Below, in pieces: positions 1 through 64,000 of a stretch of 64,000 bases of DNA (positions are counted from its first letter, which is position 1; each line of letters opens with the position of its first letter). The position numbers were made by a program, and so were the translations under genes. Under the pieces are notes generated by a model. That model had not been told where the DNA came from, searched no databases, and saw nothing but the letters and a program-made list of their open reading frames with translations. Source of the stretch: Lunularia cruciata (taxonomy: Eukaryota > Streptophyta > Marchantiopsida > Lunulariales > Lunulariaceae). The DNA lies in the NCBI GenBank assembly GCA_948567375.1, contig OX419755.1, forward strand, positions 873,001 through 937,000. The letters run 5' to 3'.

Positions 1-1109
1 ACGCTAGAGAGTAAGGAGTTGAGCAAGAGTGATACAAAGCTTGAGGTTCAATAGTTGGTGGATAAAGGGTCTGAAGAAGATGATAGGGATTTCCATGCAC
101 AAATTGAACGCCTAGAAGAAGGAGATAATAAGTACATGGAGTTGGCCAAAGTAGACATCTTGGAGGAGAAAGAAGAGGAGCCAAAATTGATGTTTCTATG
201 AGGAGAAATATCAAAAAAAGGTCTGTAGTCTGTACCTACATGACTAAGTGAAGAAAATAAAGAAGAAGATAACTCAGAGGAAATCAGTTTGAAGTTGAGA
301 CCATTGAGACTTTGGGGTAAGGCACCTACTATTGCCTACTAAAGCCAAGGACAAAGAAGATAGAGAAGATGAAGTGGAAGCGCTTATAGGGGTGAAGTAT
401 TTGTCCAAGATCATGTGTCCGTTGCTTTTATAGTTGCAGAATAAGAAGAAGGAAATGTAATGAGATCATCAAGTAAGGAAGTCTTGGAGTTGAAGGACAA
501 GTTAACCCGAGGAGAAGACAAAGCCAAAGTTGGATTGGCGGTACTTTGGAAGCAAAGTTTCAAGAATGTGCAAGAGAGTTTTGAGAAGTGTGGCCTTATT
601 ATGGAGTGTCAAGAAGAAGAATTGAAGGAGCAAAAAATGGCATTCAACAGACTAAAGGTGGAGTTCAATGACACACAAATTGAAGTATTGCATTCTAAGG
701 CCATCAAAGTAGTAATGAAGCAGGAGATGGACAGCTTGTGATTGGTTGCAATAGAGAAAGATCAGGCTTAGCACTGGGAGCTTGTGAGTAGAAATCAAGA
801 AGAAGAAAGATTGAAAGATCTGATGAAAATCATGGAGCCTCAGCTGATTCAATATGCAGAGGAGAAGGAAGCATTGAAATCAAATTTTGAAGAGGAGTTG
901 AAGATATCTCAAAATGAGTTGGAAGAAGAAAGAACTCAAGAGGAGTTAGTTCCAAAGAAGACATCAGACTTAGTAGGAGAGATTGTTAGGAGGTTTAAAA
1001 CATCATACCAAAGTAGAATTAAAGTTGGAGGAAGTGAGATTGCATCAGTTGAATTTGCTTGTGCAAGAGACAAGGAAGAGGAAAGCAAAAGATACCAAAC
1101 TGAACAAAT
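1..1109 (+). pseudogene. LTR-encoded coiled-coil protein (LCP), C-terminal half, in E0 5' LTR
   Basis: This is the middle and coiled-coil part of the LCP frame, with several stops and frame changes. Readable blocks are at 460-741 and 784-1100, rich in E, K, L and Q with heptad-like spacing (for example LEEERTQEELVPKK). The frame is cut at 1109 by element X and resumes at 12015, ending with a stop at 12376-12378. It parallels 33080-34543 closely. The N-terminal half lies before the window. No known family is recognised beyond a coiled coil. It is non-functional as it stands. Confidence 0.7.
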
Positions 1110-1556
1110 TGTCATGCCATTTGTAGCTTTGCATCTAAATTGCTTGGACTCAATAACAATGATAGTAATTAGAGGTATTTTGGCAGTTACTCATGGACTA
1201 CTTTCTAATGGTTAGATTTTGTGTTTTGGGTATTGACTACATGGTGCTGCCCACCGTCACTTGCACCGTTTGCACCATTTGGTGTGCCATTAGCAGGACA
1301 ATTGGTGTGAGACCTAGGTTGAAATCAGGAGTATACCATGGGAGTGTAGCTCCAGAGAGCTCACTTCTCTATTGTTGAACCTTCTAGTTCCTGGCTAGAG
1401 TGGACAAAAAGCTGGCAAGCGTCACTTGGAGTCTCTTAGCTAGAGAAGGTGTGGCTTGACTGTTATCAGTGCCATGTTGTTAGCAAGTTGTTGAGGATCA
1501 AATCAAATACTAATCTGATTTGAGTTGATTCAAGTTGTAAACAATCTGATTATGTC
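1110..1556 (+). repeat. X 5' LTR (block A), truncated at its 3' end
   Basis: This block matches 11490-11934 closely, for example the phrase around TTGGTGTGAGACCTAGGT and the end near TTGATTTGAGTTGATT-type sequence. Unlike the 3' copy it lacks the terminal ~80-bp block B (GTGGCATTTTAGAG to GCATGATA). The 5' LTR has therefore lost its 3' end by deletion, or the LTR boundary differs from my model. Confidence 0.6.
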
Positions 1557-2600
1557 AGATAAGTGAATCAAGGGGAAATTAGATGCAAGAACTACAAGTG
1601 TTGGTGGTATCTCCAAGCTTGGTGGATCATGGTGTCTTGATCAAGTAACTTAGATTTCCCTAAGAGAGATTGTGTGTGGAAGTGCTGGCAAAATTTGGAG
1701 CTAGAGAGAATCAATTTTCAAACAGTTGTTGTGATTTTGAGCTCATGAGGTGAAAGTAGGACCAATTTGTTGCAAGTTAAGCTCAAAAAGTAAATTGAAG
1801 GTGGAGTTGGGAGTAGATCTCATGAATTAGAGATTGGACAAAACCTATTTTTCCAATTTGGCTTGAGTGAAGAGTTAGTGGAGGATTTGGTGGTCAGCTA
1901 ATTTTAGGGACTTTATGTCAGATTTTATGTCAAATTTTATGTCCAATTTTGTGAAGGGTTTATGTCAGATTTTGGCAAGAAGAACTTTAATCCCATTCTT
2001 GGTGATCCTTGTAGCTCAAGAAGTAGATAGGTACTTTGATTATATCAAATGCCAAATGGTGGAAGAGTAAGTCTTGTGTTGATTTATGAGATGGAAGGTT
2101 TTTGTTTATCATTCTTGTGATTGGACCCCCTCCATTCTCTACTTCCTATTTGTGCACCGTGTTTGTGTAAGGTGCACTGAATTTAGATTGTTGGTGCTCT
2201 GATGTGCTCTCGGTAGTGAGGCTGGAGTGATGATAAGTGAGACTATCTTTGTTTCTCTCTAGAGAGGTAGGAAGTGATGACCTACAAATTGTGAGAGGTA
2301 GGTCGTGAGAAGTAGGTACGTATTGTGATGGTAAGTTACAGGTCGCCCTTCCCCTAGTGTAGTTGTATCAATTAGAGTTACATAAGTGGGTAGTGTTTTG
2401 TTAGTGTTGGCACTCAATTGTGCTTGGGTGGTGGTGTTGGCACTTGGTGGGGTATTTGCGGTTTGCGGTTGCAATTTGTGGTTCCAATTTGCAGTTGGCG
2501 GTTTGCAATTACTTTGTCACAATGGAGTTTGTTGGGGATTCCAAAGGAGATAGCCCTACAATACATAGTAGGTTTACTCGGAGTGGTGCTTGGTATTAGC
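1557..2600 (+). other. X leader region, no gene recognised
   Basis: About 1 kb between the X LTR and gag. I see no convincing reading frame. At about 1912-1980 there is a short tandem array with a 15-16 bp unit around TTTTATGTCAGA in three to four diverged copies. No PBS was recognised with confidence just after 1556, consistent with a deletion at that junction. Confidence 0.4.
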
Positions 2601-3422
2601 CTGTATCTTAGGTCCCAATGAAGGAGGAGTTTGACTCTAAGTTGGAGTTTGACACAAAAGCTCGTCCAATTGAGAGTGTACTTGGCATGTCCGCACCGTT
2701 GTTGTGGGACATGGGAAAGATTTATGGGGCCTCCAAATGCCCTAGGTGTTACTTTGGTATAGTGGGTACCATTGAGTTGGATGACTTCATCCAGGAGTTC
2801 AATAGTTAGTGTGATCTGCAGTAGATGCGGAACCTGACTTTGTTCATACACTTCATGGCATGGAAAGGTTGTTTCAGCATTTGGAGGGTCCACCAATGGA
2901 CAATTGCCATGAGTTCAAGAGAGCTCACTCAGAGGAGATTGAGTTATGGAGACAATATTGGTCTCCAAAATATGTCTCTATCACTTCAGGCTTGGTTGCC
3001 AAGAGTAGATTGGTAGTACCCATGATTTCTAGCTCAAGTAGCATTGATGGAGCTAGTGGAGGTGCACTAGCTAGAGATAGTGCTACTACGAGTAGAGGTA
3101 CCGCTATAGGAGGTGGTGTGGTACCAAGGTTTAACCCCATGGTGGAGTTCTTCTAGTGTTTGAGGTAGAACTACCAGGGAATGCGGATTGACAAGTTGAG
3201 GAGCTTGCAAGAGTTCTAGCAAAAGGTTGGAGAGAGCCTATACAAGGCAACCTACACAAGGCAGCCTACACGGCTGATCAATTTCACTTAGGGAGTTACT
3301 GAGGCCCAAGCAGTCGAGTTTTGGTATGGGATACTGGGCAAGGAGTTACGACGTAGAGCTTGTGATGCTATGTTGTTATAGGCTACTTTGCTTACTTTGG
3401 CAGTGGTCTTTGGTTTGGCTGA
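2600..3422 (+). pseudogene. X gag fragment
   Basis: The best-read frame (about 2860-3156) has a serine/glycine/alanine-rich stretch (SSSSSIDGASGG) ending PRFNPMVEFF. After stops, 3174-3420 continues with a helical Gag-like stretch including GVTEAQAVEFWYGILGKEL. The pattern 'EAQAV..WY.IL..EL...' resembles the capsid C-terminal part of plant gypsy Gag proteins as I know them. The frame is cut at 3422 by LTR L2, and the bases after L2 encode RNase H, so the rest of Gag plus protease and RT were lost. The family assignment is by motif only. Confidence 0.5.
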
Positions 3423-3790
3423 TGTGGTGCCCACATTTTTTGTTTTGGTTTGTTTTGTTAAAGTTTTGAAGAAGTATGTTGGTAAAGCCAAAGGAGGGCT
3501 GAATGGGGAAGAAATGTGTGTTTGGCATAAAACCAAAGTCAGCCTCGGGTCAAGTCCAAAGGACTGGGATGGACAAGAGAGAAATACAAAAACAAGGACT
3601 TTGTATTGGGTAGCACAACCTGATCTGAAGAACCTATAATAAACTTCTTTGGGTCTGCAAATCAAGAAAGTACGCAGGAAGAAAGTGACTACTTTGGAAC
3701 CAAGAGGTTCTTGATAGTAACACAAAACAACTTCACAAAATTTGTGACTGGCACGGAGCATGATTAAAGAATGAAGGATCAGCAAAGGAC

Positions 3791-3797
3791 TATAAAA
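3791..3797 (+). promoter_or_regulatory. TATAAAA box P1 upstream of the LTR gene (L2)
   Basis: TATAAAATTGAG lies 368 bp from the LTR start and about 120-160 bp before the LCP start. The same box is found at a near-constant distance (368-412 bp) in L5, L7, L9, L11 and L12, which argues for a conserved promoter. Its function is inferred. Confidence 0.5.
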
Positions 3798-3914
3798 TTG
3801 AGAGTTCTGTGAGGAAGTGCTACAATGTCTATATGCTACCCTATGCTTATTCATAGTCGATCCAAAGGAATGAAAATTTTGAATATGCAAGAAGAGTGGG
3901 TTAGAATCGTAGGT

Positions 3915-6365
3915 ATGATCTTTCACAAGAAGAGAGTGAGGAAACACACAGTGGCTCCAAAAGTGAGTAAGCAGAGTGCAATGATGGGTCTTGCAATGTG
4001 TATATTAGATGTAGTGGCAAGGATCGAGGTCTTGTCAAGACTTTGCATCACATTTTTGGCAAGGAATTGGAATTTTAGTTTTTTAGGTTTCATGGAAAAG
4101 ATGACCAGAAGTGATTACAAGGATGGGCTAAAGCACAAAGGAAAGAGAGGGAATCCATCTCAATGGATAGAGTTGGATTAGAGATTAGTTTTAGGTAGAG
4201 AAGCAAGAGAGGTAGGGGGTTCCACCTTCTATCGAAAGTTTGATGCATCAGAAGAGACTACCAAGGTGAGGAATTTTTTTAATTGACCGTGCACCAAGAA
4301 TAGGTATAAGGTGGATACTTATAGAGACCCATTGTAGAGAGGGATTGTGAGCGCAATGATGGCAATGTGAAAGCCAGAGCAAACCACCTATATCATGATG
4401 CAACAGGCAGTTTTCTTTCATTAGATGCTTGCAGGAGAAGTAGTGGATTGGGCAAAGTATCTGCATCAGCAAATGGGGTAGATGATTACGTGTTGGAGAA
4501 TGGATATCCAACCACACTAGTTTGTACCCTTTGCAGTTCACTTCTACTTTGGGCTGAATTTGCTGACTTCAGAGGAGAGAAATAGAATGCGGTCGCACTT
4601 TCATCTAGATTTGCGCAATGAGGCTGATGCGGATGAATAATATTACATGGAGTGGGTTCAAGAAGGAGATGAATATTACAAGAAGAGTGGAAAGGATAGG
4701 ATTGTAGCAGTTGACATCCCCTTGCCAAGAAAGAGAGATAAACCCAAAGGACTCATTGTGTTAGTATAGCGGTAAAAGATGTAGAAACTTAATCTAAAGG
4801 CAAACTTGATGAAGGTAAAGGACTTGATTCCAAAGGAGGAAGAGGAATCAAAAGGAGAAACCGAGTTGAAGGGAGAAGCTTCAAGAGGAGAAGAAGAATT
4901 CACATTGTGAAGTGAGGAGTCAAGCAATGGCAGTGAAGGCAAGGCTGAGGTTCAACAAACTAGAGGAAGAGTCATGGAAGTAGAGAAGACAAGTCCGGAG
5001 GTGTCCACCATTGAGTGAGGACGTGAGAAGGAAGAAGAAGGTGTCTTGGTGTGTCCAAGAGGTGCCAAAGGGAAGCAAAGTGTTCAAGTAGTAAAAATTA
5101 GACTTTGTAAGATGACCACCAAGGAGGAGGAGAGCTCGGAGGAAGAAACTTTGAAGATACAAAGATTGCATCTTTAGAGTAAGGCGCTAGTGGAGGAGTT
5201 ATCTACAGAAGGTGAAGACATCAGAGCCGATGACAGGAAATATGATGGAGTGGAGTATCTATTGAAGGTAGTATGTCCCTTATTGGTGTTTTTGTAGTAG
5301 AAGAAAGCAGAGATGGCAAGTGGTAACTTGGATGTAAAGGACAAGTTAGTAGTCATGATGAAGTGGACTGTGGAGACCTTGCTGTTGAGAAGTAAGTCAA
5401 TGCGGGTAGAAATGGAAGCCAAAGAACTTTGGGTGGAGGAGATTCTTTGGAGCAAGCACTCAAAAGTGATGAGGGAGGATTTGGTGAAGTGTTAAGAGGA
5501 AGCCAAGGAGAAGGTGGCATTGGTCGACATGCTGAAGGATGAAATTGTTGATGCACAAGTGGAGTTGATACATCTGAAGGTGAGTGTAGCAATGATGGAG
5601 CAAGAACTGGAAAGTCGAAGGAAGAAGGCAACAAATAAAGATCAAGCTTGGCAGTGGGAGTTATTAGAGCATAGTCGGGAGGAAGAGCAATTATGAGGAT
5701 TGCTGAGGGTGGCAAAAGATCAACTCGTGTTGAATCAACAAGAGAAGGAGGTGATGAAGGCTGACTTTGAGGACGACTTGCAAATATATCACAATGAGTT
5801 GGAGGAGGAAAGAAAGAAAGAGAAGGTAGAGCCAATGGTGGAGTTGGATGTAGTGGGAGCAGTTGTAAGCAAGATGAAAGTGTTGCTTAGCACTAAAGTT
5901 GAAGGGAAGTTGGAAGAAGCTAGATTGCATGAGTTGAAGTTGTTAGTGCAGGAGATGAGGAAGAGGAAGGCAAAGGACACGGAGTTGAACAATCTATTGA
6001 TTTGTCTACAAGATCGTGTAGATAGGGAAATGTTAGAGGGAGGAGACAATGTATATCTCAGATTAGATCTTGTTAGAACAAACTTGGATAGAATTTGTAG
6101 TGAGGTAAATTTAGCTAAGAAGTTTGAAGTTGTAGAAGTAGGAGTATAAGTGTCTTTGGATGAGTTACTTGAGACAGTAAAAAGGAATGGGTCAGCAGAT
6201 AATGATGTAGATAGAGTAGATAGGAGTGCCCTTGTACTTCATAGTGAAGAAATGATAGAAATAGAAGAGTTAGGAGTGGAATCAAGTAGACCCAAAGAAG
6301 GAGAAATACTTGAGGGAACATCGGGTTTGGGAGCCAAAGTAGAGATTGACATTGGATCAGATTAG
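3915..6365 (+). pseudogene. LCP gene, nearly full length but broken (L2)
   Basis: The usual start (Met-Ala-Pro-Lys in other copies) is GTG here at 3951; an in-frame ATG lies upstream at 3915. The N-terminal block contains VVARIEVLSRLCITFLARNW, then a region with FYRK and PFAAHFYFGLNLL-type motifs in shifted frames (4200-4600), an acidic linker (4800-5150), a coiled coil (5313-6149) and a C-terminal tail ending DIGSD with a stop at 6363-6365. Several stops and frameshifts interrupt it. The whole frame lies 5' of the TATTTAA box, that is in U3. The protein family is not recognised. Confidence 0.7.
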
Positions 6366-6468
6366 TAACAAATTTAAGATATGAAGAGGTGCATTGTAAT
6401 TTTGGATCTATAGGTTGGTAAAGTTGTTGTAGAAAGATATTTTTGTTAGTCATTGTTGATTACTCTAC

Positions 6469-6475
6469 TATTTAA
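6469..6475 (+). promoter_or_regulatory. TATTTAA box P2, genomic-RNA promoter (L2)
   Basis: CTATTTAAAGGAGGCA is shared by almost every LTR copy. It lies about 675 bp before the LTR end once the 107-bp insertion is discounted. An AATAAA-like signal follows about 55-65 bp downstream in related copies, so this box probably starts the genomic RNA and marks the U3/R boundary. Confidence 0.55.
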
Positions 6476-6812
6476 AGGAGGCATTTGCAGTCTGATGTTG
6501 TTCAATATTCATATTCCTAAGAATAGATAAAGCAAAGTGTTGTGAAGCAATGCTCATTGCTTGAGCTCAATTTTGAGTATCAATTTTGTGTGTGTGTTTG
6601 TGAGTATGTAGAGAAATTCAAAGTGCAAGTCAATGTGTTTTTTGGATGTTGGATTCCACATCCATGATCTTCATTTGGTGTGTTTTATCCTGAGTGAAGT
6701 GCAATCGGAGCAATGCCTTGACAGATCTGAGAGGAATTGTACTGTTGATAGTATTTTTCATTTTTGTGTGCAATGTGAGGTTGATGTGAAGCAATTTTGA
6801 TCAAGGAAGTTG

Positions 6813-6919
6813 ACACCTCCCATGGGTTCCGTCTCGGAAGAGGGTGTCACTCGGGGTTAGAAAAAATTTGCCTGAAATGGACAGGAGCGTCGTGGTTCCT
6901 TGAATTTGACATAAAAAGG
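6813..6919. other. ~107-bp insertion unique to L2
   Basis: All other LTR copies read AAGGAAGTTGTGCCTTC here. L2 has about 107 extra bases between AAGTTG and GTGCCTTC. The insert begins ACACCTCCCATGGG and contains an imperfect inverted pair (gacacctcc / gagggtgtc). It is not seen elsewhere in the window. It could be a small foldback or SINE-like fragment; the ends are approximate by a few bases. Confidence 0.5.
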
Positions 6920-7253
6920 TGTGCCTTCAATGGAGGGATGGAACACAATTCTGAGGCAAAGGAGCCTTTTAGTGAAGTAGCCATATTTGGAAGGATCTGA
7001 ATCATCACAATCAAGATTGTTTGGAAGATTTGAATGAGTTATGATTAAGGAGTGTTAATTCATGACAAGACTACAATCTAGTGCTTGTTACTCTCTTATG
7101 GGTGTGGTTTCTACCTGAGAGATTAAAGACACAACCAAGAAGAACTGATTTGGTTACTTTGCTTTGTATTTGATCATTTTTTACTTGTATCTCTATGGGA
7201 ACAAACTTTACTTACATGATTACCACAAAAGTGATATTTGTTAGGTTGTCACG

Positions 7254-7673
7254 ACATCTGCTCCTATTTTGAGAAGACCAATCAAAGGATGACCATTTCA
7301 GGTTCACACTGATTGGAGTATGTTAGGGCTTGGAGGAGTGTTCATCCAACATGATGATGAGGGGAAGGAGTTTGTGGTGGCCTATGCTAGTCACTCCAAC
7401 AATTCAAAAGAGGCAAAGTATAGTTCATATGAATGAGAGTGCTTGGCAAGAGATTGGGCAATAGCACATTTTTTATGTTACTTATTTGGTAACCCCTTTA
7501 CTCTCATCACTGATCATCAGCCACTAAAGTGGTTGATGGAATCCAACAAGCTATTAGGGAAGTTTGCACAATGGGCTCTGATTTTGTAAAAGTATGATTT
7601 CACGGTTGTTCATAGACCTGGAGTGATGAACCGTGATGTAGATGGGTTGAGTAGAAACCCATGTCTCATCTAG
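7254..7673 (+). pseudogene. X pol: RNase H domain
   Basis: It begins at TSAPILRRP, the usual RT-to-RNase H linker of Ty3/gypsy Pol. RNase H motifs follow: HTDWSMLGLGGVF, AYASHSNNSKEAKY and TDHQPLKWLM, ending VMNRDVDGLSRNP. There is an in-frame stop in place of the glutamate-region codon (YSSYE then stop) and another near 7588. The RT that should precede it is absent because L2 replaces it. The domain is distinct from the main family, whose equivalent reads YVDHYALQHL. Confidence 0.75.
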
Positions 7674-7779
7674 TAGGATCAGACCGGAGCATGTTGGCAT
7701 GGTGACTCAGATGAGGAGATGGTGCTAGGTTGACATGCATCTATCTTTCTGTGTATATTTTATGAGACTTTGGTGGTAT

Positions 7780-8558
7780 CTCTCTTAGCACATATAGGAG
7801 GAGTTATTGAGATCATAGATCCAAAGAGTGAAGATATTGTTATAGTCCAGCGAGACATTCACGATGATATCTTAGTGATGGACTATCTTTGCATGGGTGT
7901 TGTGAATGGCAAAATTGGGGCCAAGGAGAGAGACCGTGTTCTTTAGCAAGCTAGATAGTTCAGATTGGAGAACAAACACCTTTTGCATGTATGGGAAGAT
8001 GGTAGAGTGAGAATAGTACCACTTCCATCTTAGAGACTACAGTTGGTCTGTCATGCTCATGAGGAGCTAGGACATTTTGGAGTGAAGCATACATATAGCT
8101 TACTCCAGAGTCATTATTGGTGGTGCGATTTGCAGACCAATGTGAAGTGGTTTGTTGCCAAGTGTGTGGTTTGTGACCAAGTTAGAGCATCATTCAATGC
8201 TCATATGCAAAAATTACACCCATTACCTATCATGGGATTGGGTTGCCATTGGAGTTTGGGCTTTGATGGACCTTTACCGTTGACCGTGAGACATCATTGG
8301 TATGTTTTGGTAATGGTGGAGCACTTCTCCAAGTGGATTGAGTTGGTGGCACTTCTTGACAAGTCCAAAGAAGGGACAGCTTACTTGTTCTTGGATTGGG
8401 TTCTCAATCATTTTGATGCACCAATTGGGGTTTTGACTGATCAAGGTATAGAGTTCTTGGGGGAGTTTCAAGTCTTGTGTGACAAGGCTTTGATTGATCA
8501 TTGTACTACCTCCCAAGATCATCCTAAGGCAGATGGCTTAGCAAAGAGAGTGATTTAG
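7780..8558 (+). pseudogene. X pol: integrase zinc finger and catalytic core
   Basis: The clearest frame starts near 8043. A zinc-binding HHCC motif is visible (H in CHAHEELGHF, then CVVC), followed by HYWW. The core has a FDGPLPL segment, VMVEHFSKWIEL, VLTDQGIEF (second acidic residue) and DHPKADGLAKRV, where the catalytic glutamate of 'GLAER' has become lysine (codon 8544-8546). A stop follows at about 8556. Upstream, 7780-8040 reads as the integrase N-terminal extension with stops. It belongs to Ty3/gypsy integrases and is inactive. Confidence 0.75.
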
Positions 8559-9136
8559 ACAATGAAGAGAGGATTGCAAAAGTATGGTTTGCAGAGAGGT
8601 CACTTAGGAGATTGGGATCTCCAATTACCTTGGTTGGCCATGAGCTATTGGTTCAGCTGGCAAGCCTCCTTAGCATCCTTTTCTCCTTACTTTCTACACT
8701 ATGGACAAGATCTAGATTTACCTCCAGCCATTTGTTGAGATGCTATTGTAGTCTTAGATTTAGATGATCCCAAATATATGGGTGAGCACATGTTCTCAAT
8801 GGGTAGAGATTTTTCAAAGAATGATGCCCATGGCCTTTGAGAACTTGGCAATTGCTCAGCATAGACATACTTTACATTAAGCTACTATTTGAGAAGGAGG
8901 TTATAGACCCTCAATCCATCAATTTCATCCAAGTGATTGTATATCTACATCAAACAACATCGATGACAATTGATGTTTCAATAGGCCGCACTATCTTGAG
9001 AGTGCGCAAGGTTTTCCATCTAGAGTCCTTGTGTTGGAAGGACATGATGGCATTGTTTTGGAAGGATGTGATGGCATTGTTTTGGAAGGATCATGTGCAG
9101 AATTGTGCGCCATGCTACCTCCCAAACATTGATCGT
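8559..9136 (+). pseudogene. X pol: integrase C-terminal region
   Basis: This continues the integrase after a stop with GDWDLQLPWLAMSYW, then SPYFLHYGQDLDLP (the 'Y.L.YG..P.LP' motif of plant gypsy integrases), then ILRVRKVFHLES and a terminal CAPCYLPNID. A 27-bp direct duplication (about 9038-9090, GGAAGGATGTGATGGCATTG-type) falls inside it. The frame is interrupted at 9136 by LTR L3 and resumes at 11049. The Cys-containing CAPC.LPN.D motif is followed across L3 by the PHD finger. Confidence 0.6.
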
Positions 9137-9877
9137 TGTGGTACCCACATTTTTCATTTTGAAGAAGTGTCTTTCTGAAACCAAATTGAAACCCAATGGA
9201 GAAGAAATGAAACGAAACTTGTGTTTTGATCAGGCTCAAGGAAGTCAACTTTGTATTGGAAGAAGAAGAACTTGGATTGGATCAAGACCCAAAGAAGTTT
9301 ACTTCGTGTCAGAGGAAGAGGAAGAAGGAGGTCAAACGCCAAAGGAGGGTTTCTTTGCATTGGAATGAAGGTTACAATTCAGGAATAATGTGGGGGCCAT
9401 ATCTCAATGACCACAAGTCCAAATCAAGCGTGCTATATCTTGTTGGAAGTGTCTCATTCAGGGCTTTCTGTTGACACAAAAAATTGCAGAGTTTGGAATT
9501 TTATAGAAAAAGTTACAAGCATTTGAAGTTTTGAGAGTAGATGTACATAGTAAGTTGATGTCTTCGGGTTAATGTCTTTAGGTTGATGTCTTCGGGTCTA
9601 TACAATTTCAGACTTCAGACTTTTGAGTTTGGGTTTACATGACTTTGGGTCTAAAGACTTTGCCTCAAGACAAATGTGATTCAATCCGAGGTAATCAAAC
9701 ATTGGATGTAAGAGTCTTTGAGTTAGATATTTGAAGCATCTAAAATAGTTAGGATAAGGAAAGAAGATATTTAGGATACCCATGACTTCCATTTCAGTTC
9801 TGATTGAAGATAAGATAGAATTAGAAGAGAAATAGCAGTAGTGAATGAATACAAAGTGCAAGATCAGACATTAAGTG

Positions 9878-10256
9878 TGTCTTTGGTTAGTTACATGAGA
9901 GATTATGGAAAAGTAGGTTACAAATTGAAGGCGTAGATAGTGTACCGATGCTTTCAATTAAAATTCTTGATAAGGATATAGTAAAATTAGTAAATGAATT
10001 GATAGTAGCAAAGTCTAATGTTGCAAAAGTAGGAATTTAGGTGTCTTTGGACTTGTCATTCAAGAAATTAGAGAAGAGTGGATTGAGAGATAAAGAAGTA
10101 GATGGATTACCCATGACCTTGATTGTAGTTCCTAATGAAGAAGTAGTAGAAATAGTGAAAGACTTGGTAGAATCAGATATACCCAAAGAAGGAGAAGTGA
10201 TAGGAAGATCACTGGGATTGAAAGCCAATGAGGAGGTTGACATCGGATCAGAGTAG
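9878..10256 (+). pseudogene. LCP C-terminal tail, tandemly duplicated (short LTR L3)
   Basis: Two adjacent diverged copies of the LCP tail lie at about 9878-10035 and 10036-10256, each beginning V-S-L and containing a 'VD..P' then 'V..(E/D)..V..VK' pattern. The second ends DIGSE with a stop at 10254-10256. The same duplication is seen in L6 (24842-25227). Long LTRs have only one copy. The N-terminal domain and coiled coil are missing. Confidence 0.6.
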
Positions 10257-10374
10257 TAACAGATTTGAGATCTGAAGAGGTAGATATGAAAAGGTGCATT
10301 GTTGTTTTGGATCTATAGGTAGGAAGAGTTGTTAGAGAATGGTATAGTTGTTAAATAATTGTTGTTTGCTTCCC

Positions 10375-10437
10375 TATTTTAAGGAGGCATTTGCAATCAA
10401 ATGTTGTTTAGTATTCATATTTTTGAAGATAAATAAA
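10375..10437 (+). promoter_or_regulatory. P2 TATA-like box and poly(A) signal of L3
   Basis: TATTTTAAGGAGGCAT (10375-10390) is the L3 version of the conserved TATTTAA box. AATAAA lies at 10432-10437. The close spacing is what an R region requires: transcription start just after the TATA box and a poly(A) signal before the R end. Confidence 0.5.
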
Positions 10438-11048
10438 GCGAAGTGCTGATTTAGTGCTCGTCACTTGAGCTTGATTCCGAGTGTCAACTTTGTGTGTGTT
10501 TGTGAGTGTTGGGAGAATTTTGAACTGCAAGTCAACATGCTTGTTGGATGTTGAATTCTGTAGCCTTGATCTTTACTCTATGTCCTTGATCTTGAGTGAA
10601 GTGCAATCGAAGCAATGCCTTGATAGATCTGAGAGGAATTGTAGTGTTGGTAGTATTCTACATTTGTGAGTGTAGTGCAATGTTGATGTGAAGAAATTTT
10701 GATCAAGGAAGTTGTGCCTTCAGTGGAGGGGTGGAACACAATTTTGAGGCAAAGTTGTTTTGTGAAGTGCCGTCTTCTGGAGAATCTGAATCATCACAAT
10801 CAAGATTTGTTTGGACAGAATTTGCTATGTTGTGATTATGGGTGTGTGTATTCATGACAAGTTGTCAAGATTGTGAGCTTGTTACTCTCTTCTAGGTGTA
10901 GTTGCTACTTGAGAGATTAAAGAGGAAATCAAGAAGAACTACATGTTAATGTTTGACTTTGTATTTGACTAATTTTGACTCGTATCTCTATGGGAACAAA
11001 CTTTACTTACCCAATTACCGCAAAAGTGATATTTTCCTGGTTGTCACA

Positions 11049-11236
11049 ATGGTACTAGAGACCCAAGCTTGGCACTTGTACATGCAGGCTTGAGGTGTAT
11101 GTTATGTGGCTCTTCTAGTGGAGTTGCTACTATGTTAGTGTGTGATAGTTGTTTGAGAGGATGGCATATGGCATGTATGACTCCTCTCTTCACGGTGGTT
11201 CCTCAAGGACAATGGTTATGTCATAGATGTACTTGA
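11049..11236 (+). pseudogene. X pol C-terminal PHD finger
   Basis: After removal of L3 the X Pol frame continues directly into a PHD finger at 11096-11230. The cysteine/histidine pattern is C-x2-C-x11-C-x2-C-x4-H-x2-C-x14-C-x2-C, the canonical C4HC3 ligand set, with MLVCDSC and GQWLCHRC as landmarks and a Trp two residues before the last Cys pair. A TGA stop follows at 11234-11236. PHD fingers usually bind histone H3 tails; here it occupies the place where chromoviruses carry a chromodomain. A role in chromatin targeting of integration is inference. Confidence 0.8.
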
Positions 11237-11489
11237 CTTATAGCTAGTTCATCCTTTATATGGTATAGACTGTAGTCAAGCAATGGAGCTTGATAGCACC
11301 TAGCCTCCTGATCTTTTGCCCACCATAAGGTATACCATATACTTGGAATAGATGGCTATCTAGAGTTAAAGGGACCTAACCACCAGCTAGGGTGCAATTG
11401 TGGCACTTTAGAGTCTATGTATGACCTATGTGTGAGTTGTGCTTCTATAATGTATGATGTTGTGTGGCAATGTATATACGCATGACAAC
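11237..11489 (+). other. X region after pol, with displaced LTR-end block B
   Basis: From 11237 to about 11393 there is no coding signal. From about 11394 to 11489 is block B (GTGGCACTTTAGAGTCTATG to GCATGACA), a near copy of 11935-12014, the end of the X 3' LTR. It lies immediately before the start of the 3' LTR (TGTCACTCC at 11490), so the order is B-A-B. This suggests a leftover from a tandem LTR or a rearrangement. Confidence 0.5.
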
Positions 11490-12014
11490 TGTCACTCCAT
11501 TTGTAGCTTTGTATCTAGATTGCTCAAACACTAGAGTAGTAGTGATAGTAGTTAGAGATATCTTGGCAATAACTTGTGGATTACTTTTTGTTGGTCAGAT
11601 TTTGTGTTTTGGGTATTGACTACATGGTGTGGCCTACCATCACTTGCACCGTTGGTGTGCCATCAGCAGGACCATTGGTGTGAGACCTAGGTCAAAATCA
11701 GGAGTATACCCTGGGAATGCAGCTCCATAAAGCTCACTTCTCTATTGTTGAGCCTTTGAGTTCCTAGCTAGAGTAGATAGAAAGCCAATGAGCATCACCT
11801 AAAGTCTCTAAGCTAGAGTAGGTGTGGCTTGATTGTAATCAATGCCTAGTTGTTGGAAAGTAGTTGAGGATCAGATCAAGTTCTGATCTGATTTGAGTTG
11901 ATTCGAGTTGTAAATAATCTGATTATTGTGGCATTTTAGAGTCTATGTATGACCTATGTGTGAGTTGTGCTTCTATAGTGTATGATGTTGAAAGTGATGT
12001 ATATACGCATGATA
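11490..12014 (+). repeat. X 3' LTR (blocks A+B)
   Basis: It starts TGTCACTCC and ends GCATGATA. Block A (11490-11934) matches 1110-1556. Block B (11935-12014) matches 11394-11487. It is followed by aaattgttaattttc, which continues the E0 LTR broken at 1109. Confidence 0.6.
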
Positions 12015-13184
12015 AAATTGTTAATTTTCTTGAGAGATAGAGTAGATAGGAAGATCATTGAAGTAGGAGACAAGGTCAGTCTCAAGTTAGATTTATTAGA
12101 TTAAGACTAGATGGAATTTTAGTAGTATGAAGGAGGAAACCTGATGTGATGTAGTTGATGTAGGAGTGAAGATGACATCGCGTGAGTTACTTGAGTCATC
12201 TGAAGTAGTTAGAGTAGAGCAAGAGAAAGTGGTTAGCATAATGATGACATTAGTTTCAATTCAGACTAAAGATGTAGCAAAAGTAGAAGAAGTAGTAGAT
12301 GAACCCAAAGTACAAGAGATGATTGTAGGTACATTGGGTATAGAACCCAAAGTAGAAGTAAACATTGAGCTAAAGTAGAAGTAACAATTTTAAGATCTAA
12401 AAAGGTAGATATGAAGAAGTGGAGTGATACTTTGGATTTGCAGATTTGTAAAGTAGCATTTGAAGTGGTTATGGTAGTTTGGATAATAGTTGAGTGCTTT
12501 GCCTATTTAAAGGAGGCATTGGTAGTGAGTTGTTCAAAACTCATATTTTTGAAGTCAAGTAATGCAAAGCACTATAGCTCAATGCTCATCATTGTTGTTC
12601 CAGCTGAATTCCAAGTATCAATCATATGTGTGTGTTTGTGAGTGTTTGGAGAAAATTGCTTTGCAATCAATGAGTGTTAAATGCTGGATTTTGCAGCATT
12701 GATGTTCATTTTTTGTGTTTGATCCTGAGTGGATAGCAATCAAAGTAATGCCTTGATCAATCTTTGAGGAACTATAGTGTTGGTAGTATTTTGCAATTGT
12801 GATTATAATGCAAAATTGATGCAAAGCAACTTTGGTGGAGGAAGTTGTGCCTTCAGTGGAGAGGTGGAACACAATTCCAAGGTAAACTTGTTTCATGGTG
12901 AAGGTAGCCTTCTTCAAGAGAGCTAAATCATCCCAATCAAGATTGATTTTGAAAGGATTTGGAGGATTGTGATTATGGGTGTTGTTTGTTTGTGACAAGA
13001 TTCTAGTTTAGTGTTGTTACTCTCTTCTAGGTGTTGTTTTTACCCAAGAGGCTAAAGACGTAACCAAGAAGAACTGATTTGTTATTATTTAATTTATATT
13101 TGACCATTTTTGACTAGTATCTTTGTGGGAACTTATGATTGCTTACTGATTACCATAAGAAGTGATACTTGTTGGGTTTTCACA
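12015..13184 (+). mobile_element. E0 5' LTR, 3' part (L1)
   Basis: This continues the LTR interrupted by X. It holds the LCP tail (12166-12378, ending NIELK and a stop), then the standard non-coding LTR end with TATTTAA at 12504-12510, 680 bp before the LTR end. The end is GGGTTTTCACA at 13184 (normally GTTGTCACA), followed by TGATTTT and a decayed PBS. Tail sequence SSEVVRVE is shared with 34360-34390, marking the oldest LTR subfamily. Confidence 0.8.
12504..12510 (+). promoter_or_regulatory. TATTTAA box P2 of E0 5' LTR
   Basis: GCCTATTTAAAGGAGGCATT, the conserved promoter context, 680 bp from the LTR end. Confidence 0.5.
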
Positions 13185-13190
13185 TGATTT

Positions 13191-13208
13191 TAGTGCCTTT
13201 AATGCCAA
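13191..13208 (+). other. Decayed primer-binding site of E0
   Basis: TAGTGCCTTTAATGCCAA follows the LTR end by six bases, at the position where E2 has TGGTGCCACTGCCGGGGA and E3 TGGCGCCGCTGCTGGGGA. It is recognisable only by comparison. Confidence 0.5.
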
Positions 13209-13216
13209 TCTTGGGA

Positions 13217-13473
13217 GTGGACGAATATAAAGCCAAATTGAAAGCTAACTGTCTATCAAATATAAATGTCTACATCAAGAGAACAATGGGAGGGGAGGGC
13301 TCATTGAAGAACTTTACAATGTGAAGAAGAAGAATACCATAAGACCAAATTCACTAGCAAAGAATTTGAGAAGAGGGCATTGGATTCACAACTTCTTCAC
13401 AAAGTTCAAGAAGCCTTGCAAGAACTCAAAAAATAGGAATAAGAAGTTGGTTTGTATGACTACCTTACACATT
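13217..13473 (+). pseudogene. E0 gag N-terminus (main family)
   Basis: It matches the Gag start of E1 (40261) and E2 (51023), where the protein begins MEEYKVNL. Here the start codon is GTG (13217). The later part aligns through 'FTKFKKPCKN...NRNKKLV' to TACCTTACAC at 13473, where similarity to E1 stops abruptly. The rest of main-family gag, protease and the RT N-terminus is missing and replaced by unrelated sequence up to about 20680. Confidence 0.6.
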
Positions 13474-13511
13474 GGAAATTTTCATAAGGTGATAATTTCA
13501 TAATTTCCAAT
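13471..13511. repeat. 10-bp inverted repeat at the main-to-foreign junction
   Basis: ATTGGAAATT (13471-13480) is the exact reverse complement of AATTTCCAAT (13502-13511), with a 21-bp loop. It sits exactly where similarity to main-family gag ends. It may mark the junction of the hybrid or be coincidence. Confidence 0.5.
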
Positions 13512-14700
13512 GTTGTTGGTGGTTAGGTTTTGCATTCCTATGCAAAACTTTCATGTGAAATCCTCAAATAGAGAATTCAAGGTCTTGGGTACTTGTATTC
13601 AAGTATACTTGGGTCTGTAGAGCTCACAAGTTAGCCCAACCCAAGAATTGATTTATATCTAGGGATTGAGGTTGGGTTAGGCCATGAAAATCTGCAAAAG
13701 GTTAGACAAGGGCACAAGTCAACCATTGTAAAAAAATTGGTTGGCTTTGGGTCCATGGAGAATGAGATTTGATGTAATAAGTGTTACTAAAATACTGTCA
13801 TAAGCTCAATAGAGCAATTCTATCTTCAATCATGAATGATTGGCAATTCTCCTATTTTTTGTGGTTGAGGATTGTGATTGTGATATTGAGGAATTTAGAC
13901 TTCTAGAGTGCTTTTGAGGATTAAGTGTACCTGTGTTTCAACAGATTTGGGGAAAATTTGCCAAGAACCAGGAGCAAATCCTAAATTAGGGATTTCAAAA
14001 TTAGCATAAAAATTACAAAAAAGTGCCCAAGTTTGAGAGCTTGTAAGGAAGGCTGTTGTGATCAGATTGTTGATAATTCCACACCATTAGAAATTTCATC
14101 TCATGGGCTTCCATTGAATCCAATATCAATTGAGTCCAAGTCACACAAAAAAGGATATGTCCATATGAGTTTTGCAAACTTTTCCCCATCGAAAAGACAT
14201 AGAAGTTCCCTACTTGGATTAGAAGTTGGTTGAAATCTGAAGAAAAGATTGGAAGAGGCTTAGAGTACAAGTTGAAATTAGCTTGATGATAGAGCAAGAA
14301 GGCTCTAAAGCTCTTTTTTGACAGAAAGTACAAAGAGTTATTGTCAAATTCTTATGATTGATCCTCTTTGTGCTTGCATGCTTGTTTGTACGCCCAGTTG
14401 GCTTGGATTGGTATGCGGGTGTTGCACTTAGGTTCCTTCCTTCTAGGTGTGTTTTTTTTTCTCCTTGGTAATGTTGGAAGTTATGACCAACAAACCAGGA
14501 GTGCATGTTATGATGACAAGTTAGGTTGCCCACTACTTCCCTACCTTGTAGAAGAAATCTTAGAAAGAAGATTGGAGGGTTTGATCGGTCGGGTACAACA
14601 TGCACTCAGATGAGTAATGACAAGTCTATGCACAACCTTTGATCCATGAGCTCCACAGCTAGACACCTTGTTTTTTCCCAAAGAGGTAAAGGCAAACTAC
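13512..14700. other. Unassigned stretch in E0 interior
   Basis: About 1.2 kb without a convincing gene; the open frames are short and overlap on both strands. It precedes the X-type gag and may be the leader of that element. I found no LTR, terminal motif or PBS in it. Confidence 0.35.
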
Positions 14701-16436
14701 GACAATTGGTGAACTCAACGTGAAACTTCTAGGGTGGAGAGTTAGGAAGAAAGGTTGTGAGTGGACATGGATAGGAGATAAGACAAGACAATATGGGATC
14801 TGGGTGCAAGCAGCTCTAGAGAGGCACCCACATTACAACTTGATCCAGCTATAGCAGAGATGTTCCAAGCATTTGCACTGTATATACAACAACACCAAGT
14901 TGTAGAACATAAGGAAGCATTGGGTACTAAAGCCTTGCAATCAGTTGATGGGAAGTTAGATCAGTTTGATGGGAAGAATATCTCAAAAGACATATAGTAT
15001 TACTCCAAGGAGATGGAGCTCAACAAGGTTCTTGAATGGGATTTACATTATCTTGGATTTACATTATCTTGGAGCTCCATGCACACATATAGGAGATTAT
15101 TTGAGCTCATGGAGGTAATTTGGAGAGATCTTCTCTTCATTTGAAGGAGGAGCACTGCTTGGAAGATATGAATAGGATAACTAAAAAGTCATTCATGGAG
15201 TGGGTGAACAAATCTGCCAAGGGGTTTAGCGCAATTGAGCTATTTTGGAAGTTTGAGAGATAATATTCACGATTGTCTCAAATGGAGAAGCTCATAGTTG
15301 AGAGTGACAAGGTGGAGTTGTTCCTTCAATCAGCAACTAGTAAGCTACAAAGGGAGTTGGAGGTCTTGCTAGAGGATGGGTCTGAGGATAGTGGAATGAC
15401 ATTTGATTGGAAGAAGGTCTCAGAAGTTGTGAGTATTCTTGCCAAGCAAGAATACCATAGGCAAAAAGTGGTAGTGAGATCAAAAGTAGTACTACCGATG
15501 GTTGCAAGAGCTCCAAGGCAACCATTGATACCTATTACCATAAAACTAATGTTCCTTAATCTAGTTATCACCACTCCATTATAGCAAACCACCATCAATG
15601 GTTTGGTGAAAGGGATGAGAGATTCGCAAATCAAATTGGCGAGGTTGGAGGAGAAAGGAAGCGGTTCCATAACTAGAATGGTGACAAAGCAATGGTATGT
15701 AAAAGGTGCATTTTTGTGTGATGGAACTAAACACACCAAGAAGGAGTGTGGTGACTTTGCTGATACTATTCAGCAAGGAGTGGTTTTTTGGAAAGATGCA
15801 AAAAGTGCATTGAAAGACACGAAGGAATTCCTCAAAGCCAATTTTAGGAAGGGAGGAATGAAGAAGCTATTGGAGGATTTCTTGTCACTATAAGCTACTA
15901 CATCAATTGAAGCTACTACCTATGGAGTAGAGGTAGTAAGAAGTGGAGAGGAAACATTTCTTATGCATGTAGATACAGGAAGCATGTGGAGCAATGCTCT
16001 ACATATAGTAGAGAAGGGGAAAACCGCAAGAGGAGAACTATTGCAGGCTGCTATAGAAGTCAAGAATGCCACTCAATGGGCTGATCTAGTGGATACTATG
16101 TCTATTCATGCCTACTTGGCGAGAAACCAACATGAAGCTCTCATCAAAGAAAAACAACGGAGAGAAGACATAAAGATTGGTGATGAGAGATCAACTCAAA
16201 AAAGACAGTTGAGGGGAGATAGGCTCTATCAAGAGGGTGCTCCCCAAAAGCAAGGAGTGGTACCTTCATGGGAGGAGGTCATGGAGGATGCCTTGCCTTC
16301 TGATTCTAAAAAATGAGTGAAGTGGAAGGGGAAGGAGAAGGGTAAACTCCTTACTTACCAGCTTCAATTAGATATTGAAGCGACTATTGACTTAAAAGGA
16401 GTACTAGAAGAGAGAGTACTCAATGCCAAGGTGGAG
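14700..16436 (+). pseudogene. X-type gag and start of protease region
   Basis: A Gag helical region reads KKSFMEWVNKSAKGFSAIEL, then SQMEKLIVESDKVELFLQSA, a typical capsid C-terminal pattern, in the frame open from 15273. A CCHC-like knuckle remnant follows at about 15715 (CDGTKHTKKECGDF), then NFRKGGMKKLLEDF. From 15963 to 16436 the frame continues into a linker with TYQLQLDIEATIDLKGVLEE. Stops occur around 14860-15000 and an 18-bp duplication lies near 15045. The frame is cut at 16436 by solo LTR L4 and resumes at 20205. It belongs with X, not the main family. Confidence 0.6.
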
Positions 16437-17101
16437 TGTGGCAATCGAGCAAGTATAACTTTTGTGGTAATCAGTAAGTAAAGTTTGTTCCCACAGATAT
16501 ACAAGTCAAAAATGGTCAAAAACAAAGTAAAACATCACAATGTAGTTCTTCTTGAGTTCATTTTTAATCTCTTAGGTAGAAATCTCACCTAAAAGATAAG
16601 AACAAGCATTGATTCACAGTCTTGTCACAAATTAACACTCCATAATCACAATACCATCAAATCTTTCCAAACCAACCTTGATTGTGATGATTCAGATTCT
16701 TCCAAAGCAAGCTACTTCACACAAAACAACTTTGCCTCAAAATTGTGTCCCTCCCTTCCACTGAAGGCACAACTTCCTCAATCAAAATTGCTTTGCATCA
16801 ACCCCGTACTACACTCACCAATGCAGAATACTACCAACACTACAATTCCTCATGGATCTTGCAAGGCATTGCTTTAATTGCTATCCACTTAGGATCAAAC
16901 ACACAAAATGAAATCAGCAATATGGAATCCAACATCCAACAACCTAACTTGCACTTTAAAACTCTCCCAACACTCACAAACATACACACAAGCTTGATAT
17001 TTGGAATTAATCTGAAATGATGAGTACTAAGACATAGTACTTTGCTTTACTCAACTTCAAAAATACAAATACTAAACACCATAACATTGTGCATTCCTCC
17101 T

Positions 17102-17108
17102 TTAAATA
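17102..17108 (-). promoter_or_regulatory. TATTTAA box P2 of L4
   Basis: TTAAATA on the plus strand in the context CCTCCTTTAAATAGG, the reverse of the conserved CTATTTAAAGGAGG. It lies 672 bp from the LTR end. Confidence 0.5.
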
Positions 17109-17223
17109 GGCTGAGTGCTGACAATTAACTAACAAAAACACCAATCTACAACAATGTTACCAATCTGCCGATCCGCAATGACAAACCACCTCTACATATC
17201 TACCTCTTCAAATCTCAAATCTA

Positions 17224-19674
17224 TTAGTACTCTGATCCGATGTCAACCTTGACTTTGGCTTCCAAACCCGATGTTCCTCCTAGCACTTCTCCTTCTTTGA
17301 ATCTCTCTATTGCTACTCCTATATCTTCTATTTCTACTATCTCTTCATTTTGAACTACAATTGCACTTATGGGTAACCTATCTACTTCTTTATCCTATGA
17401 CCCACTCTTATCTAATGTTTTAGGTACCTCACCTAAAGATACTTGCACTCCCACTTCTACAACTTCAGACTTTGTATTCATTTTCATCTCACTACAAATT
17501 CTATCTAAATCCGATCTAACAAAATCTAATCTAAGACAAAAATTGTCAACTACTTCTACCATCTTTCTACTCTATATCTCAAACAAATCATCAAATTGCT
17601 CATATCTACATCCTTCACCTTCTTCTTCCAAGTTTCTTGCACAATCAGCTTCAACTCATGCATCCTCGCTTCCTCCAGCTTCCCTTTAGCTTTTGTACTC
17701 ATAATTGCTTTCAACTCCTTCACAATTGATCCTACTACATCGGACTCTACCCTTGGAACCACTTTCTCCTTACTTCTCTCCACTTCTAACTCATTCCAAT
17801 ACATTGTCAATTTTTCTTGAAATTCAGCCTTCAACACCTCCTTCTCTTGCACATACTATACTAATTGACATTCAACTCCTTGAAGCAACCTCTACACTTG
17901 CTCTTCCTCTCGAGTACATTTTGCTTATTCTTGTTGCCAAGCTTGGTCCTTCTCTACAGTGCTCTTCTTCAAACTCTCCAACTCTTGTTCCATCACTGCT
18001 GCAATTGTCTTTGAGTGTATGACCTCTACTTGTAATCAACAACTTCCTATGGTCTCAACCAACACCTCCTACTCCTTCAATTCTTTGCTGCATTTTACAA
18101 AGGTTGCTTGCAAGGCATCCAAGCTTTTCTTCCAAAGAACTGCTTCAGCCCAAAGTTCTTTGGCTTCCTTCTCTCCTTGGATTAGCTTACTCCCCAACAT
18201 TGAGGTCTCCTCACTCCACTTCTTTACTATCTCCAACTCATCCCTCACTTCCGGATGTTGGCTCCTAAGATCTACTCTCTTCCTTTGCAAAAGCACCAAC
18301 AAAGGATAGACATCTTTGAGAGGTACTCAACTCCAATATCTCTTCCTTCATCATCCAATCTGCCTTTGTTGCTGGTAGGTATTTCTTTAGCTAGTGCCTT
18401 ACCCAAAGATGTGATCTTTGTATCTTCAAAGTCTTGCACTCCAAACTCTCTTCTTTGTTCTCCCCTTTACTTGGTTTGGCAACCACCACATGAGAAATCC
18501 TCTTTGTTCTTGCCGCCCTTGGAAAGACCAAGGCACCCTCCACTACACTGCCATCTCCTAGCTTGTTGGCTGGAAACTCCAAACACGGCTTGTCTCCTCC
18601 TTCTATGCGGTTGATTGCCTCATGGAATTCACGTTCTTCTTCTCGAGCAACACCTTCTCTCAGTTGCTGAGCTTTAGCTTCTCCTTCACTGCCATTGCTT
18701 GACTCTTTGCTCCACAATGTAAACTCTTCTTTGGCTCCTGAGGCTTCTCCCTTCAACTTTATTTTTCTTTTTGATTCTTCCTTTGAGGTTGATTCCTTCA
18801 CTTCCATTAGTGTGGGCTTTGGATTGAGTCTTTGTATCTTCTAGGGTTGCACTGGTGTGATTCATCCTTTGGGTCTCCTTCTCTTTCTTGGCATGCGGAT
18901 GTCCATTGCCACTATCTTCTCCTTTCCACTCTTTGGGTAATATTCATTGCCTCACAAACCCACTTCATGTGATATTGTTCATCCCCATCTACGTTTTGTT
19001 GCAAATTAAGGTGAAAATGAGACACTATCCATCCTTTCTCCTTTGAGCTCAACGGGTTCAGCCCAAAGTAGAAGTGAGCTGCAAAGGTATGAAGTAGTGG
19101 AGCAGAATATCCATGTTCCAATTGGTGATCATTTGCCCACTTGTTGGTGCAAACACCTTGCCTAGTCCACTACTTCTCTTGCAAACATCTGATGAAAGAG
19201 CATTGCTTGTTGCATTGTTACATAGGTAGTTTGCCTAGCTTGAACATAGCCATCATTGTGCTCATGATCCCTTTTTCCACTGGATCCTTGTAACTATTCA
19301 CCTTGTACATGTTCTTGGTGCAAGGTCTACTAAAATAATTCCTCTTCTCAATAGTTTCTTCCAAAGCATCACACTTTCGATAGAAGGTATGGGTTTTGGG
19401 TGACACCGCCTACCTCTCTTGCTTCTCTTCCCAAGACTAATCTCCAATCCAACTCAATCCATCAAGTTGGATTTTCTCTCTTCTCCTTGTGCTTGGGTCC
19501 ATCCTTACAATTACTATCAGTGATCTTTGCCTTGAACCCTAGGAAGCTCAAATTCCAGTTCCAAGCAAGAAATGTGATGCAAAGTTTGGATAAGACTTCA
19601 ATCCTTGCCACTACATCTAATTCAAAAATTGCAAGACCCCTCACTACAATTTTATTATTTCCTTTTGGGGCCAT
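17224..19674 (-). pseudogene. LCP gene, full span, broken (L4)
   Basis: The start ATG at 19674 gives MAPKGNNK, followed by VVARIEVLSKLCITFLAWNW. The next segments are FYRKCDALEETIEKRNYF (19218-19406), HFYFGLNPLSSKEKGW (18912-19121), an acidic linker (18391-18807), coiled coil (17556-18302) and a tail ending about 17224. Several frameshifts and stops interrupt it. The whole span is about 2.45 kb, matching L7, L9, L12 and L14. The plus-strand frames opposite it are shadows. Confidence 0.75.
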
Positions 19675-20204
19675 TGTGCGTTTCCTCACTCTCTTCTTAC
19701 AAAAGATCAAACTTGAGACTCTAACCCACTCCTAATGCATAGTTTTCATTCCTTAAGGTCGACTTTGAATAGGAACATGATACCTTCTAGTCAATGCTTT
19801 CTCGATGAAATTGCAATTTTGTGGTCCTTTGTTGATCAATCATTCTTCAATTGTTTCTCTATTTACCCACCAATTTTGTGGGTTTGTTTCTTGTCACTTC
19901 CAAGATTATCTTGGTCTTGAGGTAGTCACTTTCTTCCCATGTACTTTCTTCATCAGCAAAAATTGATGAAAAGTTGTTATAGGTTTGTCAGATCAGGTTG
20001 TGCATCCCAATGCAATGTCTTCTATCTTCAGCTTCATATTTCCGTCCATCTGACCCAAGTCATTCTAACTTTGACCCAAGGTCAACTTTGGGTTTACACC
20101 AAAACACACAATTCTTTATGTTTCTTCCCCGTTTAGCCCTTCTTTGGCTTCACCAACATACTTCTTCTTTAATACTCAACAAAATGAAAAATGTGGGTAC
20201 CACA

Positions 20205-20680
20205 TGGAGTTTACTCTTTGAGAGATCCTTGGGATTGCTAAGAAGGAGTTTCATGATGTCATCATAGACACCATCAAATGCAATGGCAATTGACAATAGA
20301 AGTTGCTCTATCAAATGCTTTGGACACTATGGTTACAAAAGAAGAGGAGTTAGAGCTAGCTTGATGTTGCAACAACCATAAGGTCAGATTTGTAGAGGAT
20401 GAGGGTGATGATGGTGGGATCTCTGGTCACTATACTAGAGGACATTGGGCCAAAGCTACCATTGAAACTCTAGTCAAGATTGGCAGCATGATAGATCCTG
20501 TGGTTGCCCTTATTGATCACAGATAAAAAATCAACATTGTTTCTAAGGATCTCTACAAGTAGGAAAAATGGCCAATTGATACAGAGCATGGTTGGGTGAT
20601 CAAGGCAGCAAACAACACCAAGGGAGAGCTCTATGGTGCCTGCTCAAATGTGAGGGTGAAGGTTGGGGATGTAGTTACCA
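20205..20680 (+). pseudogene. X-type protease region
   Basis: It resumes after L4 with a stop, then EILGIAKKEFHDVIIDTIK. Further on, after several stops, a retropepsin-like segment reads ALIDHRSKINIVSKDLY, in which D-H-R takes the place of the active-site D-(S/T/H)-G; this is followed by GWVIKAANNTKGELYGAC. The equivalent in intact relatives should be Asp-His-Gly-Ser. The frame is lost at about 20680, where sequence switches to main-family RT. Confidence 0.6.
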
Positions 20681-21440
20681 AAGAAATGCTTCTTTGCAAT
20701 GAAGGAGGGAATTTTATTGGGTCATTGGGTCTCAAGCCAAGGAATTGAAGTTGATGTGAAGAAGGTGAAAGTTATCTCTGCTTTAACATCCCCCAAGAAT
20801 ATTTGGGAGTTGAGAGCCTTCTTGGGACATGTTGGATATTATAGACGCTTTGTGTCTAACTATGTGGTGCTAGCAACATCTTTGACAAAGCTTTTGAAGA
20901 AGTCCAAAGACTACTTGTGGGAAGCAAAATAAGAAGTTTTCCAAGTGTTGAAAAAGAAACTAGTGGAAGCACCAATGATGAGTGCTCCAAATTGGGATGT
21001 CCCTTTTCACATGTATATGAACACTTTGTCCATTGCAGTTGGAATAGTCTTGAGTCAGAAGAACTACCTAATTTATTATGCTAGCTAACAACTTTTAGTT
21101 GCAAAAAAGAACTACACTACTACTAAAAGAGAAGCACTTGGAATGGTATATGATTGCAAGAAATTTTGCCACTACTTGTTGGGATACTAGTTTGTATTCC
21201 ATGTGGACCATTATGCATTACAATATTTGATGAAGACGACAGATTTGTCCAAGCAAATTGCATGATGGATCTTGTTACTACAAGAATTCACATACACTAT
21301 ATAAGTAAGGTAGGGAGCTTCACATTCAAATACGGACTTCCTATTCAAGTTGGAAACTCAAGACCAGGATCTGGAGGTAGATGACTGGTTTCTTGATGAA
21401 GAATTGTATCACTTGATGGTAATGCAAAGTATGAGGTATG
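20676..21440 (+). pseudogene. E0 pol: RT C-terminus and RNase H (main family)
   Basis: From GAAATGCTTCTTTGCAA at about 20680 the sequence matches E2 at 55035. The frame 20699-20932 contains GILLGHWVSSQGIEVDVKKV and LRAFLGHVGYYRRF, the RT thumb/connection motif. RNase H follows, with FHMYMNTLSIAVGIV-type sequence near 21010 (catalytic Asp replaced) and the equivalent of FYVDHYALQ near 21200, in shifted frames with stops. It ends near DDWFLDEEL at about 21405. Confidence 0.65.
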
Positions 21441-21539
21441 CGGCCAAATATCATAATTTGCATACTTGCCATTGTCATGAGGGGCTGAACCCAAAGTAGA
21501 GGGCAGTGTTCTTTAGGAAAATGGGACTCTATCAGTTGA

Positions 21540-22860
21540 AGCACAATGTTTGTTCATAATAGGTGAAGAAAAAGTAGTTCATAGGTGCTTGGAAGCATAT
21601 GAAGTAGGAGGAGTACTCAAGTCCTTACACTCAAGAGCATTTGAAAGACACTATGCCGTGAAGAACATATTGAAGAAAATCCTTGCAATGGGGTACTGGT
21701 GCCTACAATGTGTAAGGATACTCAAGCCTATATTTAAAAATGTGATGCTTGTCAAAGAATAGGAAAGCCAATGGCTATTTCTCAATGGGGAGGATCCTAT
21801 GGCCTAAAGAACATAGTGAAGAAAATTCTTGCAGCAGGGTACTAGTGGCCTACAATATATAAGGATACTCAATCCCATATCCAAAGTTGTGATGCTTGTC
21901 AAAGAATAAGAAAGCCAATGGCTACTTCTCAATGGCCTTTGATACCAATTTTGAGAAATGGGGAATTGATTTTGTGGGTCCAATTCAAGTGGTGACCCAA
22001 TTCACAAGGAAGTGATACATCTTGGTACACACTGACTATGCTACTAAGATAGTTGAAGCCAAGGTAACTTGGAGAGATGATGTGGAAATTTTCATCAAAT
22101 GTTTCTTTTGAAATATCATTTTGCATTACGTATATCCTCTAGAATTGGACAATGATTGAGGGACTCATTTTTTGAACTCACTTGTAGAGGCATTAACCAA
22201 GTACCTCCAAATAAAACATTAAAAGTTGACTCCTTACAACCCAAAAGCTAATGGATTGATGGAAAAGATGAATGGGTTGTGTAAAATTTTGAACAAGGTG
22301 ATGGTCAATTATGCCTATGATTAGGATACAAAGCTACTTGTAGCTTTGTGTGCGTATAGAACCACCAAAAGATTACAACAAAGCAAACTCCATATTTCTT
22401 GACATACAAATTGCATCCCATACTACCAATTGAATTTGAAGTACCATCATATTGTATCATGTGTGTAGAATGATTGTCAAAGGAGGAAAGTCAAGATTTG
22501 CAGATCCATCAACTAATGTGGTTAGGAGAGAAATGAGATAATGCAATGCAAACTACAAAGGAAACACAAGAGTAGAAAAAGGTCAGGCATGATAAGAGCA
22601 TATGGCCTATTGCTGTTTGGGAGGGCAACTTGATGTTGTTATATAAAAATATGCCAAATAGTTTTTTAGGCAAGTTGCACTTAAAGTGGATGGAGCCATA
22701 CCATGTAATGCACCTTTATGAGAATGGCTCTATTTAATTGACAAGCTTGGAAGGAAATCCCTTTGTCACTTGAGTAAATAGGTGGAGAGTCCCAAGATAT
22801 TGGATCATGGACTCAAATATGTACCAAGAAGTAGTAGTTGATGTTCTCAAGGACGTTCAC
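21540..22860 (+). pseudogene. E0 pol: integrase (main family), with internal duplication
   Basis: Aligned with E2 55900-57090. The HHCC zinc finger region (CDACQ-type CDACQRIGKP) is present twice, about 146 bp apart (see the repeat). The core continues with the equivalents of FEKWGIDFVGP (21950), VHTDYATKIVEAK (22030), DND..THFLNSLVEALTKY (22150) and NPKANGLMEKMNGLC (22230), where the D and E positions of D-35-E are mostly still readable. The C-terminus reads NGSI..TSLEGNPFVT and ends near GDVHI at about 22865. Many stops. Confidence 0.65.
21651..21942 (+). repeat. Tandem duplication of the integrase zinc-finger segment
   Basis: CTATGCCGTGAAGAACATA (21651) and CTATGGCCTAAAGAACATA (21797) begin two adjacent copies, with a 146-bp period, both running through TGTGATGCTTGTCAAAGAATA and GCCAATGGCTA. 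E2 has this segment once. The copies differ at many sites, so the duplication is old. Confidence 0.8.
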
Positions 22861-22864
22861 ATTT

Positions 22865-22877
22865 GAAGGAAGGGGTA
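22865..22877 (+). other. Polypurine tract of E0
   Basis: GAAGGAAGGGGTA immediately precedes TGTGGTAGCCACA at 22878. The same arrangement (GAGAGAAGGGGTA then TGTGG) is seen in E2. It fixes TGTGG as the true LTR start. Confidence 0.8.
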
Positions 22878-23357
22878 TGTGGTAGCCACATTTTTTTTAT
22901 TTTTGATGAGTTTTAAAGAAGAAGTCTATTGTTGAAACTCAATTAAAGCCAAATGAAGAAGAAGAGAGAAGAATCATGTGTTTGGATCCAACCCAAGGAA
23001 ATTGACTTTGTGTCAAAGGAAGAAGGACTCAGATTGGACTTAAAGAGTTGTAGACCCAAAGAAGGGATAATTTGCATCAAGTGATCAACCCAATCTGAAG
23101 AAACTATAATAACTTTTCTTTTGGCCACACAAATCAAGAAGGTAAGTGTAAACAAAACAACTACTTTGGGAGCAAGATGTAAATCGATAGTGATAGGAGC
23201 AAGACACATAGATTTGGTGATTTACAAGTGAAGTTTGACTGAAGAATGACCAAGAATTGTAGAAGTATAAAATCATGACTTCATCAAGCAAATTGTGCAA
23301 TGTTGATACCAAGTCCATATCTTGTCCTTCTTAAGAGTTATCCCTAAGGAATTATAT
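22878..23357 (+). mobile_element. E0 3' LTR, first part (L5)
   Basis: It starts TGTGGTAGCCACATTTTTTT after the polypurine tract. It retains the TATAAAA box P1 at 23266-23272, 388 bp from the start. Similarity to other LTRs fades after about 23357, just before the LCP start, and the LTR resumes at about 32150. Confidence 0.7.
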
Positions 23358-24180
23358 CTATGAGTTGATTGGCAAGGGTGACTTTTGAGAAACTATATTG
23401 AAAAATCCAAACAATGCTGATGAGGAGTAGTAGGTAGGTTCCTTCCATTGCGGTGTTGTGGGGATTGTTGGTCTCAAGAGTGCACTAGGCACTTGGCTGC
23501 TTGTGCTTGGATTGCTCTATTTGTCAATGTTTCATAGCTTCTTGTAGCCTGACGCTATTCCTACTATTGTTTGGATGCCAATCTCATTCTTGATGAAGCA
23601 ACTTGTCTACAATAGCTCCCAATGGTAAGCTCTTCCTTAGGGTTTGTTGTGTTGAATTTTGCGGGTCAACGTTGATCTTCACGGGTTGCTAGGGCTTGTT
23701 CATGCTCTGTTGTTATTTGGGGTTGTATTCTTTGGATATGGTGGGGTTTGTATTACGGGCCACAAGTTATTTGGCCAGATTCAAACCAGTGCCACCAGGC
23801 TTGTGGTATGTTCAGTCTACAAAAACTAGACTGTAAACACCCAGGACAAAATTCCCTTTCACATGTCATTCCTTACAAAAAAAAGCACTGAACTGATTTC
23901 ACAACACCAAGAATCATGAATGCTTACCAAAGATCAAGCTCCAAAATTGGCAACTCCAATTGGGAAACCCAAATAGCTGTACGCCAAGGTAATGACATAT
24001 TCTAAGTTCTTTGCAATTTTCTTGCTTGTCCTATCTTTCTCTCCTTCTTTGAACCTTCACCTCCTTCTAACTGGGTTCATAGTCGGCAGTTTCTTCTTGG
24101 AAACTGAAGTATTTCAGCTCTCCTCCTTCAATGTTGTTCTAACATAGGAACCTTCTCATATCCTGGACATCAAAGCATCC
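23358..24180. other. Unassigned DNA inside E0 3' LTR, left part
   Basis: About 0.8 kb unlike any LTR or coding segment in the window. No gene recognised. With 29780-32150 it forms one ~3.2-kb insertion in the E0 3' LTR, itself interrupted by L6. Ends not defined. Confidence 0.4.
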
Positions 24181-24841
24181 TTCACTGTGGTACCCACATT
24201 TTTCATTTTGGATGAGTTTTGAAGAAGAAGTGCCTTGTTGAAACCAAATTGAAACCAAATAGAGAAGAAATGAGGAGAAACCTGTGTTTTGATCAAGCCA
24301 AGGAAGTTGACTTCATGTAAGAGGAAGAAGGACTTGGATTGGATCAGACCTGAAGAAGTGCAGACCCAAAAAGGAATGTAAGGTTGCAGGTCAGGATTAC
24401 TGCGGGGGCCATATCTCAATGATGAAAATTTCAAATCATACATGCCATATCTCGTTGGAAGCATCTCGTTCAAGGCTTTCCATTTCCACCAAAATCATTG
24501 AGTTTGGAGGTTTGTAGCAGAAGTTACAAGCATTTGAAATTTTGGGAGTAGATGTATAGAGTAGTTGAGTGTCTTTGGGTTCATAGTACTTCGGGTCTCT
24601 ACGACTTCGGGTTAGAAGCTTCTTTGACTTAGGATGAAGGTGACTAAATTTGAGGTAGTCGGACCTTGGAGTGCAGTGAAGGTGACTTTGGGAGTCTTGT
24701 CAAAGGGATTAGAGGAAGTAAGAGTAGGTAAAGAATATGTTTAGGATACCAATGACTTCAATTTCAATTCTGATTGAAGATATGATAGAATTAGAAGAGA
24801 AATAGTAGTAGTGAATGAACCCAAAGTGCAAGATCACACTG

Positions 24842-25227
24842 TAAGTGTCTTTGGGTCAATTACATGAGCTATTAGTGGAAAGTAGGTTACAAATTGAAGG
24901 CGTAGATAGTGTACCCATGCTCTCAATTACAATTCTTGATGAAGATATAGTAGGATTAGCAAAGGAATTGATAGTAGTTAGATCCAAAGTAAGAGAGGGA
25001 GGAGTGCAAGTGTTTTTTGGATCAGTTATTTTAGGCATTAGAGAAGAGTGGGTCAGGAGATAAAGAGTTAGATAGACTACCTACTAGTATAATTTCAGAT
25101 ATGAGTGAAGAAGTAGTAGAAACAATGAAGGATTTAGTAGTTGAAGATAGACCCAAGGATAGAGTAGTATGTGAAGTTACTTCAAGATTAGAAACCAAGG
25201 AAGAATTAGACATCGGATCGAAGTAGT
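24842..25227 (+). pseudogene. LCP C-terminal tail, duplicated (short LTR L6)
   Basis: The first copy (about 24842-25005) is open and reads LGQLHELLVESRLQIEGVD. The second (25006-25227) is shifted and ends with a stop at 25225-25227. Same organisation as L3. The rest of LCP is absent, so the short LTRs cannot encode the protein. Confidence 0.6.
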
Positions 25228-26258
25228 AACAGTTTTGAGATTTGGAGAGATAGATATGAAGAGGTAGTTTGTCATTTTGGATCTATAGGTAGGAAAAGTT
25301 GTTGTAGAACGATATAGTTGTTAGTAACTGTCAAGTGCTCTACTTTTGAGAGTGACATTTGCAGTCATATGTTGTTCAGTGCTCATAATTTTTGAGAATA
25401 GGTAAAGCAAAGTGCTATGAAGCAGTGCTCATTGTTTGAGGTTAATTTAGAGTATCAATTCTTTGTCTATGTTTGTGAGTGTTGGGAGAAATTTGAAGTG
25501 CAAGTCAGAGTGTGTTGGATGTTAGATTCCATGGCCTTGATCTTCATTTTGAGTGATTGATTTTGAGTGAAGTGCAATCAGAGTAATGCTTTGATAAATT
25601 TGAGAGGAATTGTAGTGTTGGTAGTATTCTACATTTGTGAGTGCATGTGACAACTCGGAAAAGATCACTTTTGCAATAATCAGGTAAGTAAAGTTCGTTC
25701 CTGTAGAGATACTTGTCAGAAATTTCCAAATACAAAGCAAAGTAGCAATCCAGTTGTTCTTGGTTGCATCTTTAATCTCTCAGGTTGAAACTACACCCAG
25801 AAGAGAGTACACAAGCACTGACTTGCAGTCTTATCATGAATTAAGACTTCTTAATCACAACTCCATCAAATCTTTCCAAACAATCTTGATTGTGATGATT
25901 CAGGCTCTCCCAAAAATGGCACTTCACTACAAAACAACTTGGCCTCAAAATTGTGTTCCACCCCTCCACTGAAGGCACAACTTCTTTGATCAAAATTGCT
26001 TCACATCAACTTCACGCTGCACTCACAAATGCAGAATACTACCAACACTACAATTCCTCTAAAAAATTTCAAGGCATTGCTTTGATTGCATTTCACTTAG
26101 GATCAAACACATAGAGTAAAGATCAAGGCTACGGAATCCAACATCCAACAAACATATTGATTTGCACTTCAAATTTCTCCCAACACTCACAAACATAAAC
26201 ACAGAGTTGATACTCAGAATTAAGCTCAAACGACAAGCACTACTTCACAGCACTTTGC

Positions 26259-26322
26259 TTTATTTATTCTTAGAAATAATGAGCATTGAACAACATAATA
26301 CCGTGAATGCCACTCTTAAATA
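26259..26322 (-). promoter_or_regulatory. P2 box and poly(A) signals of L7
   Basis: TTAAATA at 26316-26322 (TATTTAA on the minus strand) and overlapping TTTATT at 26259-26268 (two AATAAA on the minus strand) about 50 bp downstream. This compact promoter plus poly(A) arrangement defines R and places the LCP gene in U3. Confidence 0.6.
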
Positions 26323-26439
26323 GTGAAGCAAACGACAGGTACTAACAACTATACCGTTCTACAACAACTCTTCCTACCTACAGATCCAAAATGACAATGC
26401 ACCTCTTCATATCTGCCTCTTCAGATCTCAAATCAGTTA

Positions 26440-28853
26440 CTACTCCGATCCGATGTCAACCTTGTCATTGGCTTTCAATTCCAATCCCGAAGCAACTTCA
26501 CTCACTACTCTGTCCTCAAGTTTCACAACTACTACTTTGTCTACCAATTCTACTAATTCTCCACTTTGATCTACAATTCATATCACAAGTAATCCTTCTA
26601 AATCTCTATCTCCCAACCCGCTATTCTCTAAAGTGTCAAATGTCAAATCTTAAGACACATGCACTCCTATCTCTCTTACTTTGGGTCTTTGTACTTCTTG
26701 TACTTCACTACAAATGTTAGCTAACTCCATTCTAACAAGATCTAGTCTAAGACACACATTGTTTCCTACCTCTAACATCTTCCTATCTACATGATCCCAT
26801 AGATGAATTAATAGATTATTCAATTCTGTGTCCTTTGCCTTCGTCTTGCACATCTCCTATACTAACAACCTCAGCTCATGCAATCTTGCCTCTTCAAGTT
26901 TACATTCAACTTATGTGCTTTGCATGGCCTTGATTTCATTGATGATTCCTCCTACTTCATCTGCTTCTCCTACGATTGTAAGCTTTTCCTTCTTCCTTTC
27001 TTCCTCCAATTCACTATGATACATCTGGAGCTCATCTTCAAATTCAGCCTTCAATGCCTCCTTCTCCCTCCAATTCAAAAATATTTGCTCTTCTGCTACT
27101 TGCACCAATCCTCACAACCAATCTTCTCCTCTATTGCGCTCCGCTAACTCTTGTTGCCTGGCTTGATCTTTCTCCACTGCCTTCTTCTTAAGACTCTCCA
27201 ACTCTTGCTCCATCACCACGGTAATTGCTTTTGAGTGAATGAACTCTACATGTGCATATGCAATTTCCCCTTTCAACTTTGCAACCAACACGGTCATCTC
27301 CGTTGCCTCCTCATGACTCTTTACTAATTCCTTCCTTGTCACCTCAAAGTGCTTACTCCAAAGAATGTCCTCAACCCAAAGTTCTTTGGCTTCCATCTCC
27401 ACCCTTGTCAACTTACTTTGCAACAACAATGTTTTTGCACTCCAGGTCTTAACTACTGCCAATTCATCCGGCACCTCAAGATTAGCACTTACCATCTCTT
27501 GCTTCTTCTACTATAACATCCTCAACAATAGACATACTACATTAGACAAATAGTCCACTCCTTTGCACTTTGCTTCATCAGCTCGGCCCTTGGGTTCCGA
27601 CCACTCTACCTCTTGCACCTTGCCCCAAAGTCGCGATCTTCGCACCTTCAAAGTTTCTTCTTCAGAACTTTCTCCTCCTTCCAGAGTAACTTTACTTGGC
27701 TCCACTTCCAATGCAATCATCATATTCTTACCCTTGGCAGTCCAGAGTTGTGCCACGACTTCCTCTCTGTTCTTCTTCTCACTTCCTTTTTCAAGCATGG
27801 AAACTTTGGGACTTGGCTTTCTTGCCTCAATCATCGGCCATCGTGTTTGCTGAACCTCCGCTCTGCCTTCGCTGTCACTGCTTGATTCTTCACTCTGTAG
27901 CATGAACTCCTCTTCTTCTCTTGACATTCTCACCTTTGATCTAGTCTCTCCCTCTGACTCTTCTTCTACTTCCGATATGGCTCTCTTTGTCTTTACTATC
28001 ACCGCCGTTGGGTTAAGCTTCGACACCTTTTGGGGCTGGACTGTTGCAACACAACTCTCAGGCTTGGCTCTCTTCTGGCCCTTGGAAGGTCAATTGCTAT
28101 GATTTTCTCCTTCCTATTCTCCTTGTAGTACTCATCTCCATCTCGAATTCTCTCTATATAATATTGCTCATCCACATCTGCCTCCTTTCTTAAATCCGGA
28201 TGAAAGTGCAAATGCATTGTATTTTGTTCTTCCAAAGTCAGCAAATTCAACCCAACATAAAAGTGTGCTGCAAATGGCACAAAGTAATGTGGTGGTATAT
28301 CCATTCTCCATCCCAAAATCATTTGCCCCACTCTTTGATGTAGACATTTTGCCCATTCTACTGCCTCTCCTGCAAACATTTGGCGAAAGAGCACCGCCTA
28401 TTGCATTGTAACATAGGTGGTTTGCTCTGGCTTGAACATTGGCATCATTGAGTTTACTATCCCTCTTTGCTCAAGGTCTCTATAACTGTCCACCTTATAA
28501 CCATTCTTAGTGCGAGGTCGATTGAACAAATTCCACACTTTGGCCGTCTCTTCTAAAGCATCATACTTCCGATAAAAGGTGGTACCTCCTACCACTCCTG
28601 CTTCTCTTCCCAAAACTACTCTCCAATCCACCTCCATCCATTGGGTGGGATTCCCTCTCTTTCCCTGGTGCTTTGGTCAATCATTACAATTGCTTGCTGC
28701 AATTTCTACCATGAAACTTGGAAAACTAAAGTTCCAGTTCCAGGCCAGGAACGTGATACAAAGTCTCATCAAGAGTTCAATCTGCACTATTACTTCTAAT
28801 CTACAAATTGCAAGCCCCCTCACCGCACTCTACTTACTCATTTTTGGGGCCAT
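26440..28853 (-). pseudogene. LCP gene, one of the best preserved copies (L7)
   Basis: Start ATG at 28853 (MAPKMSK then a stop). Blocks in order: RLEVIVQIELLMRLCITFLA; VLGREAGVVGGTTFYRKYDA with FNRPRTKNGYKVDSYRD (28398-28637); MLFRQMFAGEAVEWAKCLHQ, PPHYFVPFAAHFYVGLNLLT and DEQYYIERIRDGDEYY (27999-28394); Glu/Ser-rich linker (27511-28026); coiled coil (26911-27495) with VMEQELESLKKKA; and tail (26440-26853). About 805 codons over the span, with roughly five breaks. It lies between P1 (29010-29016) and P2 on the LTR. The N-terminal domain matches no family I recognise. Confidence 0.8.
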
Positions 28854-29009
28854 CGTGTGCTTCCTCACCTTCTTTCGATGGAAGATCATTCTCGAGATCC
28901 TAACCCACTCTTCTTCTTGCGGATTTGCAATTTGCATTACTTTAGGTCAACTTTGAATAGGAACTGGGTAGTGACTGGACATTGCTCTACTTCCTTGCAC
29001 CACTTGTAA

Positions 29010-29016
29010 TTTTATA
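29010..29016 (-). promoter_or_regulatory. TATAAAA box P1 of L7
   Basis: TTTTATA on the plus strand, that is CTATAAAATTA on the LTR strand, 379 bp from the LTR start and 157 bp upstream of the LCP ATG. Confidence 0.55.
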
Positions 29017-29779
29017 GTCTTGCGCCAATCAATCATTCTTCAGCTGCTCCTCCTCTCTTGTCTCCTATTTGGTGAAGTTGTTTCTTATCATTATCAAGAA
29101 GTTCTTGATCTTGAGGTCATTACTTTCTTCCTGCATACTTTCCTGATTGAGCCGACTCCAAAAAAGCTTGTTACAGGTTCTTTGGATCTGCTCATGCCGC
29201 CCAATACAAAGTCTCTCCTTCTCCTCCTTTGTCTTCTTGTCTTTGGGTCTTGACCTGAGGTCGACTTTGGGTTTTACTTCAAACTCCCGCTTCTTCTTAT
29301 TTCTTCCCGAGTTAGCCCTCTTTAGGCTCTATCCACTTACTTCTTCTTCAAATGCTAACAAACCCAAAAAAAAACAAAAAAATGTGGGCACCACAGTGCA
29401 GCACAGAGTTCATGTGAAGCAATTTTGATCAAGGAAGTTGTGCCTTCAATGGAAGAGTAGAACACAATTGTGAAGTGAAGTCATTTTGCAATGAAGTGCC
29501 ATTTTTGGGAGAGACTAAATCATCACAATCAAGATTGTTTGGAAAGATTTGATGGAGTTGTGATTATGTGTAAGAAATTCTTGTGATGAGGCTGTGATTC
29601 CTTGCTTGTTACTCTCTTTTGGGTGTAGTTTCTACCTGAGAGATTAAAGAAGAACACAAGAAGAACTAAAGGTGTTACTTTGCTTTGTATTTGACCAATT
29701 CTGAATCATATCTGTGTGGGAACAAACGTTACTTACCTAATTCCCGCAAAAGTGATATTTGCCGGGTTGTCACATTCAC

Positions 29780-32150
29780 TAAAGTCACTATCAAAACCCT
29801 TTGATTCTCTCTTCCCTTTCTTCTCCTTTAATTCCCTTCCTTTGCCTTTTTTGATCCCTTGCTCCTTTTTCTCTCTCAATTCCTCCTCAAGTTTTCTCTC
29901 AAAAAAACTCCTTGCTGCTCTTTTCAATTTTGAACCTTCTTCTTTGTTATCAGGAATTGCAAAAGAATACCGGAGTTCTCTACAGGTCTCCTCTCTTGCA
30001 CACTTGGTTCCTTGAAAGGAATTCAAAGGTCTGCCTATCTAGATGCAAAGAAAAGAAAAGAAAGCAATTGAAACCAAAATAAGACTGGTTAGAAGACCAA
30101 AATTATGATACAGAGGCTCAAAGGCTGCCTTTGCAAGCCTCTACAGATCACTTATCTTGCACAAAGAAGAGAAAATGACTTTGATACTTGACATTGATCC
30201 CCTTTAGCAGCCACATTTCCCAAAAAAAAGAACAAACTGATTTGCTTTCAAACGGAGAGTATACTATACTGTAAACTATTTATGGAGTGGAGATCATCTA
30301 CAGGTAATCAACTCTGCACAACACATGTTGTGACCCAGCAATTCCATTCCTTGAGACATAGGATCATCCATCCGTTGCATGACAATATCTCTTTGTCATT
30401 TTCTATGATCTGTCTAGGATGAGGAGCTACCCATAGCAAAACTTGAACATTCAAGACCTTCAACCCAAATCTTCTCTCTCTTGCACGGCTGACTGTCATT
30501 CAGACCCTACTCATTCTTGATACCCTTTCCTGAGAAAGGATCACCAAGTAAACTTCTCAAGTCGTCAATGTTGAGGCCAGATGCCCTGTCTCAACATATT
30601 CCTGACTTGCAATATCTCACAATGCCACCCAGCCACCCATCTGCCTCATCTCACACAAGCTTCAAGCCCTGCACATGAATTGTCACCTCTTCAACTGTCG
30701 CACCTCCCTCTCCTTGATCCTTCCCTTCTATATTTTCTCATCTATGTAGCTTCTTCAATATCTCATGATTTCTTGTCTTTGATCCTCCCTCTCCTGATTT
30801 CTTTTTGATTACTCTCAAGAAAAAAATCCCTTGCTGTTTTCAATCCTCCCTCTCTTGATTCCTTTTTGATTCCTCACAAGAACCCTTTCCCGTCTTTGAT
30901 TCTCACCCTCCTGATTTCTTTCACTACTGCAGTTTGGTTCCTTTTCTCTCTCCCTGACTCTTCTCTATCATCAAAACCCTTCAATCTTCCTTGACTCCCA
31001 ACTCCTTTGAGTATCTCCTTCTTTGCTAATGGCAAGACTCTTGAACTCTCATCTGATTTTTCTCCCTATCTCCTTCCCTCTCTGAATTCTCTTGCTTAGT
31101 CCTCCCATAACCCCGGCCAAAACCCTTTTTTGATAGATTCTTCTCTTTCCTTCCCTGTCTATTCCTTTGATCCTTCACTACCCCTACCAAAGATTCTTCA
31201 TTGTTTCCTTTCTTGAAAACCCTTCCGATACCTACCTTTGATATTTTGATCTTCCAACCTTCCTGCTTAGTCCAGACTTTCCCCTCAAAGGTTCCCTTGT
31301 CTAGACTACCCTTCTTTGATGCTTCTTCTTTCTCTATGTCCTTAGCTTGCACAACCCTAATCCCATTTGGATTTCACTTCCCTATCATTGGTTCTCCAGT
31401 TCATGCACAGCCTTCATATTTTAAAATCTCATATCTTGGCAACCAGCCCCTTCACCTTGAATTTGCCAGCCCTTCCCTTTGAAATTGCACTCTCTCCTCT
31501 ATATCTAGGCAGGCCTTTCCCCCCTCGGGAAAATCCGTTGTCAATTCATGTCCAAACCCTCTGTTCAGGTGTTGGTCTTCTCTCAAAAAACTTTCCGTTA
31601 CTGCCATGTCACTCTTTAGCAAGATCTCCTCTCAAACATTTTTCATTCCCTTACTGCCCTGGTCCTCTTCAGCAAGATCTCCTCTCAAACATTTTTCATT
31701 CCCTTACTGCCTTGGTCCTCCTCTCAAGGCCTACTTTCGAGAAATTATTCCCTTGACTCACCCTTCCCCTTCTCCCTAAGCCACACTTCTCCTTTCTTTC
31801 TTCTTCAAGGCACTCCCTTGAAGCTAAATACAAAATCTTTCACGCTGCCACTAATGAAAATATACTCCTAAGACCCAATAGCACAAACAAAGTCCCAAAC
31901 TCATGTAACATAAATTTAAGCTCTTAGTTTCTATAACACAAAGAAACTCCCGGCTCAAGCAAATTAAAAAAACTCTTGAGCTTATAGCAACACAAAACTA
32001 CTTCCGGCCTTTACAATAATATAGAAAATATTTCCAAGACAAGGTAGCGTAAATGACTCCCAAGACACATTGACATAAAAAATCAAAGTTCCTTGCAACA
32101 AAAAGAAGAGGAAAAAAACGTTCACACCAAGGCATCAAGAGTATGCGTGG
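29780..32150. other. Unassigned pyrimidine-rich DNA inside E0 3' LTR, right part
   Basis: About 2.4 kb strongly rich in C and T on the plus strand (runs of CTTCTT, CCTCTC, CTTGATTC). No convincing gene: the open frames are low-complexity, on both strands. It continues 23358-24180 across L6. It could be a non-autonomous element or captured genomic DNA. The TE class and its ends are not determined. Confidence 0.4.
31618..31722 (+). repeat. 53-bp tandem duplication
   Basis: AGCAAGATCTCCTCTCAAAC begins at 31618 and again at 31671. The two copies are nearly identical through TTCATTCCCTTACTGCC and GGTCCTC. A recent local duplication. Confidence 0.85.
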
Positions 32151-32189
32151 CATCAAGGGTATGTGTGGGCTATTTTCCCAATGATAACG

Positions 32190-34543
32190 GTGAGGAACAA
32201 TCTTTGAAGGTTAGATGTAGTGGCAAGGATCAAAGACTTGAGTAGACTTTGGATTATTTTTTTGGCTTGGAATTGAACTTGAGTTTTCTAGGATTCATGG
32301 CAAAAATCACTACCAGCAATTGTGAGGATGGTCTTGAAGTAGAGGAAAAGAGAGGAAATCTGGCTCATTGTATCAAGTTGGATTGGAGATTTGTCTTGGG
32401 TAGAGAAGTGGGAGATGCATAAGGAATCACCTTTCATAAGTCTGAGTCTTCAAAGGAGATGGACAAGGTAAGTAATTCCTACAATGCTCCTTGCTTGCAA
32501 GAGGAATACAAGGTGGATAGTAATAAAGACCCAAGACAATGAGGTATTGTTGGGGCTTTGATGGTGATGCTTAAAACTAGAGTGCACCACCTACATAACA
32601 AAGCAGCAAGTGGTGTTCTTCTCCAGATGTTTGCAAAATAGGAGGTGAATTGGGTGAGGTGCTTTCACCTACAAATGAGGCAAATGATGGTGAACTGGAG
32701 AATGAACGTGCCTCCACATTACTTTGTATCATTTTCAACACATCTTTACCTTAGGTTGAATCTTCTCAACATGGAGGAGAAGAAGGTGATGGTTTCTCAT
32801 TTGCATCCAGATCTACATTGAGATGCAGATACAGACAAGGAATATTACATAAGGCAGATCTAACAAGGTGAAAAACACTTTGCCAAAATGAGACGAGAGA
32901 GAATTGTGTCAATATCCATTCCAAACCTAAATTTGAGGAAGAGGAATAGGCTTGTGAATGTAGTATCCTTAGTTCAGTCAAGAAAGACAAGGAGATTGAA
33001 CCTAAGGCACAAAGTGGTGGTGGGCCTATTGTCAAAGGAAGAGTCTGAAGACAAAGACTTAGAAGAAGAAGAAGAACTCGCACTATAGAGTAAGGAGTTG
33101 AGAAAGAGTGATGGAGAGCCTAAGGTTCAACAATTGGTGGAAAAAAGGGCTGAAGAAGATGATAAAGATTTCCATGCACAAATTGAATGCACAAAAGGCA
33201 AAGATAGTCAGTAAGTGGCGTTGGCCAAAGTAGACATCTTGGAGGAGAAAGAAGAGGAGCCAAAATTGGTGTTTCCACAAGGAGTGAGATCAATGAGAGT
33301 TATATAGTTTGCAATTGTAGGACCAAGTCAAGTAAATGTAGAAGAAGATAGCTCAAAGGAAATCAGTTTGAAGGTGAGACAATCAAGAATTTGGGGTAAG
33401 GCACTGATGGTAGAGTTGCCAATTAAAGCCAAGGACAAGGAAGACAAGAGAGTGAAGTGTAAAAGTTCCAAAGGGTGGATCATTTGTCCATTGCTTTTGG
33501 AATTGCAAAATAAGAGGAAAGAAATGCAACAAGATAATCTGGAGTTGAAAGATGAGTTGTAGGTGGTGAGGAATCTAATTGAGGAAGTCTTGGAGTTGAA
33601 GGAGAAGTTAACCCAAGGAGAGGAGGAAGCCAAGTTCTTTGGGTTGATGTAGTATTTCAAAATCAGAGTTTAGAGAATGTGTAGGAGTTTGAGAAGCATG
33701 CCCGTATTATGGAGTGTCAAGAAGAATAATTGAAGGAGTAGAAAATGGCATTCAAAAGACTGATGATGGAGTTCAATGATGTGTGACATGAAGTATAGCA
33801 TTCTAAGGCCATCACAATAGTAATGAAGTAGGAGATAAAGAGCCTACAATTGGTTGCAGTAGGAAAGATCAGGCCTAGCAATGGAAGCTTGTGAAAAGCA
33901 CGGAGGCTTAGCTGATTCAATATGCAGAGGAGAAAGAAGCATTGAGACCAGAGTTTGAAGAGGAGTTGAAGATGTATCAAAATGAGTTGGAAGCAGAAAG
34001 AACTTGGGAGAAGTTGGTTCCAAAGACGACATGGATCTTGGTAGGAGAGATCATAGGGAGGTTGAAAGCAATGTTGAGTACCAAAGCAAAAGTAAAGTTG
34101 GAGTAAGTGAGATTGCATGAGTTGAAGTTGCTTGTGGAGGAGATGAGGGAGAGGAAAGCAAAGGACACCAATCTGAACAAGTTGTTAATTTGCTTGAGAG
34201 ATGGAGTAGATAAGAAGATAATTGAAGTAGGAGATAATGTCTATCTTTGGTTAGATTTATTAGATTAGGATTAGATGGAATTCATAGTAGTGTGAAGGAG
34301 GAAACCTGATGCAATGAAGTTGATGCAGGAGTGTAGGTGACTTCCGATGAGTTACCTAAGTCATCTGAAGTAGTCAGAGTAGAGAAAGAGAAAGTAGTTA
34401 GCATAATGATGATGTTAGTTTCAGTTTAGACCAGAGATATAGCAAAAGTAGAAGAAATAGTAGATGAACCCAAAGTGTGGCAGATAATTGTAGGTACATT
34501 GGGTATAGGAGCTAAAGTAGAATTATACATTGGGTTAGAGTAG
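32190..34543 (+). pseudogene. LCP gene, oldest subfamily (L8)
   Basis: RLDVVARIKDLSRLWIIFLAWN-like start with stops, then TFHKSESSKEMDKVS near 32430, a region equivalent to PPHYFVSFSTHLYLRLNLLN near 32710, LNLRHKVV at 33000, a coiled coil from about 33440 to 34200, and a tail with stop at 34541-34543. The order of blocks is as in other copies. Stops are denser than in L7, L12 or L14, fitting its place in the oldest element. Confidence 0.65.
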
Positions 34544-34667
34544 GAGTAGCAGTTTTGAGTCTGAAAAGATAGATATGAAAAAGTGGAGTGACACTTTGGA
34601 TCTATAGATTTTTAAAGTAGCAGTTGAAGCAGTTTAGGTAGTTTGGATAATTTTTTAGTGCTTTGCC

Positions 34668-34674
34668 TATTTAA
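34668..34674 (+). promoter_or_regulatory. TATTTAA box P2 of L8
   Basis: GCCTATTTAAAGGAGGCATT, identical in context to the 5' LTR box at 12504. Confidence 0.5.
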
Positions 34675-35108
34675 AGGAGGCATTTTCAATGAGTTTTTGT
34701 TCAGTATTCATATTTTTAAAGTTGAGTAATGTGGTACCCACATTTTTGTGTTTTTGAGTTTTAAAGGAGAAGTGCGTTGGTAAAGCCGAAGGAAGGCTAA
34801 ACAGGGAAGAAACAAGAAGAATCGTGTATTTGGCATAAACCCAAAGTCAACCTCAGCTCAAAGTCCAAAGGACTTGGGTTGGAAAAAATGAAATATGAAG
34901 AAGAGGACTTTGTATCAGGTAGTGCAACAGATCTAAAGATCCTATAACAAACTTCTTTGTGTTTTGCCAATCAAAAAAGTACACAAGAAGAAAGTGACTA
35001 CCTCGGCACAAAGATGTTCTTGAAAGTAATAGGAAACAAATTCAAAAAATTGGTGAGTGATACAAAGAAGAAAAGAAGCAACTGAAGAATGAATGATCAG
35101 CAAAGGAC

Positions 35109-35115
35109 TATAAAA
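35109..35115 (+). promoter_or_regulatory. TATAAAA box P1 of L9
   Basis: GGACTATAAAATTGAG, 379 bp from the LTR start and about 130 bp before the LCP ATG. Confidence 0.55.
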
Positions 35116-35246
35116 TTGAGATTTTAGTGAGGAAGTGCTGCAATGTCTAGATGCTACCTTGTTCCTATTCAGAGCCAACCCGAAGGAATGAAAACTAGAA
35201 GAGGAGTGGGTTTGATCTTCATAAGTGGAGGGTGAAGAAGCACATG

Positions 35247-37508
35247 ATGGCCCCAAAATTGAGTAAGCAGAGTGCGGTGAGGGGTCTTGCAATGTGCAGA
35301 TTAGATGTAGTGGCAAGGATCAAAGTCTTATTGAGGCTTTATATCACATTTCTGGCCTCAAACTGAAATTTGAGTTTTCTAGGGTTCATGGCAGAGATTG
35401 CTGCTAGTGATTGCAAGTATGGGCCAAAGCATGAAGGGAAGAAGGAAAATCCGGCTTGATGGACTAAGTCCGATTGGAGATTAGTCTTGGGTAGAGAAGT
35501 AGGAGAAGTAGGAGGTGTCACCTTCTACCAAAAGTGTGATGCGTTGAAAAAATTGCCAAGGTTAGGAATTCTTTTAATACACATTGCACCAAGAATGGGT
35601 ATAAGGTGGATAGTTATAAAGACCTAGTGCAAAGAGGATTGTGAGCATGATGATGGCTATGTTCAAGCTAGATTGAACCACTTACATCACAATGTAGTAG
35701 GCAGTGTTCTTTCACCAAAATGTTTGCAAGAGAAGTGGTGGACTGAGCAAAATGTCTACACCAATTTGTGGGGCAGATAATCACTAGTTGGAGAATGGAT
35801 ATACAGCCTCACTACTTTGTACTCTTTGCGGCTCATTTCTACTTTGGGTTGAATCTCTTGACTTTGAAGAGAAGCAAAATGTGGTCCTACTTTCACCTAG
35901 ATCTGCAAAAGGAAGCTGATACGGATGAACGCTATTACATGGGGCGGGTTTGTGAAGGGGATGATTATTACATGAAGAATTGGAAGGAGAAAATAGTAGC
36001 AGCGGATATCCCCATGCTCAAAAAGCAAAGTAGACCTGAAGGAAAAATTACATTGGTGCATCCTCAAAAGATACAAAAGCTTAACCCAAAGCCAACACTG
36101 GAGAAGGTGAAAGAATTGATTTTGGAGGAGGAATCAGAGGGAGAAACTGAGTTGAAGGGAGAAGCCTTGGGAGGAGAAGAAGAGTTTACACTACAAAGTG
36201 AGGAATCAAGCAATAGCAGTGAAGGAGAAGAGAAGTACTCTAGTTGCGGTTGTAGGATCAAGCAAAGCTACCGCCAAGGAGGAGGAGAGTTCAGATGAAG
36301 AAACATTGAAGATACAAAGATTGTGTCTTTTGAGCAAGGCACCAATCAAAGGATTACCTGCCAAAGGCAAAGAAAGCAAAGACAATGGAAGGAAATATGA
36401 TGGAGTGGAGTATCTGTCAAATATCATGTATCCTCTATTGGTGTTTTTGCAGCAAAAGAAAGTGGAGATGACAAGTGCTAATCTAGATGTGAAGAATAAA
36501 TTAGCCATTGTAATGAAGTGGAGTGAGGAGACCTTGGTGTTGAGAAGCAAGCTAATGCAAGTAAAGATGGAAGCCAAAGAAATTTAGGTGGAGGCAGTTC
36601 TTCAGAGCAAAAACTTGGGAGTGGTGAGGGAAGACTTGGTGAAGTGTAAGGAGGAATTGAAGGAGAAGATGGCATTGGTCAAAGTATTGAACAGGGAAAT
36701 TGTGGATGCACAAGTGGAGGTGATACATTCAAAGGTAAGTGCAGCATTGATGGAGCAGGAGTTGGAGAGTATGAGGAAGAAAGCAACCAAGAAGGACCAA
36801 GCCTGGCAGCAAGAGTTAATAGAGCATGGTCAGGAGGAAGAATGATTGTGAGGATTGCTGAGAGGAGCAGAAGATCAACTAGTTGTGAACAGACAAGAGA
36901 AGGAAGCAATGAGTTTGAGGATGAGTTGCTGATGTATTGGAATAAGCTAGAGGAGGAGAGAAAGAAAGAGAAAGTAGAGCTAGGGGTGGCGTAGGATGTA
37001 GTGGGAGTAGTGGTAAATGAGTTGAAAGTGCTGCTCAGTATTGAAGCCAAGGGTAAGTTGGAGGAGAAAAGACAAGTTGAAGTGGTTGGTGCAGGAGATG
37101 AGGAAGAGGAAGGCAAAGGACATGAAGTTGAATAATCTTCTTATTCATCTGCAAGATCATGTAGATAGAAAGATTTTAGAGGTAGGAGACAATGTTTGTC
37201 TCTGATTAGATCTTATTAGATCAGACTTGGATAAACTCCATAGTGAGATGAAGTTAGAGAAGAAGTCCAAAGTACTAGAAGTAGGAGTGCAAATGTCATC
37301 AAGTGAGTTACCTAAGACGTTAGAGAAGAATGGGTTAGAAGATAATGATGTAGATAGAGTAGATAGGAGTGCAATTGTAGTTAATAGTGAAGAGATAGTC
37401 AAAATAAATGATTTAGGAGTGCTATTAGAGAGACCCAAAGAAGGGGAAATTCTTGAAGGAACCTTGGGTTTGGAAGCCGATGTCAAGGTTGACATCGGAT
37501 TGGAGTAG
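35247..37508 (+). pseudogene. LCP gene, full span, broken (L9)
   Basis: Start ATG at 35247 gives MAPKLSKQSAVRGLAMCRLD. A long readable block (35768-36298) includes PHYFVLFAAHFYFGLNLLT, DERYYMGRVCEGDDYY and an acidic linker. The coiled coil at 36430-36845 contains ALMEQELESMRKKATKKDQA. The tail (37227-37508) ends DIGLE with a stop. About 754 codons over the span; it is shorter than L7 because of small deletions. Confidence 0.75.
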
Positions 37509-37625
37509 TAATAGTTTTCAAATATGAAGAGGCAGATATGAAGAGGTGCATTGTCATTTTGGATCTATGGGTTGGTAAAGTTGTTGTAGAATGGTATAGT
37601 TGTTAGTAACTATCAACACTTTGCC

Positions 37626-37632
37626 TATTTAA
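37626..37632 (+). promoter_or_regulatory. TATTTAA box P2 of L9
   Basis: GCCTATTTAAAGGAACCA, 674 bp before the LTR end. Confidence 0.5.
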
Positions 37633-38300
37633 AGGAACCATTCAAAGCATAATGTTGTTCAACATTAGTAATTTTGAAGATAGATAAAGTGAAGTGTTGA
37701 TGTACTTGTCGCTTGAGCTTAATTCTGAGTATCAATCCTCTGTTTGTGTTTGTGAGTGTGTGGAGAATTTCAAAGTGCAAGCCAGTGTGCTTGTTGGATG
37801 TTGGATTCCATAGCACCAGTCTTCATTTAGTGTGTTTGATCTTGAGTGAAGTGCAATCAAAGCAATGCCTTGACATATCTAAGAGGAATTGTAGTGTTGG
37901 TAGTATTTTGCATTAGGGAGTGTCGCACAAGATTGATGCATAGCAATTTTGATCAAGGAATTTGTGCCTTTGGTGGAGGGGTGGAACACAATTCTAAGGC
38001 AAAGTTGTTTTGCAATGAAGTAGCTATCTTTGGGAAAATTTGAATCATCACAATCAAGATTTGTTTGGACAGAATTTGATGGAGTTGTGATTAAGGAGTG
38101 CTAATTTGTGACAAAATTGCAATTTGGTGCTTGTTTCTCTCTTTTGGGTGTAGTTTCTACCTAGGAGACTAAAGATGAGCTCAAGAAGAACTACATTGTT
38201 ATTTTTTGACTTCATATTTAAACATTTCTGAATTGTGTCTCTATTAGAACAAACTTTACTTATTGATTACTACGAAAGTGATATTTTCCAGGTTGTCACA

Positions 38301-39445
38301 TATCTAGTGTCCCTAGTGAAGAGGAGGATCATTCAAAGACTGAATTTGAGGCACAAGTCAGCAATGGTTGATTTGTCATTGGGAGTTGAGTCAGATGCAA
38401 AGGTAGAATCCAACTATGGGAATTCTTAAGAAGGAGAGCTTACTCTAAAGAGTAAGGAATCAAGCAATAGGAATGGAGAAACCAAGGTCTAGTAGTCAAT
38501 AGAACAAGTGATTAAGGAGGAGGATCAGGAGTTCCAAGTGGATATTGAATGCATGGAAGGAGGAGATACCTAGTACTTGGAGTCATATAAAATGGACATT
38601 CTAGAAGAATGTGATGAAGAGCCAAGACTAGTATTCCAAAGAGGGGTGCAATCAAGAAGAAGTTTACAACCTATAAGTATAGGACAAGCCAAGCCAAAGA
38701 AGATGAAGAAAGCTTGGAGGAGGTCAATTTGAAGGTGTGGAGGTCAAGAATTTGGGGTAAGGCACCAACAAAAGACAAGGACAAGGACAAGGACAAGGAA
38801 GAGTTTAGAGTGAGTTATTTGTCAAAGATTGTTTGTCTATAAGCATGTGGAGGGGTTGAAGGTGCTTTGAGAGAAGGTGAGAGAAGAGATGACTCAAGAG
38901 GAGCTGATCTCAAAGGAGGAATTGGGATCAATGGAATAAATTATTAGTAGAGTGAAAGTGATCTTTAGCATCGAGTCCAACGTAAGATTGAATGAGTCTT
39001 GCCGGCATGAGTTAAAGTTGTTGGGAAAAGATTAGGAAGTGGAAGGGGAAGGATAGGAGCAATCTGTTGATTTGTCTCAGAGATTTGTAGATAAGAAAGA
39101 TCTATTGATCTGTCTTAGAGATAGAGTAGATGCAAAGATAATTCAAATAGGAGACAATGTTTGTCTCAAATTCATAATAATTTGAAGGAGAGCAGAGAAG
39201 CCTAATGTGAAGTAGTGGAAGTAGGAGTGCAGGTGATCTCAAATGAGTTATCCAAGTTATTTGAAGTAGAGAAGGAGAATGTAGTTAGTATATTGATGGT
39301 TTCAATTGTAGTTCAAACTAAAGACATGACTAAAGTAGATGAAGATGTAGAAGTAGTAGATGAATTGGAAGAGCGAAAGGTGCTTGTAGGTAATTTGGGT
39401 GTAGAAGCCAAAGTAGAAGTAGAAGTTGGATCATATGAGATGTAA
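38301..39445 (+). pseudogene. LCP gene, C-terminal half (L10)
   Basis: Linker and coiled coil with many stops and a large internal deletion (little of the usual 300-residue coil is left between 38820 and 39000). The tail at 39215-39445 is open and ends VGSYEM. The tail motif is of the E0 type (EKENVVSILMVS), placing L10 in the oldest LTR group. Confidence 0.6.
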
Positions 39446-39562
39446 CAAATTGAGATCTAAAGCAGTAGATTTGAGGTGGTAGAGTCTTGATTCAAATCTA
39501 GGTATTTGTATGAAGTAGTTGAAGTGGTTTAGGCAATCTAGATAATTTTTGAGTGCTTTTCC

Positions 39563-39569
39563 TATTTAA
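39563..39569 (+). promoter_or_regulatory. TATTTAA box P2 of L10
   Basis: TTCCTATTTAAAGTATTC, about 650 bp before the LTR end. Confidence 0.45.
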
Positions 39570-40228
39570 AGTATTCATGTGTAGTGTTTTATTCAATTAG
39601 TATTCAATTTTGAAGTTGAGTAAAGCAAAGCGCTCAACTCAATGTATGTCATTTTAGCTTAATTTTGAGTATCAAACTTGTGTATGTGTTTATGGGTGTG
39701 TGGAGAAATTTGTGTTGCAGTTGGTGAGTGTTAGATGTTGGATTATACAACTCTGATTTCATTCTATGTGTTTGATCTTGAGAGGAGTGCAAGAAAAGCA
39801 ATGCCTTGACAAATCTATGAAGAATTGTATTGTTGGTAGTATTTTTCATTTGTGAGTATAGCACTGGATTAATGCAAAGAAATTTTGATGGAGGAAATTG
39901 TGCCTTCAATGGAAGGGTGGAGTGCAATTTTAAAGTGAAGTCACTTCATGGTGAAGTAGCCTTCTTTGAAGCAACAAAATCATCACAATCAATATCAATT
40001 TTGAGAGATTTGAAGAATTGTGATTTATGGGTGATATTAATTTGTGACAAGACTACAAATTGAGCATTGGGTGTGGTTTCTATCCAAGAGGCTAAAGATG
40101 TAACAAACAAGAATTGAATTGTGACTTTTACTCCATATTTGACCATTCTTGACCAATATCTTTATAAGAACAAACATTTATGTATCAATTATTGCAAAGT
40201 GATACTTACTAGGTTGTCATATGATTTT

Positions 40229-40246
40229 TGGTGTCACTACCACGGA
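40229..40246 (+). other. Primer-binding site of E1 (decayed)
   Basis: TGGTGTCACTACCACGGA, seven bases after the LTR end, at the position of the intact tRNA-Asp-type site of E2 and E3. Confidence 0.6.
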
Positions 40247-40260
40247 TAAAAATCTTGGGA

Positions 40261-43200
40261 ATGGAAGAATATAAAGTCAATTTGTATATTGACTGTCCAT
40301 CAAATATGAATTTCTGCATCAAGAGAACAATAGGAGGAGAGGGCTTGTACATGAAACTTGCAATGTAACAAGAACGCCTGAAGAGCCACCTCACTATTGA
40401 AGAATCCAAGAAGGAGGCGTTGGACTTACAACTTCTTCATGAAGTACAAGATGCCTTGTGAGAACTTGGAAAAAGAAACAAGAAGTTGGGTATCAAGACT
40501 ACTTTACACTCCTTCATCCCAAAAGAAAGAAAGATGCAAGCAAACAAACATATTCACCGAGACATAACTGTAGTACCAATTGCAAGACATATTATTTAGA
40601 GGTGAAAATTAGCTTGGTAACATCTAGAAGGGTGTTATGTATGATGAGCTAAGTAGATCAGATAGAGATATCACCAAAAGAGCACTTCTACTACTACTTG
40701 AAAATCAACCCAAAAACTTCAAAGCCAATTTTGGAGCCCTAAATGGATGAATTACGCCTTGAAAATGTGCTCATCTCTCCAAGAAAGGAAAGGTTAGCCT
40801 TCCTTCTCCTTCTCTATCTTTTCAATAGCTTTCCAATGGTACCTCACTTATGTGAATCTAAGATTCCTATAGGAGGATTCCTTCTAGTCAAAGATTTTTT
40901 GACCAACTAGATAAGATCAAACCAAGATGTCACCCATGCATGCAACTAATCTAATGGTAGAGCTTGCTAACATGTCTTCTATCCATGTATATGATCCAAG
41001 GGTGGAGCTTCATTTGAGTGAATCCTCTTTGCTATATAATAAAGTCAAGATGTTGCTTTGGGACATTGGAGTATTGAGTGTGAAGCTTGGTGTTTCTTCT
41101 CTTGTGTTTCTCTTAAGGTCTCCTATCCTCAGAAGTTTACAACAACACACCAACTTCCTTCAAAACTACTAAGGTAGTCAGTTATTTGAAAGATTTGATT
41201 CATGAGAAGACAACACAAACCTTGACTGAAGAAGCGTGCCAATACATCTTACATACTGTCCTCCAAATATTTGTTGGGATCTTGAAGAGCAATTTGATGA
41301 TATTGATAATATCTTCCTCAAATTCAGGTTGAAGTCAAAGTACTTCCAATCAAAGTAACTCTCGACAAAGACCCATTGTTGAATTTGGTACCTTGAGAGC
41401 CTTGGCTTGAACCAAAGCACAATTGACTTCAAGTACCTTGGGTCAACCAATTTATGTACCTCAACAGCCTTTCTATTAGACTTTCAATATGACATCTTTC
41501 CTTGTTACCACACAAGCTTATCAAAAGTGCAAGGGACTGAACACCAATGAAGACCTTCATGAATTCATTGAGGAGTTTCATTGATTGAGTTTCAGTGAGG
41601 AGTGATTTTCAATGCCAACAAGGAGCATGACTCCATTGATCAGCTACATATTTTCCCAAGTCTGCTCCGGAAGAAAGCTTGGAGTTGATATACCCATGTA
41701 ACTCAAAAGCCAATTGATTGGACAACACTTTGGGACAACTTCTTAGAAATTTTGAGAAGTTGACTATGATATGAGTGTCTTCACCACACTCAATGACTTG
41801 GATCATGGCAAAAATGAGAAGTTGAGAGACTACACGGAGCAATTCTTGGTGTTGCTAAACCAAGTGCCAAAGCAATCCAATGTAGTGGATTACTTTGATG
41901 CTCAAGCCATTACTTGGTTCCTTGGTGGATTGTCTTAGAAATTTAGATCTTTGCAAGAGAGGGGAACATAACTTCCTGGACAAGGTAGTCAAACATGTTG
42001 CTTGATATGAGGCAGCCCACTCTCATTTGGCTGGTAATATAAGAAATAGAGAGAAGAAAGGCAAGAAAGCAAGATAAAGAGCCTCTTGTAATACCTTCCC
42101 TTTCTCAAAAGAATCCTCCACCTTGTCAAGCTCTTCTTTGGAGCGAAAAAGAAGATGCTCAGCCAAGAAAGAATAGAAGATGAGGAGGAAGAAATTATTG
42201 TCTACCCTAGCTAAAAGTGTCAATAAAATAGATGATAAGTTAGAGACTCTTATTAAAGAGTTTTTGGATTTTAAGATTGTACCAAACCCAAGAAGTACAA
42301 CCTCAAGCAAGTACATCATACCAAGGTCCAAGGTCCATACCAAAAGAGTACATAAAAAATTCCCCCCAACAAAGAATGCCAATGTTCAATCAAAACTAGC
42401 TTCAAAATGCTGCACCAGAAGCATGTTATAATTGTGGCTCAATGGGTCATTGGTTCCCAAAATTTTCTTGAGCCAAGGTAGAAGATTGAGTAGATTCCAC
42501 TTTGTGGAAATTGTAAGGGTTTTAGCGACATGGGTAACCAATGTCCCAAACCATCTAACCCAAAGCCTCCAATGAAGTTTGTGCAGACTCCGGCCAAGCA
42601 AGTGGCACTACAACCAAAATAGAATGCTATGGTGAATTGCATCACTCTTGAAGAAGAAATTGAGTCCAGCCTCAGAAGGAGAATGGCCAGGTCTGGATGT
42701 GTTGCAAGTTGAAACACGCTTAGGAAAGAAGAAGTGTGATCTTGAAGAGGTGAGCACTACATCATTGTCTTCAAGAAAGGCAAAGAGACTCCATCTAAAG
42801 TTAATCTTATTGGCAAAAGAAGAGAAGATCTTGGCCAAAGCCAAAGCCAAAGCCTTGCAAAAAGAAATTCAGGAGGCAATGTAGAGGACTTGGTAAATGA
42901 GTTTGGAGGAAGACCCAAAGACAAAACCTCCACTATTTGTGGCCAACATCAGATCCAAAGTTGAGAATCTGATTTGAGCCAAGGTGGGTAAACTTGAAGA
43001 CCCTTGGGTTCATACCACTAGTGCTCCAATCACCATCTTGAAGAGACCCAAAGTAAAGTCAAATCAACTTGAGAACTCAAACCTAAAGTCAAAGTCTAAG
43101 AAGGTGGAATTTAGGGTACCTCAATACAATATTGTGGTAGATCTTGCATCCACACAGCCAACATAACATTCAAATAATTGTGGGAGGACAACAAGTTGTA

Positions 43201-43270
43201 CAAGAAGCAACTAAGTCCACCCTTAAGAAAGTGATGATGATCCTCAAGAAGGATCTACTATTATTGAACA
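40261..43270 (+). pseudogene. E1 gag
   Basis: ATG at 40261 gives MEEYKVNLYIDCPSNMNFCI. Further blocks: LDLQLLHEVQDAL (40420), a capsid region around 41500-41970 (AYQKCKGLNTNEDLHEFIEE, FLVLLNQVPKQSNVV in shifted frames), two zinc knuckles at 42424-42465 (last Cys lost) and 42503-42544 (His to Asp), then the basic C-terminus SSRKAKRLHLKLI and KAKALQKEIQEAM (42648-42884). It carries stops and shifts throughout. About 3 kb, comparable with E2. Part at 40640-41170 is not clearly alignable to E2 and may be inserted or diverged sequence. Confidence 0.6.
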
Positions 43271-43433
43271 AGAAGATTTGGGATCTCCAGAAGTAGATGT
43301 AGAGATTATGGGTTGCATAATCACATCTATAACCATTGACTCAGGGTTAGGTGTGAACATGATGACAAAGGATACAGATTGAGGTATCATGCTTTTGAAC
43401 CAACATCTTGAATCTTGAAGTGTGCAGACTAAA
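43271..43433 (+). pseudogene. E1 protease, N-terminal part, interrupted by E2
   Basis: EQEDLGSPEVDVEIMGCIIT is followed by TIDSGLGVNMMTKD, with the retropepsin active-site triad D-S-G still readable at about 43339. It ends in LKCAD at 43430, where element E2 starts. The E1 copy keeps DSG, whereas E3 has D-L-G and E2 has lost the Asp. Confidence 0.7.
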
Positions 43434-43808
43434 TGTGGCGCTCACATTTTTAGTTTTTTCTGTTTATTAGCATTTGGGAGAAGAAGTAAGCAAAGAAAGC
43501 TGAATTGCAAAAGAAGGAATGGACCGGAGTGTCTTCAGAGGAAATCTGAAGAAGTTGATTTCGGATCCAATGACGGAGGTACTCAAGAGAGGAGTACAAA
43601 GAAAGAAGTCCAAAGAGCATTGTCTTTGGATTGGGAAGCAAAGGCCGATACAAAGACCCTCTAACAACCTTGGTACGTGGCAAGAAAGTACACTTCAAGA
43701 AACGGCGGAGGCAGAAGAAGCATGCCTTGACAGTGACAGGACAACAACACTCAAGACAAGGAGAAGTCAATTTTGAAATCACTAAAGAATGACTGCAATT
43801 TGGGGTAA

Positions 43809-43815
43809 TATAAAA
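43809..43815 (+). promoter_or_regulatory. TATAAAA box P1 of E2 5' LTR
   Basis: GTAATATAAAATTGCG, 375 bp from the LTR start and 186 bp before the LCP ATG. In the 3' LTR the same site is TATACAA (57494), a later change. Confidence 0.55.
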
Positions 43816-46800
43816 TTGCGATTGCGTAGAGACAAGTTGAATATATCAAGTAGATTTCCAATCCCTCTGAGTAGGTACTTTCAGTATTGCGTGTCAGGAA
43901 GCCCATTGAGAGTGAAATTTTCCAAAATCCAAAAGGGGTTAGAGTGTCTTGTCCAAGAGAAGGAATAGTTTTCCAGTGATGAAGAACAAGAGAGCAGATC
44001 ATGGCAAAGAAGGTCACAAATGCTATGGCGATGCCAAGTTTTGCAATTTCTAGGCTGGACATTGTAGCAAGAATCGAACTCTTGAATAGACTTTGTATTA
44101 CTTTCTTAGCATGGAACTAGAATTTGAGTTTCCCAAGAGTCATGGCAGAGATAGCTGCCAATAATTGTGAGGAAGGCCCCAAAGTCAAGGAGAAGAAAGG
44201 AAATCCGGCTCGATGGACTGAGTCAAATTGGAGGTTACTCTTGGGGAAGGAAGCAAGAGAACCAACAAGGATCACCTTCTATCTGAAGTGTGATGCTGCA
44301 GAGGAGACAACAGACATCCAACATTTGTTCTTTGCTCTGCGTACAACGAACGATTACAAGGCGGAGTCCTATTGGGACCCAATAAAACAGAGTTGTGAGG
44401 ACAATAATGGCCATGTTCAAACCAGAACAAATGACTTACATAAACATGCAGTAGACGGTCCATGCAAATTTCCACCACATGTTTGCAGGAGTGAAGGTGA
44501 ACAGGGCAAAGTGTTTTCACCAACGAATGAGGTAGATGGTGGTCATTTGGAGGACAGGTTTGCCTCCACATTATTTGCACCATTTGCAGCACACTTCTGC
44601 TTTGGGTTGAACTTGCTGACAACAAAGGAGAGGTGTCACATGGTGTCTTATTTCCATCCTGATTTGAGATAGGAAGCGGATGAAGAAGAGCAACAATATA
44701 TGGCACACCTGCAAGCCAATGATGATCGCTTCTTGAGGACGGGACAATGGAAGATGGGAGAAGTCACAAGCCCAAAGAAGAAGAAGCGCAATAAACCCAA
44801 AGATGCAAAGTCACCTCTAGCACAAAGGAAGACCCGAAGACTGGTTCTGCAAAGGAAGAAGATGGTGAAAGAAGCACCGTTGGAAACCGAGTCTGAAGGG
44901 GAGACAGAGTCTTGAGGAGAGGACTCAAAAGAAGACAAACTCACTTTATAGGGTGAGGAATTCAGAAGTGAGATTGAGGGGGAATATGAGGTTTAGCAAT
45001 CGGTTGGAGTGGGTGAAGCTTGTCATGCAATGATTGACAGTTTACGAGGAAACATGAATCATTGCGTAGCCCTAGTTGTGGAAGAGAAGGGGGCTGAAAG
45101 ACGGAAGGAGTACCCTACGGGGCCAATTTTAGTAGGTTAGGAAGAAGGAAGCTCAGAAGCAATGTCTCTAAAGATACAAAGATCATGACTTTGGTAGAAG
45201 GAGCCGATGGAAGAAGCAAATTACAAAGATGGGGCTGAAGACAAAGAGAACTTTGGCGGAATACAATATCTATCAAAGGTTGTCACTCCATTGTTGGAAC
45301 TATTGAAAGAGCACCCGAAGGTAATTCCTCAAGATTGTGTGAAGGTGACAAATAAGTTGCAGGTGGTGAAGTATCTACTAGTTGAAGTGAAGGGTTTGCA
45401 AGAGCATGTAGTCTAAAGAGATGAGGAAGTTGAAGAACTTTGGGTGGATGCAGTCTTGAAGAAGACTTTTTAGAAGTTGCAAGAGAGTTTTGAGTCAAGA
45501 GGTAAGGAAATGCAAAAGCAAGTCAAAGAATTGAAAGAGCAGGCAATGTTGCTGACCAAGATGAAAGGGGAGGTCAATGATATGCGCATCAAGAGTATTC
45601 ATGTGAAGGCAATGGCCGCAATAATGGAGCAGGAGTTGGAAAGCTTGAGGAAGAGTGCAGCCAAGAAGGATCAAGCATGGCAAAGAGAGTTGGTGGTCAA
45701 GCATCGAGAAGAAGAAAGATTGCATGAGCTGGTACAAAGTGTTGAGTTACAGAGTTCACAGTATGCGGAGGAGAAGAAGATGCTCGCTGCAGAGTACGAA
45801 GAGGAGTTGAAGATGTACAGCGGAGAGTTGAAGGCAGGGCAATCTCAAGGTTATGAGTGGGAATCAGTAGGAGAAGTTGTAGGAAAGTTGCAAGCAATCT
45901 TGAGCATAGAGGCTGAAGGGAGATTGGAAGAAGCATGTCTACATAAGTTAAAGTTGCTTGTGCAGGAAACTTGGAAGAGGAAAGCCAAAGATGTAGATAT
46001 GAACACTTTACTGATCCGATTAAGGGAGCGAGTAGATTGGAAGATGTTATAAGTAGGAGACAATGTCAATCTTAGATTAGATTTAGTCAAGTCAGAGTTA
46101 GAGAGAATTAGGAGTAGTGTGATAGAGGAGAGGAAGTCCGATGTTGTAGAAGTAGGAATTTAGGTATTGTGAGAACCCGGCAAATATCACTTTTGTGGTA
46201 ATCGAGTAAGTAAAGTTCATTCACATAGAGATACGAGTCAAAAATTTCCAAATATGAAGTCAAAGTAATAATTGCAATTCTTCTTGGTTGCGTCTTTAAT
46301 CTCTTAGGTAGAAACCACACCCAGAAGAGAGTAACAAGCATTGACTCGTAGTCTTGTCACAAATTAACACTCCCTAATCACAACTACATCAAATCTTTCC
46401 AAACAATCTTGATTGTGATGATTCAAGCTCTCCCAAAAATGGCACTTCACTACAAAATGACTTCACATCAGAATTGTGTTCCACCTTTCCATTGAAGGCA
46501 CAACTTCCTTGATCAAAATTGCTTCACATCAACCTTGCACAGCACTCACAAATGCAAAATACTACCAACACTACAATTCCTCTTAGATCTGTCAAGGCAT
46601 TTCTTTGATTGCACTTCACTCAGGATCAAACACACAGAATGAAGATCAAGGCTGTGGAATCCAACATCCAACAACCACACTGACTTGCAGTTCAAAATTC
46701 TCCACACACTCACAAACACAATTGCAAAGCTGATACTTGAAATCAAGCTTAAGCGACAAGCACTGCTTCACAGCACTTTGCTTTATATATTCTTAGAAAT

Positions 46801-46838
46801 AATGAGCATTGAACCACATGATACTGCAAATGCCACTC

Positions 46839-46845
46839 TTAAATA
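46839..46845 (-). promoter_or_regulatory. TATTTAA box P2 of L12
   Basis: CACTCTTAAATAGTGAA, reverse of TTCACTATTTAAGAGTG, 678 bp before the LTR end. Confidence 0.5.
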
Positions 46846-46963
46846 GTGAATCAATTGACAGTTATCTTCCTAATGTATCTCTTCCTAATGACTCTACAAA
46901 CCTGCAGATCCAAAATGACAATGCACCTCTTCATATCTGTCTCTTCAAATCTCAAATTGATTA

Positions 46964-49395
46964 CTAATCCAATCCGATGTCTACTTCTTCTTTGGATTTC
47001 AAACCCAAGCCCAAAGTAACTTTACTTCTGACTACTCTATGCTCAGGTTTTATAATTCCTACATTTCTACTAGATCTAACAATTCTCTTTCTTGATCAGA
47101 CATTTCACTAGTGGGTAATCTATCTAACTCCTTATTTGCTGACCCACTCTTCTCTAATGTCTCCAATGGTAACTCCGAAGACATCTGCACTCCTACTTCA
47201 TCTACTTCAGTTTTGGCTTTAATGTCTTTCCGAAGTTTATCTATCTCTAACTTCACTAGATCTAATCTAATCGTGATATTGTCTTTGACTTCCAATATCT
47301 TCCTATCTACCCGAGTTCTGAGACTAATTAATAGAGCATTCAAGTTTGTATCCTTTGCATGTCTCCTCCTCATCTCTTGCACCAACAACTTCAACTCGTG
47401 CAGCCTTCAACTCGTCTCTTCAATACCAACACTGGCCTTTGTACTCAGCATCGCATTCATCCTGATTACGATCTCCTTCAATGGCTCCAATCTCATCTTC
47501 CTTTCATGCTCCCAATCTGCAAGCCAATCTTCCTTGTACATTGCCAACTCTACCTCAAACTCAGCTTTCATAGTTTCTTTCTCCTTCTCCTTCTGCACAA
47601 TCTTCTCCTCCTGATTACGAAGTAACTCTTGTAATCTCTCTTTTTCCCTATATCTCACTGTCAACTCCTGTTGCCATAGTTGCTTCTTCTCCTCTACACT
47701 CTCCATCACTCTATTGAGTTCTTGTTCCTTCTCTGCTACCCTCACCATAGCATGGATAATTTCTAGTCTGGAATCAACAAACTGCTGCTTCAAGATTTTG
47801 TACTCTGCTACTTGTCTCTTCCTTGCTATGTCACTCTTCTTCACAAGTTCTTCTCGATACCTTGCTTCTCTCTTCAAGTCCTCAATAATTTGACCCTGTA
47901 TTACTATACCCCCTTGCAGTACTTCCTTTTCCTCCTTGCCTCGGGTTATACTCTTCTTCAACTCCGAGTTCTCTTCTTCTAGTCTTGCCAAAACCTGCAA
48001 CACAGTCTTCACCTCTGGACATGTCAATTGCATCTCCTTCTTCTTGTGCTCCAACTTCACCAACAATGGGCACACAATTTCTTGCAGGTACTCCACTCCA
48101 TCACTTGCACCTACTTCCACCTACGGAGTGATCTCCTTCTTTACCTCTTCTCCACCCAATACTCGCCTTCTTCTCTACAGTCGTCATATCGGAATAAACG
48201 CTTCACTCCCCGAGCTAGCATTCTCCTCTTCCCTTGCCTTGCTCGGAACCGCTTCACACTTTGCCTTGCATCTTGACCAAACTCCCCTATGAATCGTAAT
48301 CTTCATTTCCTCTGGCTTGGGTACCTCATCTTCTAACTTTGCATTATTTTCTTCTCGAGCTCCACCCAAACTTCTTCTTCTTCAGCAGCAGGTACCGGCA
48401 TCATCTCCCCATCTTCATCACTATTGCTACTCGTATCTCCACTTTGCAGCATGAGCTCCGGTTCCTCCTCATGTCCCGAGTCTTTGGACTTGCACTCGGC
48501 TTTGCCTTTTGAGTCTTCCTTTGATGATGCGATCACCACTATGCCTTTCCTCTCCTGATCTTCCGAGGTCTTGTCTTCTCCACGTCTTCACCTTCTCCTT
48601 GTCGACTCCACTTCTTTGACTTTGGGGTACTCACTTCTACCTCCACGCTCTTGCCCGTCTGCGCATAGTACTCATCCGTGCTTTGGATTTGAAGAATGTA
48701 TTGTTGCTCCTCCGCGTCGACTTCTCTTCTCAAGTCTAGATGGAAGTGAGACACCATTCTGCTGCGCTCTGCCAAATTGAGCAAATTCAACCTGAGGTAG
48801 AAATGTGCTGCAAATGGCATGATGTAGTGTGGAGGCAACTTATCCCACAAATTCCACACCATCTGTCTTGTCCTCCCATGGAAGTACCTCGCCCAGTTGA
48901 TAGGTTCTCTTGCAAACATCTTATGGAAGAACACCGCTTGGTGTTTCATCACATAAGTTGTTCTCTACGGCTTTAGGATTGCCATGAGAGCACTCACAAT
49001 CCCTCTCTTCACTGGATCTTTGTAACTCTTGACCTTAAACCCATTCTTTGTTCTCTTTGAAGAGAAGGCATCCCTAATTCTTGGGTTTCTTTGGCTACCT
49101 CTCCCTTTCCCAAGAATGTGGCACCTTGCTCCATGCTTGCCTCTCTTCCGAGCACTAATCTCCAATCCAACTCTCTCCAGCAAGCCGAATTTCATCTCTT
49201 CCCCTCTTCCTCGGGGCCATCAAGACACTTACTCTTGATTATCTTGGTCATGAAACCTGGAAAACTTACATTCCAATTCCACACCAAGAATGTGATCCAA
49301 AGTTGGCTCAAGACTTCAATTCTCACTATCACATCTAACCTCCGGATCGCATGATTTCTCATTGAAAATTTGGAGTTCTTCTTTCCTCCTCCCAT
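46964..49395 (-). pseudogene. LCP gene, least decayed copy (L12)
   Basis: ATG at 49395 gives MGGGKKNSKFSMRNHAI, then RLDVIVRIEVLSQLWITFLV. After a frame change: DAFSSKRTKNGFKVKSYKDP and RGIVSALMAILKP (48965-49195); then an open 137-residue block (48539-48952) with AVFFHKMFAREPINWARYFH, PPHYIMPFAAHFYLRLNLLN and DAEEQQYILQIQ. An acidic Ser/Glu linker follows (48184-48539), an open 237-residue coiled coil (47407-48120) and the tail (47059-47394). About 810 codons with four or five breaks. The coil has repeated E/K/L heptads and shows no transmembrane segment. Confidence 0.82.
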
Positions 49396-49552
49396 CTTTC
49401 CTGCTTCCTCACTATCTCTTGGTTTAACTCTCTCGAATTCTCCTCTACACACTAGCGCATTGTCAACTCTACTTCCCTTCCCATGATCTCCTACAAGACG
49501 ACTTCTCAATGGCAAAGGAAAATTGCTCGACATTGCTTCATTGTTAGCTCGA

Positions 49553-49560
49553 TTTTTATA
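49553..49560 (-). promoter_or_regulatory. TATAAAAA box P1 of L12
   Basis: On the LTR strand CTATAAAAATCGAGC, 412 bp from the LTR start and about 160 bp before the LCP ATG. It is deleted in the otherwise similar E3 LTR. Confidence 0.55.
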
Positions 49561-50305
49561 GAGTCGCGCCTTCTTCGTCTCTCTTCAATTCAAGTTTCTA
49601 CCAAGAAATCACACCTCTTGCATGCACCTGTCACTATCAATTGTACTTCACGTGTATGGCCACCGGTTTTGAACGGTCCCTTCTTGAATTTCTCACCCCA
49701 AAGAAAGGGTGTTATACTGTCTTGGCCTCGGGTTGAGCTCCCCCGGAAACAAAGACTTTTTACTTTGGGTTGTATGCTGACAGGGCAAGTCTGAGTACTT
49801 TGCCTTATGACCCAAAGCCACTTTACCTCAGGTTTCATCCCAAAGACTCTTTTCTTTGCCTTCTTCAAGTCTGAGTACTTCATCTTTGGATTGTGCCATA
49901 TAGGCGCAATCTGACTTCTCTATACACTTCTTCTTCTCTATTTAAAGAAAAAAAAAAAATGTGGGTACCACAAGTGTCTTCAAACTTGTGATTTGACACA
50001 TTAGAGAAGAGTGGGTTTCAAGATAAAGAAGTAGATGGATTATCCATGACCTCAGTTGTAGATTGTAGAGAAGAGATAGTAGAAACAGTGAAGGATTTAG
50101 TAGTGGTAGATATACTCAAAGAAGGAGAAGTAATAGGAAGATCATTGGGTTTAAAAGCCAATGAGGAGGTTGACACCGGATTGGGGTAGAAACAGATTTG
50201 AGATTTGAAGAGGCAGATATTAAGGGTTACATTGTCAATTTGGATCTACAGGTAGGAAGAGTTTTTATAGAATGGTATTTTTGTTAGAATTGTAGTTTGC
50301 TTCAC

Positions 50306-50312
50306 TATTTAA
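50306..50312 (+). promoter_or_regulatory. TATTTAA box P2 of E2 5' LTR
   Basis: TTCACTATTTAAGAGTGGCA, the promoter expected to drive the genomic RNA, 677 bp before the LTR end. Confidence 0.55.
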
Positions 50313-50990
50313 GAGTGGCATTCGTAGTAAAATGTTGTTCAATATTCAAATATTTGAAGATAGATAAAGTGAAGTGCTGTTTTTAGTGCTCGTCGCTTGA
50401 GCTTAATTCCAAGTATCAACTTTTTGTGTGTTTATGAGTGTGTGGAGCATTTCAAAGTGCAAGTCAGTGTGCTTGTTGGATGTTGGATTCCGCAACCTTG
50501 ATCTTCATTCTATGTGTTTGATCTTGAGTGAAGTGCAATCGGAGCAATGCCTTAAAAGATCTGAGAGGAATTGTAGTGTTGGTAGTATTCTACATTTGTG
50601 AGTGCAGCGTAAAGTTGATGTGAAGCAATTTTGATTGAGGAAGTTGTACCTTCAGTGGAGGGGTGGAACAGAATTTTAAGGTGAAGTTGTTTTTGCAGTG
50701 AAGTGCCATCTTGGAGAAAATCTGAATCATCACAATCAAGATTTGTTTGGACAGAATTTGCTATGTTGTGATTAAAGAGTGTGCACTCATGACAAGTTGT
50801 CAAGATTGTGAGCTTGTTACTCTCTTCTGGGTGTAGTTTCTACCTGAGAGATTAACAAAGAACTCAAGAAGAACTACATATTACTGTTTGACTTTGTATT
50901 TGACCAATTCTTACCAATATCTCTACGGGAACAAACTTTACTTACATGATTACCACAAAAGTGATATTTGCCGGGTCGTCATATGATTTT

Positions 50991-51008
50991 TGGTGCCACT
51001 GCCGGGGA
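50991..51008 (+). other. Primer-binding site of E2 (tRNA-Asp type)
   Basis: TGGTGCCACTGCCGGGGA follows LTR end plus TGATTTT. It matches, with two changes, the plant gypsy PBS TGGCGCCGTTGCCGGGGA known as complementary to the tRNA-Asp 3' end. This proves the LTR end. Confidence 0.85.
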
Positions 51009-51022
51009 TACAAAACTCAGAA

Positions 51023-53310
51023 ATGGAAGAATACAAAGTCAATCTTGAAATTGGGTGTCAAAGCAATATGAATGTCTGCATTGAGAGAACAATGGGAAGA
51101 GAGAGTTCAAAGACAAATGTTGCATTGTGAAGAAGAAGAACGTCTGAAGATCCAATCTACTTTTGACAAAACCAAACAAAAGGCATTGGACTTTCAACTT
51201 CTCCATGAAGTTCAAGAAGCTTTGCAAGAACTTGAACAAAAGAAACACAAAGGAGGGTAGCAAGGCTACTTTTCATCCCCCTCTTCCAAGAAGAAGAAAG
51301 ACTCAAGCGGGTAGACATATTTATTACGACCCAATACACCAACTTCCCCTAAAGCTATAAAGGAAGTCGAATTCATTAAGAAGTTTTTTCCCAAAAAGAC
51401 AGCACAAACACTTACGGAAGAAGAGTGTCAACATCTTTTACGCATGATTCCTTGGTTGTCTCAAAGGAATTTTGAAAAACACTTTGAAGGTGTTGAACCT
51501 CTTACTTCTATTTGGGTTGAAGTCGACACAACCAGAGAAGAAGAAATTGTCAAAGAGGACCCCACTTTGAACTTGAATAATTGGAACCCTTGGGCCAATA
51601 CCACAGTGTCCATACCAAGCAGCTCCTTGGTTCACTCAAGTTCAAACTTACAACAGCCAATTCCACCAAACCAAACAATGACTTTGTTACTTGTGACCCA
51701 ACATGCCTATCAGAAGTATAAGGGGATAGAACAAGATGAAGGTCTTGATGAATTTATCAAAGAATTCAAAGTCATTTCCTTTGCCAACAAGGAACATGAC
51801 TTTGCGGAAAGCTCGGAGTTGGTATACCCATGTAACTCAGAAGGGGTTCACACCAGCAGAATGGGCAGACTTACAAAATGGCTTCTTGGAACAATTCTAG
51901 GAAGTGGATTATGATCTGAGTGTCTTTGTGGCACTTAAGATTTGGATCAAGGGAAGAAGGAAAAGTTGAGAGATTATTCCAAGCGGTTCATGGCCCTATT
52001 GAACCAAGTTCCGAAACAATCCAGTGTGGTGGGTTACTCTAATGCCCAAGTCATTACCTAGTTCCTTGGCAGACTTTCACCGGAGATTTGTATCTTTGCC
52101 AGAGAGAGGAATGTAACTTCCCTAGACAAAGTCCTCAAACATGTCGCCCGATATGAGGCGGCTCACTCCCACTTGTCTAGCAACCAAAGAAATTGAGAGA
52201 AGAAAGGCAAGAAGCCTAGAAGGAGAGCTTCTTGCAGTACATCCCCTTCTTTGGAGGAATCCTCCACATCTTTGAGTTCTTCTTTGGAATCCAAAGAAGA
52301 ATCAAAGCCATGAAAAATACGAAGATGCGGAGGAAAGAAACCAGTAACACCGCCAGCAAAGAATGTACCTAAGGCGGATCAGAAGCTGGAGACTCTTATT
52401 AAAGAGTTTGCGGATTTCAAGATCCAAATGATTGGGGCTAAGGACCAAAGAAAGCCTCAGTCATTTAGTTGACCAAATGTATGGTGCACTATGTGTGGTA
52501 AATCCGGCCATGCTAATATGGAGTGTTTGACTTGCATTGCATTTCCAGTGCAACAAATTGATTGGGTTCCCGATTGGGACCAAAGTGAGGAAGAAGAGGT
52601 TGTGTACCAAACCCAAGAGGTACGGCCTCAAGCAAGCACCTCATATCAAGGTCCGAGGTATGGACCAAGGGAGTACAACAATAATGCTCCCCCATGAAGA
52701 CCACCAATGGGCAAATAGACCTCAAAATGTTGCAACGGGTGCTTGCTACAATTGTGGTTTGATGGGACATTGGTCTCCAAATTGTCCGAAGCCAAGATGG
52801 CAAATTGGGTACGTTCTCCTTTGTGGAAATTGTAAAGGATCATGGCATATGGGAAATCAGTGCCCGCTACCACCCAACCTGAAGCCGCCTGTAAAGAATG
52901 TACAGACTCCCGGTGAGCATGGTGTGCTCCAAGCAAAAGGGGATACAAATGTAAATTGTATAACACTTGAGGAAGAGAGGCCTCAAGAAAGGAGTCCCGC
53001 TTCAGAAGGAGAATGGCCGGACCTCAAAATTTTGAAGGTAGAGACACACGCGGGGAAGAAGAAGCACAATCCCAAAGAAGCGAGTACTACTTCTTTGTCT
53101 TCACAAAAGGCAAAGAGGCTATGCCTAAAAGCTATTCTTTCTGATAAGGAGGAAAATATTCTAGCAAAGGCTAAAGCAAAAGCCTTGCAGAAAGAAATCA
53201 AGGAAGCATTACTCCGCATGCGGGAGATGAGTTTGGAGGAGAACACAAAGACACATCCTCTAGTTTGTCATGTCCAAAGTAAAATATCATGTCCAAAGTA
53301 AAAGACTTGA
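51023..53310 (+). pseudogene. E2 gag with three zinc knuckles
   Basis: ATG at 51023 (MEEYKVNLEIGCQSNMNVCI, then a stop). Matrix-like coil HEVQEALQELEQKKHK (51163-51260); a 156-residue open block (51444-51914) with AYQKYKGIEQDEGLDEFIKE; capsid helices to 52200 in another frame (LRDYSKRFMALLNQVPKQSS). Three CX2CX4HX4C knuckles: 52485-52526, 52744-52785, 52822-52863, all with intact ligands. C-terminus: SEGEWPDLKILKVET and KAKALQKEIKEALLRMREMS. Several frame changes. About 750 codons, long for a Gag. Confidence 0.8.
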
Positions 53311-53539
53311 TCCAAGCCAAAGTTGGTCAGCCCAAAGATCATAGGGTCAAGGCTATACGTACTCCAATTATCATCTTGAAGCACCCAAAGTCCAATTTGA
53401 ACAAGGATAGACTTTGGACCCAAAGACAAAGGCAAAGAAGGTGAAATTGGGAGGAGTCCCATAGTATGATATTGTGGCTGATATGGCATTTACAAGTGCT
53501 AATGTACATTTAAAATGTTACAATTATGGGAGGACAACA

Positions 53540-53990
53540 TGATGTAAAAAAAGCAGCTGAGTTCAACCCTCAAGAAAGTAAGGGCGATGACCAAGAAAGA
53601 CTTCCCTGCAATTTTTCGCATTGAATAGGAAGATTTGGCATCTCCCCAAAGTGGATGCGGAGATTGCAGGCTGCATGATCACATCCATACCCATTTTTTG
53701 GGGTCGGGTGTGAATGCTATGATAGAAGACACTGCACATCGACTGGGGTATACAACGTTTGAACCAACACCCCAAATTCTGAAATTTGCGGATCAAACCA
53801 AGAGATGGCCCTTGGGCATGTTGTGAAATATCACTACAATCATTGGAGGGGTGCCCTTGAAGTTAGATTACATTGTGTTGCGACCAATAACCAAAACTGG
53901 TTACCCTCTCTTGATCGGAAGACCTTGGTTGTACAGCGCCTAGGTTATTGTGGATTGGCACCATCAAAAGTTACGGTTTAAGGACGTTTT
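53540..53990 (+). pseudogene. E2 protease
   Basis: Blocks: an equivalent of IYLIEQEDL near 53620, GCMITSIPIFWGRV where the active-site Asp-Ser-Gly is destroyed (Asp to Phe) at about 53696, then an open stretch MIEDTAHRLGYTTFEPTPQI and LKFADQTKRWPLGML with stop. ITTIIGGVPLKLDYIVLRP and GYPLLIGRPWLYSA follow, the retropepsin C-terminal hydrophobic-Gly and 'LLIGRPWL' motifs. A stop at 53941 separates it from the RT frame. Confidence 0.75.
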
Positions 53991-55372
53991 GTCCAAAAAT
54001 CAGAAGCTGGTGACCATGAGTTGGACAAAGGTACCTCACCTTGGGGAAACCACTTCATTGGAAGACAAAGATGAATCCGCAGATTCATCGTCTTTGTCTT
54101 CAAACGACTCCAAATACGAAGTCCAAGTCAATTATTTGGAATGCTACGAGGTAGAGGTTAAAGACAAAGACCCATATGACATTGCCTCGGGTGAACACGA
54201 CTTGGAGGAAGGAGGTTTGATTGTAGTACATCTTGGATTGAGCCGAGTAAGCCATGTCAAAGGCGTCATCAACCCCGATGACTGTCAAGATGTTGTCTTG
54301 ATTGAAGGAAATTTTTTGAAGATTTCAAAGACAGTCACTCAAGAGGAGTTGGCATGTTACACTGCCCTGTTTATAGAATTCCAAGATGTATTTGCCTGGT
54401 CTATTGATCAAATGCCGGGCATTCCACAAGAATTTGGAGAACATTGGATTGATCAAGTTGAAGGTGCAATTCTGGTTTGGCAAAGACAATACCACCTGAA
54501 CCCAAAGTACTCCCTCTTGGTGAAAGACAAAATTGACAAGTACTTAGGAGCCAGAATAATCTTTCCTGTCTTGAGTAGTGAGTGGGTTTCCCCCATTGTC
54601 ATGGTTCCAAAGAAGAAGACAGGAAAGATTCAAGTGTGCCTAGATTTTTGCAAGTTGAACGCAATGAAAAGGAAGGATCATCATCCTTTGCCTTTTACTG
54701 ATACAATTTTGGACCAAGTAGTTGGTCACCCTTGTTGTAGTTTTCTTGATGGATTTTTAGGGTACAATCAAGTATCCATCCGAGAAGAGGACAAGGATGA
54801 AACTACATTCACCACCAATTGGGGCACTTTTGCTTACAATCAAATGCCCTTTGGGTTGTGTAATGCTTTTGCTACTTTCCAATGGATGATGAATGCAATC
54901 TTCAAGGATTTTCTGCACAATTTGTGGAAGTCTTCATTGATGATTTTTGTGTGTTTGTGTGAAGAGATGTACATTTGGATTACCTTTGCCAAACTTTTGA
55001 AAGGTGTCGTTTTGCAGGTTTGTCATTACACCCAGAGAAATGCTTCTTTGCAACAAAGGAGGGAATTCTCTTGGGGCATCGAGTGTCAAGCCAAGGTATT
55101 GAAGTCGATGTTGAGAAGGTTAAAGTAATCTCAGCTTTGGAAACCCCAAAGAATATCCGGGAGCTGAGAGCCTTCTTAGGACATGTCGGATACTATGGGC
55201 GTTTCGTGTCAAACTATGCGGTGCTTGTTGCACCCCTTGCAAAGCTACTGAAGAAGTCCAAAGACTACTTGTGGGAAGCCGCACAAGAAGATGCTTTCCA
55301 AGTATTGAAGCGGAAACTAGTTGAAGCACCAACTATGAGGGCCCCAAATTAGGATGTCCCTTTTCATGTGTA
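53991..55372 (+). pseudogene. E2 reverse transcriptase
   Basis: Acidic linker (54055-54230), then RT: WVSPIVMVPKKKTGKIQVCL, CSFLDGFLGYNQVSI (first catalytic Asp, 54748-54750), TTNWGTFAYNQMPFGLCNA (54844-54867). One T is missing at about 54921, so the catalytic VFIDDF (54933-54947) lies in another frame. RT then continues open to 55352 (LSLHPEKCFFATKEGILLGH, LRAFLGHVGYYGRF). A TAG replaces the Trp codon after RAPN at 55352. The FIDDF and MPFGLCNA wording resembles Athila/Tat-type elements rather than chromoviruses. Confidence 0.85.
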
Positions 55373-55798
55373 TGTGGACACTTTGTCCATGGCCATTGGA
55401 GTTGTCTTGGTCAAAAGAACAAGAAGAAGAAGGACTATCTGGTTTATTATGCCAGCCAACAATTATCTATCTCAGAAAAGAACTATTTGACGATTGAACG
55501 AGAAGCACTTGGAATGGTGTATGCCTGCAAAAAATTTTGCCACTACCTGCTGGGATACGAGTTTGTCTTCTATGTTGACCATTACGCATTGCAACATTTG
55601 GTCAAGAAGGCAGATTTGTCTGAGAAAATTGCAAGATGGATCTTGTTGTTACAAGAATTCACATACATTGTACAAGTAAGGAAAGGAGCTTTGCATTCAA
55701 ATGCGGACTTCTTATCCAGGTTAGAAGCTCAAGACCAAGACTTGGAGGTCGATGATTGGTTTCCTGATGAAGAGCTATATCATCTGATGGTTGTTTGA
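55353..55798 (+). pseudogene. E2 RNase H
   Basis: FHVYVDTLSMAIGVVL contains the first catalytic Asp (55375-55380 region). A frame change occurs in an AAG/AGA run near 55415. From 55487 the frame is open: TIEREALGMVYACKKFCHYL (catalytic Glu), YVDHYALQHLVKKADL (Asp) and LHSNADFLSRL (last Asp). It ends DDWFPDEELYHLMVV. The three acidic residues are still legible, so loss is due to the frame breaks. Confidence 0.8.
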
Positions 55799-55849
55799 AG
55801 TATGAGGTATGCGGCCAAATATCACTATTTGCATATGTGTCATTGTCCG

Positions 55850-57095
55850 AGAGGCTAGACCAGGAGCAAAGGGCAGTCTTCCTCTGGAAGATATGACCGT
55901 ACCAAATTAAAACACAACATTTTGTTTAAGATGGGCAAAGATGAAGTACTTTGGAGATGTTTGGAGGCATACAAAGTTGGAGGAGTCATTGAATCCTTAC
56001 ACTCTGAAGCATCGGGAAGACACTATGCCCTGAAAATACGGTGAAGAAAATCCTTTCAGCAAGGTATTGGTGGCCTACGATGTATAAAGATAGTTACGCC
56101 CATATTCAAAGTTGTGATGCCTGTCAAAGAATAGGGAAACCGACGGCAACATCCCCATGGCCTTTGAAACCAATTTTGCCATTGGCCCCATTTGAGAAAT
56201 GGGGTATTGATTTTGTGTGTCCCATTTAGTCAATTACCAGAGTCACAAGGAAGAGATACATCTTGGTATGCACTGATTATACGACCAAGATTGTAGAAGC
56301 GGAGGCAACACAAAGAGATGATGCGGAAACAATTGCAAAATTTTTCTCCCAAAACATCATTTCCGTTACAGGTGTCCTCTAGAATTGGTCACTGATTGGG
56401 GAACTCATTTTTTGAACTTGATGGTGGAAGCATTAACCAAGTACTTCCAAATTAAACACCGGAAGACCAAGCCTTACAACCCAAAAGTGAATGGACTCAC
56501 GGAGAAGGCCAATGGATTGTTGTGCAAAATTTTGAATAAGGTGATAGTCAATTATACCTACAACTGGGACACAAATTTACTTGCAGCTTTGTGGGCATAT
56601 AGAACAACTGAAAAGATTACTACCAAGCAAACTCCTTATTTCCTGACATATAGATTGCATCTCATACTACAAGTTGAATTTGAAGTACCGATATATTGGA
56701 ATCTTTGCAAAGAACGATTGTCGGAGGAAGAAAGCTAGGATCTTTGGATCCATCAACTGATGTGGTTAGAAGAGAAAAGAGACGATGCAATGAAAACCAC
56801 AAAGGAAGTCTAAGAACAGCAGAAGGTCAAGCACAATAAAAGAATCAAGCCCATGGCTGTTGAGGAAGGGGACTTGGTGTTGTTATGTGACAATTGCCGC
56901 ATATTTCTTCTAGGGAAACTACATTTGAGGTAGATGGAGCCATACCGTGTTATGCACATATATGCCAATGGCTCTATTCAACTTGCAGACCTGGATGGCA
57001 ATCCTTTTGCCACTCGAGTAAATGGGTGGAGGGTTAGAAAATATTGGACTACGGACCCGACTTTGTATAAACAAATGGTTGTTGGTGTTTGCGGG
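55850..57095 (+). pseudogene. E2 integrase
   Basis: Zinc finger: GRHYALK-type His region near 56020, then ARYWWPTMYKDSYAHIQSCD with CDACQ (56041-56160), in other words HHCC. Core: FEKWGIDFVCPI then a stop at 56228; LVCTDYTTKIVEAEATQRDD (first Asp ~56275); VTDWGTHFLN (second Asp at 56394) and TEKANGL (Glu at 56502), exactly 35 residues apart. C-terminus: WAYRTTEKITTKQTPYFLTY, then EEGDLVL-type and MEPYRVMHIYANGSIQLADL, WRVRKYW. No chromodomain or PHD finger. Stops at 56228, 56737 and later. Confidence 0.85.
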
Positions 57096-57108
57096 GACGC
57101 TCACATTT

Positions 57109-57121
57109 GAGAGAAGGGGTA
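57109..57121 (+). other. Polypurine tract of E2
   Basis: GAGAGAAGGGGTA immediately before TGTGGTGCCCACA at 57122, priming plus-strand synthesis at the 3' LTR start. Confidence 0.85.
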
Positions 57122-57906
57122 TGTGGTGCCCACATTTTTTTTTTTGGTTTATTAGCATTTAGGAGAAGAAGTAAGCAAAGAAAGCTGAATTGCAAAAGAA
57201 GGAATGGACGGGAGTGTCTTTGGAGGAAATCCAAAGAAGTTGACTTTGGATTTGATGATGGAGGTACTTAAGAGAGGAGTACAAAGAAAGAAGTCCAAAG
57301 AGCATCGTCTTTGGATTGGGAAGCAAAGGCCAATACAAAGACCATCTAACAACCTTGGTACATGGCAAGAAAGTACACTTCAAGAAACAACAGAGGCAGA
57401 AGAAGCATGTCTTGACAGTGACAAGACAACACCACGCAAAAGAAGGGGAAGTTGATTTTGAAATTGACTAAAGAATGACTGCAATTTGGGGTAATATACA
57501 ATTGCAATTGCGCAGGGACAAGTTGAATATGTCAAATAGATTTCCAATCCCTCCGAGTAGTCACTTGGAGTAATGCGTGTCAGGAAGCCAATTGAGAGTG
57601 AAATTTCCAAAATCCAAAAGGGGTTAGAGTGTCTCGTCCAGGAGAAGGAATAGTTTTCCAGTGCCGAAGAACAAGTGAGTAGATCATGGCAAAGAAGGTC
57701 ACAAATGCTATGGCAGTGCCAAGTTTTGCAATTTGTAGGTTGGACGTCGTAGCAAGAATCAAAGTCTTGAATAGACTTTGTATTACTTTCTTAGCACGGA
57801 ATTGGAATTTCAGTTTCCCAAGAATCATGGCAGAGATAGCTACCAATAATTGTGAGGAAGGCCCCAAAGTCAAGGAGAAGAGAGGAAATCCAGCTTGATG
57901 GATTGA
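57122..57906 (+). mobile_element. E2 3' LTR, first 785 bp (L13), with LCP N-terminus
   Basis: It matches L11 from 43434 throughout. P1 is TATACAA here. The LCP start ATG is at 57686 (MAKKVTNAMAVPSFAICRLD) and the frame is open for 70 residues to 57896, reading VVARIKVLNRLCITFLARNW, then a stop and the start of E3 at 57907. Whereas L11 has a stop after FLAW, this copy reads through, giving a better view of the N-terminal domain. Confidence 0.88.
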
Positions 57907-58334
57907 TGTGGTACCCACATTTTTTGGTTTTTTCAATATAGAGAAGAAGAAGTGTATAGAGAAGTCGGATTGCGCCTGTATGGCCAAAGAAGGTGAAGAA
58001 AAGAGTCTTCGGGATGAAACCCGAGGCAAAGTAGCTTTGGGTCATAACGTGAAGTACTCGGACTTGCCTTGTCAACATACAACCCAAAGTAAGGAGTCTT
58101 TGTATTGGGAGGAGCTCAACCCGAGGCAAATATAGTGTAACAACCTTTCTTCGGGGCGAGAAATTCAAGAAGGGACTGTTCAAAACCGGCAGCCATACGC
58201 GTGAAGTACAATTGATAGTGACAGGCGCATGCAAGAGGTGTGATTTCTCAGTAGAAACTTGAATTGAAGAGGCGCTAGTGTGTAGAGAAGAATTCAAGAG
58301 AGTGAAATTGAGAGACAGTGAGGAAGCAGGAAAG

Positions 58335-60783
58335 ATGGGAGGAGGAAAGAAGAACTCCAAATTTGTAGTGAGGAATCATGCGATTCAGAGGTTAGATGTG
58401 ATTGCGAGAATCAAAGTCTTGAGCCAACTTCGGATCACATTCTTGGCGTGGAACTAGAATGTAAGTTTTCTAGGTTTCATGACCAAGATAATCAAGAGTA
58501 AGTGTCTTATGGCCAAGAGGAAGAGGGGAAGAGAGGAAATCCGGCTTGCTGGACAAAGTCGGATTGGAGATAAGTGCTTGGAAGAGAGGCAAGCATGGAG
58601 CAGGGTGCCACATTCTTGGGGAAGGGAGAAGTAGCAAAAGAAACCCAAGAAGTAAGGGATGCTTTCTCTTTGAAGAGAAGAAAGAATAGGTATAAGGTTG
58701 AGAGTTACAAAGATCCAATGAAGAGAGGGATCGTGAGTGCTCTCATGGCAATCCTAAAGCCGGAGAGGATGAACTATGTGATGAAACACCAAGCAGTGTT
58801 CTTCCATAAGATGTTTGCAGGAGACCTTATCAATTGGGCAAGGTGCTTCCATGGAAGGAAAAGACAGATGGTGTGGAATTTGCAGGATAAGTCGCCTCCA
58901 CACTACATCATGCTGTTTGCAGCACATTTCTACCTCGGGTTGAATTTGCTCAATTTGGCAGAGTGCAGTAGGTGTCTCACTTCCATCCCGTCTTGAGAAG
59001 AGAAGGCGACATGGAGGAGCAGCAATACATTCTTCAAATCCTAAGCATTGATGAGTACTATGCAAAGACGAGAAAGAGCATGGAGATAGAAGTGAGTACT
59101 CTGAAGTCAAAGAAGCGGAGTCAACAAGGAGAAGGCAAAGATGTGGAGAAGACAAGACCTTGGAAGACCAGGACAGGAAACCCAAGGAGAGGCATAGTGG
59201 TGATCACGTCAGAAGAGGAAGACTCGAAAGGTGAAGCTGAGTGCAAGTCCGAAGACTCAAAACACAAGGAAGAACCCAAGCTCACGCTGCAAAATGGAGA
59301 TACAAGTAGCGATAGTGATGAAGGTGAAGAGATGACGTCGGTGCTTGTTGCGGAAGAAGAAGAAGAAGAAGAAGAAGTTCGGGTAGAGCTCAAGGAAGAA
59401 AATAATGTGAAGTTGGAAGACGAAGTACCCGAGCCAGAGGAGAAGAATTTTACAATTCAGAGAGGATTTTGGTCAAGACACAAGGCAAAGTGTGAAGCGG
59501 GTCTGAGTAAGGCAAGGGAAGAAGGGAATGCTAGCTTGGGAAGTGAAGCGTCTGTTCCGATACGACAATTGGAGAGAAGAAAACGAGTATTGGGTGAAGA
59601 AGAGGTAAAGAAGGAGATCTCTACGCAAATGGAAGTAGGTGCGAGTGATGGAGTGGAGTACCTGCAAGAAATTGTGAGCCCGTTGTTGGTGAAGTTGGAG
59701 CACAAGAAGAAGGAGATGCAATCCACCTGTCCGGAGGTGAAGGCTGTGTTACAAGTATTGGCAAGATTGGAAGAAGAGAACTCGGAGTTGAAGAAGAGTA
59801 TAACCCAAGGCAAGGAGGAAAGGGAAGTACTGCAAGGGAAGGCAGTATTACAGAATCAAGTTATTGAGGACTTGAAGAGAGAAGCGAGGTATCAAGAAGA
59901 ACTTGTGAAGAAGAGTGACATAGCAAGGGAGAGATAGGTAGCAAAGTATGAAATCTTGAAGCAACAATTTGCTGATTCCAGAATAGAAATTATCCATGCT
60001 ATGGCGAGGGTAGCAGAAAAGGAGCAAGAACTCAATAGAGTGATGGAGAGTGTAGAAGAGAAGAAGCAATTATGGAAACGGGAGTTGACAATGAGATATA
60101 GGGAAGAAGAGCGATTACGAGAGTTACTTTTTAATCAGGAGGAGAAGATTGTGCAGAAGGAGAAGGAGAAAGAAATTGTGAAAGCCGAGTTTGAGGCAGA
60201 GTTGGCAACTTACAAGGAAGATTGGCCTGTAGATCGGGAGCGTGAAAGGAAGATGAGATTGGAGCCATTGAAGGAGATCATAATCAGGATGAATGCGATG
60301 CTTAGTACAGAAGCCAGTGTTCATATTGAAGAGACGAGGCTGCACGAGTTGAAGTTGTTGGTGCAGGAGATGAGGAGGAGACATGCAAAGGATACAGACT
60401 TGAATCTTGTGTTAATTAGTCTCAAGACTTGGGTAGATAGGAAGATATTGGAGGTCAAAGACAATATCACGATTAGATTAGATCTAGTGAAATTAGAGAT
60501 AGATAAACTTCAGAAAGATGTTAGAGCCAAACCCAAAGTAGATGAAGTAGGAGTCTAGATGTCTTCAAAGTTACCATTGGAGACATTAGAGAAGAATGGG
60601 TCAGCAAATAAAGAGTTAGATAGATTACCCAGTAGTGAAATTTTAGATCAAGAAAGAGAATTTTTAGATCTGGTAGAAGATGTAGGAATTATGAAACCCA
60701 AGGACAGAGTAGTAGGAAGTACAGTTACTTTGGGTTCAAGTTTGAAAGCCAAAGAAGAGGTAGACATTGGATCGGATAAATAA
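58335..60783 (+). pseudogene. LCP gene, nearly intact in its C-terminal two-thirds (E3 5' LTR)
   Basis: ATG at 58335 gives MGGGKKNSKFVVRNHAIQRL. A stop at FLAWN (58453) and frame changes affect 58500-58620. From 58574 to 58990: KHQAVFFHKMFAGDLINWAR, PPHYIMLFAAHFYLGLNLLN. From 58972 to 59937 it is open for 321 residues: EEQQYILQILSIDEYY, a Ser/Glu-rich acidic linker with a run of eight Glu (59358-59381), then coiled coil. One TAG at 59935 and the coil continues open for 200 residues (59956-60558); another TAG, then the tail (60559-60783) ends DIGSDK. About 815 codons with at least four defects. Confidence 0.85.
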
Positions 60784-60898
60784 CCAATTTGAGATTTGAA
60801 TAGGCAGATATGAAGAGGTGCATTGTCATTTCAGATCTGTAGGTTTGTAGAGTCATTAGGAAGAGGTGCATTAGGAAGATAACTGTCGATTGCTTCAC

Positions 60899-60905
60899 TA
60901 TTTAA
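60899..60905 (+). promoter_or_regulatory. TATTTAA box P2 of E3 5' LTR
   Basis: TTCACTATTTAAGAGTGGCA, 670 bp before the LTR end, followed at 60952-60961 by an AATAGATAAA variant of the poly(A) signal. Confidence 0.55.
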
Positions 60906-61581
60906 GAGTGGCATTCGCAGTCTTATGTTATTCAATGCTCATAATTTTGAGAATAGATAAAGCGAAGTGTTGTGAAGCAGTGCTCGTCGCTTGAGCTTGA
61001 TTCCGAGTATCAGCTTTGCAATTGTGTTTGTGAGTGTGTGAAGATTTTGAAGTGCAAGTCAGAGTGCTTGTTGGATGTTGGATTCTGTAGCCTTGGTCTT
61101 CATTCTGTGTGTTTGATCCTAAGTGAAGTGCAATTAGAGCAATGCCTTGACAGATCTGAGAGGAATTGTAGTGTTGGTAGTATTCTGCATTTGTGAGTGT
61201 AGCGTAGTGTTGATGTGAAGCAATTTTGATCAAGGAAGTTGTGCCTTCAGTGGAAGGGTGGAACACAATTCTGAGGCAAAGTCATTTTGCAATGAAGTGC
61301 CATTTTTGGGAGAGCTTGAATCATCACAATCAAGATTGTTTGGAAAGAATTGATGGAGTTGTGATTAAGGAGTGTGAATTCGTGATTAGACTGCGAATCA
61401 GTGCTTGTTACTCTCTTTTGGGTGTGGATTCTACCTGAGAGATTAAAGACGCAACCAAGAAGAACTACATGTTACTGTTTGACTTCATATTTGGACATTA
61501 TTGACTCGTATCTCTACGGGAACAAACTTTACTTACACAATTACTGCAAAAGTGATATTTGGCGGGTTGTCACATGATTTT

Positions 61582-61599
61582 TGGCGCCGCTGCTGGGGA
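61582..61599 (+). other. Primer-binding site of E3 (tRNA-Asp type)
   Basis: TGGCGCCGCTGCTGGGGA, two changes from the plant tRNA-Asp PBS, six or seven bases after the LTR end TGTCACA. The next bases (AGAGGTAC) already belong to mid-gag, so the leader and gag start are deleted. Confidence 0.88.
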
Positions 61600-62208
61600 A
61601 GAGGTACAGCCTCAGACAAGCACATTGTATCAAGGTCCGAGGTTTGGACCAAGGGTGTATAACCCCAATGCTCCTCCACAAAGACCACTAATGAGCAACC
61701 AAAATTGACCTCAAAATGTTGCACCCGGAGCCTGTTACAATTGTGGCTCGATGGGACATTGGTCTCCAAACTGTCCAAAGCGAAGAAGGCAAATTGGGTA
61801 CATTCTCCTATGCAAAAATTGCAAAGGATCGGGCCATACGGGCAACCAGTGCCCTCACCCACCAAACCCAAAGCCGCCTGTAAAATATGTACAGACCCCC
61901 GCTGAGCGTGTAGCAATTCAGGCAAAGGGAGATATGAATGTAAATTGCATCATGCTTGAGGAGGAGAGACTTCAGGAAGGGAATCCAGCCTCGAAAGGGG
62001 AATGGCCAGACCTTGAAATTTTGAAGGTTGAGACACACGTAAGTAAGAAGAAGCATGATCCCAAAGAATTGAGTACAACCTCGTCATCTTCCAAAAAGGC
62101 GAAGAGATTGCGCCCAAAGGCAATTCTTTTTGCCAAGGAGGAAAAGATCCTCTCGAAAGCCAAAGCTAAAGCCTTGTAGAATGAACTGAAGGAGGCACTA
62201 CTCAGAAC

Positions 62209-62890
62209 TGTAACACCCATTTGTGCATGTGTGTGGTATTGTGATATTTAGCTTAGTATTACAAGTACTTAAGAGATATTATTGATAAAACATGGTTCTA
62301 TATTAGTCATGGTTAGCTAAAGTTAGTCATAGCTAAGATAGAGGGGACCTTACTTTAGAGGAAGTAGAAAAGATGAGCACCACTATTTTGGATTTTAGTG
62401 TATTGACTTGGTATTATTCCTAGGTGTTTGGCTTTGAGGAAAGAGTTGAGAACTCTTGGGCCCGCAAGCCTTTTTGTTTTGAATTCTTCTTTAGTCCAAG
62501 GATAGCCCATGTGAAGGAATCCTTGACTTAGTGGTTGGGTCAAGATAAGACCACATGCTTAGGGGAATATGCCCATGTGAATAGATATTCCTTTCTACTT
62601 TTTGACTTTACTTGACTTTTAGTCTAGTAACTTGAGTTACTACGGTAATTAGTAACTTTGGTACGTAACTATTTCACAAGTATATAAACAAGGGGTGAGG
62701 AGGTACTCATCATCCTTTCATTTGCAACTATCTCTCTCTCATTGAGTTCTCTAGTGAGCAATGTCTTGAGTCTTGGAGTGTTAGCCTTGGAGGAGTATGA
62801 TGGAGTTGGGGTTCTTTGCCTTCTTAGTCCATGGTGCGCTACCATAATAGCCATTAGAGGTTCATCCTGAGTGAGAGATAGGCCGGCTCA
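62209..62890. mobile_element. Unrelated solo LTR (TGTAACACCC...GGCTCA), 682 bp
   Basis: It starts TGTAACACCC at 62209 and ends GGCTCA at 62890, with CAGAAC at both 62203-62208 and 62891-62896. Removing it restores the gag sequence CTCAGAACTCGGG, which aligns with E2 at 53215. It is a typical LTR start, ends in CA, and has a TATA box TATATAAACAAGG at 62681. No coding potential. Six bases match at the flanks; five is usual, so one may be chance. It is a different family from all others here, and the most recent datable event after E3. Confidence 0.82.
62681..62689 (+). promoter_or_regulatory. TATA box of the 682-bp LTR
   Basis: AGTATATAAACAAGGGG, a strong TATA box, followed by a CT-rich stretch (CTATCTCTCTCTC) about 50 bp downstream. 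Confidence 0.6.
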
Positions 62891-63250
62891 CAGAACTCGG
62901 GAACTGAGTTTGGAGGAGGAGACGAAGATGAAGCCTCTTGTTTTTCCGGCGGACATCTGATCCAAAGTAAAGGGTCTGATCCAAGCCGAGGTGGGCCAAC
63001 CCGAGGAACCCTGGGTTAAGGCCACTAGCAATCGTATCACCATTTTGAAACGTCCCAAAGTAAAAAGGGAACATGGAGAAACTTTGAACCCAAAGGCAAA
63101 AGTGAAGACGGTCAAATTGGGAGGAGTACCCCAATACAATATTGTAGCGGATTTGGCAGCCACAAATGCCAACTTTACATTCAACCAATTGTGGGAGGAC
63201 AACAAGCCGTACAAGAAGCAGCTAGATTTGGCCCTTAAGAAGGCAAGGTC

Positions 63251-63668
63251 AATGTCAAAGAAGGACCTGCCTGCTATTTATCTTATTGAACAAGAAGATC
63301 TAGGATCCTCCGAGGTGGATGCGGAGATTGCAGGGTGCATGATCACATTGATACCCATTGATTTGGGGTCCGGTGTGAATGTCATGACCGAGGACACTGC
63401 AAATCGACTCGGGTATCATACGTTTGAGCCAACACCCCAAGTGTTGAAATTTGCAGACCAAACCAGGAGATGACCTTTGGGCATGCTGTCAAACATAACC
63501 ATGATCATTGGGGGAGTGCCCTTCAAGTTGAATTACATTGTGTTGCGACCAGTGACAAAGACTGGTTACCCTCTGTTGATCGGAAGACCCTGGTTGTATA
63601 GTGCACAAGTTGTGGTGGATTGGCATCAGCAGAAGTTAAGATTCAAGGACGTTTCGTCCAAAGATTAG
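63251..63668 (+). pseudogene. E3 protease
   Basis: Open from 62991 to 63473: IYLIEQEDLGSSEVDAEIAG, CMITLIPIDLGSGVNVMTED, NRLGYHTFEPTPQVLKFADQ, then a TGA where the family has Trp (TRRW, 63471-63473). It continues open as MLSNITMIIGGVPFKLNYIV and YPLLIGRPWLYSAQVVVDWH to a TAG at 63666. The active-site triad reads Asp-Leu-Gly instead of Asp-Ser-Gly. It is the least damaged protease here. Confidence 0.82.
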
Positions 63669-64000
63669 AAGCTGGTGACTGTGAGTTGGATGAAAGTTCT
63701 CCATCTTGGGGAATCAAGTTTGTCAAAAGAGGAGGACGAATCCAAAGACTCATCGTCTTTGTCCTCAGACAAAGACGAAGTCCAAGTTAACTATTTGGAA
63801 TGTTACGAGGTGGATGTCAAAGACAAAGATCCATATGACATCGCCTCGGGGGAACCTGACTTGGAGGAAGGGGGTTTGATGGCAGCTTGCCTCGGGTTAA
63901 GCCAAGTAAGCCACGTTGAAGGAGTCGTCAACCCCAATGACTGTCAAGATGTTATCTTGACTAAAGGTAAAATTTTAAAATTTTTGAAGACAATCACTTC
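63669..64000 (+). pseudogene. E3 pol linker before RT (cut by window end)
   Basis: Matches E2 54005-54340: an acidic Ser/Glu/Asp stretch, then QVNYLECYEVDVKDKDPYDI and NPNDCQDVIL. The RT core would begin about 230 bp beyond the window. Confidence 0.75.

What the first reader, a model, noticed from the sequence alone, without database searches (positions are those of the whole stretch)
57907..61574. A gene of about 800 codons carried inside the LTRs (U3) of a plant Ty3/gypsy family
The LTR limits are fixed by a polypurine tract on one side (57109-57121, 22865-22877), a PBS on the other (61582, 50991), and perfect target-site duplications around solo copies (L4, L7). Inside these limits most long copies (L2, L4, L7, L9, L11, L12, L14) span the same reading frame: an N-terminal domain (motifs VVARIEVLS.LCITFLAWNW, FYRK, PPHY..PFAAHFYFGLNLL), an acidic linker, 250-300 residues of coiled coil, and a short tail. 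It lies upstream of TATTTAA and AATAAA, so in U3, like MMTV sag or lentiviral nef. Being in the LTR, it is copied twice per element and survives in solo LTRs. I know of no plant family described this way and recognise no homologue.
Basis: partly seen in the sequence, partly recalled or inferred. Interest (0 to 1): 0.9.

Follow-up and report, generated by a model that had tools for sequence, protein, structure and literature searches.

The report
Plant retrotransposon gene inside its LTRs
A family of plant jumping genes carries an extra protein-coding gene, kept intact by natural selection, inside the repeated ends that are normally non-coding, so a complete insertion holds the gene twice and a lone leftover end can still carry it.

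Summary
The ~3.7-kb repeats are true LTRs: PPT before the start, PBS after the end, exact 5-bp duplications around solo copies and two complete elements. From LTR nt ~415 to 2985 runs a sense frame of ~857 codons, upstream of the LTR's TATTTAA box, so in U3. It is a real gene: among 16 type-B copies dN/dS has median 0.17 in frame against 0.92 and 1.38 in shifted frames (118 pairs); the codon-position-3 excess stops near the gene's limits; 8 of 52 scored genomic matches, the query's own place included, have no stop. A second TATA box lies just before the start in 20 of 26 gene-carrying LTRs and in none of 4 short gene-less ones, though one deletion derivative keeps it; the gene may have its own promoter. 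No homologue was found, and nine literature searches listed no plant case by title or abstract. Layout resembles MMTV sag; sequence does not. Transcription, function, lineage and host species remain unshown.

The parts
57907..61574 (+). 5' LTR (3668 bp) of element E2 that carries the U3 gene copy of the finding; inserted into the 3' LTR of E1
   Evidence: TGTGGTACC start, TTGTCACA end, PBS 8 nt downstream
58335..60780 (+). remains of the U3 gene in this copy: in-register pieces 58335-58454, 58458-58508, 58529-58570, 58574-58993, 58972-59934, 59938-60555, 60559-60780; stops and frame shifts between them; first part of the gene deleted
60899..60905 (+). TATTTAA box of the LTR promoter, downstream of the gene: the gene lies in U3
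   Evidence: such a box in 11 of 11 LTR ends, at about -677 in 10 and -784 in one
61582..61599 (+). primer binding site of E2
   Evidence: PBS pattern 281 times in the genome, 0 for the reversed control
43434..50983 (+). 5' LTR of element E1 (43434-46167 and 49973-50983), interrupted by the minus-strand LTR 46168-49972; C-type gene remains 44010-46160, tail 49974-50180
   Evidence: PBS at 50991; 90.4% identical to 57122-57906
57109..57121 (+). polypurine tract of E1
   Evidence: closely similar tract before other PPT-preceded LTRs
57122..57906 (+). first 785 bp of the 3' LTR of E1, with the start of the gene's conserved region (57695-57808)
46168..49972 (-). B-type LTR carrying the gene (remains 46967-49533)
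25646..29395 (-). solo LTR, duplication TGCAC, A-type gene remains (26443-28982)
16437..20204 (-). solo LTR, duplication TGGAG, A-type gene remains (17230-19665)
3423..7252 (+). LTR carrying A-type gene remains (3825-6362)
34730..38300 (+). LTR carrying A-type gene remains (35256-37499)
32190..34262 (+). older, more distant gene remains in an LTR region broken by other insertions (L4)
43809..43814 (+). U3-internal TATAAA upstream of the gene in E1; others: 3791-3796 (+), 35109-35114 (+), 23266-23271 (+), 29011-29016 (-), 49555-49560 (-)
9137..11048 (+). short LTR without the gene but sharing the last ~1 kb of the gene-carrying LTRs
   Evidence: outside repeat ATCGT/ATGGT (4 of 5 bp)
24186..29774 (+). 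short gene-less LTR, duplication TTCAC, interrupted by the solo LTR 25646-29395

Best explanation
A Ty3/gypsy-type plant LTR retrotransposon family carries an accessory protein gene of about 857 codons wholly inside U3. Shown: it lies in true LTRs, in sense, upstream of the LTR's own TATA box; it is present in both LTRs of two complete elements and in solo LTRs; it is free of stops in several genomic copies; and it was under purifying selection while the elements were copied. After insertion there is no codon-position-3 excess in the two element pairs tested. It forms at least three diverged protein types (A, B, C). Inferred: being 3' of the PPT, it lies at the 3' end of the genomic RNA and is copied into both LTRs at each cycle, as MMTV sag is. 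Inferred with moderate support: it has a promoter of its own in U3 (a conserved TATA box just before the start) and uses the LTR's poly(A) site, so an LTR would be a complete transcription unit. Inferred, weak: the protein is a soluble, probably nuclear, multimeric accessory factor (basic clusters, acidic stretch, long charged helical region, no membrane span) that helps the family's expression or transposition in trans; this would let gene-less LTR variants persist.
For: LTR anatomy and duplications. Gene in 5' and 3' LTR of two complete elements; among 52 scored genomic matches two same-strand pairs lie 9,951 and 9,954 bp apart, near the 9,958 bp between the two LTR copies of the closed element L021/L030 (two more pairs at 9,004 and 10,233). 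Stop-free frames: 8 of 52, the query's own place included. Selection: median dN/dS 0.17 (range 0.12-0.45) against 0.92 and 1.38 in shifted frames, 118 pairs of 16 type-B copies; ratio of position-3 to position-1/2 differences 2.1-3.3 at LTR nt 556-2750, 0.80-0.93 before nt 352 and after 2985; window copies of types A, B and C compared across types have pS 0.64-0.74 with pN 0.36-0.41 (alignments there were protein-guided). Indels of a multiple of three: 21 of 39 inside against 18 of 87 outside (type B), 61 of 102 against 17 of 95 (four A and two C copies). Second TATA: 20 of 26 gene-carrying LTRs at nt 340-430 against 29 in 87,102 nt elsewhere in them; 0 of 4 short gene-less LTRs there. Gene next to 15 of 19 and 13 of 20 PBS sites. 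Highest 19-residue hydropathy mean 1.09 over the 810 residues after the nt-553 Met; clusters KRTR and KKPR.
Against: No transcript or protein evidence was available. Where measured, the second TATA lies only 27-34 nt before the first ATG, so a start about 30 nt downstream would leave almost no leader; the next Met in type B is at nt 553. TATA copies within one type are not independent, and of four further LTRs not in the count two have it (22878 and the gene-deleted L027) and two do not (L024, L025). The heptad test reaches z 2 in only two overlapping windows of 27 (z 2.0 and 3.4), and the script's bipartite nuclear-signal pattern found none. The nearest window pair shows no position-3 excess (78, 73, 92 differences; p = 0.30), though its protein-guided dN/dS is 0.43. 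Single 75-nt windows vary: 1.17 inside (1576-1650), 1.73 outside (3151-3225). The tail after nt ~2776 and the first stretch (415-552: pN/pS 0.49 in frame, 0.90 and 0.58 shifted) are weakly constrained. Gene-less members exist.
Confidence: 0.55

Rival explanations
1. The gene is real but made only from the 3' LTR end of the genomic RNA (spliced or internally initiated), like env-position extra genes; the second TATA is not a promoter for it.
For: The gene lies directly 3' of pol and the PPT. TATA-to-ATG spacing (27-34 nt where measured) leaves no normal leader. Pyrimidine-rich stretches near the LTR start are followed by AG in some copies.
Against: The TATA is strongly enriched at one place in three protein types whose leaders barely align (about 50% differences), its frame differs between types A and B by my reading, and 0 of 4 short gene-less LTRs have it there.
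Confidence: 0.33
2. Chance open frame, or non-coding constraint in U3.
For: The last ~1 kb of the LTR is conserved without coding signal, so the LTR does hold non-coding constraint; the gene's tail falls partly in it.
Against: In-frame dN/dS 0.17 against 0.92 and 1.38 shifted; limits of the codon signal; 878-codon stop-free frames.
Confidence: 0.02
3. The ~3.7-kb repeats are internal DNA flanked by shorter true LTRs.
For: Short 1.3-1.9-kb LTRs exist in the family.
Against: Exact duplications at the ends of 3.7-kb solo copies and of two complete elements; PPT and PBS directly at the ends.
Confidence: 0.01
4. Env-like or movement protein (the usual guess for plant genes in this position).
For: Position after pol, sense orientation.
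Against: No membrane span in the 810 residues tested (highest 19-residue hydropathy mean 1.09); acidic and charged helical regions.
Confidence: 0.06
5. A host gene captured into U3.
For: No similarity to described element genes in Pfam or NCBIfam; extra genes of such elements are often thought to be acquired.
Against: No host counterpart found: the 52 genome matches scored are all 92-100% identical copies, but these are 52 of 34,722 candidates, and no plant proteome was on hand.
Confidence: 0.2

Closest known systems
MMTV sag (superantigen gene in U3 of a retroviral LTR), and lentiviral nef
   Same: A sense gene in U3, present in the LTR. For sag several promoters are described, one inside U3 (PMC4667437, passages read). 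The nef comparison is recalled.
   Different: No sequence match; ~857 codons and wholly within the LTR, in a plant retrotransposon with no env found; nothing immunological.
Extra ORFs (aORF/eORF) of plant LTR retrotransposons, e.g. antisense Transposase_28 ORFs of Retand, gene23 of Grande, plant mobile domain in Ogre, Athila ORF-1
   Same: Extra accessory genes of Ty3/gypsy elements; some Retand elements also encode Smc-like regions; Grande gene23 has its own promoter and a nuclear product (PMC7264820 parts 1-2 of 3; PMC11963269 section 11 part 1; PMC6317226 passages).
   Different: Those lie in the internal region, many antisense; this one is in the LTR, in sense; no Pfam match to the named domains.
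Retrosat2, RIRE3 and RIRE8 (long LTRs of about 3 kb plus ORF0)
   Same: Long LTRs and an extra ORF of unknown function (PMC3485330 passages).
   Different: ORF0 lies upstream of gag-pol and is not described there as part of the LTR.
crapaud of Podospora anserina
   Same: Diverged variants confined to the 5' half of both LTRs, according to its abstract in the listing, like the U3 modules here.
   Different: A fungus; I saw only the start of the abstract, which mentions no LTR gene.

Membership tests
LTR retrotransposon, Ty3/gypsy | LTRs with TG..CA-type ends, PBS, PPT, 5-bp duplication | tested here: met
LTR retrotransposon, Ty3/gypsy | Ty3-type gag, zinc knuckle, RT, RNase H | tested here: met
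   Retrotrans_gag 4.1e-12 and Ty3_capsid 9.4e-09 in L015; zf-CCHC, RVT_1, RT_RNaseH in E1
LTR retrotransposon, Ty3/gypsy | integrase downstream of RT/RNase H in the same element | tested here: inconclusive
   integrase domains found only at 8034-8555, in another element of the window; E1's 3' internal part was not scanned in full
Athila, Tat or other plant lineage | RT phylogeny, additional RNase H | not tested
   no reference RT set on hand; no tree made
Plant aORF/eORF class as reviewed | gene in the internal region, between the LTRs | tested here: not met
   gene between LTR start and PBS, and between PPT and LTR end
Retand Transposase_28 ORFs | PF04195 domain, antisense | tested here: not met
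   no PF04195 match at E<=10; sense orientation; PF04195 in this genome could not be searched
Ogre plant mobile domain / Athila ORF-1 | PF10536 or PF03078 domain | tested here: not met
   not among matches at E<=10; profile-profile comparison not made
MMTV sag-type U3 gene (works like) | sense gene in U3, duplicated in both LTRs | tested here: met
MMTV sag-type U3 gene (works like) | promoter of its own in U3 | tested here: inconclusive
   conserved TATA; no RNA data
MMTV superantigen (homologue) | sequence homology to sag | tested here: not met
   the only Pfam match at E<=10 is a sub-threshold deaminase hit; that Pfam holds a superantigen model is recalled
Env-like protein | transmembrane segment(s) | tested here: not met
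   highest 19-residue hydropathy mean 1.09 over 810 residues

The most novel reading that the evidence does not exclude
Each gene-carrying LTR of this family, solo LTRs included, is a self-contained gene: a U3 promoter, an ~857-codon protein of a new family, and the LTR's own poly(A) site. Solo LTRs, usually regarded as dead relics, would then be a dispersed gene reservoir that can feed the accessory protein in trans to the family, including to members that have lost the gene.
Probability: 0.3. Interest if true: 0.92.

Novelty: new variant of a known kind. Interest (0 to 1): 0.8.

Why it matters
LTRs are treated as non-coding control DNA in annotation and in dating of elements. A selected gene inside them means that repeat masking hides a protein family (52 close copies scored here, a lower bound), that the gene is doubled at each insertion and survives solo-LTR formation, and that LTR-divergence dating in such families uses partly coding DNA. 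It would be a plant counterpart of the sag/nef layout, apparently reached independently.

Tried and rejected
Homology: Pfam on open pieces and on a stop-free copy, NCBIfam, PHROGs, PDB sequences (single sequence and profile), three protein-database searches and two viral-contig scans (one with the gene's N-terminal piece, one with gag) gave nothing significant. In one search only the 8000 candidates sharing most words were scored. Sub-threshold hits: YwqJ-deaminase (0.0098 and 0.047), Nuf2_DHR10-like (0.013), DUF3037 (0.057), HisZ-like (0.087), phrog_3671 (0.056), carbamoyl-phosphate synthase (0.16), a proteasome subunit (0.98-1.7). A remembered likeness of the PPHY..GLNLL block to plant transposon domains (PF20167, PF04195) was not supported by Pfam at E<=10. 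Species identification by a marker family (PF04712) did not complete. The nearest window pair alone gives no codon-position signal.

Dropped rows: L024 was aimed at the wrong place (a coordinate slip of mine) and is left out of the census, leaving 19; L031 and L019 were not used for codon counts, and L013 not for the trees. In one search the group printed as 'A' held four A-type and two C-type copies (L020, L014). In one search four unclassed rows (22878, L024, L025, L027) and four short LTRs stand outside the count of 26.
Full report
What was checked. The window is a nest of Ty3/gypsy-type elements, mostly of one family. LTRs start TGTGGTRCCCACA and end GTTGTCACA; two starts directly follow a polypurine tract and two ends are followed by a PBS TGGYGCCRCTGCYGGGGA. 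One element (E1) runs from its 5' LTR at 43434 (interrupted by a minus-strand LTR at 46168-49972) over a PBS at 50991 and a PPT at 57109-57121 to its 3' LTR at 57122; the finding's LTR, 57907-61574, belongs to a second element (E2) inserted in that 3' LTR. The LTRs of E1 are 90.4% identical where both are seen. Solo LTRs with exact 5-bp duplications confirm the limits: 25646-29395, 16437-20204 and the interrupted 24186-29774; three other long LTRs of the window lack an exact duplication.

The frame in the window. The long LTRs hold the same series of protein blocks in the same order, broken by stops and frame shifts in each copy. Between types much of this DNA is beyond blastn, yet protein identity of the longer blocks is about 25-50% and silent sites are near saturation: for window copies of types A, B and C compared across types pS is 0.64-0.74 and pN 0.36-0.41 (protein-guided alignment). 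The nearest window pair (57907-61574 against 46168-49972) shows no significant codon-position signal (78, 73, 92 differences, p = 0.30), though its protein-guided dN/dS is 0.43; most of its differences may have arisen after insertion.

The genome. The window's own genome (565.8 Mb, 74 contigs, unnamed) holds the PBS pattern 281 times against 0 for the reversed control. Of 20 stretches fetched upstream of PBS sites, 19 were rightly aimed; by my reading of the matches the gene lies in the adjoining LTR in 15 of 19, in two of them (L013, L019) with other insertions inside the LTR. In a second sample, 1.1 kb each at the expected place, 13 of 20 carry it in the expected orientation. For three elements a 3' LTR stretch was fetched; two closed as complete elements, with LTR identities 97.6% and 97.7%, duplications CCCAT and GCCTT, LTRs of 3783 and 3782 bp, and the gene in both LTRs; the third (L018/L031) matched only in part. 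One of these LTRs holds a natural stop-free frame of 878 codons. A search with that protein scored 52 of 34,722 first-look candidates: all 52 are 92-100% identical over essentially the whole length; 8 of 52 have no stop, the query's own place included; two same-strand pairs lie 9,951 and 9,954 bp apart, against 9,958 bp in the closed element.

Is it a gene? Fifteen type-B copies were aligned as DNA to one LTR. The rate of differences at codon position 3 over positions 1 and 2 is 2.1-3.3 from LTR nt 556 to 2750, 1.46 in the tail 2751-2985, 1.39 at 352-555, and 0.80-0.93 before and after. The six more distant copies (four A, two C) give 1.16-1.82 at 556-2985 and 0.92-1.04 elsewhere. At 75-nt resolution the signal is uneven, with 1.17 at 1576-1650 and 1.73 at 3151-3225 outside the gene. 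Over 118 pairs of 16 type-B copies, dN/dS has median 0.17 in frame and 0.92 and 1.38 in the two shifted frames. The two pairs of LTRs of one element, whose differences arose after insertion, give 0.66 and 0.51 from 45 and 43 differences, with position counts 21/9/15 and 17/12/14, so no position-3 excess. Indels of a multiple of three are 21 of 39 inside against 18 of 87 outside in type B.

Limits of the gene. In type B the frame has ATG at LTR nt 415 (MSSNFP..) in 14 of 16 copies, ATA in one, and it is deleted in one (the finding's copy). A related start is seen in two A copies (MSICYP, MSSHYP) and three C copies (MPSKFP, and with a changed first codon TLSKFP and ISSRFP); two further A copies gave no match in that scan. 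nt 415-552 has pN/pS 0.49 in frame against 0.90 and 0.58 shifted, so this first stretch is only weakly supported as coding. The frame ends at nt 2985, giving about 857 codons from nt 415 or 811 from the next Met at 553. The last ~70 codons lie in a stretch that gene-less LTRs also share, which may explain the weak constraint there (window types: dN/dS 0.38-1.44 for this tail).

Place in the LTR and possible promoter. The LTR's TATTTAA box lies about 677 nt before the LTR end in 10 of 11 ends examined and at 784 in the eleventh, about 120 nt after the gene: the gene is in U3. A second TATA-type box stands at LTR nt 369-413 in 20 of 26 gene-carrying LTRs (14 of 18 B, 3 of 4 A, 3 of 4 C; one more B copy with a guessed start has it at 451), against 29 in 87,102 nt elsewhere in the same LTRs; 0 of 4 short gene-less LTRs have it there; of four unclassed LTRs two have it, one being the deletion derivative L027. 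Copies within one type are not independent, but the leaders of distant types hardly align (about 50% differences) and by my reading the box is in different frames in A and B. Where I measured it, it lies 27-34 nt before the ATG, so a start at the usual distance would leave almost no leader; this is unexplained.

The protein. N-terminal domain of about 240 residues with a nearly invariant block PHY...F..H.Y..LNLL, a linker with basic clusters and then an acidic stretch, a long charged helical region, a weakly kept tail; no membrane span in the 810 residues tested. No known family matches: one sub-threshold hit in Pfam at E<=10, and nothing significant in NCBIfam, PHROGs or PDB sequences; three searches of 5.8 billion proteins and two viral-contig scans found no relative (26, 73). 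How many plant proteins those hold is unknown, so absence is weak evidence.

Evolution. The gene tree has types A, B and C. The gag tree agrees with it in the B/C split and broadly within B. The last 800 nt of the LTR do not: two A-type LTRs fall among B, and gene-less LTRs appear in three places, with modest support (0.58-0.88). Gag of type-B element L015 against three C-type elements has pS 0.42-0.56 and pN 0.15-0.22; the U3 gene between window copies of B and C has pS 0.73-0.74 and pN 0.38-0.39, so the gene seems to evolve faster than gag. U3 appears to behave as an exchangeable module on a common promoter-R-U5 block, and some members have short LTRs without the gene.

Comparison with print. 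A 2020 review describes the extra ORFs of plant LTR retrotransposons as lying in the internal region (PMC7264820, parts 1 and 2 of 3 read). The large plant survey sorts extra ORFs by position relative to the polyprotein (PMC6317226, passages). Retand elements carry antisense Transposase_28 ORFs between pol and 3' LTR (PMC11963269, section 11 part 1). In rotifer elements extra ORFs are described as ORF3 (PMC5408684, passages). Nine searches listed no gene inside a plant LTR by title or start of abstract; two searches were general searches on conifers and liverworts. The phrases 'LTR ORF' and 'U3 ORF' brought up mostly MMTV papers and no plant paper by title. The library holds open-licence papers only, so prior description elsewhere cannot be excluded. 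The MMTV comparison rests on passages of PMC4667437: LTRs ordinarily non-coding, sag mostly in U3, several sag promoters including one in U3.

Verdict. That an ~810-857-codon selected gene lies inside U3 of this family I hold at about 0.97. That it has its own U3 promoter and makes a nuclear accessory factor is inference; hence 0.55 for the whole mechanism.

Noticed in passing
window 9137-11048, 24186-25645; L015:1577-3463 (-); L023:1515-2771 (-): Short LTRs (about 1.3-1.9 kb) of the same family lack the gene; they share only the last ~0.9-1 kb with the gene-carrying LTRs. The three scanned have no open frame above 133 codons.
   Followed up: partly
L025 and L027: LTRs next to a PBS keep LTR nt 1 to ~560-700 and the last ~210-320 nt but lack the stretch between: internal deletions that remove the gene.
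   Followed up: partly
last 800 nt of LTRs, window and L009-L030: The 3' part of the LTR seems to have another history than the gene in its 5' part: mosaic LTRs, perhaps by template switching.
   Followed up: partly
window 62209-62891: An unrelated ~683-bp stretch beginning TGTAACACCC with AGAAC on both sides interrupts the E2 internal region (sequence; gap in similarity to E1); looks like a solo LTR of another family.
   Followed up: partly
LTR nt ~370-415 in A, B and C copies: The conserved TATA box stands, where measured, only 27-34 nt before the conserved first ATG, leaving almost no room for a leader.
   Followed up: partly
window 1-13184 and 22878-40219: An older element with a PPT at 22865-22877 and much-nested LTRs seems to hold a more distant form of the gene (320-1105, 32190-34262); its LTR limits were not resolved.
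   Followed up: no
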